Part shown: one piece after another, positions 1 through 64,000 of the stretch
How the letters are laid out: each line of letters starts with the position of its first letter
How positions within the stretch are numbered: the stretch's first letter is position 1
Assembly (NCBI RefSeq): GCF_000661915.1
Contig: NZ_CP007509.1
Coordinates: 1,178,001-1,242,000, forward strand
Direction: 5' to 3'
DNA: 64,000 bases
Origin: Stutzerimonas decontaminans
GTDB lineage: Bacteria; Pseudomonadota; Gammaproteobacteria; Pseudomonadales; Pseudomonadaceae
The notes under the pieces: model-generated
Told to the model about the DNA's origin: nothing
The model's database searches: none
What the model saw: only the letters and a program-made list of their open reading frames with translations
Program-made: the position numbers and the translations under genes

Positions 1-671
1 ACGTTGGCCGGCACCTCGATGTGGTAGCGCTCGAGGATTGCCAGCGCCTCGGCCGAAGTGGTCGGATCAGCCACGGTCGGCCCGGAAGCGATCACCGTGG
101 CCTCGTCGCCGGGCACGTCGGAAATCGCATAGGTGTACACGCTGGCCGGCCAGCAGGCCTTCGCCAGGCGACCGCCCTTGATCGCCGAGAGGTGCTTGCG
201 TACGCAGTTCATCTCGCCGATGTGCGCGCCGGAGCGCAGCAACGCCTTGTTTATCGCCTGCTTGTCGGCCAGCGAGATGCCTTCGGCCGGCAATGCCAGC
301 AACGACGAGCCGCCGCCGGAGAGCAGGAAGATCACCCGGTCGCTTTCCTCGAGGTTGCTGACCAGCTCCAGCACGCGGCGGGCGACGCGCTCGCCGGCGT
401 CATCCGGTACCGGGTGCGCGGCCTCCACCACCTCGATCCGGCGGCAATCGGCGTGATGTTCGTAGCGGGTCACCACCAGGCCGGACAGCTCGCCTTCCCA
501 GACCTGCTCGATGGCTTCGGCCATGGCCGCGGCGGCCTTGCCGGCGCCGATGACGATGGCCCGACCGCTGCGGTCTTCGGGCAGATGGTCGGCGAGCACG
601 TGGCGCGGATGAGCAGCCTCGATGGCGCTGTCGAACAGCTGGCGCAGCAGGGCTTGGGGATCGATGGGCAT
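1..671 (-). CDS. ttuD: Glycerate 2-kinase / hydroxypyruvate reductase TtuD (MOFRL family), C-terminus beyond window
   Basis: Last step of the glyoxylate-to-glycerate branch: it converts glycerate (or hydroxypyruvate, depending on how the family is annotated) towards central metabolism. Only the first 223 codons are visible; the family is about 420 residues, so the C-terminal MOFRL domain lies to the left of the window. The N-terminal domain shows a glycine-rich nucleotide-binding segment (SGGGSSLLALPAEG) and a conserved DVPGDE stretch. The ATG at 671 is preceded by AAGGAG at good spacing. It is fourth in the gcl-hyi-glxR-ttuD order, all on the minus strand, although a 326-bp gap with a hairpin separates it from glxR. 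Confidence 0.88.
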   Translation of the reverse strand, partial: MPIDPQALLRQLFDSAIEAAHPRHVLADHLPEDRSGRAIVIGAGKAAAAMAEAIEQVWEGELSGLVVTRYEHHADCRRIEVVEAAHPVPDDAGERVARRVLELVSNLEESDRVIFLLSGGGSSLLALPAEGISLADKQAINKALLRSGAHIGEMNCVRKHLSAIKGGRLAKACWPASVYTYAISDVPGDEATVIASGPTVADPTTSAEALAILERYHIEVPAN

Positions 672-997
672 CTCTGGCTCCTTGGTTCTTTTTGCAGAGG
701 CCGATTGCAGACCTTAGGGCTCGGCAATGCAAGCGCTAAGGGTTGAAATCGACCCGCCCGGCAGTCGGGCCGTGACTCCTAGTGCCGGGCGAATCGAAAA
801 GATGCCGTCCGCAGACGGCGGTTGGTGTGCAGGTGCGCGGGGCACTGGTCGTGGGGAGACGCGATGATTCCTACCCCACGCACCTGCAATCCAACCCTTT
901 GAGCGTCGCTGGAGCCGAGCGTTGCGGTGACCCACCACCCGGTCTGTCTGTCCCTGAAGGTGGGGTCGCGAGGCTCGACGCAGCGCGCTCGAAGGCT
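672..997. other. Intergenic region glxR-ttuD with a long imperfect hairpin
   Basis: There is no convincing gene here. The arms at 820-842 and 874-896 (23 nt each, 3 mismatches) face each other across a 31-nt loop, and a shorter alternative stem (GTGGGG with CCCCAC) lies inside. It could be a REP-type element or an RNA stabiliser or attenuator that lets ttuD be expressed differently from gcl-hyi-glxR. The remaining sequence shows nothing recognisable. Confidence 0.55.
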
Positions 998-1888
998 TTA
1001 CTCCTTGCGGATCGAGAAGTTGGCCATGTGCTCCAGGCCCTTGATCAGCGCCGAATGGTCCCAGCCGCTACCGCCGATCGCCGCGCAGGTGCTGAACACC
1101 TGCTGGGCGTTGGCGGTATTGGGCAGGTTGAGGCCCAGCTCGCGGGCGCCGGCCAACGCCAGGTTGAGGTCCTTCTGGTGCAGGCTGATGCGGAAGCCCG
1201 GATCGAAGGTGCCCTTGATCATGCGCTCGCCGTGCACTTCGAGAATCTTCGAGCCGGCGAAGCCGCCCATCAGCGCCTCGCGCACCTTGGCCGGGTCGGC
1301 GCCGTTCTTCGCGGCGAACAGCAGGGCCTCAGCGACCGCCTGGATGTTCAGCGCGACGATGATCTGGTTGGCCACCTTGGCGGTCTGGCCGTCGCCGTTC
1401 TCGCCGACGCGGGTGATGTTCTTGCCCATCGCCTGGAACAGCGGCAGGGCGCGCTCGAAGGCCGCTTCGCTGCCGCCGACCATGATCGACAGGCTGCCTG
1501 CCTTGGCGCCGACTTCACCGCCGGATACCGGCGCGTCGAGGTATTCGGCGCCGCTCTCCTTGATCTTTTCGGCGAACTGCTTGGTGGCGCTGGGGGAGAT
1601 CGAACTCATGTCGATCACCACCTTGCCCGGGCCGACGCCAGCCGCGATGCCCTGGTCGCGGAACAGCACGTCCTCGACCTGCGGCGTATCCGGCACCATG
1701 ACGATGATGAACTCGGCCTCCTGCGCGACTTCCTGCGGGGTGGCCAGGGCGATGGCGCCGGCCTGCACCAGGTCGGCGGGTGCCTTGTCATGATGTTCGG
1801 AAAGGAACAGTTGGTGGCCTGCGTTCTGCAGGTTGCTTGCCATGGGTTTGCCCATGATTCCGGTGCCGATAAATCCGATCTTAGCCAT
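998..1888 (-). CDS. glxR: 2-hydroxy-3-oxopropionate (tartronate semialdehyde) reductase
   Basis: Reduces tartronate semialdehyde to D-glycerate with NAD(P)H. The 296-aa protein is a typical beta-hydroxyacid dehydrogenase: an N-terminal Rossmann fold with GTGIMG at residues 8-13, the substrate motif DAPVSGG around 119-125, and the catalytic-lysine segment GQTAKVANQ with Lys171. Its length matches GarR/GlxR. It lies 28 bp downstream of hyi and follows gcl in one minus-strand operon, which favours the glyoxylate role over 3-hydroxyisobutyrate dehydrogenase, the closest paralogous family. Confidence 0.95.
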   Translation of the reverse strand: MAKIGFIGTGIMGKPMASNLQNAGHQLFLSEHHDKAPADLVQAGAIALATPQEVAQEAEFIIVMVPDTPQVEDVLFRDQGIAAGVGPGKVVIDMSSISPSATKQFAEKIKESGAEYLDAPVSGGEVGAKAGSLSIMVGGSEAAFERALPLFQAMGKNITRVGENGDGQTAKVANQIIVALNIQAVAEALLFAAKNGADPAKVREALMGGFAGSKILEVHGERMIKGTFDPGFRISLHQKDLNLALAGARELGLNLPNTANAQQVFSTCAAIGGSGWDHSALIKGLEHMANFSIRKE

Positions 1889-1916
1889 GGTTGTTTCTCC
1901 TCAAATTCTGTTCGGG

Positions 1917-2699
1917 TCAGATGGCGTTGTGTGTCTTCAGCCAGGCGAGGCCTTCGGCGGTGCTGGTGGCCGGCTTGTACTCGCAGCCGACCCAGCCCTG
2001 GTAGCCGATACGGTCCAGGTGCTCGAACAGGAAGTGGTAATTGATCTCGCCGGTGCCCGGTTCGTTACGGCCCGGGTTGTCAGCCAGCTGGATATGGTTG
2101 ATCGCGTCCAGGTTGGCTTCGATGGTCCGCGCCAGGTCTCCCTCCATGATCTGCATGTGGTAGATGTCGTACTGCAGGAACAGGTTGGGGTGACCGACCT
2201 TGCCGCGGATCTCCTGCGCCTGGGAGGTGTTGTTGAGGAAGAAGCGTGGGATGTCGCGGGTGTTGATCATCTCCATCACCAGGCGGATGCCAGCCTCCTC
2301 GAGCTTCTGCGCGGCATAGCGCAGGTTCTCGATAAAGGTCATTTCCAGCTTGCCGAGATCGGCGCCACGCGGGGCGATGCCGGCCAGGCAGTTGACCTGG
2401 GTATTGCCGAGCACCTTGGCATAGGCGATGGCCTGGTCGACGCCGGCGCGGAACTCCTCGACCCGCTCCGGCAGGATGGCGATACCGCGCTCACCGCTTG
2501 CCCAGTCGCCGGCCGGCAGGTTGAACAGCACCTGGGTCAGCTTGTTGGCGTCCAGCCGGGCCTTGATCTCCTCGGCCGGGTAGTCGTAGGGGAACAGGTA
2601 CTCGACACCGGTAAAGCCGGCTTCGGCAGCGGCGGCGAAGCGGTCGAGGAAATCCATCTCGGTGAACAGCATGGACAGATTGGCGGCAAAGCGGGGCAT
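1917..2699 (-). CDS. hyi: Hydroxypyruvate isomerase
   Basis: Interconverts hydroxypyruvate and tartronate semialdehyde, linking Gcl to GlxR. The 260-aa TIM-barrel protein of the xylose isomerase-like superfamily carries the two acidic residues expected for Hyi: Glu143 in VMEMIN and Glu240 in GCEYKP. The ATG at 2699 is preceded by AGGAGAGA. It lies between gcl and glxR on the minus strand, and the position and spacing fit the pseudomonad gcl operon. Confidence 0.95.
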   Translation of the reverse strand: MPRFAANLSMLFTEMDFLDRFAAAAEAGFTGVEYLFPYDYPAEEIKARLDANKLTQVLFNLPAGDWASGERGIAILPERVEEFRAGVDQAIAYAKVLGNTQVNCLAGIAPRGADLGKLEMTFIENLRYAAQKLEEAGIRLVMEMINTRDIPRFFLNNTSQAQEIRGKVGHPNLFLQYDIYHMQIMEGDLARTIEANLDAINHIQLADNPGRNEPGTGEINYHFLFEHLDRIGYQGWVGCEYKPATSTAEGLAWLKTHNAI

Positions 2700-2778
2700 G
2701 GTTCTCTCTCCTGATCTGTAGGGATCAAATTCGGTTCAGCATTGCGGCGGTGCGGTGACCACCCTGGGTGTTGCGTTG

Positions 2779-2895
2779 TGGTGGATATGCTTCGCGATAT
2801 CCACCCTACGGTTGCTTCGGTGCCCGTCGCTGATAACTGCGGCGGCCGGTAGGACGGGTGGCCGCCCCGTGGAAGAGCGCGAAGCGTCTTCCACG
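2779..2895. repeat. Pair of inverted GTAG-type REP hairpins (REPIN-like)
   Basis: Two hairpins in opposite orientation occupy the gcl-hyi gap. The left one (arms 2781-2788 and 2797-2804, followed by CCTACG) reads as a GTAGGGTGGATAT element on the minus strand. The right one has perfect 9-bp arms (2868-2876 and 2887-2895) and is preceded by GGTAGGACGGG on the plus strand. Similar GTAG-headed hairpins recur at 24.6 kb and 27.1 kb, so this is a dispersed family. Confidence 0.7.
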
Positions 2896-2915
2896 CGGTT
2901 GTGGTTACGGGCGAA

Positions 2916-4697
2916 TCAGTCCAACAGCCCGACCGCCGTCGGCGCATCTTCACGGCCTTCGGCCAGCGCCTCGAACTCGTTGATGGCGTCGATCTCGGTG
3001 CCCATGGCGATGTTGGTCACCCGTTCGAGGATCACCTCGATCACCACCGGCACGCGGTACTCGGCCATCCAGGCCTGGGCCTGTTCGATGGCCGGGCGCA
3101 GGTCTTCCTGGCGAAACACGCGGATCGCCTTGCAGCCCAAGCCCTCGACCACCGCGACATGATCGACGCCGTAGCCTTCCATGCCGCTCTGGTCGGCATT
3201 GATGTTCTCGAAGCCCAGCTGCACGCAGTAATCCATCTCGAAACCGCGCTGCGACTGGCGGATCAGCCCGAGGTAGGCGTTGTTCACCAGGATGTGGATG
3301 TAGGGCAGCTTGAACTGGGCGCCCACCGCCAACTCCTCGATCATGAACTGGAAGTCATAGTCGCCCGAAAGCGCCACCACCTTGCGCGCCGGATCGGCGG
3401 CAACCACACCGAGCGCTGCCGGAATGGTCCAGCCGAGCGGGCCGGCCTGGCCGCAGTTGATCCAGTGGCGCGGCTGGTAAACGTGCAGGAACTGCGCGGC
3501 GGCGATCTGCGACAGGCCGATGGTGCTGACGTAGCAGGTGTCCTTGCCGAAGGCGTTGTTCATGCACTGGTACACACGCTGCGGCTTCATCGGCACGCTG
3601 TCGAAGTTGGTCTTGCGCAACATCGTGCGCTTGCGTTCCAGGCAGTCGGCGGCCCAGGCGCGGCGATCCGGCAGGCGACCTTCAGCCTTGCGTTCCCTGG
3701 CTACCTCGACGAACAGCTCAAGCGCGGCGCGGGCGTCGGAGACGATCCCGTAGTCCGGCGCGAACACCCGGCCGATCTGGGTCGGCTCGATGTCGACGTG
3801 AACGAAGGTGCGGCCCTTGGTATAGGTCTCCACCGACCCAGTGTGGCGGTTGGCCCAGCGGTTGCCGATGCCGAGCACGAAGTCGGATTCCAGCATGGTC
3901 GCGTTGCCGTAGCGGTGGCTGGTCTGCAGGCCGCACATGCCGGCCATCAGCGGATGGTCGTCGGGGATCGAGCCCCAGCCCATCAGCGTCGGGATCACCG
4001 GCACGTCCACGGTCTCGGCGAACTCCACCAGCAAGGTTTCGGCTGCGGCGTTGTAGATGCCGCCGCCGGCGACGATCAGCGGACGCTCGGCGGAGCAGAG
4101 CATGTCGATGGCCTTCTCGATCTGCTTGCGGGTCGCCGCCGGCTTGTACACGGCGAGCGGCTCGTAGGTGTCGATGTCGAATTCGATCTCGCCCATCTGC
4201 ACATCGAATGGCAGGTCGATCAGCACCGGGCCGGGGCGGCCTGAGCGCATCACGTGGAAGGCCTGCTGGAACACGCGCGGCACCAGCGCCGGTTCGCGAA
4301 CGGTAACCGCCCACTTGGTCACCGGCTTTGCGATGGATTCGATATCGACGGCTTGGAAATCTTCTTTGTGCAGCTTGGCACGCGGCGCCTGGCCGGTGAT
4401 GCAGAGGATCGGGATCGAGTCGGCCGAAGCGGAATACAGGCCCGTGATCATGTCGGTGCCGGCCGGGCCCGAGGTGCCGATGCACACGCCGATGTTGCCC
4501 GGCTTGGCGCGGGTGTAGCCCTCGGCCATGTGCGAGGCACCCTCGACGTGGCGGGCGAGGATATGACGGATGCCGCCATCGGCCCGCAGGGCGGAATACA
4601 GCGGATTGATCGCGGCTCCGGGGATGCCGAAGGCGGTGTCGATGCCTTCCTTGCGCATTACCGCGACGGCAGCGTCGATTGCTCTCATGCGGGCCAT
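2916..4697 (-). CDS. gcl: Glyoxylate carboligase (tartronate semialdehyde synthase)
   Basis: Condenses two glyoxylate molecules to tartronate semialdehyde plus CO2, using thiamine diphosphate. The 593-aa protein has the three ThDP-enzyme domains. In the segment RHVEGAS residue 51 is Val where nearly all ThDP enzymes have the catalytic Glu, a hallmark of glyoxylate carboligase. The cofactor-binding motif starts at SGDYDFQ and ends at LVNN. It is the first gene of the gcl-hyi-glxR-ttuD operon and is divergent from a LysR gene. Here it would consume the glyoxylate released by ureidoglycolate lyase. Confidence 0.97.
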
Positions 4698-4806
4698 GGA
4701 TCACACCTCTTATTCGATAGTTTTTCTACGTGGCTCAAGCATGCCGCCCTGGATTCTCCGGCGGAATTGGCCGAGACTTCAGTTCTGTCGATATCAGGAG
4801 TATCGA
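4698..4806. promoter_or_regulatory. Divergent gcl / LysR control region
   Basis: The 109-bp region separates gcl (minus) from the LysR gene (plus). TATTCGATA at 4711-4719 and TATCGAATG at 4801-4809 are near-inverted copies placed just upstream of each start, and a further TCGATA lies near 4785-4795. LysR proteins usually bind dyads in such shared promoters, so these are candidate sites. No -10/-35 pair was assigned. Confidence 0.4.
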
Positions 4807-5715
4807 ATGGATCGTTACACGACCCTGCGCAGCTTCGTGCTGGTGGCCGATTGCGGCAGCTTCGCCGCGGCTGCGCACAAGGAAAACGTCACTCCAGTGG
4901 TGATGGGGCGGCGGCTGGATGCGCTGGAGCGGCATCTGGGTGTGAAGCTGATGCACCGCTCGACGCGCGGGCTGTCATTGACCGATCTGGGCGAGCAATA
5001 CCTGGAGCGCGCCCGTGGGCTGCTGAAGGATTTCGATGAGGTGGATGCCAGCATCAGCCACGACCGCACTTCGGTGCGTGGCCATCTGGTGGTGTCGGCG
5101 CCAGCAGCATTCGGCCGGCGACATATCGGCCCGCACGCGCCGGCATTCCAGGCGCGTTATCCCGACCTGCAACTGTCGTTCAACTTCACCGACAGCGTGG
5201 TCGATCTGGTGCGCCACGGCTATGACATGGGCATTCGCATCGGCGAGGTGACCGACCCCAACTATGTGGCGGTGCGGCTGTTTCCGAACAGGCGGGTGGT
5301 CTGCGGCTCGCCCGAGTACTTCGCCCGCCACGGCACGCCGAAGGCATTGGAGGAGCTGACCGAGCACAACTGCCTGGCCTTCAACCTGCAGGGCGGGCAG
5401 CAGCGTGGCTGGACTTTCCTGCGCGACGGCAGGCAGGTGGCGATCCGCGTGGCCGGCAATCTGGACTGCAATGACGGTGAACTGCTGTTCGACTGGGTCA
5501 AGCAGGGCCTGGGCATCGGCTGGCGCTCGACCTGGGAGATCCAGGCCGAGCTCAAGCGCGGCGAGCTGGTCACGGTACTCGACGAATACGCGCTGCCGGC
5601 CTACGACATCCAGGCGGTGTACCCGCAGCAGCGCTACCTGCCGGCCAAGGTGCGTTTCTTCATCGACTACCTGAAGGACATCTACAACGCACCGGGCTAT
5701 TGGGAAGTGCGCTGA
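4807..5715 (+). CDS. LysR-family transcriptional regulator, probable regulator of the gcl operon
   Basis: A 302-aa LysR-type regulator: an N-terminal winged helix-turn-helix (about residues 1-60, with FAAAAHKENVTPVVMGRRL), then a type 2 periplasmic-binding-like effector domain from about residue 88. The ATG at 4807 was chosen because LysR proteins start directly at the first helix (MDRYTTLRSFV); the open frame continues upstream without a plausible start. It is divergent from gcl, the usual layout for a LysR protein and its target. The effector cannot be read from sequence; a glyoxylate-pathway metabolite is an inference. Confidence 0.9.
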   Translation: MDRYTTLRSFVLVADCGSFAAAAHKENVTPVVMGRRLDALERHLGVKLMHRSTRGLSLTDLGEQYLERARGLLKDFDEVDASISHDRTSVRGHLVVSAPAAFGRRHIGPHAPAFQARYPDLQLSFNFTDSVVDLVRHGYDMGIRIGEVTDPNYVAVRLFPNRRVVCGSPEYFARHGTPKALEELTEHNCLAFNLQGGQQRGWTFLRDGRQVAIRVAGNLDCNDGELLFDWVKQGLGIGWRSTWEIQAELKRGELVTVLDEYALPAYDIQAVYPQQRYLPAKVRFFIDYLKDIYNAPGYWEVR

Positions 5716-5720
5716 GCGGC

Positions 5721-6131
5721 TCAGTTGCCGCGGTAGGTGGAGAAGCCGTAGGGGCTCAGCAGCAGCGGGATGTGGTAGTGCTCGACGCTGCCATCCGCTT
5801 CGAAGATCACTGGAACTTCGGGGAAAAAGGTGCTGGCATTCTGCGCGGCGAACCAGTCGCCGGTCTTGAAGGTGACGCGGTAGGTGCCTTTTTCCAGCGC
5901 CTTGCCTTCGGGATACAGCGCGGTGATGCGGCCTTGGGCGTTGGTCTCGCCGCTGTTGAGTGATTTCCAGGCATCACCCTGACGTTGTTCCAGGGTGACA
6001 CGGACGTCTGGCGAAGGCAGGCCGTCTTGCAGATTCAGCACATGCACGCTGAGCGGGTTGCCAGCGGCCAGGGACAGACCGGACAGGCCGCTGAGCATCA
6101 AACCGGCGGCGATTGAACGTAGTGCTTTCAT
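5721..6131 (-). CDS. hiuH: Periplasmic 5-hydroxyisourate hydrolase (transthyretin-like)
   Basis: Hydrolyses 5-hydroxyisourate to OHCU, the step after urate oxidation. The 136-aa protein has a signal peptide (MKALRSIAAGLMLSGLSGLS, cleavage near LAAG), so it should act in the periplasm, unlike the cytosolic UraH at 20.6 kb. Family residues are present: HVLN near the mature N-terminus, the Arg in NAQGR, the HYH motif and a C-terminal YRGN where the family usually ends YRGS. The start at 6131 is the Met that begins the signal peptide. It is 16 bp downstream of a secreted GlcG-like gene in a probable two-gene operon, facing a two-component system as E. coli hiuH faces hprRS. Confidence 0.9.
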   Translation of the reverse strand: MKALRSIAAGLMLSGLSGLSLAAGNPLSVHVLNLQDGLPSPDVRVTLEQRQGDAWKSLNSGETNAQGRITALYPEGKALEKGTYRVTFKTGDWFAAQNASTFFPEVPVIFEADGSVEHYHIPLLLSPYGFSTYRGN

Positions 6132-6147
6132 GGGGTTTTCCTTTTCT

Positions 6148-6651
6148 TCAGTGGGAGGAGGGCAGCAGTTTTTCGATGGCGGCCATGGCGCAGGCCTCGT
6201 CGTTCTTGGCACCGCCGGCGCCGGCCACGCCGATGGCGCCGATCACCTCGTTGCCGACCTTCAGCGGCGCGCCACCGCCGAGCAGCAACAGCTCATCCAG
6301 CGTGTTGAGGTTGGCGGCGTCCGGCGTAGCGGCGGCGCGCTCGGCGAACAGACGGGTCGGGGTCTTGCTCGACAGCGCGGTGTAGGCCTTGCGTTGGGCG
6401 GCGAGGGTGTTGTGCGGGCCGACGTTGTCGTCCCGGCGCAGGGCAACCAGATTGCCGCCGCGATCAACCACTGCGACCACCGCCGTGCGGTTTTCCGCGT
6501 GGCACTGGTCCAGCGTGGCCTGGATCAGGCCATCGGCCAGGGCCAGCGAGACGTTCTGCTGGGTGATCGGTGCCGGCGTGGCGGCGTTGGCGCTCAGGGC
6601 CGGGGTAATTAATGCCAGGGTCAGCAATGACAGTGTGGCTGCGAGACGCAT
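6148..6651 (-). CDS. Secreted GlcG/HbpS-like (DUF336, Haem_degrading family) protein
   Basis: A 167-aa protein with a clear signal peptide (MRLAATLSLLTLALITPALS) followed by one GlcG/HbpS domain, recognisable from VAVVDRGGNLVALRRDD and the glycine-rich end GAIGVAGAGGAKNDEAC. Some family members bind haem or sense redox stress; the molecular role of most is unknown. The start at 6651 has an AAGGA motif about 9 bp upstream. It is the promoter-proximal gene of the pair with the periplasmic HIU hydrolase. The box at 6724-6741 lies about 75-90 bp upstream of the start. Confidence 0.85.
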   Translation of the reverse strand: MRLAATLSLLTLALITPALSANAATPAPITQQNVSLALADGLIQATLDQCHAENRTAVVAVVDRGGNLVALRRDDNVGPHNTLAAQRKAYTALSSKTPTRLFAERAAATPDAANLNTLDELLLLGGGAPLKVGNEVIGAIGVAGAGGAKNDEACAMAAIEKLLPSSH

Positions 6652-6723
6652 ATCGGTTTCCTTGGGTGACTTGGCTGCGGAGCGCATGGTGCCGATGCCA
6701 GCCCGTCAGAACCGTTGCCTGCG

Positions 6724-6741
6724 CATTACGCTTTTGTAATG
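6724..6741. promoter_or_regulatory. Perfect palindrome CATTAC-N6-GTAATG, candidate response-regulator (HprR/CusR-type) box
   Basis: CATTAC (6724-6729) and GTAATG (6736-6741) form an exact inverted repeat around GCTTTT, between the glcG-like gene and the two-component operon. From memory, the E. coli HprR box upstream of hiuH has the form CATTACA-N4-TGTAATG, and the match in half-site, spacing and context is striking. It probably controls hiuH-glcG and possibly the regulator genes. Confidence 0.7.
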
Positions 6742-6769
6742 GCCGCTTCGTCGCCGACTCCCTAACCTA

Positions 6770-6909
6770 GCAGGCCGTTGAAGAACTACCTGCGTTGCCA
6801 TCGCTGCGTTGAAAACAGGCTCTAAATGCTCATTTACCACTTGTAAACTGCGCTTTTTCGCCTGTTCGCCTTGCGCTGGCTGCCTCGCTGACGTTCTTCA
6901 ACGACCTGC
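6770..6909. repeat. 140-bp element with terminal inverted repeats
   Basis: The ends 6770-6786 and 6893-6909 are 17-bp inverted repeats (GCAGGCCGTTGAAGAAC against its complement with one mismatch), and the interior has further partial symmetry. It contains no gene and ends 25 bp before the response regulator start. It looks like a non-coding dispersed palindromic element of pseudomonads; similar sequences are remembered from other genomes but could not be searched here. If transcribed it would fold into a long stem in the regulator's leader. Confidence 0.6.
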
Positions 6910-6934
6910 GGCGCACATTCAGCGAGGTGATCCG

Positions 6935-7609
6935 ATGCGAATTCTGGTGGTGGAGGACGAGGCCAAGACGGCTGACTACCTCAAGCGCGGGCTGGAGGAA
7001 TCTGGCTATCGCGTCGAGGTGGCGCGCAACGGCGTCGATGGCAAATACCTGATCGAGGAGGAGACCTTCGACCTGTTGATCCTCGACGTCATGCTGCCGG
7101 GGCTCGACGGCTGGGAGCTGGTACAGGTGGTGCGCAGGCGCTCGGCGCATACGCCGGTGCTGTTTCTCACCGCGCGCGATGCGGTGGAAGACCGTGTGCG
7201 TGGGCTGGAGCTGGGCGCCGACGACTATCTGGTCAAGCCGTTCTCCTACGCCGAGCTGCTGGCGCGGGTACGCACCCTGCTGCGGCGCGGGCCGCCGCGG
7301 GAAGTCGAGCGCTTTCAGGTCGCCGATCTGGAGCTGGACCTGTTGCGCCGTCGCGTCACCCGCCAGGGCGAACGCATCAGCCTGACCAACAAGGAGTTCG
7401 CCTTGCTGCACCTGTTGCTGCTGCGCCAAGGCGAGGTGCTGTCGCGTGCGCAGATCGCCTCGCAGGTCTGGCAGATGAACTTCGACAGCGACACCAATGT
7501 GGTCGACGTAGCGATCCGCCGCCTGCGCGCCAAGGTCGACGATCCCTTTCCGCTCAAGCTCATCCACACCGTGCGCGGTATGGGCTATGTGCTGGAAGCC
7601 GCCACGTGA
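6935..7609 (+). CDS. OmpR-family response regulator, CusR/CopR/HprR type
   Basis: A 224-aa response regulator: a receiver domain with the acidic pair at residues 8-9, phosphoacceptor Asp51 in LILDVMLPG, Thr79 and Lys101 in LVKPF, followed by a winged-helix DNA-binding domain ending [15 protein letters not shown] ([11 protein letters not shown]). The ATG at 6935 starts the canonical MRILVVEDE and has GAGGTG upstream. It overlaps the sensor kinase gene by 4 bp. By family it could be metal (CusR/CopR) or peroxide (HprR) responsive. The neighbouring periplasmic HIU hydrolase and the CATTAC-N6-GTAATG box favour HprR. Confidence 0.92.
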
Positions 7610-8964
7610 GCCTGTTGCCGCGTTCACTCAGCCTGCGCTTGGCGCTGGCCTTCGCCCTGGTGGCGAGCGTGCTGCTGGGCAGCATCGGCCTGTATATGTA
7701 CTGCTCGCTGGAGCGCGAGATCGCCTGGCGTGACGATCAGGCACTGCTTGGCCGGCTGGAGCGTATGCAGGCGCTGCTGGACGACAGCGCCAGCATCGAG
7801 GCGCTACGGCAACGTCCGCAGCTGTACGAGAACATGCTGGGTAATCGCGACAGCCTGCTCTGGCTGCTCGATGCTCAGGGGCGCGCGCTGATCGAGATCA
7901 ACCCGGCGCGGCTACCCATTCCGACATTGCCGGCCAGCGCCGCAGCGGAGCTGATCGATACAGATGGAGCGCGGCTGGCCTGGCGGCGCCTGCCGGGCGA
8001 GGCGGGGCTGACGCTGGTCGCCGGGCGCATGCTCGCTGAGCGTGAGCAGATGCTCGCCGCCTACCGTGTAAAACTGTGGTGGGCGTTGAGCCTCGGCGCG
8101 CTGCTGGCGTCAGTGCTTGGCTGGCTGATCAGTCGGCGCGCCTTGCGTCCGGTGCGTCACCTGACCCGTCAGGCGCTGGCGATCGACGTGCAGCACCTGC
8201 ACCTGCGCCTGGACGAATCGGCCATGCCCAGCGAACTGGAGCCGCTGCGTGGGGCGCTGAACCAGATGCTCAATCGCTTGGAACAGGGCTTCGCGCGCTT
8301 GTCGCGCTTCAGCGAAGATCTTGCCCACGAGATGCGCACACCGCTGGGCAATCTCATGGGGCAGACCCAGCAGCTGTTGCACAAGGACCGCGATGCCGAG
8401 GCCTATCACGCGCTGCTGGTGTCGAATCAGGAGGAGTACGAGCGCCTGGCGCGAATGATCGACAGCATGCTGTTTCTCGCCCGTGCCGAGCAGCCGGCAA
8501 CGGCCATCACGCGGCAGGCTTTTTCGCTGCCGGAACTGGTCGAGCAGCTGTGCGAATACTTCGAGGGTGTCGCCGAAGAGCGTGGCATCCAGCTGCTCGA
8601 CGAGACCGAGGGCGAGCTGTTTGGTGATGCCGACCTGATTCGCCGGGCACTGGCAAACTTGCTGGCCAATGCGCTGCGCTATGGCGCGGGCGACAGCCCG
8701 GTGCGCATCGTCAGCGGCTCAGGGGCTGGCTGGCGCTGGGTCAGCGTGATCAACCAGGGGCCGCCGATCGCGGCGGAACAGCTGCCGCGGCTGTTCGACC
8801 GCTTCTACCGCTGCGATCCGTCACGCGCGGAACCGGGCGATTCCGGCGGCCTGGGATTGGCCATCGTGCGCTCGATCATGCAGCTGCACGGCGGCGAGGT
8901 TGATGTGCGTAGCGATTCCCGGCAGACCGAATTCACCCTGCGTTTCGCTGCAACATCAGCCTGA
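7606..8964 (+). CDS. Sensor histidine kinase of the heavy-metal/peroxide (CusS/HprS) type
   Basis: A 452-aa inner-membrane sensor kinase with TM1 at about residues 9-32, a periplasmic sensor region of about 120 residues, TM2 at about 152-175, then a HAMP domain. The phosphoacceptor His241 is in [10 protein letters not shown], the N box is [14 protein letters not shown] and the G box is GLGLAIV. The start is GTG at 7606, overlapping the regulator's stop (GTGA), so translation is coupled. The periplasmic domain shows no obvious His/Met/Cys-rich copper site, which weakens a purely metal-sensing reading. Confidence 0.93.
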
Positions 8965-9047
8965 TTTCGATCATTGGCACCGGATCGGGAAGCCTCACTG
9001 CGCTGTCACAGCTAAGGTGGATATAACCGCCTGTGAGAGACGCGCTT

Positions 9048-9839
9048 GTGGATAGTCTGAAAATCGCTACCTACAACATCAATGGCATCCGTGCACGTCG
9101 GGCCAATCTGCTCGAATGGCTGACGCGCGAGCAGCCTGACGTGGTCTGCCTGCAGGAACTCAAGGCGCAGGATGCCGACTTTCCCATCGATGACATCCGC
9201 GCGGCCGGCTACGGCGCGATCTGGCAGGGGCAGAAATCCTGGAACGGGGTGGCGATTCTGGCCCGCGATTGCGAGCCGCTGGAGATCCGCCGCGGTCTGC
9301 CGGGCGATCCGGATGACAGCCACAGTCGCTACCTGGAAGCGGCTGTGCAGGGCGTGATCGTCGCCTGTCTCTACCTTCCCAACGGCAATCCGCAGCCGGG
9401 GCCGAAATTCGATTACAAGCTGGCCTGGTTCGAGCGCTTCATCGAGCACGCGGCGGGCCTGCTGGCAAGTGGCCATCCGGCGGTGCTGGCCGGCGACTAC
9501 AACGTGGTGCCGACCGACGAGGACATCTACAACCCGCGCTCCTGGAAGAAGGACGCGCTGCTGCAGCCGGAAAGCCGCGAATGTTACGCGCGCCTGCTGG
9601 CACAGGGCTGGACCGACGCGTTGCGCGCCAGGTACCCGGACGAGCGCATCTACACCTTCTGGGACTACTTTCGACAGCACTGGCAGAAGAATTCCGGGCT
9701 GCGCATCGATCATCTTCTGCTCAGTCCGGACCTCGCGCCGCGCCTGCAGGATGCCGGTGTCGACCGCTGGGTACGCGGCCAGGAGCATGCCAGTGACCAT
9801 GCTCCGACCTGGGTCAGTCTGGCCATGGCGAAGGCGTAG
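9048..9839 (+). CDS. xthA: Exodeoxyribonuclease III (AP endonuclease)
   Basis: Removes nucleotides from 3' ends and cuts at abasic sites during base-excision repair. The 263-aa protein has the exonuclease-endonuclease-phosphatase fold: YNINGIRARR near the N-terminus, the catalytic Glu in CLQELKAQD, GDYNVVPTDEDIYNP, and the C-terminal SDHAPTW catalytic His. The GTG at 9048 is preferred because GAGAGA sits 8 bp upstream; an in-frame GTG at 9033 would add five residues. It lies 83 bp after the sensor kinase gene and could be read through from it, a possible link to oxidative stress. Confidence 0.93.
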   Translation: MDSLKIATYNINGIRARRANLLEWLTREQPDVVCLQELKAQDADFPIDDIRAAGYGAIWQGQKSWNGVAILARDCEPLEIRRGLPGDPDDSHSRYLEAAVQGVIVACLYLPNGNPQPGPKFDYKLAWFERFIEHAAGLLASGHPAVLAGDYNVVPTDEDIYNPRSWKKDALLQPESRECYARLLAQGWTDALRARYPDERIYTFWDYFRQHWQKNSGLRIDHLLLSPDLAPRLQDAGVDRWVRGQEHASDHAPTWVSLAMAKA

Positions 9840-10142
9840 CCGATCGGAGCGCTGCGGAGGCGGGTAGTGCGCTGACCATCCGCTTCGGCGACCACACGGG
9901 CTGCCGTTTCCTTCGCCGACAAATCGTCCGCAGGTGAATCAGGCGCCAGCCTATTTCCTTGGGGCAGCTGATGCGGCGGGTTTGGCCTTAGCCGAGGCGG
10001 TGCTCGGTTTTCCGGACAGCAGTACCAAAACGCCTGCCTTCCAGCGGTTTAGCTGAACCTTTGGCGCGCGTCGGCAGTCGACTTTATAACGCGGGCCGCA
10101 GCGATGCGGCCCTTCCCGAGTCGACTTGGCAGGAGGTATACG
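9840..10142. promoter_or_regulatory. Leader and promoter region of the PA2169-family gene
   Basis: No gene is visible. Close to the next gene there is a strong hairpin (arms 10093-10100 and 10105-10112, GGGCCGCA with TGCGGCCC) between two identical palindromes AGTCGACT at 10076-10083 and 10119-10126. GAACCT at 10055-10060 with TCGAC 17 bp downstream is a partial match to the AlgU/RpoE-type promoter pattern GAACTT-N16/17-TCTGA. AGGAGG at 10131-10136 is the ribosome binding site. Confidence 0.4.
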
Positions 10143-10595
10143 ATGGATACGAAAGAGACGATTTCAGTACTCAACGACCTGATAGAAACCAGCAAGGACG
10201 GCGAGAAGGGCTTCCTCGAATGCGCCGAAGACCTTCGCGATCCCCAGCTTAAAAGCACCATGAACCAGCGCTCACGCGATTGCGCCACCGCCGCTGCGGA
10301 GCTGCAGCAATTGGTCCGCTCAATGGGGGGTGACCCGGAAACCAGCACCAGCCTCTCCGCTGACATGCACCGTCGCTGGGTCGATCTCAAGGCGATGATC
10401 ACTGGCAAGGATGACGAGGCGATTCTCAACGAGTGCGAGCGTGGCGAGGACGTGGCAGTGAAGAGCTACCGCAAGGCGCTGGAAAAAGATCTGCCGGCAG
10501 AGGTGCGTATCGTGGTCGAACGCCAGTACCAGGGCGTACAGCGTAATCACGACCAAGTGAAGGCGCTTCGCGATGCTGCGCGCGCTCGGAGCTGA
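10143..10595 (+). CDS. PA2169-family four-helix-bundle protein (DUF2383)
   Basis: A 150-aa, charged, alpha-helical protein with no signal peptide. The repeated helical pattern (ISVLNDLIETSKDGEKGFLECAED at the N-terminus, then helices with ARDCAT-like and ERGEDVAVKSYRKAL segments) matches the PA2169/DUF2383 ferritin-like bundle proteins. Their function is not known; they are often stress-induced in pseudomonads. AGGAGG lies 7 bp before the ATG at 10143. It is monocistronic, followed by a strong terminator. Confidence 0.8.
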   Translation: MDTKETISVLNDLIETSKDGEKGFLECAEDLRDPQLKSTMNQRSRDCATAAAELQQLVRSMGGDPETSTSLSADMHRRWVDLKAMITGKDDEAILNECERGEDVAVKSYRKALEKDLPAEVRIVVERQYQGVQRNHDQVKALRDAARARS

Positions 10596-10620
10596 CGCTT
10601 CGCTAGTAAACCAGATTCGA

Positions 10621-10648
10621 AAAACGCCAGCGCATGCTGGCGTTTTTT
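10621..10648 (+). terminator. Intrinsic terminator after the PA2169-family gene
   Basis: Perfect 7-bp stem CGCCAGC / GCTGGCG (10625-10631 and 10636-10642) with a 4-nt loop followed by six T. A flanking A-run suggests it may also serve the convergent TetR gene. Confidence 0.9.
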
Positions 10649-10659
10649 GTTTCTGCCGG

Positions 10660-11280
10660 TCAGGCGGTCTGGGGCTCGGCGATCTCGCAACCTTTGAGGA
10701 CCAGGCGGATGATGGTGTCGGCGGCCGCATCGTAGTCGGCGTCGTCGAGGCGTGTCTTGCCGGTGACAGTGCTGATCTGCCAGTCGAAATCGGCATAGGT
10801 CTGGGTTGCCGCCCAGATGCTGAACAGCAGGTGATTGGCGTCGACATCTGCCATCAGGCCGTCATCGATCCAGCGCTGGATGCAGGCGATGTTGTGCGCC
10901 GCTTGTGCATTGAGCTGCGCAGTGCGTTCCGGGGATAGGTGCGGGGCGCCGTGCATGATCTCGTTGGCGAACACCTTGGAGGCGCAGGCGTGGTCGCGGG
11001 ATATCCTGATCTTGGTGCGGATGTAGGCACGCAGCACCTCGGCCGGATGCCCGGGCTGGTTGAACGGGGCTGAGGCGGCGAGCAACGGCTCGACAATGCT
11101 CTCCAGCACCTCGCGGTAGAGGTTTTCTTTGGACTTGAAGTAGTAGTAGACGTTGGGCTTCGGCAGCCCGGCGCGGGCGGCGATGTCGCTGGTTTTGCTC
11201 GCGGCGAAGCCTTTCTCGGCGAATTCCTCGCTGGCGGCTTTGAGAATCAGCTCTTTGTTGCGCTCACGGATACTGGACAT
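10660..11280 (-). CDS. TetR-family regulator, RutR-like
   Basis: A 206-aa regulator with an N-terminal TetR helix-turn-helix (about residues 8-55: TSDIAARAGLPKPNVYYYF) and a C-terminal ligand domain resembling E. coli RutR (segments SRDHACASKVFANEIMHGAPHL and LLFSIWAATQTYADF). RutR senses uracil/thymine and also controls purine genes. The start at 11280 was chosen over an upstream in-frame codon because it begins at the typical MSSIRERNKE helix. No pyrimidine genes lie nearby; the neighbours are purine uptake genes. RutR-like 16-bp palindromes occur at three purine promoters in the window, so this is the best candidate for their repressor. Confidence 0.85.
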   Translation of the reverse strand: MSSIRERNKELILKAASEEFAEKGFAASKTSDIAARAGLPKPNVYYYFKSKENLYREVLESIVEPLLAASAPFNQPGHPAEVLRAYIRTKIRISRDHACASKVFANEIMHGAPHLSPERTAQLNAQAAHNIACIQRWIDDGLMADVDANHLLFSIWAATQTYADFDWQISTVTGKTRLDDADYDAAADTIIRLVLKGCEIAEPQTA

Positions 11281-11404
11281 GGGGGCCTTTCGCTGGCTGC
11301 CGGCGATACGGACAAGCGCCCGCATGCTAGCACCCTGTTCGCGAGCCCCTCAACCGAACGCTGGCAGAGAAGCGAAGGGGCGCAATGCCCCTTCGCAGCA
11401 GCGC

Positions 11405-12217
11405 TTAGAAGTGCGCTTTGACGATGGCGCTGAAGGTGTTCTGGTCGGTTTTGCCAACGAAGTTCTGGCTGACGTAACCGCCATCCTCGATGCCGTACTT
11501 GTTGGTCCAGTAGTCGTACTCGATACCGACGTAGAGCTGCTTTTCGCCCCAGTTCAACGCCTTGCCCAGGTCGTACTTGATCTGCGGGTTGAAGTGGAAA
11601 TTGGCGTGATACTCCTCGCCACGTGAGTTGCGGTCATTGTCCACTACCCAGTCGATGAAGCCATCGAAGAGGATGTCGGAGTTGCCCACCGGCAGGGTGT
11701 AGCCCCACACCGGAGTGATTTGCCAGACACCGTCACCCGCGCGGTCACCGTCGGTGTTGCGATGGTAGAAGTTCACGGAGAAATAGTCGAAGCCGGGCAC
11801 GTTGAGGTCGAAACCCGGGCCGATCATGTAGGTTTCCACATCACCTTCGCCGAACTCGTAGGTCATGGCGACCAGCACGTCGGTGATCGGGCCGAAGCTC
11901 AGGTCACGCTGGAAGATCTTGCCGAACGACAGGCGCGGCGAGAATTCTCCGTAGAAGGTGCTGTCATCGCGGCCTTCGTCGTTGCCCTTGCCGTTGTAGT
12001 GGATCGAGTCGACGAAGAAGAAGGTGTCGCCGTACTTCCAGCCGTTGGCGTGCTCGAAGGTCACGGTCTGCTGGATCGGCGAATCGATCTTGTAGTCCTT
12101 GCCGTACAGGTACGTCAGGCTGTTGCTCTGCCAGTGCAGCAGACCTTCGGCCATTACCGGAGCGGTCAGCAGGCTGCCGGCAAGCGCGACGGCGAGTGGG
12201 GCGGTCTTGATGTGCAT
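11405..12217 (-). CDS. Outer membrane nucleoside-specific channel, Tsx/OmpK family
   Basis: A 270-aa outer membrane beta-barrel. The signal peptide is MHIKTAPLAVALAGSLLTAP with cleavage after VMA; the mature protein begins EGLLHWQSN, which is typical for Tsx/OmpK. Alternating aromatic strands follow and the chain ends in Phe (KAHF), the outer-membrane assembly signature. It presumably admits nucleosides or nucleobases. It lies about 100 bp downstream of the XanP-like permease on the same strand, forming an uptake pair, and 124 bp before the TetR gene. Confidence 0.85.
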   Translation of the reverse strand: MHIKTAPLAVALAGSLLTAPVMAEGLLHWQSNSLTYLYGKDYKIDSPIQQTVTFEHANGWKYGDTFFFVDSIHYNGKGNDEGRDDSTFYGEFSPRLSFGKIFQRDLSFGPITDVLVAMTYEFGEGDVETYMIGPGFDLNVPGFDYFSVNFYHRNTDGDRAGDGVWQITPVWGYTLPVGNSDILFDGFIDWVVDNDRNSRGEEYHANFHFNPQIKYDLGKALNWGEKQLYVGIEYDYWTNKYGIEDGGYVSQNFVGKTDQNTFSAIVKAHF

Positions 12218-12319
12218 ATGGTTTGTCCCTAGCGGTGCGTTTAGTTGATGGCTACTGGTTGATATTGTCGACGAACAGCAACGGCGCGAGAAGCGCGTCA
12301 AATCAAGGGATTGTCAGTT

Positions 12320-13846
12320 TCAGAGAGACCGATCGGGACATGGTGTCGCAGGCGTCGCATTTCTCGCCGAGTAGTCGGGGATGTTCACCGACAGCGTATT
12401 GGTGCCGACGGCATCCTCGATCAGCTCCTCGGGGTCGAATACATCGACTTCGCTCGGTTCGCGCGGCAGGAACAGGTTGAGCAGGATGGCGCTGAATGCA
12501 CCGATGGTTATCGGCGAGCCGAAGATGTTCTTCAATACCTCGGGCATTGCACTCAGCGCCTCTGGAACGCCCGCGACACCTAGTCCGAGGCCCAGGGAAA
12601 TCGACACGATCAGCATGTTGCGCCGATGCAGGCCGGCTTCGGCGAGAATCTTGATTCCGGCGATGGCCACGGTGCCGAACATGATCAGTGTGGCGCCGCC
12701 GAGCACCGGCTTGGGCATCAGCTGCAACACGCCGCCGACGAAGGGGAACAGGCCCAGCAGCACCAGGATGCCCGCGATGTAGTAGCCGACGTAGCGGCTA
12801 GCGACGCCAGTGAGCTGGATCACGCCGTTGTTCTGGCTGAAGGTGGTCATCGGCAGGCTGTTGAATACCGCGGCGACCGCTGAGCTGCAGCCATCGGCGA
12901 GAATCCCCGATTTGATCCGCCGCAGGTACACCGGCCCGCGCACCGGCTGGCGCGAGATCATCGAATTGGCGGTAAGGTCGCCGGCGGTCTCCAGCGGTGT
13001 GATCAGGAAGATCACCGCGATCGGGATAAAGGCCATCCAGTCGAATGCAAAGCCGAAGCGGAACGGTTGCGGCACGCTCACCAGCGGTAGCTCGCCCAGT
13101 TCGGCGAAATCGACCTTGCCCATGGACCAGGCGACCACGTAGCCCGCGGTAAGCGCGACGATGACCGCCGACAGTCGCAGGATTGGCCAGGGGAAACGGT
13201 TGAGGACGACGATGATGCCGATTACCAGGCCGGCCAGCGCCAGGTTGGGCAGGGCACCGAGGTCATCGGCGCCGTAGCCGCCGGCGATGTCGGTCATCGC
13301 CACCTTGATCAGCGACAGCCCCATCAGGCAGATGATGGTGCCGGTCACCACCGGCGTGATCACCCGACGCAGCTTGTTGATGCACTGGCTGAAGGCGATC
13401 TCGACGAAGGCGGCGCAGAAACTCACGCCAAACAGCGTGGCGAGAATCTCCTCAGGGCTGCCGCCGCGGCCCTTGACGATGAAGCCGGCGCTGAGGATGG
13501 CACTGAGAAAGCCGAAGCTGGTGCCCTGCAGGCACAACAGTCCGGAGCCGATAGGCCCGAAGCGTCTGGCCTGGACGAAGGTGCCGAGGCCGGAGACGAA
13601 CAGCGCCATGCTGACGAGGTAGGGAACGTATTGATCGAGGCCGAGCACGCTGCCGACGATCAGGGTTGGCGTGATGATGCCGACGAAGCTGGCCAGCACG
13701 TGCTGCAAGGCGGCGAAGGTCGCGGGTAGCGGGCCGGGGCGGTCATCAAGCTGATAGATGAGGTCCTGGTTCGCCTGCGGAGCGGTGCCGCTCCTGTTTT
13801 CGGTTGCGGTCATTGTTAAGCCTGCCATTTGTTGTTTTACGGTCAT
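12320..13846 (-). CDS. XanP-like xanthine:H+ symporter (NCS2 / NAT family)
   Basis: A cytoplasmic-membrane carrier of about 508 aa with 12-14 predicted membrane segments. It resembles E. coli XanP along its length: ELIYRLEDRP-like start (DLIYQLDDRP), QHVLASFVGIITPTLI, and the NAT signature QNNGVIQLTGVASRYVG. A substrate of xanthine (possibly urate) is inferred from this similarity and the neighbourhood. The start is uncertain: Met codons at 13846, 13828 and 13813 are possible, and a GTG at 13864 is less likely. Two GntR-type palindromes lie upstream, one within the promoter spacer. Confidence 0.87.
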   Translation of the reverse strand: MTVKQQMAGLTMTATENRSGTAPQANQDLIYQLDDRPGPLPATFAALQHVLASFVGIITPTLIVGSVLGLDQYVPYLVSMALFVSGLGTFVQARRFGPIGSGLLCLQGTSFGFLSAILSAGFIVKGRGGSPEEILATLFGVSFCAAFVEIAFSQCINKLRRVITPVVTGTIICLMGLSLIKVAMTDIAGGYGADDLGALPNLALAGLVIGIIVVLNRFPWPILRLSAVIVALTAGYVVAWSMGKVDFAELGELPLVSVPQPFRFGFAFDWMAFIPIAVIFLITPLETAGDLTANSMISRQPVRGPVYLRRIKSGILADGCSSAVAAVFNSLPMTTFSQNNGVIQLTGVASRYVGYYIAGILVLLGLFPFVGGVLQLMPKPVLGGATLIMFGTVAIAGIKILAEAGLHRRNMLIVSISLGLGLGVAGVPEALSAMPEVLKNIFGSPITIGAFSAILLNLFLPREPSEVDVFDPEELIEDAVGTNTLSVNIPDYSARNATPATPCPDRSL

Positions 13847-13916
13847 GGGCTTGCGAGGCTTCACGGCACCTCTATCGCTGTCCGTCGAAAGCTGTTCGAT
13901 CGGTCAGGACGCCTGG

Positions 13917-13971
13917 ACTATAGCAACCTGTAGACAGGCTGATAAACAATAAATCATAAAATTGTGCACAA
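13917..13971 (-). promoter_or_regulatory. xanP promoter with two TGTNNACA-type palindromes
   Basis: On the minus strand TTATCA (13940-13945) and TATAGT (13917-13922) are 17 bp apart and fit -35/-10 elements. The palindrome CTGTAGACAG (13928-13937) lies inside the spacer, and a second, TTGTGCACAA (13962-13971), lies upstream of -35. Both share the GT-N2-AC core of FadR-subfamily GntR operators seen at the puuE/uraH and permease/gntR promoters. Confidence 0.6.
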
Positions 13972-14022
13972 TTGGATCGGCGGCAGTTGGCCCAGACGGC
14001 GCGAACGGGTCTGGACCAGGCC

Positions 14023-15573
14023 TCAGCGCGGTGCCTGCAATTCCCGCGAGACATTCTCCGCAAGGCCCGCACCGGCCTCGCTCATGGTCAGATAGGTGCG
14101 GTCGGCGCCAGCTTCCTGGATGCGCTGGGCGATGTCTTCGTACATCGCGTGCGAGACGATCAGGCCGCCAAAGCCGCTTTCGCGCAGCTTGCGGGTGGAG
14201 ATGATCTTGGCCTCGGGATCGTTCATCGCCAGGATCACCGCTTCGACCTCGTTCATCTCCAGGCTCTGCCAGAACATCTGGTCCTCGGCGTCGGCGAACA
14301 GGACATTGCGGCCTTCCTTAGCACTTTTTTCCACCATCACCGGGTCGGAATCGAGGCTGATCAAGCGGAAACCTTTCTCCGCCAAGTAGTCATAGGCGGC
14401 GCGCCCGGTACGGCCCATGCCCATGATCAGGATTCGCGCATCGCCCAGCGATACCGGTTGTTCATCCGGGTGGCGAATGTTGCGCTCGCAGCGGATCAGG
14501 CGCGGCGCCAGACGTTCGTACAGCGGATGGGCGAAACGGTTGATCTGCGCCGACACGATGAATGAGAACGCCACGGTGATCGCCAGCGGCATTAGCCACT
14601 GCGGTAGGACCACGCTGGCGACGATCAGGCCGAATTCGCTGTAGTTGGTCAGACTGGCGGCACTCAGGAAGGCGCTGCGCGCGCGCAGGCGGAAGGCGAT
14701 AAACAGGCCGAAGAACAGCACGGCCTTCAGTGGCAGCAGCAGCGACATGGCGAAGGCGAACCACAGGGCGTCGGCGTCCGGCAGCCCACCGATGCCGATC
14801 TTCAGGAAGAAGCCCACCAGGAACACTTCCTTGATCGCCCATAACGAATTGGCGAGCTCGCTGGCGCGCTTGTGTTTGGCGAGCATGGCGCCGAAGGCTA
14901 GTGCCCCCAGTTCGGAGCTCAGGCCGACGTATTCGAAGCCGAGACCGCCGGCCACCAGTGCCAGCATCAAACCGAGCAGCACCATCAGCTCCTCGTGGCC
15001 GCTGTGATCGAGCAGGCGGAACAGCACGGGCCGCAGCAGCGGCAGCAGGAACACCAGCAATGCCCAGGCGGAAGGGGCCTTGCCGGCGGCGAGGCTCATG
15101 ACCACCAGAGCGATGAGGTCCTGGATGATCAGCACGCCGATGGCGACGCGCCCGTGGAAGGCGCGCAGCTCGCGCTTGCTCTCCAGCACCTTGGCCGCCA
15201 GCACCGTGCTGGAAAAGGACAGCGCTATCGCCAGCAGCATAGCCTCACGCCAGCTGTTATCGAGGATCAGCATGATCGCCGGCATCACCAGCACACTGGA
15301 GATGAAGAAGTGCAGCAGGCTGCCGCCAATGACTTCGCGGCGAACCAGATTGCCGAGCTTGAGCTTGAGACCGACGGTGAACAGCAGCAGGAGCACGCCC
15401 AGATGCGACAGGTGATCGAGAATGATGCTGTCATCCTGCCCGACGCCTACGTAATCGCCTGCGGCGGCCAGCGCGAAACCGGCAGCCAGATAGCCGATCA
15501 GCGGCGGCAGGCCGATGAAGCGGGCAAGCAGCCCGAGGGCGAAAGCGAAGGCAATCCAGCTGGCTTCAATCAC
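14023..15573 (-). CDS. CPA2 monovalent cation:proton antiporter with TrkA-N domain (KefB-like)
   Basis: A 516-aa inner membrane K+ (or Na+)/H+ antiporter. About 12 membrane segments fill residues 1-375 (start MIEASWIAFAFALGLLARF), followed by an RCK/TrkA-N NAD-binding domain beginning ARILIMGMGRTGRAAYDYL. It is shorter than E. coli KefB/KefC (about 600-620 aa) and ends shortly after the TrkA-N domain. It is on the same strand as the xanP-like gene but has no evident link to purine metabolism. Confidence 0.9.
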   Translation of the reverse strand: MIEASWIAFAFALGLLARFIGLPPLIGYLAAGFALAAAGDYVGVGQDDSIILDHLSHLGVLLLLFTVGLKLKLGNLVRREVIGGSLLHFFISSVLVMPAIMLILDNSWREAMLLAIALSFSSTVLAAKVLESKRELRAFHGRVAIGVLIIQDLIALVVMSLAAGKAPSAWALLVFLLPLLRPVLFRLLDHSGHEELMVLLGLMLALVAGGLGFEYVGLSSELGALAFGAMLAKHKRASELANSLWAIKEVFLVGFFLKIGIGGLPDADALWFAFAMSLLLPLKAVLFFGLFIAFRLRARSAFLSAASLTNYSEFGLIVASVVLPQWLMPLAITVAFSFIVSAQINRFAHPLYERLAPRLIRCERNIRHPDEQPVSLGDARILIMGMGRTGRAAYDYLAEKGFRLISLDSDPVMVEKSAKEGRNVLFADAEDQMFWQSLEMNEVEAVILAMNDPEAKIISTRKLRESGFGGLIVSHAMYEDIAQRIQEAGADRTYLTMSEAGAGLAENVSRELQAPR

Positions 15574-15790
15574 GGGGCGGCGTCCGGCGTCGAGGGAGGG
15601 CGCGGCATTTTAACGGGGCGTCGGCGAATGGGTAGCGTCGGCGACGATATTCCTTGCGGGAATCTGCTCGCCTGTCGCCGGCCTGGTGGCGGGTGTTGCG
15701 TGATGCAGCGCAGCGTTGCCAACCTTGCCTAGGAGCCGAGGAGGGATGTGATGCGGCCAGTGCTCCGACTGGAACTGTACATAGAGAGAA

Positions 15791-15815
15791 ACGCCGCGCG
15801 GGCTGCGCGCGGCGT
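15791..15815 (-). terminator. Intrinsic terminator downstream of puuD
   Basis: Perfect 10-bp GC-rich stem (15791-15800 with 15806-15815) around GGCTG. On the minus strand it is followed by TTTCTCTCT. It sits 7 bp beyond the puuD stop codon. Confidence 0.8.
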
Positions 15816-15821
15816 CTTTGC

Positions 15822-17054
15822 TCAGTTGATGGACGCGCCCTTGGCGATCCAGTCACCCAGCAGATCGCGCTCGTCCTGGGTCATCTGGGTGATGTTGCCC
15901 AGCGGCATGATCTGGCTGGCCACGGTTTGCGCATGGATCTTCGCCGCCTGCTCGCGTATCTGCTCCGCGGTATCGAACATCACTCCAGCCGGGGCTGCGC
16001 TGAACAGGGGGCTGCTGGGCTGCGCTGAATGGCAGACGGTGCAGCGCTCGTGAATCACCTCGCTGACCTGAGCGAACTGGCCGGTACTGGCGCCGCTCTG
16101 CTGTGCACTCATGCTGGCCTGCTCCGGCGAGGTCGCCGCCAGGTTAGGTGCTGTCGGCTGACGGTTCGGCGCGGTGACGTAGGCCAGGCAGATCATGCCC
16201 AGCGCTGCGGCCGGTAGTGCCCAGGCGAACCGGTTACCGTTGTGGCGGGTGTTGAAGTAGTGACGCGCCAGCACCGACAGCGCGCCGAGGGCAGCGAGGA
16301 TCAGCCAGTTGTACTGGCTGCCGTAGGTGCTCGGGAAGTGGTTGCTGATCATGATGAACAGCACCGGCAAGGTGAAATAGTTGTTGTGTCGCGAACGCAG
16401 CAGGCCCTTGGCGGGCAGCAGCGGGTCCGGCGTGCGGTTCTGCTCGATGGCGGCGACCAATGCGCGCTGCGCCGGCATGATGATGCGGAACACGTTGCCG
16501 ACCATGATGGTGCCGATCAGCGCGCCGGTATGGATATAGGCCGCACGACCGCTGAATACCTGCGAGTAGCCCCAGCAGGCGCCAATCACCAACACGAAAA
16601 GAATCAGGCCGAGCAGGGCCGGCGTCTTGCCCAGCGGCGAGTCGCAGAGCAGGTCATAGACGAACCAGCCGACGATCAGCGAGCCGAAGCCGAGGGCTAT
16701 GGCCGCCGCGGGAGTCAGCTCGCTACCCGGTGCGATCAGGTACAGGCTGGGGTTGAGGTAGTACACCACCATCAACAGCGCCACGCCGGATAGCCAGGTG
16801 GTGTAGGCCTCCCACTTGAACCAGTGCAGGTTTTCCGGCATCTGCGGCGGGGCGAGTTTGTATTTCTCCAAGTGGTAGATACCGCCACCGTGGATGGCCC
16901 AGAGATCGCCCGACAGACCCTCGCGCGGGTTGCTGCGGTTGAGGTTGTTCTCCAGCCATACGAAGTAGAACGAAGCACCGATCCAGGCGATGCCGACGAT
17001 CATGTGAATCCAGCGAATACTCAGGTTCAGCCATTCGGTCAGATGGGCGTCCAT
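15822..17054 (-). CDS. puuD: Membrane-bound urate hydroxylase/oxidase PuuD with C-terminal cytochrome c domain
   Basis: Oxidises urate to 5-hydroxyisourate and passes electrons to the respiratory chain through a fused c-type haem rather than to O2 as uricase does. The 410-aa protein has about eight membrane helices (residues 10-310) with conserved RWIHMIVGIAWIGASFYF and SRHNNYFTLPVLFIM. It ends in a cytochrome c domain with CTVCH at 338-342 and a likely axial Met383 in QIMPLGN. It is the last gene of the puuE-uraD-alc-allA-puuD run. No soluble uricase is seen in the window, so this is the urate oxidation step. Confidence 0.95.
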   Translation of the reverse strand: MDAHLTEWLNLSIRWIHMIVGIAWIGASFYFVWLENNLNRSNPREGLSGDLWAIHGGGIYHLEKYKLAPPQMPENLHWFKWEAYTTWLSGVALLMVVYYLNPSLYLIAPGSELTPAAAIALGFGSLIVGWFVYDLLCDSPLGKTPALLGLILFVLVIGACWGYSQVFSGRAAYIHTGALIGTIMVGNVFRIIMPAQRALVAAIEQNRTPDPLLPAKGLLRSRHNNYFTLPVLFIMISNHFPSTYGSQYNWLILAALGALSVLARHYFNTRHNGNRFAWALPAAALGMICLAYVTAPNRQPTAPNLAATSPEQASMSAQQSGASTGQFAQVSEVIHERCTVCHSAQPSSPLFSAAPAGVMFDTAEQIREQAAKIHAQTVASQIMPLGNITQMTQDERDLLGDWIAKGASIN

Positions 17055-17167
17055 TTTTCATGCACCTCTTGCGGCCTGCAGGCGGCCGTATTTCTTCTTG
17101 TTGGAATCGGCTTGAGCGCGTCGCGAGCGCAGGCAAGGCAACGCCGAATGGGCTGGCGCCGTAGCGG

Positions 17168-17680
17168 TCATGTCGATTCCCGTTGGGGGTCGAGGAGGAG
17201 TTGCTGATCCTCCGTGAAGAAGTACTCGTCGCAGTTGTTGCCAGAACCGCTGCGATCGACCACCAGGAATTCATCCCGCTTTTCGATCGTCAGCACCGGG
17301 TGGTGCCAGACGCCGCGGTGGTAATTGACGCCCTGCCTGCCATTGCTGATGAAGGCGCGGACGTGGCCCGGTACAGGTGCATCGCCAGGTGGCGCGACCA
17401 CGACCAGAAATGGGTTGCCGAGCAGCGGTATGAACGCTTGGCTGCCCTGCGGGTGTCTTTCGAGCATGCGTATGGCCAGCGGCATTTCCAGCGCCTCGGC
17501 GGCGAAGATGCTGATGATCGCCTGGTCCTCGGGCGCGGCGGTCTCGACCGTGGCCAGCTTGTGATAGCGGCGGGTCGAACCGTTGTTGATCATGAAGAAC
17601 TCGCTGCCTTCGGTCTCGATGACATCGCCGAAGGGGGCGAAGGCTTCCTTGGTCAGTGGCTCGATGGTCAGTGTGCGCAT
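17168..17680 (-). CDS. allA: Ureidoglycolate lyase
   Basis: Splits ureidoglycolate into glyoxylate and urea. The 170-aa cupin-like protein has the family start MRTLTIEPLTKEAFAPFGDVIE and the signature GRQGVNYHRGVWHHPVLTI, which carries the conserved histidines. It lies between allantoicase and puuD on the minus strand; its glyoxylate product feeds gcl at 2.9-4.7 kb. No urease genes are seen for the urea. Confidence 0.96.
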   Translation of the reverse strand: MRTLTIEPLTKEAFAPFGDVIETEGSEFFMINNGSTRRYHKLATVETAAPEDQAIISIFAAEALEMPLAIRMLERHPQGSQAFIPLLGNPFLVVVAPPGDAPVPGHVRAFISNGRQGVNYHRGVWHHPVLTIEKRDEFLVVDRSGSGNNCDEYFFTEDQQLLLDPQREST

Positions 17681-17740
17681 GGCGTGCTCTGTTCTGTTCT
17701 AGCGATGCCCCTTCCTTGCGGTAGGGGCTTTCCTTGCAGG

Positions 17741-17788
17741 GCAGTCTTGACTGCGATGGCGCTCGAGCGCATTCGCGGTCAAGACTGC
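17741..17788. repeat. Palindromic REP-like element in the alc-allA gap
   Basis: Perfect 11-bp arms GCAGTCTTGAC / GTCAAGACTGC (17741-17751 and 17778-17788) with further near-symmetry inside, centred on GCGCTCGAGCGC. The core GTCTTGACYGCGAATG reappears near 35050, so it is a dispersed element; it may stabilise or divide the operon transcript. Confidence 0.6.
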
Positions 17789-17825
17789 ACCCACGGTGCG
17801 TGCTTGATCGACTCCGACGGCGGAC

Positions 17826-18821
17826 TTACTTCGCCACCTTGCCGAACAAGCGCAGCCGACTGACACCGCCGTCCGGGAAGATGTTCAGACGCACATGGGT
17901 GATCGGGCCGAGCTTGGCGATCTGCTCGCTGAACTCGTGTTCGGCGTGCATCGACAGCTTCTGGCTCGGCAGCAGCTCGCGCCAGAACAGGCTCTGGGTC
18001 TCGATCTGGCTGTCGGTGCCACCTTTGACGTAAGCCGCCTGGATCGAGCAGCTGTCGGGGTAGTTGCCCTTGAAGTGCAGGGTGTCGACGACGATGCGCT
18101 CGATCTCGCCCGGATGGCCGAGGGCGACGATGACCCAGTCATTGCCCGGGGTGCGGCGGCGGGCGGTTTCCCAGCCGTCGCCCATGTTCTCGCCACGGTT
18201 CGGGTTGAGGATGTTGCTCATGCGGCCGAAATGCTCGTCCGAGCAGGCCAGCGCGCGACCGCCATTCAGCGCCGCAGCCAGGTCGATCTGTTCGTTGTCG
18301 CCGACGCTGCTCCAGTCGCGGAACGGAATGCCGTGCACGCGCAGACGCGCGACGCCGCCGTCCGGGTAGATGTTGAAGCGCAGGTGGCTGACCGGCCTGT
18401 CGAAGGCGATCTCGTGGTAGTGGTGGCTGTTGCCCTGCAGCTCGACCGCCGGGAGGATTTCCGTCCACGCGGTATCATCGCTCGGGTCGCCGTCGGCGAC
18501 GAAGCAGGCTTCCAGTGAGGCGGACGGCGGATAGTTGCCGGTGAAGTGGCTGGTGTCGATATCCACGCCCTTGATCTGGCCCGGCACGCCCAGGCGGATC
18601 ACCGCGTGGTCGTAACCTTCGAAGCGCTTGCGGCGCGACTCCCAGCCGTCCATCCACTTGCCGTTGTCATCGAAAACGCCCTCCTTCCATACGGCCGGTG
18701 TTGGTTGGAACAACCGGTTAACGTCGGCGAACCAATCGTCGGTGACGGAGATGGCGCGGGTGCCCAGGCGGGCATCGGCCAGGTTGACGTATTTTTCGAA
18801 GGGTACGGCGTAAGCTTTCAT
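17826..18821 (-). CDS. alc: Allantoicase
   Basis: Hydrolyses allantoate to ureidoglycolate and urea. The 331-aa protein consists of two homologous allantoicase domains (about residues 15-160 and 185-325). Each ends with the same strand motif: [13 protein letters not shown] in the first and [13 protein letters not shown] in the second. The ATG at 18821 begins [20 protein letters not shown], the usual family start. It is 65 bp downstream of uraD. Its use (instead of an allantoate amidohydrolase) means nitrogen leaves as urea at this and the next step. Confidence 0.96.
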
Positions 18822-18886
18822 GGACTCGTCTGCCTTGGATGAGAAGCGGTTTCTGTCATTACTGCCTTTGTTGCGGTTGGTGCTCG

Positions 18887-19402
18887 TTACATCGCCTGCA
18901 GTCGGAACAGGGCGATCTTGTTGATTTCCGCCAGCGCCCGGGCGAACTCCTGTTCGGGGTCGTTGTGGATGCGCTCTTCGAACGCGGCGAGGATCTGGTG
19001 CCGGTTGCTGCCCTTGACCGCCATGATGAAGGGAAAGCCGAACTTCGCCTTGTAGGCCTCGTTGAGTTCGGTGAAGCGGGCGAACTCCTCCGGCGTGCAT
19101 TCGTGGATGCCGGCGCCGGCCTGTTCCGAGGTGCTGGAGGCGGTCAGCTCGCCACGCACGGCGGCCTTGCCGGCCAGATCCGGGTGAGCATTGACCAGTG
19201 CCAGCTGAGTGTCATGGTCGGCGGCGAGCATCGCCTGGGACAGGCGGGTGTGCAGCACCTTGATGTCGTCCAGCGTCTCGTCGACGCCCGCCTGGTAGAC
19301 GGTTTCGGCGACCCAGGGCGAGTGCTCGTAGACGTCGGCAAAGGCGGCGACGAAGGCGTCGCGATCCAGCGTCGAGGGTTTGATCGTCTTGAACGGGGTC
19401 AT
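18887..19402 (-). CDS. uraD: OHCU decarboxylase
   Basis: Decarboxylates 2-oxo-4-hydroxy-4-carboxy-5-ureidoimidazoline to S-allantoin. The 171-aa all-alpha protein has the family motifs NAHPDLAGK (catalytic His73) and [10 protein letters not shown] (Glu93). The ATG at 19402 overlaps the puuE stop codon by one base (TGATG), so the two are translationally coupled. Confidence 0.96.
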
Positions 19403-20331
19403 CAATAGCGCTCCGCGGTAAAAGGGTGGGTGGCGTGCCAGTGGCGGGCGATGTCGACACGACGGGCGCACCAGACCTTCTCATGACCCTTCACGTATTC
19501 GAGGAAGCGGGCCAGCGATGCCAGGCGCGCCGGGCGCCCGAGCAGCCGGCAGTGCATGCCGATGGACAACATCTTCGGCGCGCCTTCACAGCCTTCGGCG
19601 TAGAGCACGTCGAAGGCATCTTTCAGGTAGGTGAAGAAGTCATCGCCGCTGTTGAAGCCCTGCACCTGGGTGAAGCGCATGTCGTTGGTGTCCAGCGTGT
19701 AGGGGATCACCAGATGCGGCTTTTCCGGCGTCGATTCCGGGTCCCAGTAGGGCAGGTCGTCGTCGTAGGTGTCGGAGTCGTAGAGAAAGCCGCCTTCCTC
19801 GCGCACCAGACGCCGGGTGTTCGGGCCGGTGCGACCGGTGTACCAGCCCAGCGGCCGTTCGCCGGTGATCTCGCTGAGGATGCGGATGGCTTCCTGCATG
19901 TGCTCGCGCTCCTGCGCCTCGTCCATGTGCTGGTAGTCGATCCAGCGGTAGCCGTGGCTGCAGATTTCGTGACCCGCGCCGGCCATGGTCTTGATCAGCT
20001 CGGGATGACGCTGGGCGGCCATGGCGACGGCGAAGATGGTCAGTGGAATCTCGTGCTTATCGAACAGCTTGAGCAGGCGCCATACGCCGGCGCGACTGCC
20101 ATATTCGTAGAGCGACTCCATGCTCATGTGGCGCACGCCTTGCAACGGTTGCGCGGCGACCATCTCGGAGAGAAAAGCTTCGGATTCCTTGTCGCCGTGC
20201 AGCACGCAGCGTTCGCCGCCTTCCTCGTAATTGAGTACGAAGGACAACGCGATACGCGCATCGCCCGGCCAGCGCGGGTGCGGTGGGTTGCTGGCGTAAC
20301 CGATCAGGTCGCGTGGGTAGTCGGCGCTCAC
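19402..20331 (-). CDS. puuE: Allantoinase PuuE (polysaccharide-deacetylase family)
   Basis: Hydrolyses allantoin to allantoate; this family is a metal-independent allantoinase unrelated to the amidohydrolase AllB. The 309-aa protein begins VSADYPRDLIGYASNPPHPRWPG and carries SHGYRWIDY and the C-terminal SIGMHCRLLGRPAR. The start is GTG at 20331, chosen because AGGAAG lies 7-8 bp upstream and the length then equals known PuuE proteins (about 308 aa); the Met at 20361 lacks a ribosome site. It is first in the puuE-uraD-alc-allA-puuD operon and divergent from uraH. Confidence 0.95.
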   Translation of the reverse strand: MSADYPRDLIGYASNPPHPRWPGDARIALSFVLNYEEGGERCVLHGDKESEAFLSEMVAAQPLQGVRHMSMESLYEYGSRAGVWRLLKLFDKHEIPLTIFAVAMAAQRHPELIKTMAGAGHEICSHGYRWIDYQHMDEAQEREHMQEAIRILSEITGERPLGWYTGRTGPNTRRLVREEGGFLYDSDTYDDDLPYWDPESTPEKPHLVIPYTLDTNDMRFTQVQGFNSGDDFFTYLKDAFDVLYAEGCEGAPKMLSIGMHCRLLGRPARLASLARFLEYVKGHEKVWCARRVDIARHWHATHPFTAERY

Positions 20332-20381
20332 TGGGGTGCTTCCTGTATGGCAGGTCGTCATGGCACGACCGGATGTCTGGA

Positions 20382-20411
20382 TTGTATACAAATTGAATGG
20401 CGCTTTGTAAA
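20382..20411 (-). promoter_or_regulatory. puuE promoter with overlapping TTGTATACAA operator
   Basis: On the minus strand TTTACA (20406-20411) and TATACA (20383-20388), 17 bp apart, form a -35/-10 pair. The palindrome TTGTATACAA (20382-20391) covers the -10, so a bound repressor would block RNA polymerase. It matches the GT-N2-AC core expected for FadR-type GntR proteins. Confidence 0.65.
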
Positions 20412-20518
20412 TAGCGAATTTCAACCTTTCTCTGCAGCTGGTATCTGCCATGTCGTAATCGGCGGTGCTCAAAGCCATCTGCGGCTTGCAGGTAACGGGC
20501 CAAACGATGTCAGAAGAA

Positions 20519-20528
20519 CTGTATACAA
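20519..20528. promoter_or_regulatory. CTGTATACAA operator upstream of uraH
   Basis: Second copy of the GntR-type palindrome in the puuE/uraH divergent region, 82 bp before the uraH start. Its centre is 137 bp from the site at the puuE promoter. No clear promoter hexamers were assigned for uraH. Confidence 0.55.
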
Positions 20529-20610
20529 AAATATCTATGGATTGTCTTGAGCGATGTGAGGCGGATGGTTATGCTCGGGGCAGTTTCCATTCAACAGAGC
20601 GGAGGTGCCC

Positions 20611-20964
20611 GTGGGCCGATTGACCACACACGTACTCGACGCCGCCCACGGTTGCCCGGGCAGCGGAATCAAGGTGGAGCTGTATCGCGTCGAGGATCAG
20701 GGGCTGACCCTGGTCGCCACCCGTGAGACCAATGCCGATGGGCGCTGCGACAGTCCGTTGCTGGAAGGCACGGATTACCTGTCCGGTGTTTATCAGCTGC
20801 AGTTCAGTGCGGGCGACTATTACCGCCGCCGCGGTGTGGCCCTGGCGGATCCTGCGTTTCTCGATGTGGTGGTGCTGCGCTTCGGGATCGATTCGGCGCA
20901 GGAGCATTACCACGTGCCGTTGTTGGTATCGCCGTATAGCTATTCGACGTATCGGGGTAGCTAG
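20611..20964 (+). CDS. uraH: Cytosolic 5-hydroxyisourate hydrolase (transthyretin-like)
   Basis: Hydrolyses 5-hydroxyisourate to OHCU, preceding UraD. The 117-aa protein has no signal peptide. Family landmarks: GRLTTHVLDAAHG at the N-terminus, an Arg in NADGRC, EHYHVPLLVSPYSYSTYRGS at the C-terminus with the invariant YRGS tail. The GTG at 20611 is preferred because GGAGG ends 5 bp before it; the in-frame GTG at 20605 overlaps that ribosome site. It is divergent from puuE, sharing a region with two GntR-type palindromes. Confidence 0.95.
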   Translation: MGRLTTHVLDAAHGCPGSGIKVELYRVEDQGLTLVATRETNADGRCDSPLLEGTDYLSGVYQLQFSAGDYYRRRGVALADPAFLDVVVLRFGIDSAQEHYHVPLLVSPYSYSTYRGS

Positions 20965-21004
20965 TCGCTTGTCTCTTTATTGCTGACTCTTGTGGAGTCC
21001 TTTT

Positions 21005-21028
21005 GCCCGCCGTAATGGCGGGTTTTTT
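21005..21028 (+). terminator. Intrinsic terminator after uraH
   Basis: Six-bp stem CCCGCC / GGCGGG (21006-21011 and 21017-21022) with a 5-nt loop followed by six T, 41 bp past the uraH stop. Confidence 0.9.
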
Positions 21029-21481
21029 ATTTAGGTGTGTGGGGTTGCTTTCCTGACGGACGGAGCCGTCCACCGATTTGAGCAGGTAGTGAAAAGAGCT
21101 TACAGGCGGCTCGGACCCACTTCCCCTTCAGGAGGCCGAGCGCAGGCGTTGCGCAGGGGGGCGCGAGGCATGGACGCCGAGCGAGGAACGATGGGACAGG
21201 GACGTCCCATCGTGACGACCCCCGGAGTGGCGCCGGAGGGAGGGAAGTTTTGCGTAGCAAAACCCGGATGTCAGGGTGCGCTTTCTTTTGCTTACTTTTC
21301 TTTGCGCAAACAAAGAAAAGTGAGGCGCCGTGCAAGGCGCAACCTGAGTCTCAGCCGAGGAAAGCGCTGCGTTATACACAAACCGCCCGCGCCCATGCGA
21401 GCCGAGACCGCTGTGCTTGCTATTCCTGGCGTTAAGCAAAAATCGACGCGCGGTGAAAGGTGCACTTGCCCCTAGATCACC
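21029..21481. other. Non-coding region with three strong hairpins, possible structured RNA or dispersed repeat
   Basis: No gene with plausible protein sequence was found. Three perfect or near-perfect hairpins follow one another: 21189-21212 (9-bp arms CGATGGGAC / GTCCCATCG), 21247-21263 (7-bp arms, loop GTA) and 21294-21321 (11-bp arms ACTTTTCTTTG / CAAAGAAAAGT). Purine-rich linkers lie between them. The run resembles intergenic sequences remembered from many pseudomonads, which are often misannotated as small hypothetical proteins. Confidence 0.5.
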
Positions 21482-22108
21482 TCACTGGCTCATCAAAGAA
21501 GCGGCCCCCGCGCCCCCAAACAGCGCCGCACTTGTCCGGTTGAACCACACATGCCCCTTCCCGGTGCGCAGATAACGTGCCGCCCCCTGCGCACCGAATC
21601 CGTAGGCCAGCTTGCAGAGCAGATCGAGGACGGCCCAGGTGAGGATCATCACCAACAGCTGCGGCAACAACGGCTGCCCCGCGCTGAGAAACTGCGGCAG
21701 GAAGGCGGCGAAAAAGAGGATGTCCTTCGGATTGCTGCCGCCCAGCAGAAACGCCCGGCCGAACAACTGGCTGAAACGTGGGGCGAGGGCGGGGCTTTCG
21801 ATCTCGTGGGCGGCGGGTGTGCGACGGGCTTCCTTCCAGCTCTGCCAGGCGAGGTAGAACAGGTAAAGCGCACCGACCAGCTTGAGCGTGCTGAACAGCC
21901 GCTCCGAGGCCATCAGCAGCGCGCCAAGCCCCAACGCCGAGGCGCTGAGCAGGGCGATGGAAGCTGTCACGCCGCCCAGGAAGGCCGGCCAGGAGCGGCG
22001 CACTCCGTAGTTCAGGCTGTTGCTGATCATCAGTAACGACAGCGGCCCGGGGATCAGGATCACCACCAGTGCCGCACCGGCGAACAACAGCCATATTTCC
22101 AGGGTCAT
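21482..22108 (-). CDS. LysE/RhtB-family amino-acid exporter
   Basis: A 208-aa inner-membrane exporter with about six hydrophobic segments. The N-terminal signature MTLEIWLLFAGAALVVILIPGP followed by SLNYGVRR is typical of LysE/RhtB proteins, as is GSNPKDILFFAAFLPQFL in the middle. GAAGGAGG lies 5-6 bp before the ATG at 22108, which fixes the start. It is downstream of the AzgA-like permease but separated from it by a terminator. The substrate cannot be told. Confidence 0.9.
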   Translation of the reverse strand: MTLEIWLLFAGAALVVILIPGPLSLLMISNSLNYGVRRSWPAFLGGVTASIALLSASALGLGALLMASERLFSTLKLVGALYLFYLAWQSWKEARRTPAAHEIESPALAPRFSQLFGRAFLLGGSNPKDILFFAAFLPQFLSAGQPLLPQLLVMILTWAVLDLLCKLAYGFGAQGAARYLRTGKGHVWFNRTSAALFGGAGAASLMSQ

Positions 22109-22130
22109 GACGGCCTCCTTCAGCCAATGC

Positions 22131-22157
22131 AAAAGCCCCACTGCGAAGCAGTGGGGC
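22131..22157 (-). terminator. Intrinsic terminator after the AzgA-like permease
   Basis: Perfect 10-bp stem GCCCCACTGC / GCAGTGGGGC (22135-22144 and 22148-22157) with a 3-nt loop, followed on the minus strand by TTTT. Confidence 0.85.
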
Positions 22158-22187
22158 CGTGGGTGAGCCGGGCGCGGCCGGCCCGGT

Positions 22188-23534
22188 TCAGAGAAACGCG
22201 AACTTGGCGATGAAGATCACGCACAACACATACAGGCTGATCGATACCTTGTCGCGCTGGCCAGTCAACAGCTTGAGCGTCGCGTAGGTCAAGAAGCCCA
22301 GGGCGATACCGTTGGCGATGGAAAAGGTCAACGGCATCATCACCACGGTGACGATGGCCGGGATGGTGTCGGTGTGGTCCTTCCAGTCGATATTGGCCAG
22401 GCCGCTCATCATCAGCATCGCCACGTAGATCAGCGCGCCGGCGGTGGCATAGGCGGGAATCATGCCGGCCAGTGGGGCGAAGAACATGGCAATCAGGAAC
22501 AGCACGCCGACGGTGACTGCGGTCAATCCGGTGCGGCCGCCGGCGGCGACGCCCGCGGCGCTTTCCACGTAGCTGGTGACTGGCGGGCAACCGACGAAGG
22601 CGCCGACCACGCTGGAGCTGCTGTCGGCCTTCAGCGCGCGGGAGAGGTTCTCGATCTTGCCGTCCTCGTTCACCAGATTCGCCCTGTGGGCGACGCCCAT
22701 CAGGGTGCCGGCGGTGTCGAACATGTTCACGAAGAGGAAGGCGAGGATCACGCTGACCATCGCCACGTTGAGCGCGCCGGCGATATCCATGGCCAGCCAG
22801 GTCGGCGCCAGGCTCGGCGGCATCGACACCAGGCCGTTGTACTCGACCAGACCAAGCGCCCAGCCGATGGCGGTGACCACCAGCATGCTGACCAGGATCG
22901 CACCGAACACGTTGCGGTGGCTGAGCACGGCGATCATCAGGAAGCACACCGCGGCCAGCAGCGCCGAAGGTTCGGCGAGTGAGCCCATGGTCAGCAGTGT
23001 GGCGGGGCTGGCAACGACGATACCGGCGGTCTTCAGGCCGATCAAACCGAGAAACAGGCCAACGCCGGCGCCCATGGCGAAGCGCAGGCTCATGGGGATG
23101 CTGTTCAGCAGCCATTCGCGGATGCGCGACAGGCTCATGATCATGAACAGCACGCCGGAGATGAATACCGCGCCGAGCGCGATCTCCCAGCTGTAGCCCA
23201 TCTCGCCGACCACCGTGTAGGTGAAGAAAGCGTTGAGGCCCATGCCTGGCGCCAGGCCCACCGGCCAGTTGGCGTACAGGCCCATCAGCAGGCAGCCGAG
23301 CGCCGCGCCGATGCAGGTGGCGACGAACGCGGCGCCGTGATCGATGCCGGCGTCGGCCATGATGTTCGGGTTGACGAAGATGATGTAGGCCATGGTGACG
23401 AAGGTCGTCAGGCCGGCGAGCAGTTCGGTACGGATGCTGGTGCGGTGTTCGCTGAGCTTGAACAGGCGGTCCAGCCAAACGGGGGCGGTGCGCTGCAAGG
23501 GTGCAGCCTGGGGCTTGCGCTTGATGCTTTCCAC
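22188..23534 (-). CDS. NCS2 family purine permease, AzgA-like (adenine/guanine/hypoxanthine)
   Basis: A 448-aa membrane carrier of the AzgA-like branch of NCS2. Landmarks are FVTMAYIIFVNPNIMADAG, APGMGLNAFFTYTVV, FDTAGTLMGVA and CPPVTSYVESAAGVAAGGRTG. E. coli GhxP/GhxQ and AdeP/AdeQ belong to this branch; guanine/hypoxanthine transport is a reasonable inference but not certain. The GTG at 23534 was chosen since GAGGAA lies 7 bp upstream; an in-frame GTG at 23567 has no such site. Its promoter carries both operator types found in this window. Confidence 0.9.
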   Translation of the reverse strand: MESIKRKPQAAPLQRTAPVWLDRLFKLSEHRTSIRTELLAGLTTFVTMAYIIFVNPNIMADAGIDHGAAFVATCIGAALGCLLMGLYANWPVGLAPGMGLNAFFTYTVVGEMGYSWEIALGAVFISGVLFMIMSLSRIREWLLNSIPMSLRFAMGAGVGLFLGLIGLKTAGIVVASPATLLTMGSLAEPSALLAAVCFLMIAVLSHRNVFGAILVSMLVVTAIGWALGLVEYNGLVSMPPSLAPTWLAMDIAGALNVAMVSVILAFLFVNMFDTAGTLMGVAHRANLVNEDGKIENLSRALKADSSSSVVGAFVGCPPVTSYVESAAGVAAGGRTGLTAVTVGVLFLIAMFFAPLAGMIPAYATAGALIYVAMLMMSGLANIDWKDHTDTIPAIVTVVMMPLTFSIANGIALGFLTYATLKLLTGQRDKVSISLYVLCVIFIAKFAFL

Positions 23535-23622
23535 TGGGCGTTCCTCATCGTTCTTGTTGTCGATCACCCGGAGCGCTAGAACTCCCGAGGGGCGGGTGAT
23601 GGTGGGCCATCTGTGTCGGTAG

Positions 23623-23638
23623 TTGACCGAAAGGTCAG
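23623..23638. promoter_or_regulatory. RutR-like palindrome TTGACCGAAAGGTCAG at the permease promoter
   Basis: A 16-bp dyad (TTGACC and GGTCAG half-sites, 4-bp spacer) just downstream of the predicted permease start of transcription, where a bound TetR protein would block elongation. Its complement differs from the xdhA site at 31025-31040 by a single base. The RutR consensus (from memory) is TTGACCA-N2-TGGTCAA. Confidence 0.65.
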
Positions 23639-23651
23639 AAAGGCTGTCTGG

Positions 23652-23679
23652 ATTATGCTTTTGTATACAGGAATTGCAA
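23652..23679 (-). promoter_or_regulatory. AzgA-like permease promoter with TTGTATACAG operator in the spacer
   Basis: On the minus strand TTGCAA (23674-23679) and CATAAT (23652-23657), 16 bp apart, fit -35/-10. The palindrome TTGTATACAG (23661-23670) fills the spacer, the same architecture as at xanP. AAACAATAAAT follows at 23678-23688 and is also found next to the xanP site (13944-13954). Confidence 0.6.
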
Positions 23680-23761
23680 ACAATAAATGGGCGGTGTTGC
23701 TCGATGTGCTTGGATTAGATGAGTCAGCTGCTGCAGCCAGGCGGGACGGGGTAGGAGCTGA

Positions 23762-23771
23762 TTGTGCACAA
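23762..23771. promoter_or_regulatory. TTGTGCACAA palindrome upstream of the GntR gene
   Basis: Perfect 10-bp palindrome 102 bp before the gntR start and identical to the one upstream of xanP (13962-13971). It is a candidate autoregulatory site for the GntR protein. Promoter hexamers for gntR were not clear. Confidence 0.55.
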
Positions 23772-23873
23772 AATATGTGGCGTTTCAGGGTATTTATTTG
23801 TCCAGCGAACTGCCAGTAAGGGCGTGAACCCAGTAAAGTTCGGCCTTGCCGACACCTCATTTGCGAGCCATCG

Positions 23874-24620
23874 ATGAACGAACAGTTGCAGCCCCTGAAG
23901 AAGCCGACCAAGACCGGCAAGACTCGCACCGGGACGCAGGACGATATCGTTTATGCGCACATCTTCGATGCCATCCTCGAACAGCGCCTTGCTCCGGGGA
24001 CCAAGCTCAGTGAAGAGGCGTTAGGCGAGATATTCGGCGTCAGCCGCACCATCATCCGCCGTGCGCTCTCGAGGCTGGCGCATGAAGGCGTGGTGCTGCT
24101 GCGGCCCAATCGCGGGGCGGTGGTGGCCAGTCCGAGCGTCGAGGAGGCGCGGCAGATTTTCTTCGCCCGCCGGCTGGTGGAAAAGGCCATAACCGAACTG
24201 GCCGTGCAGCACGCCAGCGAGGCGCAACTCGCCGAATTGCGGCAGATGGTGACCGATGAGCGCGATTGCTTCGACCGTGGCGATCGCGGAGCTGGCATTC
24301 GCCTCTCCGGCGAATTTCACCTCAAGCTCGCCGAGGCGGCGAAGAACGCACCGCTGGTGAGCTTCCAGCGCAGCCTTGTTTCGCAGACCTCGCTGATCAT
24401 TGCCCAGTACGAAAGCGGCAATCGCTCGCACTGCTCGTACGACGAACACAACGAGCTGATCGGCGCCATCGCTGCCCGCGACAGCGACAAGGCGGTGCGC
24501 CTGATGATGCACCACATGGACCATATCGACAGCAAGCTCAATCTCGAGGAAGACAGTGCCTCGGGTGATCTGCATGCGGTCTTCGCGAACATCGTCGCGA
24601 AGAAAAGAACCCGGGCGTAG
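23874..24620 (+). CDS. GntR-family (FadR/FCD) regulator, probable purine catabolism regulator
   Basis: A 248-aa regulator with a basic N-terminal tail (residues 1-25), a winged helix-turn-helix (about 28-95, with LSEEALGEIFGVSRTIIRRAL) and an FCD effector domain (about 100-235) containing the metal/ligand histidines typical of the subfamily (SGEFHLKLAEAA, EHNELIGAI, MMHHMDHI). It is divergent from the AzgA-like permease. Its stop codon TAG lies inside the head of a REP hairpin. Candidate operators of the form TTGTRYACAA lie in its own promoter and in the xanP, puuE, uraH and permease promoters. Confidence 0.92.
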   Translation: MNEQLQPLKKPTKTGKTRTGTQDDIVYAHIFDAILEQRLAPGTKLSEEALGEIFGVSRTIIRRALSRLAHEGVVLLRPNRGAVVASPSVEEARQIFFARRLVEKAITELAVQHASEAQLAELRQMVTDERDCFDRGDRGAGIRLSGEFHLKLAEAAKNAPLVSFQRSLVSQTSLIIAQYESGNRSHCSYDEHNELIGAIAARDSDKAVRLMMHHMDHIDSKLNLEEDSASGDLHAVFANIVAKKRTRA

Positions 24621-24724
24621 GGTGGATGGCTGAAGCCATCCACGCAGCTTCGGTGGTCCGTCCGAGTCGCAAGCCCGTCTGTGCGGCCTGTGTGGAAAAC
24701 CGCTTTGCGGGTTTTCCACGCTAC
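24617..24724. repeat. Inverted pair of GTAG-type REP hairpins between gntR and guaD
   Basis: The left element (24617-24645, GTAGGGTGGATGGC with its complementary arm) reads on the plus strand and overlaps the gntR stop codon. The right element has perfect 9-bp arms (24692-24700 and 24711-24719) ending in GCTAC, so it reads on the minus strand. This is the same family as at 2.8 kb and 27.1 kb. It separates two convergent genes and may act as a bidirectional transcript end. Confidence 0.75.
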
Positions 24725-24750
24725 GCACCTCCTCTTCGCGAAGCGCGGCT

Positions 24751-26055
24751 TCAACCTTTCCGGTGCACCGACACCCCGGCGGCGTAGGTTTCCTTCACCG
24801 CGCGGTCATCGCCGAGGATCATCAGGGCGAAGAGCTTTTCCTGCAGCGTCGTGGCCTGGCTGAGGCGATAGTCGATCAGCGGCGTCGCCTTGTAGTCGAG
24901 CACCACGAAGTCGGCCTCCTTGCCCGGCTGCAGGTTGCCGATCCGGTCGTCCAGATACAGCGCTCGTGCGCCGCCGAGCGTGGCAAGGTAGAGCGCTTTG
25001 AAGGCATCGAGTTTCTGGCCCTGCAGCTGCAGCACCTTGTACGCCTCGTTGAGGCTGGCGAGCTGCGAGAAGCTGGTACCGCCGCCGACGTCGGTGCCTA
25101 GGCCGACACGCACGCCGAAACCTTCCACCTTAGCCAGATCGAACAGGCCGCTGCCGAGGAACAGATTGGAGGTGGGGCAGAACGAGACCGCCGAGCCGGT
25201 CTCACCGAGGCGCCTGCATTCTTCGTCACACAGGTGCACGCCGTGCGCGAATACCGAGCGTGGGCCGATCAGGCCGTGGTGGTCGTAGACGTCCAGATAG
25301 CCCTTGCGCTCGGGGAACAGCTCCTTGACCCACTCGACCTCCTGCTTGTTCTCGGAGATGTGGGTGTGCATGTACAGGTCGGGGAATTCGGCGAACAGCT
25401 TGCCGGCCAGGGTGAGCTGCTCCGGCGTGCTGGTCGGGGCGAAACGCGGGGTGACGGCGTAGTGCAGACGGCCCTTGCCGTGCCAGCGCTCGATCAGCTC
25501 GCGGCTGTCGGCGTAGCCGGACTCGGCGGTGTCGGTGAGGAACTCCGGGGCGTTGCGGTCCATCAGTACCTTGCCGGCGATCATCCGCAGATTGCGCTTC
25601 TCGCAGGCTTCAAAGAAGGCGTCCACCGACTGCTTGTGCACCGTGCCGAACACCAGCGCGGTGGTGGTGCCGTTGCGCAGCAGTTCGCCGAGAAACAGCT
25701 CGGCCTGCTCGCGGGCATGGGCCATGTCGCTGAAACGGCCCTCGTTGGGGAAGGTGTAGGTTTCCAGCCAGTCCAGTAGCTGCGTGCCGTAGGAGCCGAT
25801 GACGCCGACCTGCGGGTAGTGGATATGGGTGTCGATGAACCCAGGAGTGATCAGCGCGTCCGGGTATTCGATCACTTCCGTGCCCGCCGCCAGGGTCGGC
25901 AGCAGCTCGGCGGCGTGGCCGACGCGCGCGACCCTGCCGTCCTCGACGACCAGCAGGCCGTCCTCGAAGTATTCATGGGATTGCTCGATGCCCACGTCCC
26001 GCGGGTCGGCGAGGCAATGAAGCAGGGCGGCACGGTAGGCTTTGGCTTGGGACAT
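24751..26055 (-). CDS. guaD: Guanine deaminase
   Basis: Deaminates guanine to xanthine. The 434-aa amidohydrolase has metal-binding His77 and His79 in PGFIDTHIHYPQ, the family signature, HTHISENKQEV further on, and GLGTDVGGGTSFS with the catalytic Asp. The start at 26055 (MSQAKAYRAALLHCLADP) is the usual guanine deaminase start. It follows xdhC by 123 bp on the same strand, with a hairpin between. Confidence 0.96.
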   Translation of the reverse strand: MSQAKAYRAALLHCLADPRDVGIEQSHEYFEDGLLVVEDGRVARVGHAAELLPTLAAGTEVIEYPDALITPGFIDTHIHYPQVGVIGSYGTQLLDWLETYTFPNEGRFSDMAHAREQAELFLGELLRNGTTTALVFGTVHKQSVDAFFEACEKRNLRMIAGKVLMDRNAPEFLTDTAESGYADSRELIERWHGKGRLHYAVTPRFAPTSTPEQLTLAGKLFAEFPDLYMHTHISENKQEVEWVKELFPERKGYLDVYDHHGLIGPRSVFAHGVHLCDEECRRLGETGSAVSFCPTSNLFLGSGLFDLAKVEGFGVRVGLGTDVGGGTSFSQLASLNEAYKVLQLQGQKLDAFKALYLATLGGARALYLDDRIGNLQPGKEADFVVLDYKATPLIDYRLSQATTLQEKLFALMILGDDRAVKETYAAGVSVHRKG

Positions 26056-26103
26056 GGTGACTCTCGAATCGTTGTAATGAGTGCGTTGCGTTGTGGAAGG
26101 CCC

Positions 26104-26154
26104 GCCCTCGGGGCGAAGCGGTTGGCGGCCTGTGGCCCACTTCGCCGCGAGGGC
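26104..26154. repeat. Inverted repeat in the xdhC-guaD gap
   Basis: Arms 26104-26118 and 26140-26154 are 15 nt with one mismatch (GCCCTCGGGGCGAAG and its near-complement). No U-run follows, so it is more likely a transcript-stabilising or processing hairpin than a terminator. Confidence 0.5.
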
Positions 26155-26178
26155 GCGCCTCACACAGGGTTGGCCCGA

Positions 26179-27039
26179 TCAGTTGGCCCGGGAGCGGCGC
26201 GAGGCAGGCACCAGCATCGGTACCGGCTTTTCACCGTCCTCGGCGTTCTCCCCACCCTTTTCTCCGAAATGCGCGTTGTAGGTGGCGATCACCTCGCCGG
26301 CGATGGACACGGCGATCTCCACCGGCAGCTTGCCCTTCACCTCGGCGATGCCCATGGGGCAGCGCATGCGCTGCACGGTCTCCGGCTGGAAGCCGCGGTC
26401 CCGCAGACGGTGTTCGAACCTGGCGCGTTTGCTCTTCGAGCCGATCAGCCCGTAGTAGGTGAAATCGTTGCGCGAAAGGATCGCGGCGGTCAGTTCCAGG
26501 TCGAGCTGATGATTGTGGGTCATGACGATGAAGTAGCTGCCGGCGGGCATGTTATCCACTTCCTCGACCACATCGTCGTTGACCACCTTTTCCACGCCGC
26601 GCGGAATCTCGGCGGGAAATTCGTTATCGCGCGAATCGATCCAGCGCACCTTGCACGGCAGGCTGGCCAGCAGCGGCACCAGCGCGCGCCCGACATGCCC
26701 GGCACCGAACACGGCGATATGCGCCTGCGGCTGCCCCATGGGCTCGAACAGCAGCACCGTAGCGCCACCGCAGCACTGGCCGAGGCTGGCGCCGAGGGAG
26801 AAGCGCTCGAGGCGGGTGTCACGGCTGCGCTTTTCCAGCATTTCACGGGCGATCTGCTGGGCCTTGTACTCCAGGTGGCCGCCGCCGATGGTGTCGTACA
26901 GGCGCTCACGGCTGACCACCATCTTCGAGCCGGCATTGCGCGGCGTGGAGCCGCGCTCCTCGATGATGGTCACCAGCACGCAGGGTTCGCCTTGTTGTTG
27001 CAGGTCGGCGAGTGCTTCGATCCAGGCCGTGTTGCTCAT
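26179..27039 (-). CDS. xdhC: Xanthine dehydrogenase accessory protein XdhC
   Basis: Binds and sulfurates the molybdenum cofactor and delivers it to XdhB; it is not part of the mature enzyme. The 286-aa protein has the N-terminal XdhC segment (VTIIEERGSTPRNAGSKMVV) with CGGATVLLFEP, followed by a Rossmann-like domain starting HIAVFGAGHVGRALVPLL. The ATG at 27039 gives MSNTAWIEALADLQQ. It is the third gene of xdhA-xdhB-xdhC. Confidence 0.95.
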   Translation of the reverse strand: MSNTAWIEALADLQQQGEPCVLVTIIEERGSTPRNAGSKMVVSRERLYDTIGGGHLEYKAQQIAREMLEKRSRDTRLERFSLGASLGQCCGGATVLLFEPMGQPQAHIAVFGAGHVGRALVPLLASLPCKVRWIDSRDNEFPAEIPRGVEKVVNDDVVEEVDNMPAGSYFIVMTHNHQLDLELTAAILSRNDFTYYGLIGSKSKRARFEHRLRDRGFQPETVQRMRCPMGIAEVKGKLPVEIAVSIAGEVIATYNAHFGEKGGENAEDGEKPVPMLVPASRRSRAN

Positions 27040-27058
27040 GGTTCTGTCCTTCGTATGG

Positions 27059-27135
27059 CCCGGTGGCGAGTGCAAAGCGTCGCCACCGGGACGTTCGTGT
27101 TGCGCCAACGGTGGACAAGCACAGCGTTGTCCACC
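27059..27135. repeat. Two hairpins in the xdhB-xdhC gap, the second REP-like
   Basis: The first has perfect 11-bp arms (27059-27069 and 27080-27090) with a 10-nt loop. The second (27110-27118 and 27127-27135, GGTGGACAA / TTGTCCACC) matches the GTGG-stem REP family of this genome. Both would form within the xdh transcript. Confidence 0.65.
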
Positions 27136-27140
27136 CTGCG

Positions 27141-29537
27141 TCAGGCCGGGGTGGTCTCCGTTGTCGCAGACTTGCTCGCCGCCTGCTTCAACCTGCGCAT
27201 CTGTTCCACGCCCCAGAGCACGCGCTCGGGGGTTGCCGGGGCATCGATCTGCGGCTGCGCCCGGTAGTCGGCCAGGCTGGCGACGGCATCCTTGATCGCG
27301 CACCAGACCGAGATGCCGAGCATGAATGGCGGCTCGCCCACGGCCTTGGAGTGGAACACGGTGTCTTCGGGGTTCTTGCGGTTCTCCACCAGCTTGACCC
27401 GCAGATCCAGCGGCATGTCCGCTACCGCCGGGATCTTGTAGCTGGCCGGGCCGTTGGTCATCAGCTTGCCCTTGTCGTTCCAGACCAGCTCTTCCATGGT
27501 CAGCCAGCCCAGACCCTGGACGAAGCCGCCTTCGACCTGTCCGATATCGATGGCCGGGTTCAGCGAGGCGCCGACGTCATGCAGGATGTCGCTGCGCAGC
27601 ATCTTGTATTCGCCGGTCAGGGTATCGACGATCACTTCCGAACAGGCCGCGCCGTAGGCGAAGTAGTAGAACGGCCGTCCGCGCGCCTGGCTGCGGTCGT
27701 AGTAGATCTTCGGAGTGCGGTAAAAACCGGTGGACGACAGTGAGACCTGGCCGAAATAGGCCTGCTGGATCAGCTCATCGAAGCTGATGTACTGGTCGCG
27801 CAGGCGCACCTGGCCGTTCTTGAACTCGATGTCTTCCTCGAAGATCTGCCACTTGCGCGCGGCGAACTCCACCAGCCGTTGCTTGATGGTCTGCGCCGCA
27901 TTCTGCGCCGCCTTGCCGTTGAGGTCGGCACCGCTGGAGGCTGCCGTCGGCGAGGTGTTGGGCACCTTGTCGGTGTTGGTGGCTGTGATCTGGATGCGCT
28001 CGATATCCACCTGGAACACCTCGGCCACCACCTGCGCAACCTTGGTATTGAGGCCCTGGCCCATCTCGGTGCCACCGTGGTTCAGGTGGATGCTGCCGTC
28101 GGTGTAGACGTGCACCAGCGCGCCGGCCTGGTTGAGGAAGCTGGCGGTGAAGCTGATACCGAACTTCACCGGCGTGAGCGCCAGGCCTTTCTTCAGGATC
28201 GGGTTCGCGGCATTGAACGCGCGGATTTCCTCGCGGCGGCGTGCGTACTCGCTACTAGCCTCAAGCTCGGCGGTCATCTCCTCGAGCATGTTGTGCTCGA
28301 CGGTCTGGTAGTAGTGGGTGACGTTGCGCTCGGTCTTGCCGTAGTAGTTGCGCTTGCGCACGTCGAGCGGGTCCCTGCCCAGTTCGCGCGCCACGGCGTC
28401 CATGATCTCCTCGATGGCCACCATGCCCTGCGGGCCGCCGAAGCCGCGGTAGGCGGTGTTCGACGCCAGGTTGGTCTTGCAGCGATGGCCGTTGATGGTG
28501 GCGTCGCCCAGGTAGTAGGCGTTGTCGGAGTGGAACATGGCGCGGTCGACGATGGAGCCGGAGAGGTCCGGCGAGTAGCCACAGTTGCCGGCCAGGTCGA
28601 TCTCGATACCGTGCAGCAGGCCGTCATCGTCGAAGCCGACGTCGTATTCGACATAGAACGGGTGGCGTTTGCCGGTCATGGTCATGTCTTCCATGCGCGG
28701 CAGGCGCATCTTGGTCGGCCGGCCGGTGAGGTGCGCGATCACCGCGCACAGGCACGCAGGTCCCGCGGCCTGCGTTTCCTTGCCGCCGAAGCCGCCGCCC
28801 ATGCGACGCATGTCGATGACGATCTTGTTCATCGAGACGCCGAGCACTTCGGCGACCAGCTTCTGCACCTCGGTGGGGTTCTGCGTCGAGGTGTAGACGA
28901 TCATGCCGCCGTCTTCGGTGGGCATCACCGAGGACACCTGGGTTTCCAAATAGAAGTGCTCCTGCCCGCCGATGTGCAGCGAGCCCTGCAGCCGACGCGG
29001 CGCGCTGGCCAGGGCCGTCGCCGAGTCACCACGCTGGTGGGTGTGGCTGTCGAGCACGAAGTGCTTCTTGTGCAGCGCATCGACCACATCGAGCACTGGC
29101 TCCAGGTCTTCGTATTCGATGATCGCGGCCATGGCCGCCTTGCGTGCGGTTTCCAGACTGTCGGCGGCGACGGCGATCACCGGCTGGCCGATGTACTCGA
29201 CCTTGCCGTCGGCGAGCAGTGGATCGCCGGGCAATACGGCGCCGATATCCAACTGGCCCGGCACGTCCTTCGCCGTGATGGCGATGGCCACGCCCGGAAT
29301 CTGGTAGCAGGGTGCGGTGTCGATGCGGACGATGCGGGCGTGGGCGCGCTCGCTCATGCGCGCATAGATATGCAGCTGGTTGGGGAACTCCAGGCGGTCG
29401 TCGACGTATACCGCCTCGCCGGAGACGTGCTTGGGCGCGCTGTCGTGCTTGACGCTGCGACCGACCCCGGTGACCAGGTCCTGGGTGAACAGCGCCGCGA
29501 TTTCTTCCTGAGTGCGGGTGGTTACGTGGTTAGACAT
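27141..29537 (-). CDS. xdhB: Xanthine dehydrogenase, molybdenum-binding large subunit
   Basis: Catalytic subunit that hydroxylates hypoxanthine and xanthine to urate at the molybdopterin centre. The 798-aa length is typical. Visible motifs: GGGFGGKETQ, NTAYRGFGGPQGM, TEMGQGLNTK, SSGADLNGKAAQNA and the C-terminal KAVGEPPFMLG with the active-site Glu. Its start overlaps the xdhA stop by 8 bp. Confidence 0.97.
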   Translation of the reverse strand: MSNHVTTRTQEEIAALFTQDLVTGVGRSVKHDSAPKHVSGEAVYVDDRLEFPNQLHIYARMSERAHARIVRIDTAPCYQIPGVAIAITAKDVPGQLDIGAVLPGDPLLADGKVEYIGQPVIAVAADSLETARKAAMAAIIEYEDLEPVLDVVDALHKKHFVLDSHTHQRGDSATALASAPRRLQGSLHIGGQEHFYLETQVSSVMPTEDGGMIVYTSTQNPTEVQKLVAEVLGVSMNKIVIDMRRMGGGFGGKETQAAGPACLCAVIAHLTGRPTKMRLPRMEDMTMTGKRHPFYVEYDVGFDDDGLLHGIEIDLAGNCGYSPDLSGSIVDRAMFHSDNAYYLGDATINGHRCKTNLASNTAYRGFGGPQGMVAIEEIMDAVARELGRDPLDVRKRNYYGKTERNVTHYYQTVEHNMLEEMTAELEASSEYARRREEIRAFNAANPILKKGLALTPVKFGISFTASFLNQAGALVHVYTDGSIHLNHGGTEMGQGLNTKVAQVVAEVFQVDIERIQITATNTDKVPNTSPTAASSGADLNGKAAQNAAQTIKQRLVEFAARKWQIFEEDIEFKNGQVRLRDQYISFDELIQQAYFGQVSLSSTGFYRTPKIYYDRSQARGRPFYYFAYGAACSEVIVDTLTGEYKMLRSDILHDVGASLNPAIDIGQVEGGFVQGLGWLTMEELVWNDKGKLMTNGPASYKIPAVADMPLDLRVKLVENRKNPEDTVFHSKAVGEPPFMLGISVWCAIKDAVASLADYRAQPQIDAPATPERVLWGVEQMRRLKQAASKSATTETTPA

Positions 29538-30978
29538 AAGCGGTCACCCTCGTCTCGGTCTTCGGTGCATGTTGTTCGAGAAAGCATTTGCGCAGCAGGT
29601 TCTGTGCGACCAGCAGGCGATATTCGCGGCTGGCGCGGAAGTCGGTCAGCGGCGTGAAGTCCTCGGCCAGTGCATCGCAGGCCGCCTCCACGGTTTGCTG
29701 GTTCCACGGCGCGCCGTTCAGCGTCGCCTCGCAGGCCGCGGCACGCTTGGGGATCGCCGCCATGCCGCCGAAGGCAACGCGGGCATCGGCGACCACACCG
29801 TCGGTGATCTGCAGGTCAAACGCGGCGCAGACAGCGGAGATGTCGTCGTCCAGACGCTTGGAAACCTTGTAGGCGCGGAACAGGCGATCCGGTGTGGCGC
29901 GCGGTACGATGATCTTCTCGATGAACTCGCCAGGCTGGCGCGCGGTGACCTTGTAGTCGATGAAGTAATCCTCGAGCGGCAGGGTGCGGCTGCTGGCGCC
30001 CTTGCGCAGGACAACTTCGGCACCCAGGGCGATCAGCAGCGGCGGCGAGTCGCCGATCGGCGAGGCGTTGCCGATGTTGCCACCCAGCGTGCCCTGGTTG
30101 CGGATCTGCAGCGACGCGAAGCGCTGCAGCAGCTCGCCGAAATCCGGGTACTCGGCGGCCAGCGCGGCGTAGCAGTCGGTCAGCGGTGCGGCTGCACCGA
30201 TCTCGATGCTGCTGTCCGTTACCTCGACCTTTTTCATCTCGGCGATATGGCCGACGTAGATCATTACCGGCAGTTCGCGGTGGAACTGGGTCACTTCCAG
30301 GGCCAAGTCAGTGCCGCCGGCCAGCAGCCGTGCGTCCGGGTTGGCGCTGTAGATGTCGGCCAGATCGTCCACCGTCAGCGGGGAGAGGCAGCGCTTGTCG
30401 CCGCTGTTCAGCTCGGCGGTCGCACGCGGCTCGATGGCTTTCAGCTGGGCAATGGTTTCCGCTTCGCGGGCGTCGAACTGGTCCGGCTGCTTACCGCAGC
30501 AGGCCTGTTCGGCGGCTTCAAGAATGGGGCGGTAGCCGGTGCAGCGGCAGAGGTTGCCGGCCAGCGCTTCGTGAGTCTGGTGCGGGTCGTATTCGGTCAC
30601 CGCGCCGGCATTCTTCTGCAGGGCGAACAGGCTCATGACGAATCCCGGGGTGCAGAAGCCGCACTGTGAGCCGTGGCAGTCGACCATGGCCTGCTGGACG
30701 CTATGCAGCCGGCCCTGGTCCTTGAGGTCTTCGACGCTGATCAGCTGCTTGCCGTGCAGCGCGGAGACGAAGGTCAGGCAGGAGTTGAGGGTGCGATAGC
30801 GCAGGCGGTCATCCACCAGCTCGCCGACCACCACGGTACAGGCGCCACAGTCACCGGAGGCGCAGCCCTCCTTGGTTCCGGTCTTGCCACGATGCTCGCG
30901 CAGGTACTGCAGCACCGTGGTGTTGGGATCGAGTGCGCGCTCGCTGCGCAATTCTCGATTGAGAAGAAACTGGATCAA
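29530..30978 (-). CDS. xdhA: Xanthine dehydrogenase small subunit (2Fe-2S and FAD)
   Basis: Carries electrons from the molybdenum subunit to NAD+. The 482-aa protein has a plant-type 2Fe-2S cluster (Cys39, 44, 47, 67), a second cluster domain (Cys106, 109, 144, 146 in CGFC and CRC), and a FAD-binding domain from about residue 195 with GTLGGNIGNASPIGD. It is first in xdhA-xdhB-xdhC, and two RutR-like palindromes lie in its promoter. Confidence 0.97.
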   Translation of the reverse strand: MIQFLLNRELRSERALDPNTTVLQYLREHRGKTGTKEGCASGDCGACTVVVGELVDDRLRYRTLNSCLTFVSALHGKQLISVEDLKDQGRLHSVQQAMVDCHGSQCGFCTPGFVMSLFALQKNAGAVTEYDPHQTHEALAGNLCRCTGYRPILEAAEQACCGKQPDQFDAREAETIAQLKAIEPRATAELNSGDKRCLSPLTVDDLADIYSANPDARLLAGGTDLALEVTQFHRELPVMIYVGHIAEMKKVEVTDSSIEIGAAAPLTDCYAALAAEYPDFGELLQRFASLQIRNQGTLGGNIGNASPIGDSPPLLIALGAEVVLRKGASSRTLPLEDYFIDYKVTARQPGEFIEKIIVPRATPDRLFRAYKVSKRLDDDISAVCAAFDLQITDGVVADARVAFGGMAAIPKRAAACEATLNGAPWNQQTVEAACDALAEDFTPLTDFRASREYRLLVAQNLLRKCFLEQHAPKTETRVTAYV

Positions 30979-31011
30979 GGCGATGCCTCCGCTGTTGTTG
31001 TTCTGACGCGC

Positions 31012-31063
31012 AAGCTAGCGCTATCTGACTTTTCGGTCAACTAATTCCTGACTCAAAAGTCAA
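31012..31063 (-). promoter_or_regulatory. xdhA promoter with two tandem RutR-like palindromes
   Basis: CTGACTTTTCGGTCAA (31025-31040) and CTGACTCAAAAGTCAA (31048-31063) share the pattern CTGAC-N6-GTCAA and start 23 bp apart. On the minus strand TTGACC (31035-31040) and TAGCTT (31012-31017), 17 bp apart, fit a -35/-10 pair, with the first operator overlapping the -35. This suggests simple repression by exclusion of RNA polymerase. Confidence 0.65.
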
Positions 31064-31139
31064 TGCGGCAGACGCGCGCAGATAGGGCGAGGCGTATCGA
31101 TGCGCTCGCCCATGTTTTCATACTGCAATTAAAGCCCGC

Positions 31140-32114
31140 TCAGGCCGTTTCGGCCTCGCCCTGCCGTCGGTAGGCGTAGGTCTCGGCGAAGCGCGAGAGC
31201 ATGTAGCGGCTGCACGTCGTGCTCGGGTATTTCGGTGGGTTGTCTTCGCTGTAGCAGCCGGGCAGGCAGGCGATCTCGGTGTCCGGGTGCGGCTCGGCGA
31301 AGAAGGGCATCGAATAGCGATCCACGCCCAGCGGGCTGATCACGCGATGGGGCGTCGACTTGTAACGGTCGTTGCTCCAGCGCGCCATCATGTCGCCGAT
31401 GTTGACCACGTAGGTGCCTTCGATCGGCGGCGCGTCGATCCACTCGCCTTTGACGTTTTGCACCTGCAGGCCGCCGGCCTGGTCCTGATAGAGCAGGGTG
31501 ACGCAGCCGTAGTCAGTGTGCGCGCCGGCACCCTGTTGCTCGGCGCTGGTGGCGGTCTGCCGGGGCGGGTAGTGGATCATGCGGAACACGCTGATGGGCT
31601 CGACGAAGCGCTTGTCGAAGAAGTCCCGCTCGATGCCCAAGGCCAGCGCAATCGCACGCAGCAGGGTGCAGGCGAGATCCTGCATGTCGCGGTAGTGGCC
31701 TTCCATCAGCTCGGTCCAGCCTTCCAGCTGTGCCGGGTGTCGGTTGGGCCCGCGCAGCGGTTTGCCGGCCAGCACTTCCGGGTGGTCGGTAGGCATATGG
31801 AAACCCATGTCGAAGGTTTCCTTGAGATCGCACGGCTGGCTCGGGTCCAGTTGCTCGGTGGCGACGGCACCGTAGCCGCGGTGATGCTGGCTCTTGGTGA
31901 TGTCGATCTCAAGCTTCTGTTCGGCCGGCAGTGCGAAGAAACGGCGGGCATGTTCGGTCAGCGTAGCGATGCGCTCGGCGCTGATCGGATGACCCTTGAT
32001 ATAGAAGAAGCCCCACTCGCGGCAGGCGCGGTCGATCGCCTCGGCAACGGCCAAGTGGCCCTTTTCGTCGGCGTCGTAGAGGGGGGAAATGTCGATGATG
32101 GGCAGTGTATTCAT
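31140..32114 (-). CDS. 2-oxoglutarate/Fe(II)-dependent oxygenase of the isopenicillin N synthase-like family
   Basis: A 324-aa cytosolic oxygenase. The N-terminal DIOX_N region begins LPIIDISPLY. The core double-stranded beta-helix has iron ligands His199 and Asp201 (HTDYG) and His256 (PHRVIS), and the 2-oxoglutarate-binding Arg266 and Ser268 (RYS). The substrate is unknown. It sits between the BMP binding protein and xdhA on the same strand, inside a purine catabolic block, so a purine or purine-derived substrate is an inference. It is not related by eye to the TauD-type xanthine dioxygenase XanA of fungi. Confidence 0.88.
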   Translation of the reverse strand: MNTLPIIDISPLYDADEKGHLAVAEAIDRACREWGFFYIKGHPISAERIATLTEHARRFFALPAEQKLEIDITKSQHHRGYGAVATEQLDPSQPCDLKETFDMGFHMPTDHPEVLAGKPLRGPNRHPAQLEGWTELMEGHYRDMQDLACTLLRAIALALGIERDFFDKRFVEPISVFRMIHYPPRQTATSAEQQGAGAHTDYGCVTLLYQDQAGGLQVQNVKGEWIDAPPIEGTYVVNIGDMMARWSNDRYKSTPHRVISPLGVDRYSMPFFAEPHPDTEIACLPGCYSEDNPPKYPSTTCSRYMLSRFAETYAYRRQGEAETA

Positions 32115-32223
32115 GGCTGACTCCGGTACGGCGCCGCCGGTCTTCTCGTACCGGCGGCTTTCGAGGGCAATGCCCCCTGCGTGCGGTTCGCCAGGTGGCG
32201 GGACGGCACGCAGACTCCGCAGT

Positions 32224-32244
32224 GCGCCGGCACCAGGCCGGCGC
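32224..32244 (-). repeat. GC-rich hairpin just after the BMP gene
   Basis: Seven-bp arms GCGCCGG / CCGGCGC (32224-32230 and 32238-32244) with a second stem (32133-32141 and 32150-32158) further on. There is no U-run. Such hairpins after a substrate-binding-protein gene commonly protect its mRNA and lower expression of the next gene. Confidence 0.5.
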
Positions 32245-32253
32245 GGGTGACGC

Positions 32254-33345
32254 TTACTTCGGCATTTCGGCCTTGACGCCTTCGACGTAGTAATTCATCG
32301 AGGCGAGGTCTTTGATGCTGGCGGTTTCGCCCTCGGCGATGCGCACTTCGCCAGCCTGGTCCTTGATCGGGCCGGTGAACGGATGGAACTCGCCGCTCTT
32401 GATGCTGGCGATGATCGCTTCGGCTTCGGTCTTCACATCGGCCGGCACCAGATCGCTGATCGGCAGGCTGATGCTCTCCTGGGCCAGACCGCCCCAGAAG
32501 TCCTCGGATTTCCAGGTGCCGGCCATCACGGCTTCGGCCGACTTGGTGTAGTGCGGGCCCCAGTCGTTGACGATGGAGGTCAGCACGGCCTTGGGCCCGA
32601 AGTGCTGCATGTCCGAGGCGTAACCGACCGAGTAGATGCCACGACGCTCGGCGGCCTGGATCGGCGCCGGGCTGTCGGTGTGCTGGAAGATCACGTCGAC
32701 GCCCTGGTCGATCAGCGCGTTGGCGGCATCGGCTTCCTTGCCCGGATCGAACCAGGTGTTGACCCACACCACTTTGATCTCGGTGCCGGGGTTGTACTTG
32801 TCCAGCGCCAGCTGGATGGAGTTGATGTCGCGGATCACTTCCGGAATCGGGAAGGAGGCGATGTAGCCGACCTTCTTGGTCTTGGTCATCTTCGCCGCGA
32901 GGAAACCGCCGACGTAGCGGCCCTCATAGGAACGGGTCAGGTAGGTGCCGACGTTCTTCGCCTGCTTGTAACCGGTGGCGTGCTCGAAGGTGACCTTGGG
33001 AAACTGCTTGGCGACCTTCAGCGTGGGGTTCATGTAGCCGAAGGAGGTGGTGAAGATCAGGTCGTAGTCGCTCTTGGCCATGTTGCGGATGACCCGCTCG
33101 GCATCGGCGCCTTCCGGCACGTTCTCGACGAAGCTGGTCTTTACCTTGTCGCCGAGCTTCTCTTCCATGTACTTGCGGCCCTGCTCGTGCTGGTAGGTCC
33201 AGCCGTGGTCGCCGATCGGGCCGATATAGACGAAGCCGACTTTCAACGGATCGGCAGCCGACGCCGCTGCGGTCGTCAGTGCGGCGCTGAAGCCGATCGC
33301 TGCGGCGAGTGTGCGCAGCAGGGTTTTCCGTGAGTTGTTCTGCAT
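32254..33345 (-). CDS. BMP-family ABC transporter substrate-binding protein (nucleoside/purine type)
   Basis: A 363-aa periplasmic binding protein of the basic membrane protein (BMP/PnrA-like) family with a signal peptide (residues 1 to about 31, cleavage near ASAAD). Landmarks: KVGFVYIGPIGDHGWTYQHE, FATTSFGYMN-like (FTTSFGYMNPTL), YEGRYVGGFLAAKM and DVIFQHTDSPAPIQAA. Nucleosides or purines are typical ligands. The usual ATPase and two permease genes are absent on both sides, so it is an orphan here. A RutR-like site lies in its promoter. The start at 33345 has AGGAG about 11 bp upstream. Confidence 0.9.
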   Translation of the reverse strand: MQNNSRKTLLRTLAAAIGFSAALTTAAASAADPLKVGFVYIGPIGDHGWTYQHEQGRKYMEEKLGDKVKTSFVENVPEGADAERVIRNMAKSDYDLIFTTSFGYMNPTLKVAKQFPKVTFEHATGYKQAKNVGTYLTRSYEGRYVGGFLAAKMTKTKKVGYIASFPIPEVIRDINSIQLALDKYNPGTEIKVVWVNTWFDPGKEADAANALIDQGVDVIFQHTDSPAPIQAAERRGIYSVGYASDMQHFGPKAVLTSIVNDWGPHYTKSAEAVMAGTWKSEDFWGGLAQESISLPISDLVPADVKTEAEAIIASIKSGEFHPFTGPIKDQAGEVRIAEGETASIKDLASMNYYVEGVKAEMPK

Positions 33346-33390
33346 GGCGGGTGACGCTCCTGTTTGTCTAGCTACAGAGCCTGTGTTGGC

Positions 33391-33427
33391 TGATAGCTGG
33401 TTAGCAAAAAGCTGACCAACTGGACAG
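33391..33427 (-). promoter_or_regulatory. BMP gene promoter with RutR-like palindrome
   Basis: CTGACCAACTGGACAG (33412-33427) matches the remembered RutR consensus TTGACCA-N2-TGGTCAA at 13 of 16 positions. On the minus strand TTGGTC (33414-33419) and CTATCA (33391-33396), 17 bp apart, fit -35/-10, with the -35 inside the operator as at xdhA. Confidence 0.55.
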
Positions 33428-33548
33428 ATACCTTGGTTGTGCCGGATTGCGGCCGCTTCGACTCGACGCCGGCGCCCGAGCGAGGCTTGCGCTGGTGCGC
33501 CAGTAATCCACGCCGCCCAGCTTTGGTGCAAGCCTCGATCATGATTGC

Positions 33549-34904
33549 TCAGCCGTTTACCAATTGTCGGGCTGCCTGCCGGTGATCGGTGATCAGTCCC
33601 TGCACGTCGAGGCCTTCGACCTGGCCGTCGATGACGCGCCATTTGCCGCCGACCATCACCCGGTCCGCACGGTCGGCGGCGCAAAGCAGCAACGCAGCGA
33701 TGGGATCGTGGCTGCCGGAGAAGCGCAGTTCGTCCAGCTTGAAAAGGGCAAGATCGGCCTGTTTGCCGACTGCCAGCTCGCCGATGTCGCTACGTCCAAG
33801 CAAACGTGCCGAGCCGCGGGTCGCCCAACCGAGCACCTTCTCTGGGGTGATTTTCTCGGCGCCGTAGCGCAGGCGCTGGATGAACAGCGCCTGACGCGCT
33901 TCGAGCATCATGTTGGAAGCATCGTTGGAGGCCGAACCGTCGACGCCCAGGCCGATGATGGCGCCTTTCTCCTCCAGCTCAAGCGTGTGGCAGATGCCGG
34001 AGGCCAGGCGCATGTTGGAACTCGGGCAATGGCAGATGCCGACCGCGGCTGCACCCAGGCGGTGAATCTCCACCTGATTGAAGTGAATGCCATGGGCCAG
34101 CCAGGTTCGCGGGCCGAGCCAGCCGACGCTCTGCAGGTAGTCCACGGTGCGCATGCCGAAGCGTTTCGCGCAGAACTCTTGCTCGTCCAACGTTTCGGCC
34201 AGGTGGGTGTGCAGACGCACATCGCGCGCTTCGGCCAGCTCCGCGCAGGTGCGCATGATGTCGGTGGTGACCGAGAACGGCGAGCAGGGCGCCAGGGCGA
34301 TCTGTATCTGCGCACCGTCGCCGCGCTCGTGGTAGCGGTCGATCAGCCGCTCGCTGTCGGCAAGAATGGTCTCGGCGTCCTGCACCACGCTTTTGCAGGG
34401 CAGGCCGCCGTTTTCCTTGGACAGGTTCATCGAACCGCGGGTGAGCATGGCGCGCATGCCCAGCTCGCGGACGGCCTCGACCTGGATGTCGATGGCGTCC
34501 TCGAGCCCGCCCGGAAACAGGTAGTGGTGGTCCGCCGCCGTGGTGCAGCCGGACAGCAACAATTCGGCAAGCGCCACCTTGCTCGCCAGCTGCAATGCCT
34601 CTGGAGTGAGTCGCGCCCAGACCGGGTAGAGCGTCAGCAGCCAGTTGAACAGTGGCTCGTTGACCACCGGCCCCCAGGCGCGGGTAAGGGTCTGGTAGAA
34701 ATGGTGATGGGTGTTGACCAGCCCCGGAAGCACCACGTGCTCGCGGGCGTCGAAGGTCTCGTCCACCGGCAGTGAGGGCGAGGCCCCAGCGGCGAGCATT
34801 TCGACAATGACGCCGTTCTCGACCACCAGCCCGCCAGGGGCACGGTGGTCGTTTGCGGTGAACAGAGCGAGGGGATTCTTGATCCAAATTCGATGAGCAG
34901 GCAT
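33549..34904 (-). CDS. 8-oxoguanine deaminase
   Basis: Converts 8-oxoguanine to urate plus ammonia. The 451-aa amidohydrolase has metal-binding His66 and His68 in VNTHHHFYQTLTRA, HTHLAETLDEQEF, and the catalytic Asp in GLGVDGSASNDASNM. The HHFYQTLTR segment and overall length match the 8-oxoguanine deaminases of pseudomonads rather than TrzN/AtzB-type triazine hydrolases or cytosine deaminase. It is 203 bp upstream of the BMP gene on the same strand. Confidence 0.88.
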   Translation of the reverse strand: MPAHRIWIKNPLALFTANDHRAPGGLVVENGVIVEMLAAGASPSLPVDETFDAREHVVLPGLVNTHHHFYQTLTRAWGPVVNEPLFNWLLTLYPVWARLTPEALQLASKVALAELLLSGCTTAADHHYLFPGGLEDAIDIQVEAVRELGMRAMLTRGSMNLSKENGGLPCKSVVQDAETILADSERLIDRYHERGDGAQIQIALAPCSPFSVTTDIMRTCAELAEARDVRLHTHLAETLDEQEFCAKRFGMRTVDYLQSVGWLGPRTWLAHGIHFNQVEIHRLGAAAVGICHCPSSNMRLASGICHTLELEEKGAIIGLGVDGSASNDASNMMLEARQALFIQRLRYGAEKITPEKVLGWATRGSARLLGRSDIGELAVGKQADLALFKLDELRFSGSHDPIAALLLCAADRADRVMVGGKWRVIDGQVEGLDVQGLITDHRQAARQLVNG

Positions 34905-35040
34905 GGCCGGCTTTCTCCTGAAGGGTTGAGTTCAGAGTAGCCAGCTCAGTTATGCCCTGTCTGCTGATCCAGGGGGCAGGGGTGGTGTCTCTGCCGCGGG
35001 TCGAAAGATAAGGGATGTCACAGGGGCTGCCAAGGGCTGG

Positions 35041-35070
35041 TTCGTGGGAGCGGTCTTGACCGCGAATGAA
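35041..35070. repeat. REP-like hairpin GCGGTC-TT-GACCGC
   Basis: Six-bp arms at 35050-35055 and 35058-35063 followed by GAATG. The core GTCTTGACCGCGAATG is shared with both arms of the palindrome at 17741-17788. Confidence 0.5.
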
Positions 35071-35126
35071 TCCGGCACCGACCCTAGTCTTTCGCAGACA
35101 AGCCCCCATGGACGCGCTCGCAGCGA

Positions 35127-35807
35127 TTACCAGGGCAGCGGATCGCCCTGGTAATCCAGATACCAATGCCCGCCCTGACCAATCGCCCGGGTAACCTGCT
35201 CAACCATCCCCCGCGTGCTGGTCTCGACATCCAGCGGTGCCTGGTCGCCACCCATGTCGGTCTTGACCCAACCCGGATGCATCGACAGCACGGTCAGCTT
35301 CGTTTCGCCCAACCCAGCAACAAAGGTGCGCGTCATGTGATTCAGCGCGGCCTTGCTCGCGCCGTACAGGTCCATGCCCATGCCTGGACCGGTTTCGACG
35401 CTGCCGAGGATCGAACTCATGAAGACGATCATGCCCTGCTGAGGATCGACCAGCGGCAACAACCGCTCGGCCAGGCGCACTGGGGCGACCGCGTTGGTGT
35501 AGAACAGCTGGCCGACTTCCGTTTGCGTGGCTTGCGTGGCCGGTTTGTCCTGCGGGCCGGCAACGCCGGCATTGACGAACAGCACGTCGAGCCGGGTGCC
35601 GGACAAGCGTTTGGCCAGTTCGTCTACGCTGCTTGCATCGTCCATATCCAGCGTTTCGACGCGCACCTGCGGTATCTGGCGCAGCGTGTCGGCGTGCTGC
35701 GGATCGCGTACCGTGGCGATCACCTGCCAGCCTGCGCTGGAGAACTGCTTGGCCAGGCCGAGGCCCAGACCGCGGGAAGCGCCGATGATGAGTACGGTTT
35801 TTTGCAT
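35127..35807 (-). CDS. Short-chain dehydrogenase/reductase
   Basis: A 226-aa SDR protein with an NAD(P)-binding motif GASRGLG (residues 9-15), VNAGVAG at 78-84, the catalytic Ser131/132 region MSSILGS and the YGASK motif (Tyr148, Lys152). The start at 35807 gives the usual MQKTVLIIGAS. The substrate cannot be inferred, and neither neighbour suggests a pathway. Confidence 0.9.
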   Translation of the reverse strand: MQKTVLIIGASRGLGLGLAKQFSSAGWQVIATVRDPQHADTLRQIPQVRVETLDMDDASSVDELAKRLSGTRLDVLFVNAGVAGPQDKPATQATQTEVGQLFYTNAVAPVRLAERLLPLVDPQQGMIVFMSSILGSVETGPGMGMDLYGASKAALNHMTRTFVAGLGETKLTVLSMHPGWVKTDMGGDQAPLDVETSTRGMVEQVTRAIGQGGHWYLDYQGDPLPW

Positions 35808-36011
35808 GGTGCGTCCTCGGAATTCATGACAGGCCGGCAAGCATAGCGCGGCGGAAACTTTTCCGGCGTAAAGGCGGCGTGCGGCGTTCGACCGCTGCAC
35901 GAGTGTTGCAAGCCGTTTCCCGGCGATGGCGCCGAAGGCTCTGTTTCGGCTCTTATGGGCTAGCTCTGCCGGTGCGCCCGGAAGCACCGAATCAACGATC
36001 AGGGGGATCCG

Positions 36012-38726
36012 ATGCCCGAACAGCAAACCCAGTCGAACCGCTGGCACGCGCGCCAGACCGATGAGGCATTGCTTGCGCTGGAGTCTTCGAGCGCCGGCCT
36101 AACCGACGAGCAGGCCCAGCAGCGGCTGCTCAAGTACGGTCCCAATCGGCTCGACGAGGCCAAGCCTGCGAGCATCTGGCAGCGACTGCTGCGCCATGTG
36201 AACAACGTGCTGCTTTACGTGCTGATCGCCGCGGCACTGGTCACTGCATTGATGGGGCATTGGGTCGATACCTTCGTCATTCTGGCGGTGGTGGTACTTA
36301 ACGTGGTGATTGGTTTCGTTCAGGAAGGCAAGGCCGAGAAGGCGCTGCAGGCGATCCGTCATCTGCTTGCGCCCCGGGCGGTGGTGCTGCGTGACGGTCG
36401 CCAGCAGGACATCGATGCCGCCGAGCTGGTGCCCGGCGATATTGTGCTGCTGGCGTCGGGCGATAGCCTGCCGGCCGATGTGCGTTTGCTGCAGGCACGC
36501 AACCTGCGCGTCGACGAGGCCGCCCTGACCGGTGAATCGGTCCCCGTCGACAAGCAGGTCGACGCCGTGGCCGATGATGCCTCTATCGGTGATCGCCTCT
36601 GCATGGGTTATGCCGGTACGCTGGTGACCCAGGGCCAGGCACGCGCTGTGGTGGTCGCCACCGGTGGTGCCACCGAGATGGGCCGCATCGGCCGCATGCT
36701 GGAGTCGGTGGAGCAGGGCACCACACCGCTACTGCGCAAGATGGAGGAATTCGGCCGCATCCTGACCGTGGTCATCCTGGCGACCGGCGCGTTGCTGTTT
36801 CTCTTCGGCACGCTGGTGCGCGGTATGGGCGTCGGCGAGATGTTCATGGCGGCGGTTGGGCTGTCGGTTGCGGCGATTCCGGAGGGCTTGCCAGCGATCA
36901 TGACCATCACCCTGGCCATCGGCGTACAGCGCATGGCCACCCGCAACGCGGTGATCCGGCGCCTGCCGGCGGTGGAGACCCTGGGTTCGGTGACGGTGAT
37001 CTGCTCGGACAAGACCGGCACGCTGACTCGCAATGAGATGACCGTGCAGCAGGTGATCTGCGCCGGCCAGTCGCTGGAAGTCGAAGGTGCTGGTTACGCG
37101 CCGCAGGGTGCGTTCCTGTTCGAAGGTTCAGCAGTCGAACCGGCCGTGTTGCAGGGGCGCTCCCCGGCGGCTCGTGCCCTGGTGGAGGCGGCGGCACTGT
37201 GCAATGACGCCAGCTTGCACGAGAAGGATCAGGCCTGGGTGTTGGCCGGCGACCCCACCGAAGGCGCATTGCTGACCCTGGCGATGAAGGCGGGGTTGTC
37301 GCCGACAGCCCTGCAGGTCGATCGGCCGCGGCTGGACGTGATTCCCTTCGAGTCCGAGCACCGTTTCATGGCGACGCTGCATGCCTGCGAAGGCGCGCGT
37401 GAAGTGCTGCTCAAGGGCGCGCCGGAACGCGTGCTGGCGATGTGTTCCTACCAGCTCGAAGCCGATGGCAAGGAGCAGGCGCTGGACGAAGCGCACTGGC
37501 ACGAGCAGATCGAGGCGCAGGCGCGTGCCGGTCGACGCGTGTTGGCTCTGGCCCGGCGCAGGCTGGCCGCCGGCAAGGAGCATCTCGACCATGCGGATGT
37601 CGCCGGTGGCCTTACGCTGCTCGGTTTGGTCGGCATCATCGATCCGCCACGCGACGAGGCGATAACCGCCGTGGCGCAGTGCCGTGCTGCCGGCATTCGC
37701 GTGGTGATGATCACCGGTGACCACGGGGTGACCGCCAGCGCCATCGCCCGGCAGCTTGGTATGGGCGATGACATTAAAGCGATTACCGGGCCCGAGCTGG
37801 AGCTGATGGACGAAGCGGCCATGCGCGAGGCCGTCGCCGAGGCCCGCGTGTTCGCCCGCGCCAGCCCGGAACACAAGCTGCGTCTGGTGCGCGCGCTGCA
37901 GGCCAACGGCGAGGTGGTCGCCATGACCGGCGACGGCGTCAACGATGCGCCGGCGCTGAAGCAGGCGGACGTCGGCGTGGCCATGGGCATGAAAGGCACC
38001 GAGGCAGCCAAACAGGCTGGCGCGATCGTGCTGGCGGACGACAATTTCGCCTCCATCGCCCACGCAGTGGAAGAGGGGCGGACGGTCTACGACAACCTGC
38101 GCAAGACCGTGACCTTCCTGCTGCCGATCAACGGTGGCGAGTCGTTGTCGCTGCTGCTCGCCGTGCTGCTTGGCATCGCATTGCCGATCACCCCGGTGCA
38201 GGTGCTCTGGGTCAACATGGTCAGCTCGGTGGCGCTGGCGCTGGTGCTGGCCTTCGAGCCGACCGAGGCGGATGTGATGCAGCGACCGCCCCGGCGACCG
38301 GACGAGCCCATGCTGTCACGCTTCGTCATCTGGCGGATCTTCTTCGTCTCGGCGCTGTTTCTCGCCGGCATCTTCGGCATGTACCAGTGGATGCTGTCTC
38401 AGGGCGCGACGGTCGAGGCGGCGCGCACGGTAGCGGTGAATACACTGGTCTGCATGGAGGTGTTCTATCTGTTCAGCGTGCGTTACCTGAAGGCGCCGTC
38501 CTTCACCGTGCAAGGCGTGAAGGGCACGCCACGGGTGCTGGTGGCGGTGTTCGGCGTGTTCGCGCTGCAGTTGCTGTTCACCTACGCGCCATTCATGCAG
38601 TCGCTGTTCGCCTCCGAGGCGCTGTCGTTGACCACCGGCGTACTGGTGGTGCTCGCCGGGGTGGCGGTGCTGGTGATTCTGGAAATCGAGAAGGCGTTGC
38701 TGCGTCGCGTCGGGGCTGGGCCGTGA
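36012..38726 (+). CDS. P2-type cation-transporting ATPase (Ca2+/Mg2+/Na+ type)
   Basis: A 904-aa P-type ATPase: an N-terminal cation ATPase domain (residues 10-70), the actuator domain with LTGESVPVDK, the membrane motif AIPEGLPAIMTITLAIG, phosphorylated Asp333 in CSDKTGTLTRNE, the hinge MTGDGVNDAPALKQADVGVAMG and six C-terminal helices. PEGLP places it in the P2 group (SERCA/PMR-like or bacterial MgtA-like exporters); the ion cannot be fixed by eye. GGGG/GATCC precedes the ATG at 36012. It is monocistronic and convergent with mltF. Confidence 0.9.
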   Translation: MPEQQTQSNRWHARQTDEALLALESSSAGLTDEQAQQRLLKYGPNRLDEAKPASIWQRLLRHVNNVLLYVLIAAALVTALMGHWVDTFVILAVVVLNVVIGFVQEGKAEKALQAIRHLLAPRAVVLRDGRQQDIDAAELVPGDIVLLASGDSLPADVRLLQARNLRVDEAALTGESVPVDKQVDAVADDASIGDRLCMGYAGTLVTQGQARAVVVATGGATEMGRIGRMLESVEQGTTPLLRKMEEFGRILTVVILATGALLFLFGTLVRGMGVGEMFMAAVGLSVAAIPEGLPAIMTITLAIGVQRMATRNAVIRRLPAVETLGSVTVICSDKTGTLTRNEMTVQQVICAGQSLEVEGAGYAPQGAFLFEGSAVEPAVLQGRSPAARALVEAAALCNDASLHEKDQAWVLAGDPTEGALLTLAMKAGLSPTALQVDRPRLDVIPFESEHRFMATLHACEGAREVLLKGAPERVLAMCSYQLEADGKEQALDEAHWHEQIEAQARAGRRVLALARRRLAAGKEHLDHADVAGGLTLLGLVGIIDPPRDEAITAVAQCRAAGIRVVMITGDHGVTASAIARQLGMGDDIKAITGPELELMDEAAMREAVAEARVFARASPEHKLRLVRALQANGEVVAMTGDGVNDAPALKQADVGVAMGMKGTEAAKQAGAIVLADDNFASIAHAVEEGRTVYDNLRKTVTFLLPINGGESLSLLLAVLLGIALPITPVQVLWVNMVSSVALALVLAFEPTEADVMQRPPRRPDEPMLSRFVIWRIFFVSALFLAGIFGMYQWMLSQGATVEAARTVAVNTLVCMEVFYLFSVRYLKAPSFTVQGVKGTPRVLVAVFGVFALQLLFTYAPFMQSLFASEALSLTTGVLVVLAGVAVLVILEIEKALLRRVGAGP

Positions 38727-38747
38727 GGCAGTCTGGCCGCCTGGCAG

Positions 38748-40664
<1,917 letters not shown>

Positions 40665-40742
40665 TCAGCCGGTAGGCTGGCTTGGGCGGAGCGTCTAAGC
40701 TGATGTTCCTCTAACTCACCCATTCATCTGGCGGAGCCTGCT

Positions 40743-41681
40743 ATGCACGAGCTGATCCTGCACCACTATCCCACCTCGCCCTTTGCCGAAAAGGCGCGTC
40801 TGATGCTGGGTTTCAAGCAGTTGTCCTGGCGCTCGGTGATGATTCCGCCGGTCATGCCCAAGCCCGATCTCACCGCGCTGACCGGTGGTTATCGGCGCAC
40901 GCCGGTGCTGCAAGTCGGTGCCGATGTGTATTGCGATACAGCGTTGATCGCGCGTCGCCTCGAAGCGGAGAAGGCCACTCCGGCGCTGTTTCCGGAGGGG
41001 CAGGAATTTGCAGCCGCGACACTGGCCAAGTGGGCCGATTCAGTATTGTTCCTGAATGCGGTGAGTCTGGTGTTTCAGCCGGAATCAATGGCTTTGCGAT
41101 TTGCCCAGGTGCCCAAGGACTTCGTCCAGACCTTCAGCAAGGACCGCGCGCAGCTATTCGCCAATGGCTCGGTCAGTCGCGTTCCGCTTGAGCAGGCGAA
41201 GAACGACTGGCCGACCTTCATGACGCGGCTGCAACAGCAACTGGCGCGCGAGGAGGGTGAATTCCTGCTGGGTGGGGCGCCGTCGATCGCCGACTTCGCC
41301 GTCGCACATTGCCTGTGGTTTCTGCGCGCAACGCCGGTCACCGCGCCGCTGGTAGATGACTATCCGGAGGTCCGGGCCTGGCTGGGCAAGGTGCTCGGCG
41401 TGGGACATGGCTCAAGCAGCGAGCTGTCCGCTGAAGATGCTCTGCGTATCGCTCTGGAGGCCGAGCCGGCCGCGCTGCCGGACGAGGATTTCGCAGAGCC
41501 CAACGGCTTCCACGAAGGTCAGCAAGTCGCTATCGCGGCGGTGGATTACGGCGCCGACCCGGTCGAGGGCGAACTGGTATTTGCCGGTATGGAGGAGCTG
41601 ATCCTGCGCCGTAGCGATGATCGAACCGGTGTCGTGCACGTGCACTTCCCGCGTGTGGGCTATCGGATCGAGGCGCGCTGA
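40743..41681 (+). CDS. Glutathione S-transferase family protein with C-terminal extension
   Basis: A 312-aa protein. Residues 1-80 are a thioredoxin-like GST domain (LILHHYPTSPFAEKARLML, then the cis-Pro TPVLQ region), and about 90-220 an alpha-helical GST C-domain (GGAPSIADFAVAHCL). About 90 further residues, predicted beta-rich (FHEGQQVAIAAVDYGADPVEGEL), go beyond the usual GST length. The substrate is unknown. It ends 3 bp before the convergent DUF4344 gene. Confidence 0.85.
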   Translation: MHELILHHYPTSPFAEKARLMLGFKQLSWRSVMIPPVMPKPDLTALTGGYRRTPVLQVGADVYCDTALIARRLEAEKATPALFPEGQEFAAATLAKWADSVLFLNAVSLVFQPESMALRFAQVPKDFVQTFSKDRAQLFANGSVSRVPLEQAKNDWPTFMTRLQQQLAREEGEFLLGGAPSIADFAVAHCLWFLRATPVTAPLVDDYPEVRAWLGKVLGVGHGSSSELSAEDALRIALEAEPAALPDEDFAEPNGFHEGQQVAIAAVDYGADPVEGELVFAGMEELILRRSDDRTGVVHVHFPRVGYRIEAR

Positions 41682-41684
41682 AGT

Positions 41685-42524
41685 TTAGTGCGGCGCGGCT
41701 GCAGCGCTGCGCAGCCGCGGCAGTTCCGCAGCCAGGTCGCGGAAGTAGGCGATGCGCTCGTAGCACAGGGTGAGTTCGCCGCTGATGCGGTTGAACCAGG
41801 CGTCCGGAGCGCCGCAGGTGCTCATGCGCAAGGTCAGATCGCGGGGCAGGTCGAAGGCATCGCTGGCCTTGGCCGCGACCGCTTCGAGTTCGCCGCTGGC
41901 GCGAATCTTTTCCAGCAATTCGGCACCACCGGGCAGATGCCCGGGTGGTGTGTCGTAGATCACCTGAATACGGTGCCGCGCCGGTTGCTCGTCGCTGCGG
42001 CCGAAATGCTCGCGAAACCACTCCACCGCGTGAGCTGCCTGCGCGTATTCCTCGGGACAGTACAGCGCACGTTCCACCGGTAACCCACTGACCTCCAGCA
42101 CCCAGTCGAGCCGGTCCGGATCGCTGCCGTAGGCCAGGCAGGCGATGTTGTAGAAGCGTTGCGCATCCAGCGCATGGCTGTCCCAGACGGGCACCTGTGC
42201 GCCGTTGCGCTCCGCGTTTTGCCATTCCAGACGCCAGTAATCGGCGACGTCCATCAGCTTGGCGTAGAAGTCGTCGCGGTGTTGTTCCTGCTGCAGCAGG
42301 AACAGGCCCATGAAACCCAGCTGGTCAGCAGCATCTTCCTCACGGCCCAGTACCGGCAGTTGCAGTTCGCTGATCAGCAGGTGCCCCATCTCATGCATCA
42401 GGGTGAATTCGGAATTGGCGACCGTGAAGCGGACCTCGTCCACCGACAGTTCCGCTGCCGGGTCGCCTTGCTGCGCGTGCGCCAACAGCGGCAGAAGCAG
42501 CGGCAGCAGAGCGAGAAGCTTCAT
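41685..42524 (-). CDS. Secreted DUF4344-family metallopeptidase
   Basis: A 279-aa protein with a signal peptide (MKLLALLPLLLPLLAHA, cleavage before QQGD) and a zinc-protease motif HEMGH (His44, Glu45, His48) followed by an acidic EEDAADQ stretch that probably supplies the third ligand. This matches the DUF4344 putative metallopeptidases; no substrate is known. It overlaps the PPK2-like gene by 4 bp (ATGA), forming a coupled pair. Confidence 0.82.
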   Translation of the reverse strand: MKLLALLPLLLPLLAHAQQGDPAAELSVDEVRFTVANSEFTLMHEMGHLLISELQLPVLGREEDAADQLGFMGLFLLQQEQHRDDFYAKLMDVADYWRLEWQNAERNGAQVPVWDSHALDAQRFYNIACLAYGSDPDRLDWVLEVSGLPVERALYCPEEYAQAAHAVEWFREHFGRSDEQPARHRIQVIYDTPPGHLPGGAELLEKIRASGELEAVAAKASDAFDLPRDLTLRMSTCGAPDAWFNRISGELTLCYERIAYFRDLAAELPRLRSAAAAPH

Positions 42525-43339
42525 GGCGTGCTGTCCAGATCGGCATGGGTGAATGGCGCCGGGCGTGTCGGCCAGGTGAGCGCCAGGCGCTCGAATTCGC
42601 GGGCGAGCAGGCTGGCCACGAGCAGGTCGCGCAGCCAGCGGTGGTCGGCCGGTATCACGTACCAGGGCACCGTATCGCTGTGGCTGTGGCGCAGCACTTC
42701 GGCCCATTGCGTCTGCTGCCGGGCGAAGTTGCGGTGGTCCTGCAGATCGCCGAGGGTCAGCTTCCAGCGCTTCTCCGGCTGCTCCAGGCGTCGATGCAAA
42801 CGCTGTTTCTGCTCGTCAACGGACAGTTGCAGGTAGCACTTGAGCGGGTGGATTCCATGGGCTGGCAGCTGGCGTTCGAAAGACTCGATCGCGGCCCGAC
42901 GCAGCGGGATGTCGGCGGGTGTGCACAGGCTATCGCGTAGATCGCTGACCAGCGCCTCGTAGTAGCTGCGGTTGAATGCGCCGAGCATGCCGGGCCTGGG
43001 CAGACACGCTCGGTAGCGCCAGAGGAAGTCATGCTGACGTTCCTCCTCGCTTGGCGCCTGGAAACTGTGCGGAGAAAGGCCCAGTGGGTCGAGGCCTGCG
43101 AGCACGCGGCGGATTACGCCGTTCTTGCCGGAGCAGTCCGGGCCCTGCAGCACGAGTAGCAAGGCATCGCGGCGATTGGCCCAGAGCATGGTCTGCTGTA
43201 CCCGTAGCCAGTCTTTCAGGCTTGCCAGCTGCACCTGTGCCTGTGCTTTGTCGAGGCCGTAACCGCGTGCCGGATCGCGCGCCAGCGGTGCCGCCGGGTC
43301 GCACAGGCAGTCATCGAGAATGGCGTCCGCCAGGCGCAT
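42521..43339 (-). CDS. PPK2-family polyphosphate kinase-like protein with atypical Walker A
   Basis: A 272-aa protein of the polyphosphate:nucleotide phosphotransferase (PPK2) family. The P-loop is GPDCSGKNG (residues 66-74) where the family normally has GMDxxGKDG, so a Met and an Asp are replaced by Pro and Asn. Downstream FLWRYRACLPRPG, FNRSYYEALV (Walker B) and PEKRWKLTLGDL (lid) are recognisable. It may still act on polyphosphate, or be a degenerate paralog. It overlaps the DUF4344 gene and is 7 bp downstream of yejK. Confidence 0.8.
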   Translation of the reverse strand: MRLADAILDDCLCDPAAPLARDPARGYGLDKAQAQVQLASLKDWLRVQQTMLWANRRDALLLVLQGPDCSGKNGVIRRVLAGLDPLGLSPHSFQAPSEEERQHDFLWRYRACLPRPGMLGAFNRSYYEALVSDLRDSLCTPADIPLRRAAIESFERQLPAHGIHPLKCYLQLSVDEQKQRLHRRLEQPEKRWKLTLGDLQDHRNFARQQTQWAEVLRHSHSDTVPWYVIPADHRWLRDLLVASLLAREFERLALTWPTRPAPFTHADLDSTP

Positions 43340-43346
43340 GGCGCGG

Positions 43347-44354
43347 TCAGTCCTTGCGCCGCTTGAGCTGGTCCTTCAGCTGGGTTGGCAGCTGGCGGAT
43401 GATCAGCATGTCGCGCGCCTCGTCGTACTCGACCTTCGAGCCCAGCAGATGCGACTCGAAGCTGATCGACAGCCCTTCGGCGCGCCCGGTGAAGCGCTGA
43501 AACTGGTTGAGCGTGCGCTTGTCGGCCGGAATCTCTGGCGACAGGCCGTAGTCCTTGTTGCGGATGTGCTCGTAGAACGCGCGTGGGTTTTCCTCATCGA
43601 TCACCCCGGACAGCTCCTCCAGCGACATCGGCTCGCCGATCTTCGCCTGGCTGCTGGCGTAGCCGACCAGCGCGCTGGTCTTCTCCCGCGCTTTTTCTTC
43701 GGGCAGGTCCTCGCTTTCGACGTAGTCGCTGAAGGCCTTGAGCAGCGTGCGCGTCTCGCCCGGGCCGTCGACGCCTTCCTGGCAGCCGATGAAGTCGCGG
43801 AAGTACTCGGACACCTTCTTGCCGTTCTTGCCCTTGATGAAGGAGATGTACTGCTTGGACTGCTTGTTGTTCTGCCACTCGGAGATGTTGATCCGCGTCG
43901 CCAGGTGCAGCTGGCCGAGGTCCAGGTGCCGGGCTTCGGTCACGTCCAGCGAGTCGGTAACGGTGACGCCGTTGCTGTGGTGCAGCAGGGCGATGGCCAG
44001 GTAATCGGTCATGCCCTGCTGGTAGTGGGCGAACAGCACGTGACCACCGGTGGACAGGTTGGATTCCTCCATCAGCTTCTGCAGGTGCTCGACTGCCTGG
44101 CGGCTGAATGCGGTGAAGTCCTGATTGCCTTCCATGTACTGCGCGAGCCAGCCGCTGAACGGATAAGCGCCGGACTCCTCGTGAAAGAAGCCCCAGGCCT
44201 TGCCCTGCTTGGCGTTGTAGCTCTCGTTGAGATCGGCCAGCAGGTTTTCGATGGCCTGGGAGTTGCCCAGCTCCGAGTCACGGGCATGAAGCACGGCGGG
44301 GGTGCCGTCCGGCTTTTTCTCGATCAGATGGACGATGCAGTGGCGGATGGGCAT
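43347..44354 (-). CDS. yejK: Nucleoid-associated protein YejK/NdpA
   Basis: A 335-aa cytosolic protein of the 37-kDa nucleoid-associated family. The N-terminus [17 protein letters not shown] and the internal [12 protein letters not shown] and [15 protein letters not shown] segments match NdpA. The length agrees with pseudomonad homologs. The ATG at 44354 is the family start. It is first in the yejK-ppk2-DUF4344 run. Confidence 0.92.
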
Positions 44355-44517
44355 GGTGGTCTCACGGCTGGAATGCAACAGGTTGGGCAGTTTACCCGAG
44401 AGCGGGTGGTGCGTGCCTGCAGCCGAAGCTGCGGTCTGGCGGAGTCGATCTGTGTCAAGGACGCCTCGCGGCGTTGGGGTTAGCCTGCCGTACACAGGAC
44501 GATAGCGGGAGGCACAG

Positions 44518-45417
44518 ATGAGCGGAACCTTGGACTGGCTGGGTGTGGCGCGCGGTCGTTTTCTGCTGCTCACGCTGAGCTGCGTGGCGCTCGGGCTGGC
44601 CTTAGCAGCGCGCGGGAGCGCGGAAGCGATGCCCTACAGTGATGCACTGCTGGTGATGCTCGGCGCCCTGGCCGCCCATGTGGCAGTCAATGCGCTCAAC
44701 GAATGGGGTGATTACCGCAGTGGCCTGGACCTGCAGACCCGCCGCACGGCGTTCAGCGGTGGCAGCGGCACCTTGGTGACCCATCCGCATCTGCTGGGTC
44801 GCACATTGCTGCTCGGTCTCGGCAGCCTGCTGACCTGCGCGCTGATCGGCCTGTTCTTCCTGCTGCGCCAGCCGCCGCTGTTGCTCAGTCTGGCGCCGGT
44901 TGGTCTGGTGGGGCTGCTGCTGGTGCTGCTTTACACGCCCTGGCTGACCCGCCACCCTTGGCTGTGCCTGTTCGCGCCGGGCCTGGGATTCGCGCTGATG
45001 GTGCTGGGTACGCGCATCGTTCTCGGCGGCGCCCCGGATCTTGGCGATCTGTGGTTGATCCTGACTCCTCTGCTGCTCTGCAACAACCTGCTGTTGCTCG
45101 GCCAGTTTCCGGACATTGATGCCGACCGCGCTGTCGGCCGGCGTACCCTGCCGATGCATATCGGCTGCGGCAACGCCGTGCGCGTGGCGCTTGCGCAGTG
45201 GTTGCTGGCCTACGGTGTACTCCTGGCTGTGCTGGCGCAGCCAGGTCTGGCCGGTGGCGCACTCGGCCTGTTGACCTTGCCGCTGGCTCTGCGGGCGGCC
45301 TGGTTGCTGCGTCGCGAACCGCTGCAGGCGCAACGCCTGCTGCCGGCATTGGGGCTGAACGCCGCGATCAGCGTAGCGACCCCGCTGTTGATGGCCGTAG
45401 GGTTGATGGCGCTTTAG
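44518..45417 (+). CDS. UbiA-family prenyltransferase
   Basis: A 299-aa integral membrane prenyltransferase with about eight hydrophobic helices and two Asp-rich motifs: [14 protein letters not shown] (residues about 59-72) and [18 protein letters not shown]. It is of the MenA-like size, but the first motif NEWGDYRSG is closer to the uncharacterised/1,4-dihydroxy-2-naphthoate-like branch than to UbiA proper. The prenyl acceptor is unknown. It is divergent from yejK and followed by an MFS gene. Confidence 0.85.
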
Positions 45418-45517
45418 CGTTCCACGAGAGCGGAGGGCACCCGATCGGACACATGGGGTGACGAAAGAAAGGCTTAACTGAGTAAACTGGTCGCCTTTTC
45501 TTCGAGGAATGACACCC

Positions 45518-46729
45518 ATGACCGCTGCATGGCGCAACTCTGCCTGGATTCTCGCTGGTGGCTCGCTGATCCTTGCGATTTCCCTCGGCGTGCGCCACGG
45601 GTTCGGTCTGTTCCTGCCGCCTATGAGTGCCGAGTTCGGCTGGGGCCGTGAGGTGTTCGCGTTCGCCATTGCGATACAGAACCTGATCTGGGGGCTGGTG
45701 CAACCGGTCACCGGCGCGTTGGCGGATCGCTTCGGCGTGGCCCGTGCGGTGCTGATCGGCGGCATTCTCTACGCCGTGGGCCTGGCGTTGATGGCGGTGT
45801 CCGATTCACCGACGACGCTGACGTTGAGTGCCGGGCTGCTGATCGGGCTGGGGCTGTCAGGTACCTCGTTCTCAGTCATCCTCGGTGCAGTGGGGCGGGC
45901 GGTGCCGCCGGAGAAGCGCAGCATGGCGATGGGCATCGCCAGTGCCGCCGGCTCCTTCGGCCAGTTCATCATGCTGCCGGGCAGCCTGGGTCTCATCGAG
46001 TGGCTGGGGTGGTCCTCGGCGCTTATGGCGCTTGGCTTGCTGGTGGCGCTGATCGTGCCGCTTGCGGGGATGATGCGCAGTCCGGCGCAGGCGCCCGCGG
46101 CACCCGGCACGCAGCAGTCACTGGGCGAGGCGCTGCGCGAGGCAGCCGGGCATTCCGGGTTCCGTCTGCTGGCCCTGGGCTTCTTCGTCTGCGGCTTCCA
46201 GGTGGTCTTCATCGGCCTGCACCTGCCGGCCTATCTGGTCGATAAGCACCTGCCGGCGCAGGTCGGCACCACTGTTTTGGCACTGGTTGGGCTGTTCAAT
46301 GTGGTCGGCACCTATACCGCCGGTTGGCTGGGCAGCTGCTATTCGAAACCGAAGCTGCTGGCCGGGTTGTACCTGATTCGCGGCGTGGTGATCAGTATCT
46401 TCCTGCTGGCACCATTGAGTGTCTGGAGCGCCTATGCATTCGGTATTGCCATGGGCTTGCTCTGGCTGTCCACGGTGCCGCTGACCAACGGCACCGTGGC
46501 GACTATGTTCGGCGTGCGCAACCTGTCGATGCTTGGCGGCATCGCCTTTCTCTTCCATCAGCTGGGCTCGTTCTTCGGCGGCTGGCTTGGCGGTTGGCTG
46601 TACGACCGCACTGGCAGCTACGACCTGGTCTGGCAGATCGCAATCGCGCTGAGCCTGATGGCAGCGGTGCTCAACTGGCCGATTCGTGAGCAGCCGGTCG
46701 AGCGCTTGCGCGAGGCGCAGGTCAACTGA
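45518..46729 (+). CDS. MFS transporter (OFA/monocarboxylate-like)
   Basis: A 403-aa major facilitator with 12 hydrophobic segments. The N-terminal half has RHGFGLFLPPMSAEFGW and ALADRFGVARAVLIGG (the loop 2-3 motif A). It resembles MCT/OFA-type monocarboxylate carriers; the substrate is unknown. The ATG at 45518 has GAGGA 9-10 bp upstream; the ATG at 45509 overlaps that site. Its stop overlaps the start of a 39-codon gene by one base. Confidence 0.87.
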   Translation: MTAAWRNSAWILAGGSLILAISLGVRHGFGLFLPPMSAEFGWGREVFAFAIAIQNLIWGLVQPVTGALADRFGVARAVLIGGILYAVGLALMAVSDSPTTLTLSAGLLIGLGLSGTSFSVILGAVGRAVPPEKRSMAMGIASAAGSFGQFIMLPGSLGLIEWLGWSSALMALGLLVALIVPLAGMMRSPAQAPAAPGTQQSLGEALREAAGHSGFRLLALGFFVCGFQVVFIGLHLPAYLVDKHLPAQVGTTVLALVGLFNVVGTYTAGWLGSCYSKPKLLAGLYLIRGVVISIFLLAPLSVWSAYAFGIAMGLLWLSTVPLTNGTVATMFGVRNLSMLGGIAFLFHQLGSFFGGWLGGWLYDRTGSYDLVWQIAIALSLMAAVLNWPIREQPVERLREAQVN

Positions 46730-46848
46730 TGAAGCCGCTCTGGCTGGGTCTGGCCGGCGCGCTGCTGCTGGGCCTGCTGGCGCTTGCCTGGTGGGGCTGG
46801 CAGCGCGGCGGCCTGGCGCTCCTACAGATGGGCCTGGGCACCTGCTGA
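46729..46848 (+). CDS. Predicted 39-aa single-pass membrane protein
   Basis: A small frame coupled to the MFS stop codon (TGATG). It encodes one long hydrophobic helix (about residues 4-24: LWLGLAGALLLGLLALAWWG) and a short tail ending GLALLQMGLGTC. The tail motif QRGGLALLQ-G-C seems familiar from small proteins of pseudomonads, but this could not be checked. It may assist or regulate the transporter. Confidence 0.5.
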   Translation: MKPLWLGLAGALLLGLLALAWWGWQRGGLALLQMGLGTC

Positions 46849-47184
46849 AGCAGCTCCTGCTCGATCTCCTGATTCCTTCTTTTTAGCGTGGCCGGCATGT
46901 CTGGCCGCACTGCCAGCGATTACCGCTCAGGTACCCACGTCTGTAGTCCGCGAGCGGCGACGAACGTGACGGAATCAATTCGGTATTCATCGCTCCAAAG
47001 CGAAGCGGCGTAGAAGAAATTAAGAACAAATCGCCGGTTCTTAGCAGCAACCTACCGGCTTTTGTGCGTGTACGCCTGCGATCAAGTGGCAGCCCTGCAA
47101 CCCTGTTCTACGGCTCGGCTGTCGCATAACCGTCATCAACAGTTGGTAAATACCTGCGGCACGCAGTCAATGGAGCAACAAGCA
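46849..47184. other. Intergenic region without a recognised gene
   Basis: The only structure noted is a hairpin at 47021-47043 (TAAGAAC / GTTCTTA, 9-nt loop), which could lie in the leader of the following gene or end the MFS transcript. No promoter was assigned with confidence. Confidence 0.4.
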
Positions 47185-47376
47185 ATGTCCACCCTTACCG
47201 AACTCGCCCAACAAATCGCCAAGCTCTATCCGTTGAAGGACAAGCGTGTAGGCAAGCGTTATCGCGTGGTAGGCGAGCTGGCCGGGATGACCGAACTGGA
47301 AGAGATCAACGGTGAACCGCGCTATATCCAGACCATGGCGCTGAAGAACAAGCAGCTCTGGGACGTGGCGGTCTAA
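47185..47376 (+). CDS. Conserved-looking hypothetical protein, 63 aa
   Basis: A small soluble, lysine-rich protein: MSTLTELAQQIAKLYPLKDK, then VGKRYRVVGELAGMTELEEI and a C-terminal MALKNKQLWDVAV. No domain is recognised. The ATG at 47185 has GGAG about 9 bp upstream; an ATG at 47170 would add five residues (MEQQA) without a ribosome site. It converges with rlmF. Codon usage looks native. Confidence 0.65.
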   Translation: MSTLTELAQQIAKLYPLKDKRVGKRYRVVGELAGMTELEEINGEPRYIQTMALKNKQLWDVAV

Positions 47377-47403
47377 CGCCCTCCGTTGGCGCCTGCCTGA
47401 ATT

Positions 47404-48399
47404 TCACCCTTTCGGCCAGCGCTCGGCGCGCCAGTTCGTCTGCTCAGCTTCGGTCAGAAACGTCCAGGCGACGAAGCGGCTCTTCTTCTGTCCCTGAGCC
47501 ATGTCCAGCGTGCGCACCTGCCGGGCACCGAGGCGCTTGAGCCGCGCCTCCAGTGGCGCCACGTTGGCGCCCTTCGATACCAATGTGCTGAACCAGTAGA
47601 CCTGTCCGGCGAACGCGACGCTTTCCTCCGCCATGCGCGCGACAAAGGCCGCTTCGCCACCTTCGCACCAGAGCTCCGCCGCCTGACCGCCGAAATTGAG
47701 CGCGGGTAGTTTGCGGCTGGGATCAAGCTTGCCAAGGTTGCGCCACTTGCGCTGGCTGCCACTGCTGGCTTCGGCCTGCGACGCATGGAAGGGCGGGTTG
47801 CACAACGTCAGGTCGAAGCGATCCTCCGGCAACACCATGCCCTTGAAGATGTGCTTCGGCGCGGTCTGCTGTCTTAGTTCGATGGCCCAGGCGAGGCCAT
47901 TGGCCGAGACGATGGTGCGTGCCGAGGCCAGAGCCGTAGCATCGATATCACTGCCGGTGAAGCGCCAGCCGTATTCGCGATGGCCGATCAGCGGGTAGAT
48001 GCAGTTGGCGCCGGTGCCGATGTCCAGCGCGTGAATGGCGGTGCCGCGGGGAATGGCGCTGGCATCGTTCTGCGCGAGCAGATCGGCCAGTCCGTGCAGG
48101 TAATCAGCGCGCCCTGGCACCGGCGGGCACAGGTAGCCTGGCGGAATGTCCCAGTGCTGGATTCCGTAGAACTGCCTGAGCAGCGCGCGATTGAACACCC
48201 GCACCGCATCGGGGTTGGCGAAGTCGATGCTCTGCTTGCCGTAGGGATTGAGGATGACGTACTCGGCCAACTCCGGGCAGCCGGCGATCAGCGCCGGGAA
48301 GTCGTAGCGGCCGGTATGGCGATTGCGTGGATGCAATACGGCCTTGCCGGGTTCGGCACGGACGGGCTGCGAAGGCGGGGGGGTGGCTTTGCGCGGCAT
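47404..48399 (-). CDS. rlmF: 23S rRNA (adenine(1618)-N6)-methyltransferase
   Basis: Methylates A1618 of 23S rRNA. The 331-aa protein has [16 protein letters not shown] near the start (the RlmF signature), the SAM-binding [15 protein letters not shown] and the N6-adenine motif NPPFHAS. The ATG at 48399 is the more conventional start; a GTG at 48441 would add 14 residues. No strong ribosome site is visible for either. Confidence 0.93.
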
Positions 48400-48468
48400 T
48401 TGATCGGCGGAGGTTGGCGGCTGGGGCGCGCATTGTCCCACAACCGCTGCTGACGGATAGGCTTGATG

Positions 48469-49638
48469 CTAGCGGCGACGGGGCACCATCAGCATCCAGA
48501 ACAGCCCCCAGAGCAGCGCACCCGCGCCGAGCCAGAAGGCACTGTGCAGGCTGCCGCCCATGCCCATCCAGATACTCGTCAGCCAGGGTGCGGCGAGCTG
48601 GGTCAGGCCGTAGAGTGCGATCAGCGCCGCTGATAGCCGCGGTCCCTGGTGTGGATGCAGCGCCCGCGCCAGACGCTGGGTCAGCAGTACCGTACCGAGG
48701 AAGGTCCCGCCGACCAGCACCGCACAGAGCAGGATGCCGACGGCCCCGGGCAGCAGCAGCGCGGCGAGCACGCCGAGCAGCTGGGTGAGATAGCTCAGGC
48801 GCAAGGCGATGTCGTCGCCCATGCGCACGCCGAGGCGATTCCAAAGCCAGGGCGACGGCAGCGTTGCCAGTGCGACGACCAGCCAGCTGCCACCAATCAG
48901 GAAATCCCCTGGCTCGACCTGCAAGCGCGCGACCATCGGCAGAAACGTCATCGGCAGGATGTAGCCCATCCCAGCACCGGCGTAAGAAAGAAACAGTGGC
49001 GTGCTGGAGCGATCGAGCAGCTTGCCGCTGGGTGGCTCCGCCGAAGGATGAGCCTTTTCCTCGTCGGGCACGTCCAGCCGCGACAGCTGGCGCCAGCCCC
49101 ACCAGGCCAGCGGTATCGACAGCAGCGCCGCCGGCCACCAGCGCTCGGCACCGAGCAGATACCCATCGCTCAGGCTCACCAGTAGGCTGGAGAGAATCAG
49201 GCCGACGCAGACGCCGAGATAGACCAGGCCGCTGGAGGACACGCGCTGCTGGCGTGCCAGCCATTCGAGGATCAGCGAGGGCGCCTGGACGAACACCAGG
49301 CCGTTGCTGATTCCGTTGGCCAGGCGCAAGGCAGCCAGGGCATCGGCGGATTCGGCCTGGGTCTGTAGCAGGCTGCTCAACACGTGCAGCCCTAGCGCCC
49401 AAGGCAACGTGCGGCGGATCTGTGCGACGCGATGCCAGCGCACCGCGAGCAGGGCGCCGATCAGATAGCCGAGGTAGTTCCAGCTGGCGATGCTGGCGCC
49501 TTCCTGCACGCTGAGCAGACCGTCCTCCACCAGCCAGGGCAGCAGCGGGGTATAGACGAAGCGGCCAAGGCCATGGACGACCAACAACAGAACGGCACCG
49601 GCCAGCAGGACCGGAAACAGGGCGACACGCTGAGGCAT
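48469..49638 (-). CDS. YbfB/YjiJ-family MFS transporter
   Basis: A 389-aa, 12-helix carrier. The motifs GLGRFVYTPLLPWLVEDGLLS near the N-terminus and NYLGYLIGAL are typical of the YbfB/YjiJ family. No substrate is known for the family. It is 69 bp upstream of rlmF on the same strand. Confidence 0.88.
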   Translation of the reverse strand: MPQRVALFPVLLAGAVLLLVVHGLGRFVYTPLLPWLVEDGLLSVQEGASIASWNYLGYLIGALLAVRWHRVAQIRRTLPWALGLHVLSSLLQTQAESADALAALRLANGISNGLVFVQAPSLILEWLARQQRVSSSGLVYLGVCVGLILSSLLVSLSDGYLLGAERWWPAALLSIPLAWWGWRQLSRLDVPDEEKAHPSAEPPSGKLLDRSSTPLFLSYAGAGMGYILPMTFLPMVARLQVEPGDFLIGGSWLVVALATLPSPWLWNRLGVRMGDDIALRLSYLTQLLGVLAALLLPGAVGILLCAVLVGGTFLGTVLLTQRLARALHPHQGPRLSAALIALYGLTQLAAPWLTSIWMGMGGSLHSAFWLGAGALLWGLFWMLMVPRRR

Positions 49639-49747
49639 GGAATCTGTTCTTCTTAGAATGAGAGCTGGAGCTTAACGGCTGGACCTTACCGCCGCCATGC
49701 CACTTTTCTACAGCGACACATGTGCCGGCGATCCGCTGCCAGTTAGA

Positions 49748-51574
49748 TCAAAGCGGGAACAGCAGCGGAACCAGCGCCACGGAAACCGCCATCACCAGAA
49801 GTGTGAAGGGCACACCGATGCGTACGAAATCAGCGAAGCGATACTGTCCTGGGCCGAGCACCAGGGTGTTCACCGGTGAGGAAATCGGTGTCATGAACGC
49901 GGCCGAGGCGGCCAGGGCGACGATCATGGCGAACGGGTAGGGCGAGGCGCCCAGCTGTTCGGCGGTGGAAAGCGCGACGGGCGCCATCAGCACAGCTGTC
50001 GCCGTATTGGAGATGAACAGCCCGATCAGCGCGGTGAGCAGGAATAGGCAGGCAAGCAGCGCATGCGGGCCGGCGTCGCCGAGCAGGCCGACCAGCCCGG
50101 AGGTCGCCAGGGCGATGCCGCCGGTCTTCTGCAGCGCCAGCGCGAACGGCAGCATGCCGACGATCAGTATCAGGCTTTGCCAGTGGATCGCCTTGTAGGC
50201 GCTGTCCATGTCGATGCAGCGGAACAGGCCCATGACCAGGCAACCGATCAGCGCGGCGAGCACATTGGGCACCACACCGCCGACCATCAGCACGATCATC
50301 ACCGCCAACCCGAGCAGCGCGAAGGGGGCCTGGTTGGCGGCCGGAGCGACGTCGTCCACTTCCGCCGGCAGGCTCAACACCAGGAAGTCGCGGCTTAGCC
50401 CCTGCAGCCGGTGGATGTGCTTCCAGCTGCCGGCGACCAGCAGGGTGTCGGCCGGCTTGAGCTTCTCATCCACCAGGAGCCCTTGCAGCGCCTCGCGGTT
50501 GCGCCTCAGACCGACAACGTTGAGCTTGTGGCGGCTGCGAAACCCGAGCTGCTGGATGGTCTTGCCCGGCAGGCGCGAATCCGGCGGCAGTGCGACCTCC
50601 GCCAGGCCCAGCTCGCGTGCATGGTCGGCGTAGTAGGACGTGCTGAGCTGCAACGGTTCCAGGCCGAGTTCCTGGTAGGCGCCGAGCAGGCCGATGGCCG
50701 GGCTGGCGAGATCGACCAGCAGCACATCACCGACAAACAGTTCGGTGTTGCCGGTGGCCATCAACAGCAGGTTGCGCAGGCGCTCGTGGCGTTCCACCGC
50801 GATCACGTTGATGCCGTACTGGCTGCGTAGTTGCAGCGCATCGAGTGCCTGGTTGGCCAGGACCGACCCCGGCAAGATCCGCAGTCGCCGCTCGCGTTCG
50901 TCCAGCCGGTAGCTCTGCGCAAGGTCGGCCAGGGTATGCCGTGGCTCCAGCGTTTCGCTGTGCTTGTCGATACCCAGCCAGCGACGCGCCAGCAGCATGT
51001 AGCCGATCCCGAGCAACAGGATCGCCAGACCGATCGGGGTGAAAGCAAAGAAGGCGAAACCTTCGAGGCCGGCGCGACGCAGCTCGCTGTTGACCACCAG
51101 ATTTGGCGGCGTCGCCACCAGGGTCAGCATGCCGCTGATCAGCCCGGCAAATGCCAGCGGCATCATCAACCGCCGCGGCGATACCTTCATGCGATTGGCG
51201 ATGCCGAGCACAACGGGGATGAATATCGCCACCACGCCAGTCGAGCTCATCACCGAGCCGAGCCCGGCGACGGCCAGCATCAGCAGAATCAGCAGACGAG
51301 TTTCACTGTTGCCAGCAGCGCGCATCAGCCAGTCGCCCAGGCGATAGGCGATGCCGGTACGCACCAGGCCGTCGCCGATGACGAACAGCGTGGCAATTAG
51401 CACTACGCTCGGATCGCTAAAACCGGCCAGCGCCTCTTGCACGCTGAGCACGCCGGTCAGCGGCAGGGCTACCATCGCCAGCACCGCGACTACGTCCATG
51501 CGCGGCTTGTTCAGCGCGAACAGGCCGACGCAGCCCGCCAGCAGCGCGAGGACCAGCAGCAAATCGGTGTTCAT
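49748..51574 (-). CDS. SLC13/DASS-family permease with central TrkA-C (RCK_C) domains
   Basis: A 608-aa membrane protein with an N-terminal transport half (about residues 1-185; MSSTGVVAIFIPVVLGIANR), two soluble RCK_C/TrkA-C domains (about 200-370; LPGSVLANQALDALQLR and LPPDSRLPGKTIQQLGF) and a C-terminal half with SNTATAVLMAPVALSTA. Candidate substrates are sulfate or dicarboxylates; the family is broad. It is 6 bp downstream of the small wHTH gene, so the two are probably co-transcribed. Confidence 0.87.
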   Translation of the reverse strand: MNTDLLLVLALLAGCVGLFALNKPRMDVVAVLAMVALPLTGVLSVQEALAGFSDPSVVLIATLFVIGDGLVRTGIAYRLGDWLMRAAGNSETRLLILLMLAVAGLGSVMSSTGVVAIFIPVVLGIANRMKVSPRRLMMPLAFAGLISGMLTLVATPPNLVVNSELRRAGLEGFAFFAFTPIGLAILLLGIGYMLLARRWLGIDKHSETLEPRHTLADLAQSYRLDERERRLRILPGSVLANQALDALQLRSQYGINVIAVERHERLRNLLLMATGNTELFVGDVLLVDLASPAIGLLGAYQELGLEPLQLSTSYYADHARELGLAEVALPPDSRLPGKTIQQLGFRSRHKLNVVGLRRNREALQGLLVDEKLKPADTLLVAGSWKHIHRLQGLSRDFLVLSLPAEVDDVAPAANQAPFALLGLAVMIVLMVGGVVPNVLAALIGCLVMGLFRCIDMDSAYKAIHWQSLILIVGMLPFALALQKTGGIALATSGLVGLLGDAGPHALLACLFLLTALIGLFISNTATAVLMAPVALSTAEQLGASPYPFAMIVALAASAAFMTPISSPVNTLVLGPGQYRFADFVRIGVPFTLLVMAVSVALVPLLFPL

Positions 51575-51580
51575 GGACGA

Positions 51581-51877
51581 TCAGGGGTAATCAAGGACGG
51601 ACCTGATGTGCTTCAGGTTTCGCTCGATCCAGCCTTTGTCGATCGCGCCCCAGTCGCGGATGGCGTAGTGGCCGGCGTTATGCCGTTCACCATCGTCCTG
51701 CTCGAACGTGCATTCGATATCCAGGTCCGCGAGCGCGGCAAGGGTGTCCTGGGCGGTGCGGCGCGGCATGCCGGTGGCTGCCATCAGCGCCGGGACGCTG
51801 GTGGCGCTGCCGCTGTCGATCAGCCAGGCGACGTAGAGTCGGCGGTAGAAACTGGTTTTGGTCTTGCTGACGGTCAT
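51581..51877 (-). CDS. Small winged helix-turn-helix protein
   Basis: A 98-aa protein with a helix-turn-helix (SVPALMAATGMPRRTAQDTLAALADL, about residues 27-52) and a short wing (IECTFEQDDGERHNAGHYAI). It matches the stand-alone winged-helix proteins of pseudomonads; no effector domain is present. It lies between nhaD (63 bp upstream) and the SLC13 permease (6 bp downstream), so it may regulate ion or substrate transport genes around it. Confidence 0.75.
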   Translation of the reverse strand: MTVSKTKTSFYRRLYVAWLIDSGSATSVPALMAATGMPRRTAQDTLAALADLDIECTFEQDDGERHNAGHYAIRDWGAIDKGWIERNLKHIRSVLDYP

Positions 51878-51940
51878 GCGTGGTCCCTGGCCAGGTCGTT
51901 GATGGCGCCTTTGGCGGCAACGACCTGGCAGGGCGATGGC

Positions 51941-53323
51941 TCAGCGCAGGGCGAGCATGCCGATGTAGGTCGCGGCGCCCGCAGTGTAACCGAGGAAAGC
52001 CAGCACGCTGACGCGCTTGATATACCAGGTGAAGCTGATCTTTTCCATGCCCATGGCTGCAACGCCTGCAGCCGAGCCGATGATCAGCGTGCTGCCGCCG
52101 GTGCCCGCGCAATAGGCGAGCATTTCCCAGAAGTTGCCGTCGATGACGAACTGCGACATCCAGCCGAGCTCTTCTGCGGCGGTAGCCGCGAGCATCTTCT
52201 CGCTGACTAGTGGGTACATCTTCATCGCGCCGGCTACCAGCGGCACGTTATCGACGACTGCGGAGAGCAGGCCGATGGCGTAGTTGATCGCGTAGATATG
52301 GCCGAGCGATTCGCGCAGCGCCGTGGCGACCTGGGTGAGATGGCCGGCGGTGGCAAGGCTGGAGACCGCCAGCAGGATGCCGAGGAAGAACAGCACGCTT
52401 GGGGTATCCACCTTGCGCAGGACGCCGACTACAGAGAGCGGGTGCTTGTCTTCGGCATTCTTGTTGCGGTGGATGATCTCGGTAGCCACCCAGAGTACGC
52501 CCAGGCCGAAGAGGATGCCCATGTACGGGGGCAGGTGGGTGACTGTCTTGAATACCGGGACGAACAGCAGGGCGGCGAGGCCAAGACCAAGCACCAGATT
52601 GCGCTCGAACACACTGGTGCTAGGCGGGTGCTTCTCGGCCAAGTGGGCGCGCGGCCGCGGCCGCGGGGCTTCGCCGCGCAGGGTGAAGCTGAGGATGATC
52701 AGCGGCACCAGCAGGCACACCAGGCTCGGTAGGAACAGGTTGACGATCACGCCCGAGGCGGTGATCTGGTTGCCGATCCAGAGCATGGTGGTGGTCACGT
52801 CACCGATCGGCGACCAGGCGCCACCGGAGTTGGCGGCGATCACCACGACACCGACGAACAACCAGCGCTCGGGGCGGCCGCGGATGAGCTTGCGCAGCAG
52901 CGATACCATGACGATGGTGGTAGTCAGGTTGTCCAGTGCAGCAGAGAGGAAGAAGGTCAGGAAACCGATGATCCACAGCAGGTGCACGCGCTTGCGGGTC
53001 TGGATGCGGTCGGTGATCGCCTTGAAGCCTTCGTGCGAGTCGATCAGCTCGACGATGGTCATCGCCCCGAGCAGGAAGAAGAGAATCTCTGACACTTCGC
53101 CCAGATGGTGACGCAGCGCTTCGACCACTACGGCAGACGAGTCCGCCGGGTCATGGCTGCCAGGCTGCAGCAGCGGAAGGATCTGGTCGGCGCCTAGCAC
53201 CAGAATGGTCCAGGTCAACACCGCGGTGAGGATTGCCGCGGCGGCCTTGTCTATTTTCAGGGGATGTTCAAAGGCTATGCATAGATAGCCTATGACGAAC
53301 ACGACAGCCATGAGTGCATACAT
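51941..53323 (-). CDS. nhaD: Na+/H+ antiporter NhaD
   Basis: A 460-aa, about 12-helix antiporter. Landmarks: FEHPLKIDKAAAAILTAVLTW, LIDSHEGFKAI, SAALDNLTTTIVMVSLLRKL and NSGGAWSPIGDVTTTMLW, all characteristic of NhaD. It would export Na+ (or Li+) in exchange for protons, consistent with a salt-tolerant organism. The ATG at 53323 gives MYALMAVVFVIGYL, placing the first helix at the N-terminus, and GGAG lies nearby. Confidence 0.92.
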   Translation of the reverse strand: MYALMAVVFVIGYLCIAFEHPLKIDKAAAAILTAVLTWTILVLGADQILPLLQPGSHDPADSSAVVVEALRHHLGEVSEILFFLLGAMTIVELIDSHEGFKAITDRIQTRKRVHLLWIIGFLTFFLSAALDNLTTTIVMVSLLRKLIRGRPERWLFVGVVVIAANSGGAWSPIGDVTTTMLWIGNQITASGVIVNLFLPSLVCLLVPLIILSFTLRGEAPRPRPRAHLAEKHPPSTSVFERNLVLGLGLAALLFVPVFKTVTHLPPYMGILFGLGVLWVATEIIHRNKNAEDKHPLSVVGVLRKVDTPSVLFFLGILLAVSSLATAGHLTQVATALRESLGHIYAINYAIGLLSAVVDNVPLVAGAMKMYPLVSEKMLAATAAEELGWMSQFVIDGNFWEMLAYCAGTGGSTLIIGSAAGVAAMGMEKISFTWYIKRVSVLAFLGYTAGAATYIGMLALR

Positions 53324-53651
53324 CGGAGGGACTCCATCTTGAGGAACCTTGCCGGGCATGCGGACGTGGCGACGCAGCCTCAGCGGCTGGCAGGCGGCGA
53401 TCGGCTATCGGAGGTGAGACAAGTCGGGAACCGCGGGTGCGAGGCAGTTGCCTGCCGCTGGTAAACGGTTGCGCGTACAGCTCGATGCGGGAAGACATCG
53501 GGCCTCGCTGCAGAGGGCTCATTTCACATCGTCGAGCTGTTCGTCTTGGCTTTAACGGCCTGCCAGTTTGTAAAGGGGTGTTTCATGTGCGACATAGTGT
53601 ATCAGCGTTACCGGTAATAACTTGTCATCAATCAAGATGACCTCCTTAAGC
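53324..53651. other. Intergenic region upstream of nhaD
   Basis: Upstream flank of nhaD and downstream flank of valS. No gene, clear promoter or operator was recognised. The stretch near 53580-53640 is AT-richer (TAGTGTATCAG, GGTAATAACTTG) and is the most likely place for the nhaD promoter. Confidence 0.35.
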
Positions 53652-53681
53652 AAAAAGGCCAGCACCTTTCGGGCTGGCCTT
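53652..53681 (-). terminator. Intrinsic terminator downstream of valS
   Basis: Stem GGCCAGC / GCTGGCC (53657-53663 and 53673-53679) extended by AA/TT, 9-nt loop, followed on the minus strand by a T-run. It is 34 bp beyond the valS stop. Confidence 0.9.
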
Positions 53682-53694
53682 CTCGTTTAACGCG

Positions 53695-53718
53695 ATGATC
53701 AGATGATCAGATGATCAG
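53695..53718. repeat. Three tandem copies of ATGATCAG at the valS stop codon
   Basis: Perfect 8-bp unit repeated three times (53695-53702, 53703-53710, 53711-53718). On the minus strand it places several TGA/TGATCA triplets at and behind the valS stop (53715-53717). Confidence 0.8.
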
Positions 53719-56549
53719 AGGGTGGCGATTCGGTCGCGCTGCTCCTGCAACCGGGCTTTGGCCTGTTCTGCCTCGGCCAGTTTGGCGCGTTCCTTGTCGA
53801 TCACCTCGGCTGGCGCCTTGTCGACGAAGCCGGCGTTCGACAGCTTGCCGCCGACACGTTTGACTTCGCCGTCCAGTCGCGCGATCTCCTTGTCCAGGCG
53901 TGCCAGTTCGGCATCCTTGTCAATCAGGCCGGCCATCGGTACCAGCACCTGCATGTCACCGACCAGCGCGATGGCCGACAGGGGGGCTTCTTCACCGTCG
54001 CCGAGCAGGCGCACGCTTTCCAGCTTGGCCAGCTTCTTCAGCAGCGGCTCGTTGTCGGCCAGGCGGCGCTGGTCCTCGGTTGAGGCGTTGCCCAGGACCA
54101 CGTCGACACGCTTGGCCATGGAGATGTTCATCTCGCCTCGGATCTGGCGAATGCCCAGCATGAAGGCCTTGACCCACTCGATATCGCCTTCGGCGGCCTC
54201 GTCGATGCGCTCCGGATTGAACTCCGGCCAGGGCTGCAGCATCAGCGTCGGACCGGACTTACCGGCCAGCGGTGCAACGCGTTGCCAGATTTCCTCGGTG
54301 ATGAACGGCATGAACGGATGCGCCAGGCGCAGCGCGGTTTCCAGTACGCGCACCAGGGTCCGGCGGGTGCCGCGCTGGCGCTCGGCGCTGGCGGTTTCGT
54401 CCCACAACAGCGGCTTGACCAGCTCCAGGTACCAGGCGCAGTACTCATCCCAGATGAATTCGTACAGCGCTTGGGCTGCCAGGTCGAAGCGGAAGGCCTC
54501 GAGCTGGCGGGTCACTTCGGCTTCGGTGCGCTGCAGGGCGGAGATGATCCAGCGGTCAACCGAGGACAGCTCCACCGGTTCGTCGTTGGCGCCGGTGTCC
54601 TTGCCTTCGGTATTCTCGAAGACGAAGTTGGCGGCGTTCCAGATCTTGTTGCAGAAGTTGCGATATCCCTCGACGCGACCCATGTCGAACTTGATGTCAC
54701 GACCGGTGGAGGCCAGCGAGCAGAAGGTGAAGCGCAGGGCGTCGGTACCGTAGCTGGCGATACCTTCGGGGAATTCGGCGCGGGTCTGCTTGGCGATCTT
54801 CTCGGCGAGCTTGGGCTGCATCATGCCGCTGGTGCGCTTGGTCAGTAGCTCATCGAGGGTGATGCCATCGACGATGTCCAGCGGGTCGAGCACGTTGCCC
54901 TTGGACTTGGACATCTTCTGCCCCTGGCCATCGCGTACCAAGCCGTGCACATACACGGTCTTGAACGGAATCTGCCCGGTCAGGTGGGTGGACAGCATGA
55001 TCATCCGGGCAACCCAGAAGAAAATGATGTCAAAGCCGGTGACCAGCACGTCGGTGGGATGGAAGGTCTTGAGGAAATCGGTCTGCTGCGGCCAGCCGAG
55101 GGTGGAGAAGGTCCACAGCCCGGAGCTGAACCAGGTGTCCAGCACGTCCTCGTCCTGACGCAGCTCGACGTTGTTGCAGAGGTTGTACTTGCTGCGCACT
55201 TCCACTTCATGGCGGCCAACGTAGACGTTGCCGGCTTCGTCGTACCAGGCCGGAATGCGGTGGCCCCACCAGAGCTGACGACTGATGCACCAGTCCTGGA
55301 TGTCGCGCATCCAGCTGAAGTACATGTTCTCGTACTGCTTGGGCACGAACTGGATCTCGCCACTCTCGACGGCGGCGATGGCCTTCTCGGCGAGCGGCTT
55401 GGTGGACACGTACCACTGATCCGTCAGCCAGGGCTCGATGATGGTGCCGGAGCGATCGCCGCGAGGCACTTTCAGCGCGTGATCGTCGATCTTCTCCAGC
55501 AGGCTCATGGCGTCGAATTCGGCGACGATGGCCTTGCGTGCATCGAAGCGGTCCATGTGCGCATAGCCGTCCGGCAGGCTGCCGTCGATTTTGTCGTTCA
55601 CCGAGCCATCGATGTTGAACACCTGGGCGCGGGCCAGGATGCAGGCGTTCTGGTCGAAGATGTTGATCAGCGGCAGGTGATGGCGCTTGCCGACCTCGTA
55701 GTCGTTGAAGTCATGCGCCGGGGTGATCTTCACGCAGCCGGTGCCGAACTCGAGGTCGACGTAGTCGTCGGCAACGATGGGGATCAGGCGGTTGACCAGC
55801 GGCAGCATGACGTGGCGGCCGATCAGGCTCTTGTAACGCTCGTCTTCAGGATGCACCGCAATGGCGGCGTCACCGAGCATGGTTTCCGGGCGGGTAGTGG
55901 CGACCACCAGGTAATCCAGGCCATCGGCGGTCTTGCAGCCGTCGGCCAGCGGATAACGCAGGTGCCAGAGGTGACCCTTCTCGTCGTGGTTCTCCACTTC
56001 CAGATCGGAAATGGCGGTGTGCAGCTTGGTATCCCAGTTGACCAGGCGCTTGCCGCGATAGATCAGGCCGTCCTCATGCAGGCGCACGAAGGCTTCCTTG
56101 ACCGCCTCGGAGAGACCATCGTCCATGGTGAAGCGCTCGCGTGACCAGTCCACCGAGGAGCCCAGGCGACGGATCTGCCGGGTAATGGTGCCGCCGGATT
56201 CTTCCTTCCACTGCCAGACCTTCTCGAGAAACTTCTCGCGGCCCAGGTCATGACGGCTGGCGCCCTGGGCGGCCAATTGGCGCTCGACCACCATCTGCGT
56301 GGCGATACCTGCATGGTCGGTGCCCGGCTGCCACAGGGTGTTGCGGCCCTGCATGCGGCGCCAGCGGATCAGCGCGTCCATGATCGCGTTGTTGAAGCCG
56401 TGACCCATGTGCAGGCTGCCGGTGACGTTCGGCGGCGGGATCATGATGGTGTAGGGCTCGCCGGAACCTTGCGGGGCGAAATAGTTGTTCGATTCCCAGG
56501 TCTGGTACCAGGAAGTCTCGATGGCGTGCGGCTGGTAGGTCTTGTCCAT
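53715..56549 (-). CDS. valS: Valyl-tRNA synthetase
   Basis: Charges tRNA-Val. The 944-aa class I synthetase has [15 protein letters not shown] (HIGH-type, HMGH at residues 47-50), the [12 protein letters not shown] signature, an editing domain between them, an anticodon-binding domain and a C-terminal coiled coil ([18 protein letters not shown]). The length is normal. It is downstream of holC and a small hypothetical gene, the standard pseudomonad order. Confidence 0.98.
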
Positions 56550-56602
56550 GCGGCGGGACCCTTAAAACGGCTGGTCGGAAAAACGGGCAAGTATAAAGGC
56601 AA

Positions 56603-56626
56603 ACGGCCGCGAGGTTTCGCGGCCGT
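56603..56626 (-). terminator. Hairpin between the hypothetical gene and valS
   Basis: Perfect 10-bp stem ACGGCCGCGA / TCGCGGCCGT with a 4-nt loop, followed on the minus strand by TTTGCCTTTA. It is 48 bp after the hypothetical gene's stop and 54 bp before valS; likely an intrinsic or partial terminator. Confidence 0.65.
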
Positions 56627-56673
56627 GCGGGATTAACTGCGGATTAGCGCGGAGAAAGCGCGGTTGCGACGCT

Positions 56674-57054
56674 TCAGGGGCGCGGTGTACGAACCAGGCG
56701 CTCGAGGCGTGTTTCCAGGCGGCGCTTGAGCTCCGCTTCGATCTGCGGCACGAAGTCGTCGATCACTTCCTGCAGGATCAGGTTGGCGGCGGTGCGCAGC
56801 TCGTGATCAATGTGCCGCTCAGCCAGGGAGCGGAACGCGCTGCGTACACTGGTTTCCCGTGGCTCGTCGTCACTCGGGTCGCCGGAGGTTACAGCTGGGG
56901 CCGGCTCGACGATATCGGACAGCAAGGGGATGCTGTCTGGATCAAGCGCTTCGCTGTTCGGCGGGTTGTCAGGGAAGTCGTCACCGAGCAGGGCGCGAAT
57001 GGACTCGAGATCGCTCAGCAGCTCGGCGGGTTTGTTCGGGGCTTTCGGTGTCAT
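56674..57054 (-). CDS. Hypothetical protein between holC and valS (PA3833-like position)
   Basis: A 126-aa acidic protein. The N-terminal half is low-complexity and Asp/Pro-rich (LLGDDFPDNPPNSEALDPDS), and the C-terminal half is a predicted amphipathic helix region (LRTAANLILQEVIDDFVPQIEAELKRRLETRLERLV). No known domain is recognised. A gene of this size occupies the same place in other Pseudomonas genomes (from memory), so it is probably real and linked to holC. Confidence 0.75.
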   Translation of the reverse strand: MTPKAPNKPAELLSDLESIRALLGDDFPDNPPNSEALDPDSIPLLSDIVEPAPAVTSGDPSDDEPRETSVRSAFRSLAERHIDHELRTAANLILQEVIDDFVPQIEAELKRRLETRLERLVRTPRP

Positions 57055-57125
57055 CTCAGAGGTTCCGGAGGCTGCAGCATCCCGGCTGCTGCCAGGGGTT
57101 GTCCCTTGCTGTCGTATGGAGGGTT

Positions 57126-57545
57126 CTAGAGTTCGACCCGTTGCGGATCATAGCCCTGACGGCGATACAGGCGGAAATTCTCCCGGCAGGCGGTCAGCAG
57201 CTGCGGCTCCTGATTGACGATCTCGATGATCCGGCTGAACTGGTCAAGGTGCGACGAAAGCGTCGACGCCAGGTTGATCAGCAGTCCCTGGGCGAACGGC
57301 GGCGCCTGGTCGATACCGACGACCACCGGTGCCTGCGGGTCATCGGCGTCCTGCTCGTGGGGGATGAAGCGCTCGGCGCGAAAGCTCCAGAGCAACTCAT
57401 CCAACTGGTTCGATTGCTCCTCGTCCACGCAGCGGATGAATACCTGCATGCCGTGCTGCCAACCCTTGGCTGCCAGTTGGCAGGCCGCCCGCAAGCGGCC
57501 GAGCGGGTTGTCATCCGGCAGTACATAGAACTCGATCCGGGTCAT
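57126..57545 (-). CDS. holC: DNA polymerase III chi subunit
   Basis: Clamp-loader accessory subunit that connects SSB with the polymerase via psi. The 139-aa protein begins MTRIEFYVLPDDNPLGRLRAACQLAAKGWQHG and has RFIPHEQDADDPQAPVVVG in the middle, both typical of HolC. It is 73 bp downstream of pepA on the same strand, as usual in gammaproteobacteria. Confidence 0.95.
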   Translation of the reverse strand: MTRIEFYVLPDDNPLGRLRAACQLAAKGWQHGMQVFIRCVDEEQSNQLDELLWSFRAERFIPHEQDADDPQAPVVVGIDQAPPFAQGLLINLASTLSSHLDQFSRIIEIVNQEPQLLTACRENFRLYRRQGYDPQRVEL

Positions 57546-57618
57546 GGCCGTGCTCCGTCCGGGCCGGCCGATGTGAGACGGCTCCGGCCCGAGGCTCTAT
57601 GCGCGGCGGTCGGCATCG

Positions 57619-59190
<1,572 letters not shown>

Positions 59191-59372
59191 CTAACGACTG
59201 CGCTAGGCTAGAAACGTTGCAATCGACCGTGCTTCGGCGATTGCCTCGGCGCGGCGATCCGCGTCCGGTCGGTGTGCCATTACCTATTTCCAACGGTCTG
59301 CTGCGGCGGGCCGGCAACTGGCGGCTAGTTTGAGCGTTGCCGCCAGAGCCTGACAACCCTGGAGTGTCTGGT

Positions 59373-60494
59373 TTGATCGTCTTTCGTTACCTGTCCCGAG
59401 AACTGCTGGTCACCATGAGCGCGGTCAGTGCCGTGCTGCTGGTAATCATCATGAGCGGCCGCTTCATCAAGTATCTGGCGCAGGCTGCGCAGGGGGTGCT
59501 CGATCCCGGCGTGCTGTTGCTGATCATGGGCTTTCGTCTGCCCGGCTTCCTTCAGCTGATCCTTCCTCTTGGGCTGTTCCTCGGCATTCTGCTGGCCTAC
59601 GGCCGCCTCTATCTGGAAAGCGAAATGACCGTACTGTCGGCGACCGGCATGAGCCAGCGCCGTTTGCTGGCCTACAGCATGGCGCCGGCCGCACTGGTTG
59701 CGGCGCTGGTGGGTTGGCTGAGTCTGGGTCTGGCGCCGCAAGGTATTGCCGAGGTGGATCGCATCTTCAATCAGCAGGATTCGCTGACCGAGTTCGACAC
59801 GCTGGTCCCAGGGCGCTTCCAGACGCTGCGTGGGGGCTCGCGGGTAACCTACACCCGCGAGCTTTCGGCTGACCGCAGTGAGCTGGGTGGGGTGTTCATT
59901 TCGGAAACCAACGTATCGCGTCAGACCGGCAAGGAAAGCGGGCTGTCGGTGTTGGTTGCCGAAAGCGGCCGGCAGGAGATCCAGCCTGACGGCAGTCGCT
60001 ACCTGATCCTGGAAAACGGTTATCGCTACGACGGCAATCCGGGGCAGGCCGACTATCGCGCGATTCAATACGATACCTACGGCGTGCTGCTTCCCAAGCC
60101 TGAGGTGAGCATGGAGCTGAGCGAGCGCGAGGCTATGCCGACTCGGGAGCTGCTGGGTAGCGACAATGTGCGCCATCAGACTGAGCTGCAGTGGCGGCTA
60201 TCTCTGCCGCTGCTGGTGTTCGTTGTCACGGTGCTGGCTGTGCCGCTGGCGAAGGTCAACCCGCGGCAGGGACGCTTCCTCAAGCTGCTGCCCGCCATCC
60301 TGCTCTATATGACCTATCTAGCCTTGTTGATCGCCGTGCGGGGTGCGCTGGACAAGGGCCGTATCCCGATAGCGCTGGGGCTTTGGTGGGTGCACGGGGT
60401 GTTCCTGGCCATCGGCCTGCTGATGCTGTTCTGGGAACCAATCAGGCTGCGAATGAAGAAGCGCCATGTGCGGCGGGAGGTGGCCCATGGTTAA
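59373..60494 (+). CDS. lptF: LPS export ABC transporter permease LptF
   Basis: One of the two inner-membrane permeases of the LptB2FGC complex that extracts lipopolysaccharide. The 373-aa protein has three N-terminal helices, a periplasmic beta-jellyroll domain (about residues 120-270) and three C-terminal helices. The start is TTG at 59373: it gives (M)IVFRYLSRELLVTM, the conserved start, with GGAG 8 bp upstream. Its end overlaps lptG by 8 bp. Confidence 0.95.
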   Translation: MIVFRYLSRELLVTMSAVSAVLLVIIMSGRFIKYLAQAAQGVLDPGVLLLIMGFRLPGFLQLILPLGLFLGILLAYGRLYLESEMTVLSATGMSQRRLLAYSMAPAALVAALVGWLSLGLAPQGIAEVDRIFNQQDSLTEFDTLVPGRFQTLRGGSRVTYTRELSADRSELGGVFISETNVSRQTGKESGLSVLVAESGRQEIQPDGSRYLILENGYRYDGNPGQADYRAIQYDTYGVLLPKPEVSMELSEREAMPTRELLGSDNVRHQTELQWRLSLPLLVFVVTVLAVPLAKVNPRQGRFLKLLPAILLYMTYLALLIAVRGALDKGRIPIALGLWWVHGVFLAIGLLMLFWEPIRLRMKKRHVRREVAHG

Positions 60495-61548
60495 GCTCGA
60501 TCGCTATATCGGTATCCATGTCTTCCTCGCCATTCTGACCGTGCTCGGCATCATCGTCGGGTTGGCGCTGCTGTTCGCTTTCATCGATGAGCTGGGTGAT
60601 GTCCAAGGCGGCTATGGTCTGGGTGATGCTTTGCAGTACGTGCTGCTTACCTCGCCGCGTCGGCTGTATGAAATGCTGCCGATGGCGGCCCTGATCGGTT
60701 GCCTTATCGGTCTGGGTACTCTGGCCAGCAGCAGCGAACTGACCATCATGCGTGCGGCGGGCGTCTCGCTGGGGCGTATCGTGACGGCCGTGATGAAGCC
60801 GATGCTGGTGCTGCTTGTCGCCGGCATCCTGATCGGTGAGTACGTCGCGCCCGCGACCGAGGATGTCGCGCAGGCTCGGCGCTCCCTGGCGCAAGGCGCA
60901 GGTGAAGCGCAAAGCAGCAAGCGCGGATTGTGGCATCGGCAGGAAAACGAGTTTGTGCACGTCAATGCGGTGCAGCCCGGTGGGGTTCTGGTAGGCGTGA
61001 CGCGCTATCGTTTCGACGACGAACGCCGGCTGCAGTCTTCAAGTTTCGCTCGTCGTGCCAGCTATCAGGGGGATCACTGGAAGCTCGAGAACATTTCGAC
61101 GACGCATTTCCGTGGTGACCACACCGAGGTGCTGCGCACGCCCGAAGAGCGCTGGGATGTCCAGTTGACCCCTCAGCTGCTTGGTACCGTGGTGATGGAG
61201 CCGGAAGCGCTGTCGATCACCGGCCTGTGGCGCTATATCCACTACCTCGGCGATCAGGGGTTGAATAATGGTCGTTACTGGCTGGCATTCTGGACAAAGG
61301 TCCTGCAGCCGGTTGTCACGGTGGCGCTGGTCCTGCTGGCAATCTCGTTCATCTTCGGGCCTCTACGTTCGGTCACGCTCGGCCAGCGCATCTTTACCGG
61401 TGTGGTCGTCGGCTTCGTGTTCCGCATCATCCAGGACCTGCTCGGTCCTGCAAGCCAGGTGTTCGGCTTTTCGCCATTGCTTGCAGTGGTACTTCCGGCA
61501 AGCATCTGTGCGCTGATCGGGGCGTGGCTGCTGCGTAGGGCGGGGTAG
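60487..61548 (+). CDS. lptG: LPS export ABC transporter permease LptG
   Basis: Partner permease of LptF in lipopolysaccharide export. The 353-aa protein begins MVKLDRYIGIHVFLAILTVLGII and has the same 3 helices/jellyroll/3 helices layout; EVLRTPEERWDVQLTPQLL is in the periplasmic part. The start at 60487 has GGGAGGTGG just upstream and overlaps the lptF end, so translation is coupled. An imperfect hairpin (61557-61564 and 61575-61582) follows. Confidence 0.95.
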   Translation: MVKLDRYIGIHVFLAILTVLGIIVGLALLFAFIDELGDVQGGYGLGDALQYVLLTSPRRLYEMLPMAALIGCLIGLGTLASSSELTIMRAAGVSLGRIVTAVMKPMLVLLVAGILIGEYVAPATEDVAQARRSLAQGAGEAQSSKRGLWHRQENEFVHVNAVQPGGVLVGVTRYRFDDERRLQSSSFARRASYQGDHWKLENISTTHFRGDHTEVLRTPEERWDVQLTPQLLGTVVMEPEALSITGLWRYIHYLGDQGLNNGRYWLAFWTKVLQPVVTVALVLLAISFIFGPLRSVTLGQRIFTGVVVGFVFRIIQDLLGPASQVFGFSPLLAVVLPASICALIGAWLLRRAG

Positions 61549-61609
61549 CAGAGGATGCCTTCGGAGCAGTGGCGCCGAAGGCTTGCTGTCGAGGAAGGGT
61601 AAGTTGCGC

Positions 61610-62107
61610 TTACTTCTTGTGGATGTTCTTCGGTAACTGGACGGCCTGACTATCGGAATAGATGTCGGGCCAGGTGCGCTTTTGCTTGTCGATCAGCATC
61701 CACCAGTAGCCCATTCCCAGGCACAGCAGCGAAACCAGTGCGATCAAAAAGCGCAACAGCGCCTGCCATAGGTCGATGGCTCGCCCGTCCGCGTTCTGGA
61801 TTCGAATACCCCATACCTGCATGCCCAGCGTCTGGCCGTTGTGGGTCCAGAACTTGGCAAAGAAGCCGAACAGGCTGAACAGCAGAAGGGTGGAGAGCAG
61901 CGGGTCGATATCCAGGCGGCCGGCGTCGGCAAGCATCTGCAACTGTTCGCTGCCGTAGAGCAGACGCAGTAATACCTGCTGATAGAGCAGTGTGACGACC
62001 ATCATCAGCGCGATACATAGCAGGCTGTCATAGAACATTGCTGCCAGTCGGCGCGCCAGGCCGGCGGCGGGAAACTGGCCCTGCGGGCTGAGCAGATGTC
62101 TGCGCAT
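61610..62107 (-). CDS. RDD family membrane protein
   Basis: A 165-aa protein with three to four hydrophobic helices. The RDD motif appears as AGLARRLAAMFYDSLLCIAL at the N-terminus (Arg and Asp in the first helix), and LGMQVWGIRIQNADGRAIDLWQALLRF in the middle is typical. The function is uncertain; some RDD proteins are linked to Na+/H+ exchange. It converges with lptG, a common pseudomonad arrangement. Confidence 0.9.
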   Translation of the reverse strand: MRRHLLSPQGQFPAAGLARRLAAMFYDSLLCIALMMVVTLLYQQVLLRLLYGSEQLQMLADAGRLDIDPLLSTLLLFSLFGFFAKFWTHNGQTLGMQVWGIRIQNADGRAIDLWQALLRFLIALVSLLCLGMGYWWMLIDKQKRTWPDIYSDSQAVQLPKNIHKK

Positions 62108-62157
62108 TACGTGTCTCGATAAAGTGGCGGTGGCGCATTCTACGGAATTGCGCGCAT

Positions 62158-62190
62158 AAAAAAGCCCCTGATGTTGCCATCAGGGGCTTT
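62158..62190 (-). terminator. Intrinsic terminator after the cold-shock gene
   Basis: Perfect 10-bp stem GCCCCTGATG / CATCAGGGGC (62164-62173 and 62178-62187) extended by AAA/TTT, with a T6 run on the minus strand. Confidence 0.92.
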
Positions 62191-62201
62191 CGGAGCGTGG
62201 C

Positions 62202-62414
62202 TTATTCCTGGATTTGAACCTGGTCAGCCTGCATGCCCTTTTGACCTTGCACTGCGACGAAGCTGACTTTCTGGCCTTCTTTCAGGCTCTTGAAGCCATT
62301 ACCTTCGATTGCGCGGAAGTGCACAAACAGATCCGGACCGCTCTCAGGAGTGATGAAACCAAAACCTTTTTCGTCGTTAAACCACTTGACGGTACCGTTC
62401 TGACGATTCGACAT
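62202..62414 (-). CDS. Cold-shock domain protein (CspA family)
   Basis: A 70-aa RNA chaperone consisting of one cold-shock domain. RNP1 is KGFGFI (residues 16-21) and RNP2 LFVHF (29-33). AAGGA lies about 9 bp before the ATG at 62414. The leader contains a short hairpin (62451-62455 and 62459-62463). It is monocistronic with a strong terminator. Confidence 0.95.
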
Positions 62415-62892
62415 GTCTTTGTATCCTTGAAACTCAAAAGTAGAATTGCCCCCGCAAAGCGGGAAGCTGGAACTGGTTGCAAGGAGTAAGAGAGTCGAGC
62501 GGAGTAGCGGATCTGAAGATCTACTGCACCAGGTCACGATTCAACAGCGACCCATGCAAACACAGTGGGCACACTCTACGATAACTCGCCAGGGAAAGCC
62601 AACCCCTCGGAGCCATAGAATTTGCCTGTCCAGGCAGCGCCTTTTCGGCACTTTTGAAGTGAACTCGACTCGCTGTATCCACTGGCGTGGGAGAGTCATG
62701 CCACAAGCTGACCGAATCGATGCGGGTGTCAGTCTGTGTGGGGGAAGCAGTATCGCCATGTTGCTTGCTGTACTGCAGGGCCATGCTGTTCAGATGGTCG
62801 CGTACGGCTTGATGCTTTTGAAGCTTCGCTACGCCGGCTTTCGGTTACCGCTCGCGGAGTTTGCGGTGTGGCTGCGTGTAGCGATTCACTGA
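62415..62892. other. Long upstream region of the cold-shock gene
   Basis: It contains a plus-strand open frame of about 148 codons (62446-62892) without domain, ribosome site or natural-looking composition, which is not accepted as a gene. Cold-shock genes often have long structured leaders, so part of this is probably 5' UTR read on the minus strand. Confidence 0.45.
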
Positions 62893-62979
62893 TGGTGCCT
62901 CGAGAGAGACTCGAACTCTCACGTTGTTACCAACGGCGGATTTTGAATCCGCTGCGTCTACCGATTCCGCCATCGAGGC
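62893..62979 (-). tRNA. tRNA-Leu (anticodon CAA)
   Basis: An 87-nt gene including encoded CCA. The acceptor stem GCCTCGA pairs with TCGAGGC, the anticodon arm is GCGGA-TTCAAAA-TCCGC giving anticodon CAA (reads UUG), a long variable arm follows and the T arm contains GTTCGAGTC. It is located just before queA, as in other pseudomonads. Confidence 0.97.
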
Positions 62980-63091
62980 ACAGTGGGCGCGCAGTATAGG
63001 GATGCAAAGTGCGGTGGTCAATCGTTTGGCGTGGCCAGATAGACACCTTTCGGATAAGATTTGCGCTCTTTCCGCGTCCTGAAACCTGTCC

Positions 63092-64000
63092 ATGCAAGTC
63101 GCTGATTTCTACTTCCAGCTGCCCGACGCCCTGATCGCAACGCATCCCTTGGCAGAGCGGCGCGCAAGTCGTCTGCTTGTGCTTGATGGCGAAACCGGGA
63201 ATCTTTCGCACCGCAACTTCGCTGACCTGCTGGATTACGTGCGTCCTGGCGACTTGATGGTGTTCAACAACACCCGGGTGATTCCGGCGCGACTTTTTGG
63301 CCAGAAAGCTACTGGCGGCAAGTTGGAGATTCTCGTCGAACGGGTGCTGGGCGGTCGCAGCGTTCTGGCGCATATCCGTTCAAGCAAGTCGCCCAAGCCT
63401 GGCTCGAAGATCCTGCTCGACGGCGGTGGTACTGCCGAAATGGTCGCCCGGCATGATGCCCTGTTCGAACTTGTCTTCGAGGAGGATGTGTTGCCGCTGC
63501 TCGAGCGCATCGGCCACATGCCATTGCCTCCTTATATAGACAGGCCAGACGATGCCGCCGATCGCGAGCGCTATCAGACCGTCTATGCACAGCGCGCCGG
63601 CGCCGTGGCGGCTCCCACCGCCGGGCTGCATTTCGATGAGCCCATGTTGGAGGGGTTACGAGCTGCCGAGGTCGAGACCGCCTACGTCACCCTGCATGTC
63701 GGTGCCGGTACCTTCCAGCCGGTGCGCGTGGAGCGCATCGAGGAACACCACATGCACCGCGAGTGGCTGGAAGTGACGCAGGAAGTGGTCGATGCGGTTG
63801 CGGCTTGTCGCGCGCGCGGCGGTCGGGTGATCGCAGTAGGGACTACCAGTGTTCGCTCGCTGGAAACGGCTGCCCGTAACGACGGCAAGCTCAAACCGTT
63901 CAGTGGCGATACCGATATCTTCATCTATCCAGGCAAGACCTTTCATGTCGTCGATGCGCTGGTGACCAATTTCCATTTGCCCGAATCAACCCTGCTGATG
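63092..64000 (+). CDS. queA: S-adenosylmethionine:tRNA ribosyltransferase-isomerase (queuosine synthesis), C-terminus beyond window
   Basis: Transfers and isomerises the ribosyl moiety of SAM to make epoxyqueuosine in tRNA. 303 residues are visible of an expected 345-350. Landmarks: [20 protein letters not shown] at the start, [33 protein letters not shown], and [10 protein letters not shown]. It is divergent from tRNA-Leu; tgt would be expected to follow beyond the right edge. Confidence 0.97.

Follow-up and report, generated by a model that had tools for sequence, protein, structure and literature searches.

The closest described counterparts of the system considered here are RutR of Escherichia coli and two proteins of Pseudomonas aeruginosa. 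RutR accommodates uracil in a pocket lined by W77, Y97, W167, Q171 and Q179 (PMC10891134), and its operators at carA and rutA-rutR each deviate by one mismatch from the motif described below. In P. aeruginosa, UgmR (PA1520) has been described as repressing purine genes (PMC12694930), and a 2025 paper presents PA1504, a protein also named in PMC13086498, as an open candidate for the allantoin induction of gcl. The window analysed here, a stretch of 64,000 nucleotides from Stutzerimonas decontaminans, encodes a RutR-like TetR protein that is the probable counterpart of PA1504, as judged from synteny and domain content only, and whose relatives are located between gcl and moaA2. The gene of the presumed UgmR counterpart, a regulator absent from the original prediction, sits between two of the four motif sites (Table 1). 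UgmR resembles the window TetR in that the same pathway would be regulated from within the same cluster, but it belongs to the GntR/FCD family and is associated with another box, assigned from its published targets.

The original prediction had listed four operator sequences starting at positions 23623, 31025, 31048 and 33412, all of which are present at these coordinates. That all of them fit CTGAC-N6-GTCAA holds for the first three, which match YTGACYNNNNRGTCAR exactly, but not for the last, where the right half reads GGACA and introduces one mismatch. These four were also the only sites with zero or one mismatch returned by a window-wide pattern scan. The BMP site is the weakest of them; one-mismatch sites at -78 to -82 are present in 3/3 relatives, a sample of three only.

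Table 1. Genes, predicted operators and promoter elements in the window (scores in bits).
Feature	Coordinates	Strand	Remarks
gcl, glyoxylate carboligase	2916..4697	-	TIGR01504
RutR-like TetR regulator, predicted operator reader	10660..11325	-	TetR_N + YcdC-like C-terminal domain
Xanthine permease PbuX	12320..13864	-	TIGR03173, 437.1 (cutoff 414.15)
Weak pbuX site CTGTTCGATCGGTCAG	13892..13907	-	2 mismatches
UgmR-type box TTGTATACAA	20382..20391	.	near puuE operon start
UgmR-type box CTGTATACAA	20519..20528	.	upstream of puuE, 1 mismatch
AzgA-like purine permease	22188..23567	-	PF00860 Xan_ur_permease; no NCBIfam family at 1e-3
azgA operator (predicted) CTGACCTTTCGGTCAA, minus strand	23623..23638	-	just downstream of -10
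azgA -10 element CATAAT	23652..23657	-	deduced by reading 11 promoters
UgmR-type box TTGTATACAG, azgA promoter	23661..23670	.	exact TTGTRYACAA in relatives
UgmR-type box TTGTGCACAA	23762..23771	.	upstream of ugmR
GntR/FCD regulator, taken as UgmR (PA1520) counterpart	23874..24620	+	equivalence deduced from position and family
xdhA, xanthine dehydrogenase small subunit	29530..30978	-	TIGR02963, 708.3 (cutoff 467)
xdhA -10 element TAGCTT	31012..31017	-	17 bp from -35; letters conserved at offsets 23, 24, 27, 28
Proximal xdhA operator (predicted) TTGACCGAAAAGTCAG, minus strand	31025..31040	-	exact motif; first 6 bases = -35
xdhA -35 hexamer TTGACC	31035..31040	-	within proximal operator; information content, 67 distinct promoters
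Distal xdhA operator (predicted) TTGACTTTTGAGTCAG, minus strand	31048..31063	-	23 bp upstream of proximal
BMP-type substrate-binding protein	32254..33345	-	PF02608, matched on longer ORF 32254-33684
BMP-gene site CTGACCAACTGGACAG	33412..33427	-	one mismatch, asymmetric (GGACA half)

Conservation is most evident at xdhA, where the promoters of 68/68 relatives contain at least one exact site. Of 69 promoters, the window included, 67 have two sites at a spacing of 23 bp; the spacing is 22 bp in one promoter and a single site occurs in another. Core letters carry 1.99 and 1.85 bits as compared to 0.61 outside the core (67 distinct promoters). The predicted overlap of the xdhA site with a -35 hexamer was borne out as well, since the proximal site opens with TTGACC and a -10-like TAxxTT, conserved across 67 distinct promoters, follows at a distance of 17 bp. 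At azgA, the site recurs in 40/40 loci of relatives (exact in 39, one mismatch in the remaining locus), lying between -56 and -83.

If the sites were palindromes that arose by chance over ordinary -35 boxes (TTGAC), their genome-wide frequency would be unremarkable, and this is indeed the case: the exact 16-mer occurs four times, and the base composition measured on a 178-kb genome sample predicts 3.4 occurrences, so that the exact motif, on which alone frequency was judged, is at chance level. Looser patterns gave 18 matches for the motif versus 18 for a backward control, and 360 versus 497 with one mismatch. The original prediction had named such a frequency in a whole-genome count as evidence against itself, which to the letter is what was found; it is nevertheless a poor test, because the regulator would have few local targets. 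Three of the four exact genome-wide sites lie in just two purine promoters, azgA and xdhA, 7.4 kb apart. Against a chance origin, both motif halves are preserved over eight genera amid variable flanking letters, and the reversed pattern, allowing up to one mismatch, was found as a control in only 0/68 and 2/23 xdhA promoters. A chance origin was rejected on the grounds of this conservation, and its probability appears negligible. Judged by its sequence conservation, the motif is a deeply conserved, predicted operator of purine genes. An order-level scan for the tandem was positive in 10/293, seven of them exact and all within the family of the window, the Pseudomonadaceae; the remaining three, each with two mismatches and outside this family, are taken as chance. 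We found no published description of the motif at purine genes of Pseudomonadaceae, but the RegPrecise site lists for RutR, mentioned in PMC5343134, may hold some such sites.

As for the protein reading this motif, the distribution over 198 genomes of the family is informative. All 107 TetR-bearing genomes possess the xdhA site, 74 of them as a 23-bp tandem (up to two mismatches, places matched up by hand comparison), whereas one or more exact copies are present in each of the remaining 33. Among xdhA genomes devoid of any RutR-family protein (E <= 1e-20), the site was found in 0/9, and the association of site and RutR-family presence amounts to a Fisher value of 1.3e-13, kinship not being allowed for. 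Orthologs of UgmR and of the window TetR occur in the identical 107 genomes, and for this reason co-occurrence cannot separate the two. In one genus (g123), 12/12 genomes feature one exact xdhA site and lack an ortholog of the window TetR, their RutR-family content being confined to the other two RutR-type paralogs, and no UgmR ortholog (E <= 1e-90) was found in any of the 12. The presence of the xdhA site thus tracks RutR-family proteins and not UgmR.

This bears directly on the notion that UgmR itself binds the motif, for which its published role in purine gene repression (PMC12694930), the proximity of its gene to the azgA site and its occurrence in the same 107 genomes might be adduced. 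In addition to the g123 genomes, a separate box opposes it. TTGTRYACAA fits gcl and the allantoin cluster, both of them published targets of UgmR, and is probably the box of this regulator. It is found in exact form upstream of azgA in 40/40 distinct stretches from relatives, and the UgmR-type box is present at ugmR in 78/78, but TTGTRYACAA was found at none of the xdhA promoters in three sets (0/68, 0/40 and 0/18). UgmR as reader of the motif was rejected on account of both observations and seems very improbable.

The g123 genomes at the same time imply that a RutR paralog can probably read the site, and they qualify the original proposal that the TetR protein has been recruited as a local purine regulator: a conserved purine-gene operator, its likeness to RutR operators and its tracking of RutR-family proteins speak for the proposal, whereas the reader may be a paralog. 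According to this alternative, the RutR ortholog (C1:711002) or paralog 2 (C1:1414590) binds the purine sites and links purine breakdown to uracil, while the window TetR controls something else. The motif shares half-sites with the E. coli RutR sites, an exact site in g123 precedes the gene of a nucleoside transporter that is close to one for a pyrimidine nucleoside phosphorylase, and paralog 2 has two sites with one mismatch at 1.2-1.4 kb upstream. However, the own region of the RutR ortholog in this genome displays TGGACCATTTGGTCTG, with GGAC instead of TGAC, and paralog 2 has no YTGAC site immediately before it, either in this genome or in eight relatives, 3/8 of which share a different, imperfect CGGACCGCGAAGGCAT. 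Moreover, it is TetR-bearing genomes that show the two-site form, the single site being that of g123, and motif sites occur upstream of tetR itself in 8/39 distinct regions (six exact; control one). A point against the window TetR is that the window shows no site at its tetR promoter, and across 40 genomes the exact site is absent from this promoter in 33, the control pattern occurring in 3/40. On balance, a paralog as the actual reader appears rather unlikely.

Beyond xdhA and azgA, which the motif indicates as the main targets, sites are variable (counts at pbuX, gcl, tetR, moaA2 and for the TetR pocket refer to distinct sequences). One-mismatch sites precede pbuX in 11/18 distinct stretches from relatives as compared to 3/18 for the control, and none was found in the close relatives L005, L009 and L020. 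The gcl promoter of the window, scanned to two mismatches, has no site; those of relatives have one in 12/25 cases, about half being without. In genus g128, 10/11 loci having gcl carry a gcl site, seven of them exact, an observation that fits the published PA1504 question. The divergent moaA2 is preceded by a site in 8/24 (control 0).

The window TetR belongs to the YcdC/RutR branch (PF08362), with scores of 61.2 for TetR_N and 196.1 for TetR_C_3, above the gathering scores of 24 and 25, respectively. Like E. coli RutR, it combines TetR_N with a YcdC-like C-terminal domain, aligns over nearly the full length and preserves four of the five uracil contacts. Unlike RutR, it has Trp77 and His172 replaced, resides in a purine cluster and scores under the RutR equivalog cutoffs (TIGR03613, 174.8 < 368; NF011584, 156 < 230). 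No linkage to rutA or pyrimidine genes is apparent; the rutA-rutR pair is located elsewhere in the genome, with rutA beside another paralog, and the window TetR hence constitutes a separate paralog. Leu81 occupies the place of Trp77, which is replaced in 52/52 distinct orthologs (L in 44, I in 8) but retained in all 17 further members of the RutR family that were compared. W167, Q171 and Q179 are retained in 52/52 and Y97 in 51/52, so that the orthologs lack the full five-residue pocket. Since Trp77 has been lost, with the four remaining residues kept, the ligand has probably changed.

From the observed site identity, conservation, promoter geometry and pocket changes, we propose a binding protein, a mode of action by repression and a class of ligands. 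It is likely that a TetR repressor of the RutR family, foremost the window TetR, uses the sites as its operators and acts as follows. The ligand-free dimer would bind YTGACYNNNNRGTCAR, at xdhA as two dimers 23 bp apart with the proximal one over the -35 box, and at azgA as a single dimer just past the -10 element. A product of the purine route with a uracil-like imide edge, i.e. allantoin, urate or xanthine, would serve as inducer, allantoin being slightly favoured because gcl is allantoin-induced. This ligand would enter the pocket with its four uracil contacts and without Trp77, whereupon TetR would be released and the genes transcribed. UgmR would work separately through its TTGTRYACAA boxes; azgA, pbuX and, in some genera, gcl would accordingly receive two inputs, and xdhA only that of the operator described here.

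Considerably more tentative is the idea that, in Pseudomonadaceae, a RutR paralog swapped uracil for allantoin or another imide-bearing product of the purine route by loss of Trp77 and retained the operator of RutR. Alongside the urate-sensing UgmR, it might place purine breakdown under a gate with two inputs, and in P. aeruginosa-like species it might be the missing regulator through which gcl responds to allantoin independently of UgmR. The analysis yields a predicted operator, a regulon and a pocket change for an open candidate regulator of the allantoin induction of gcl. The changed pocket of the most likely reader points to a sensor in Pseudomonas-type bacteria, as yet unstudied, that responds to a product of purine breakdown. 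If true, a protein that senses pyrimidines would have been converted to sensing the purine pathway, and a single residue of the pocket would be the obvious suspect.

The RutR-like sites lie within a purine catabolic cluster, as seen in protein family searches of the window's open reading frames (ORFs), and no pyrimidine catabolic genes were seen among the window proteins scanned, a selection of ORFs reaching up to about 41.7 kb. All four sites, two at xdhA and one each at azgA and the BMP gene, were confirmed at the positions originally predicted and are the only stretches in the window with at most one mismatch to YTGACYNNNNRGTCAR; the BMP site reads GGACA in place of GTCA and thus falls outside the consensus CTGAC-N6-GTCAA proposed for all of them.

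Purine cluster members and RutR-like sites in the window
Feature	Position
gcl	2916-4697
RutR-like TetR	10660-11325 (-)
Tsx-like channel	
Xanthine permease PbuX	
Urate oxidase-like protein (PF06181)	
Ureidoglycolate lyase	
Allantoicase	
PuuE allantoinase	
Site at azgA	23623 (start)
AzgA-like permease	
GntR/FCD regulator	23874-24620 (+)
Guanine deaminase	
xdhC, xdhB, xdhA	
Sites at xdhA	31025, 31048 (starts)
2OG-Fe(II) dioxygenase with DIOX_N domain, between xdhA and the BMP gene	31140-32114
Site at BMP gene	33412 (start)
BMP substrate-binding protein	
8-oxoguanine deaminase	

The exact 16-mer occurs four times in the 4.83-Mb genome, at three purine sites and at C1:841873, compared with 3.4 occurrences that base composition in a 178-kb genome sample would predict, and matches to looser patterns do not outnumber those to the reversed motif used as backward control (18 vs. 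18 and 360 vs. 497). The genome-wide frequency is thus that of chance, which the original prediction had named as a refutation; nevertheless, the claim itself is not refuted, since two functionally linked promoters hold three of the four exact copies, and these are conserved. The fourth copy (C1:841873-841888; L159:2874) is intergenic, with a PilJ-domain gene on one side and a LuxR-type response regulator gene on the other. Two one-mismatch sites (L302:571 and L302:738) lie 1.2-1.4 kb upstream of a second RutR paralog in the same genome.

Conservation was assessed in 80 named loci of relatives, retrieved with the GntR protein. The azgA site is present in all 40 loci holding azgA, at -56 to -83 (39 exact), and at least one exact site precedes xdhA in 68 of 68 relatives, xdhA having been found in 69 loci, of which L020 was dropped because the gene runs off the locus. 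The reversed pattern, at up to one mismatch, appears in none of the same 68 xdhA and 40 azgA promoters, and in 2 of 23 xdhA promoters of a second set. Including the window, the spacing of the two xdhA sites is 23 bp in 67 of 69 promoters and 22 bp in one, while L023 has a single site. In the 67 distinct xdhA promoters, information content amounts to 1.99 bits in the proximal and 1.85 bits in the distal half-sites and to 0.61 bits outside both; the motif served as anchor for the rows, a choice favouring the proximal site. The azgA operator with one mismatch (CTGACCTTTCGATCAA), the only one of 40 mismatched in its core, stems from locus L027 of the draft genome G021, the one among 38 genomes lacking a tetR ortholog match; both of its xdhA sites are exact.

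The proximal xdhA site opens with TTGACC, and the -10 position 17 bp further on has conserved letters in the 67 distinct promoters; hence, the operator covers the -35 box, as had been proposed for xdhA. At azgA, the operator is situated just 3' of a putative CATAAT -10 element, upstream of which a TTGTRYACAA box is found. Most likely, a ligand-released repressor would sterically block the -35 box of xdhA and the stretch just past the -10 element of azgA. Activation is possible by analogy, E. coli RutR activating carAB P1 from far upstream (PMC6245113).

In 198 family genomes, the TetR ortholog (E ≤ 1e-65) and the ortholog of the GntR protein (E ≤ 1e-90), the latter taken as the counterpart of UgmR (PA1520), share one set of 107 genomes, judging from lists matched by eye; xdhA (E ≤ 1e-100) is present in 146. 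The tandem pattern, at up to two mismatches, is found in 77 genomes, 74 of which hold TetR, each with the match no more than about 150 bp from xdhA (places matched by hand); the others are G349, G394 and G457, and in the first two the match lies away from xdhA. TetR-bearing genomes without a tandem match feature at least one exact site upstream of xdhA in 33 of 33 cases (sets of 23 and 10), mostly with a second, sometimes mismatched site 22 or 24 bp off. Neither regulator is present in 39 xdhA genomes, of which 25 were examined, the remaining 14 all belonging to genus g122. One exact xdhA site occurs in 12 of 12 g123 genomes devoid of window TetR and UgmR orthologs, and none in the genomes of g126 (0/7), g132 (0/4), g131 (0/1) and g122 (0/1) without either regulator; the examined g122 promoter carries two one-mismatch sites. 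Among 26 TetR-lacking genomes, at least one RutR-family protein (E ≤ 1e-20) was detected in 12/12 of g123 and 5/5 of g122, and in 0/9 of g126, g131 and g132. With g122 set aside, its XdhA being only about half identical, the presence of the xdhA site follows that of a RutR-family protein and absence follows absence, the Fisher value being only indicative as the genomes are related. This distribution, g123 included, rules out UgmR as a necessary partner of the xdhA site and does not single out the reading paralog.

Known RutR operators resemble the motif: those of E. coli carA (TTGACCATTTGGTCCA) and rutA-rutR (TGGACTAAACGGTCAA) each deviate by one mismatch, and the own region of the RutR ortholog in the window's genome holds TGGACCATTTGGTCTG, with two mismatches. 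Among 12 stretches from relatives, four (L280, L283, L284, L285) have sites like the latter and eight have none; on these thin data, outer-letter preference may differ between paralogs (GGAC vs. TGAC).

The window TetR comprises the domains of RutR (TetR_N and a YcdC-like C-terminal domain), has RutR as its best PDB sequence match (E 8.8e-40) and scores below both RutR equivalog cutoffs. Its genome encodes two further RutR-family proteins, one of no assigned role and one beside rutA, which is taken as the true RutR because proteins closely related to it share 54 to 60 percent identity with the E. coli protein. The uracil contacts of RutR are W77, W167, Q171 and, via water, Y97, together with Q179 contributed by the partner chain (PMC10891134). 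In 52 distinct window TetR orthologs (71 loci, some genomes held twice; identity down to 71 percent), W167, Q171 and Q179 are retained throughout and Y97 in 51, W77 is replaced by Leu in 44 and by Ile in 8, and the neighbouring H172 is Thr in all. W77 and H172 are conserved in the 17 further RutR-family sequences used for comparison, namely E. coli RutR, the two paralogs and 14 proteins of genomes without the TetR; four of them have Phe instead of Y97. Read plainly, the pocket suggests a changed ligand, which would still present an imide-like edge and need room where W77 stacked. The tetR orthologs in L100, L105, L110, L111, L120 and L122 have one in-frame stop in the matched stretch, which may be the gene end. 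PA1504, the probable Pseudomonas aeruginosa counterpart, is among regulators assigned to motility in PMC13086498, whose abstract speaks of ChIP-seq, is represented by an insertion mutant in PMC6546240 and is listed in a table of PMC2774163; the passages on PA1504 in these sources make no mention of purine targets.

Candidate regulon: distinct stretches from 80 + 40 loci with an upstream site (≤1 mismatch) and with the backward control
Gene	Site	Control	Remark
azgA	40/40	0	
xdhA	68/68	0	
NCS1 permease	7/7	0	
tetR	8/39	1	promoter shared divergently with moaA2
moaA2	8/24	0	promoter shared divergently with tetR
gcl	12/25	2	
pbuX	11/18	3	no exact site
BMP	3/3	0	no exact site
puuE	5/36	0	no exact site
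Tsx	3/15	2	
xdhC	2/26	0	no exact site
Guanine deaminase	0/71		
xdhB	0/69		
SBP3	0/25		

In another tetR set, drawn partly from the same genomes, the site is exact in 7 of 40 stretches and present at up to one mismatch in 11 (control 3). In the g123 genome G394, which lacks the window TetR, an ORF for a concentrative nucleoside transporter is preceded at 39 bp by an exact motif (L300:5221-5236), with an ORF for a pyrimidine nucleoside phosphorylase nearby; G349 has a like site (L301:3769-3784).

The palindrome TTGTRYACAA precedes ugmR in 78/78 and azgA in 40/40 distinct stretches, the two genes sharing one intergenic region in some of the genomes, as well as pbuX (17/18), puuE (24/36) and gcl (20/25); it is absent upstream of xdhA (0/68), tetR (0/39) and moaA2 (0/24), and, in the other set, adjoins the site ahead of tetR in two stretches (L226, L227) out of 40. 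UgmR has binding targets upstream of both gcl and the allantoin cluster, and it is relieved by uric acid, not allantoin (PMC12694930). Since the box is present at these published targets, it is tentatively assigned to UgmR.

In genus g128, the RutR-like site is found in 10 of 11 loci holding gcl, exact in 7, and the UgmR-type box follows 43 to 44 bp downstream of it; the gcl promoter of the window has no site. The g128 gene order, gcl-tetR-moaA2, is presumably that of PA1502-PA1504-PA1505. According to PMC12694930, allantoin induces gcl by a route that probably does not involve UgmR, and the RutR-type TetR protein PA1504 is a candidate under study for this induction. The gcl data slightly favour allantoin as the purine product that would be sensed, and the g128 sites bear on both the allantoin induction of gcl and the candidacy of PA1504.
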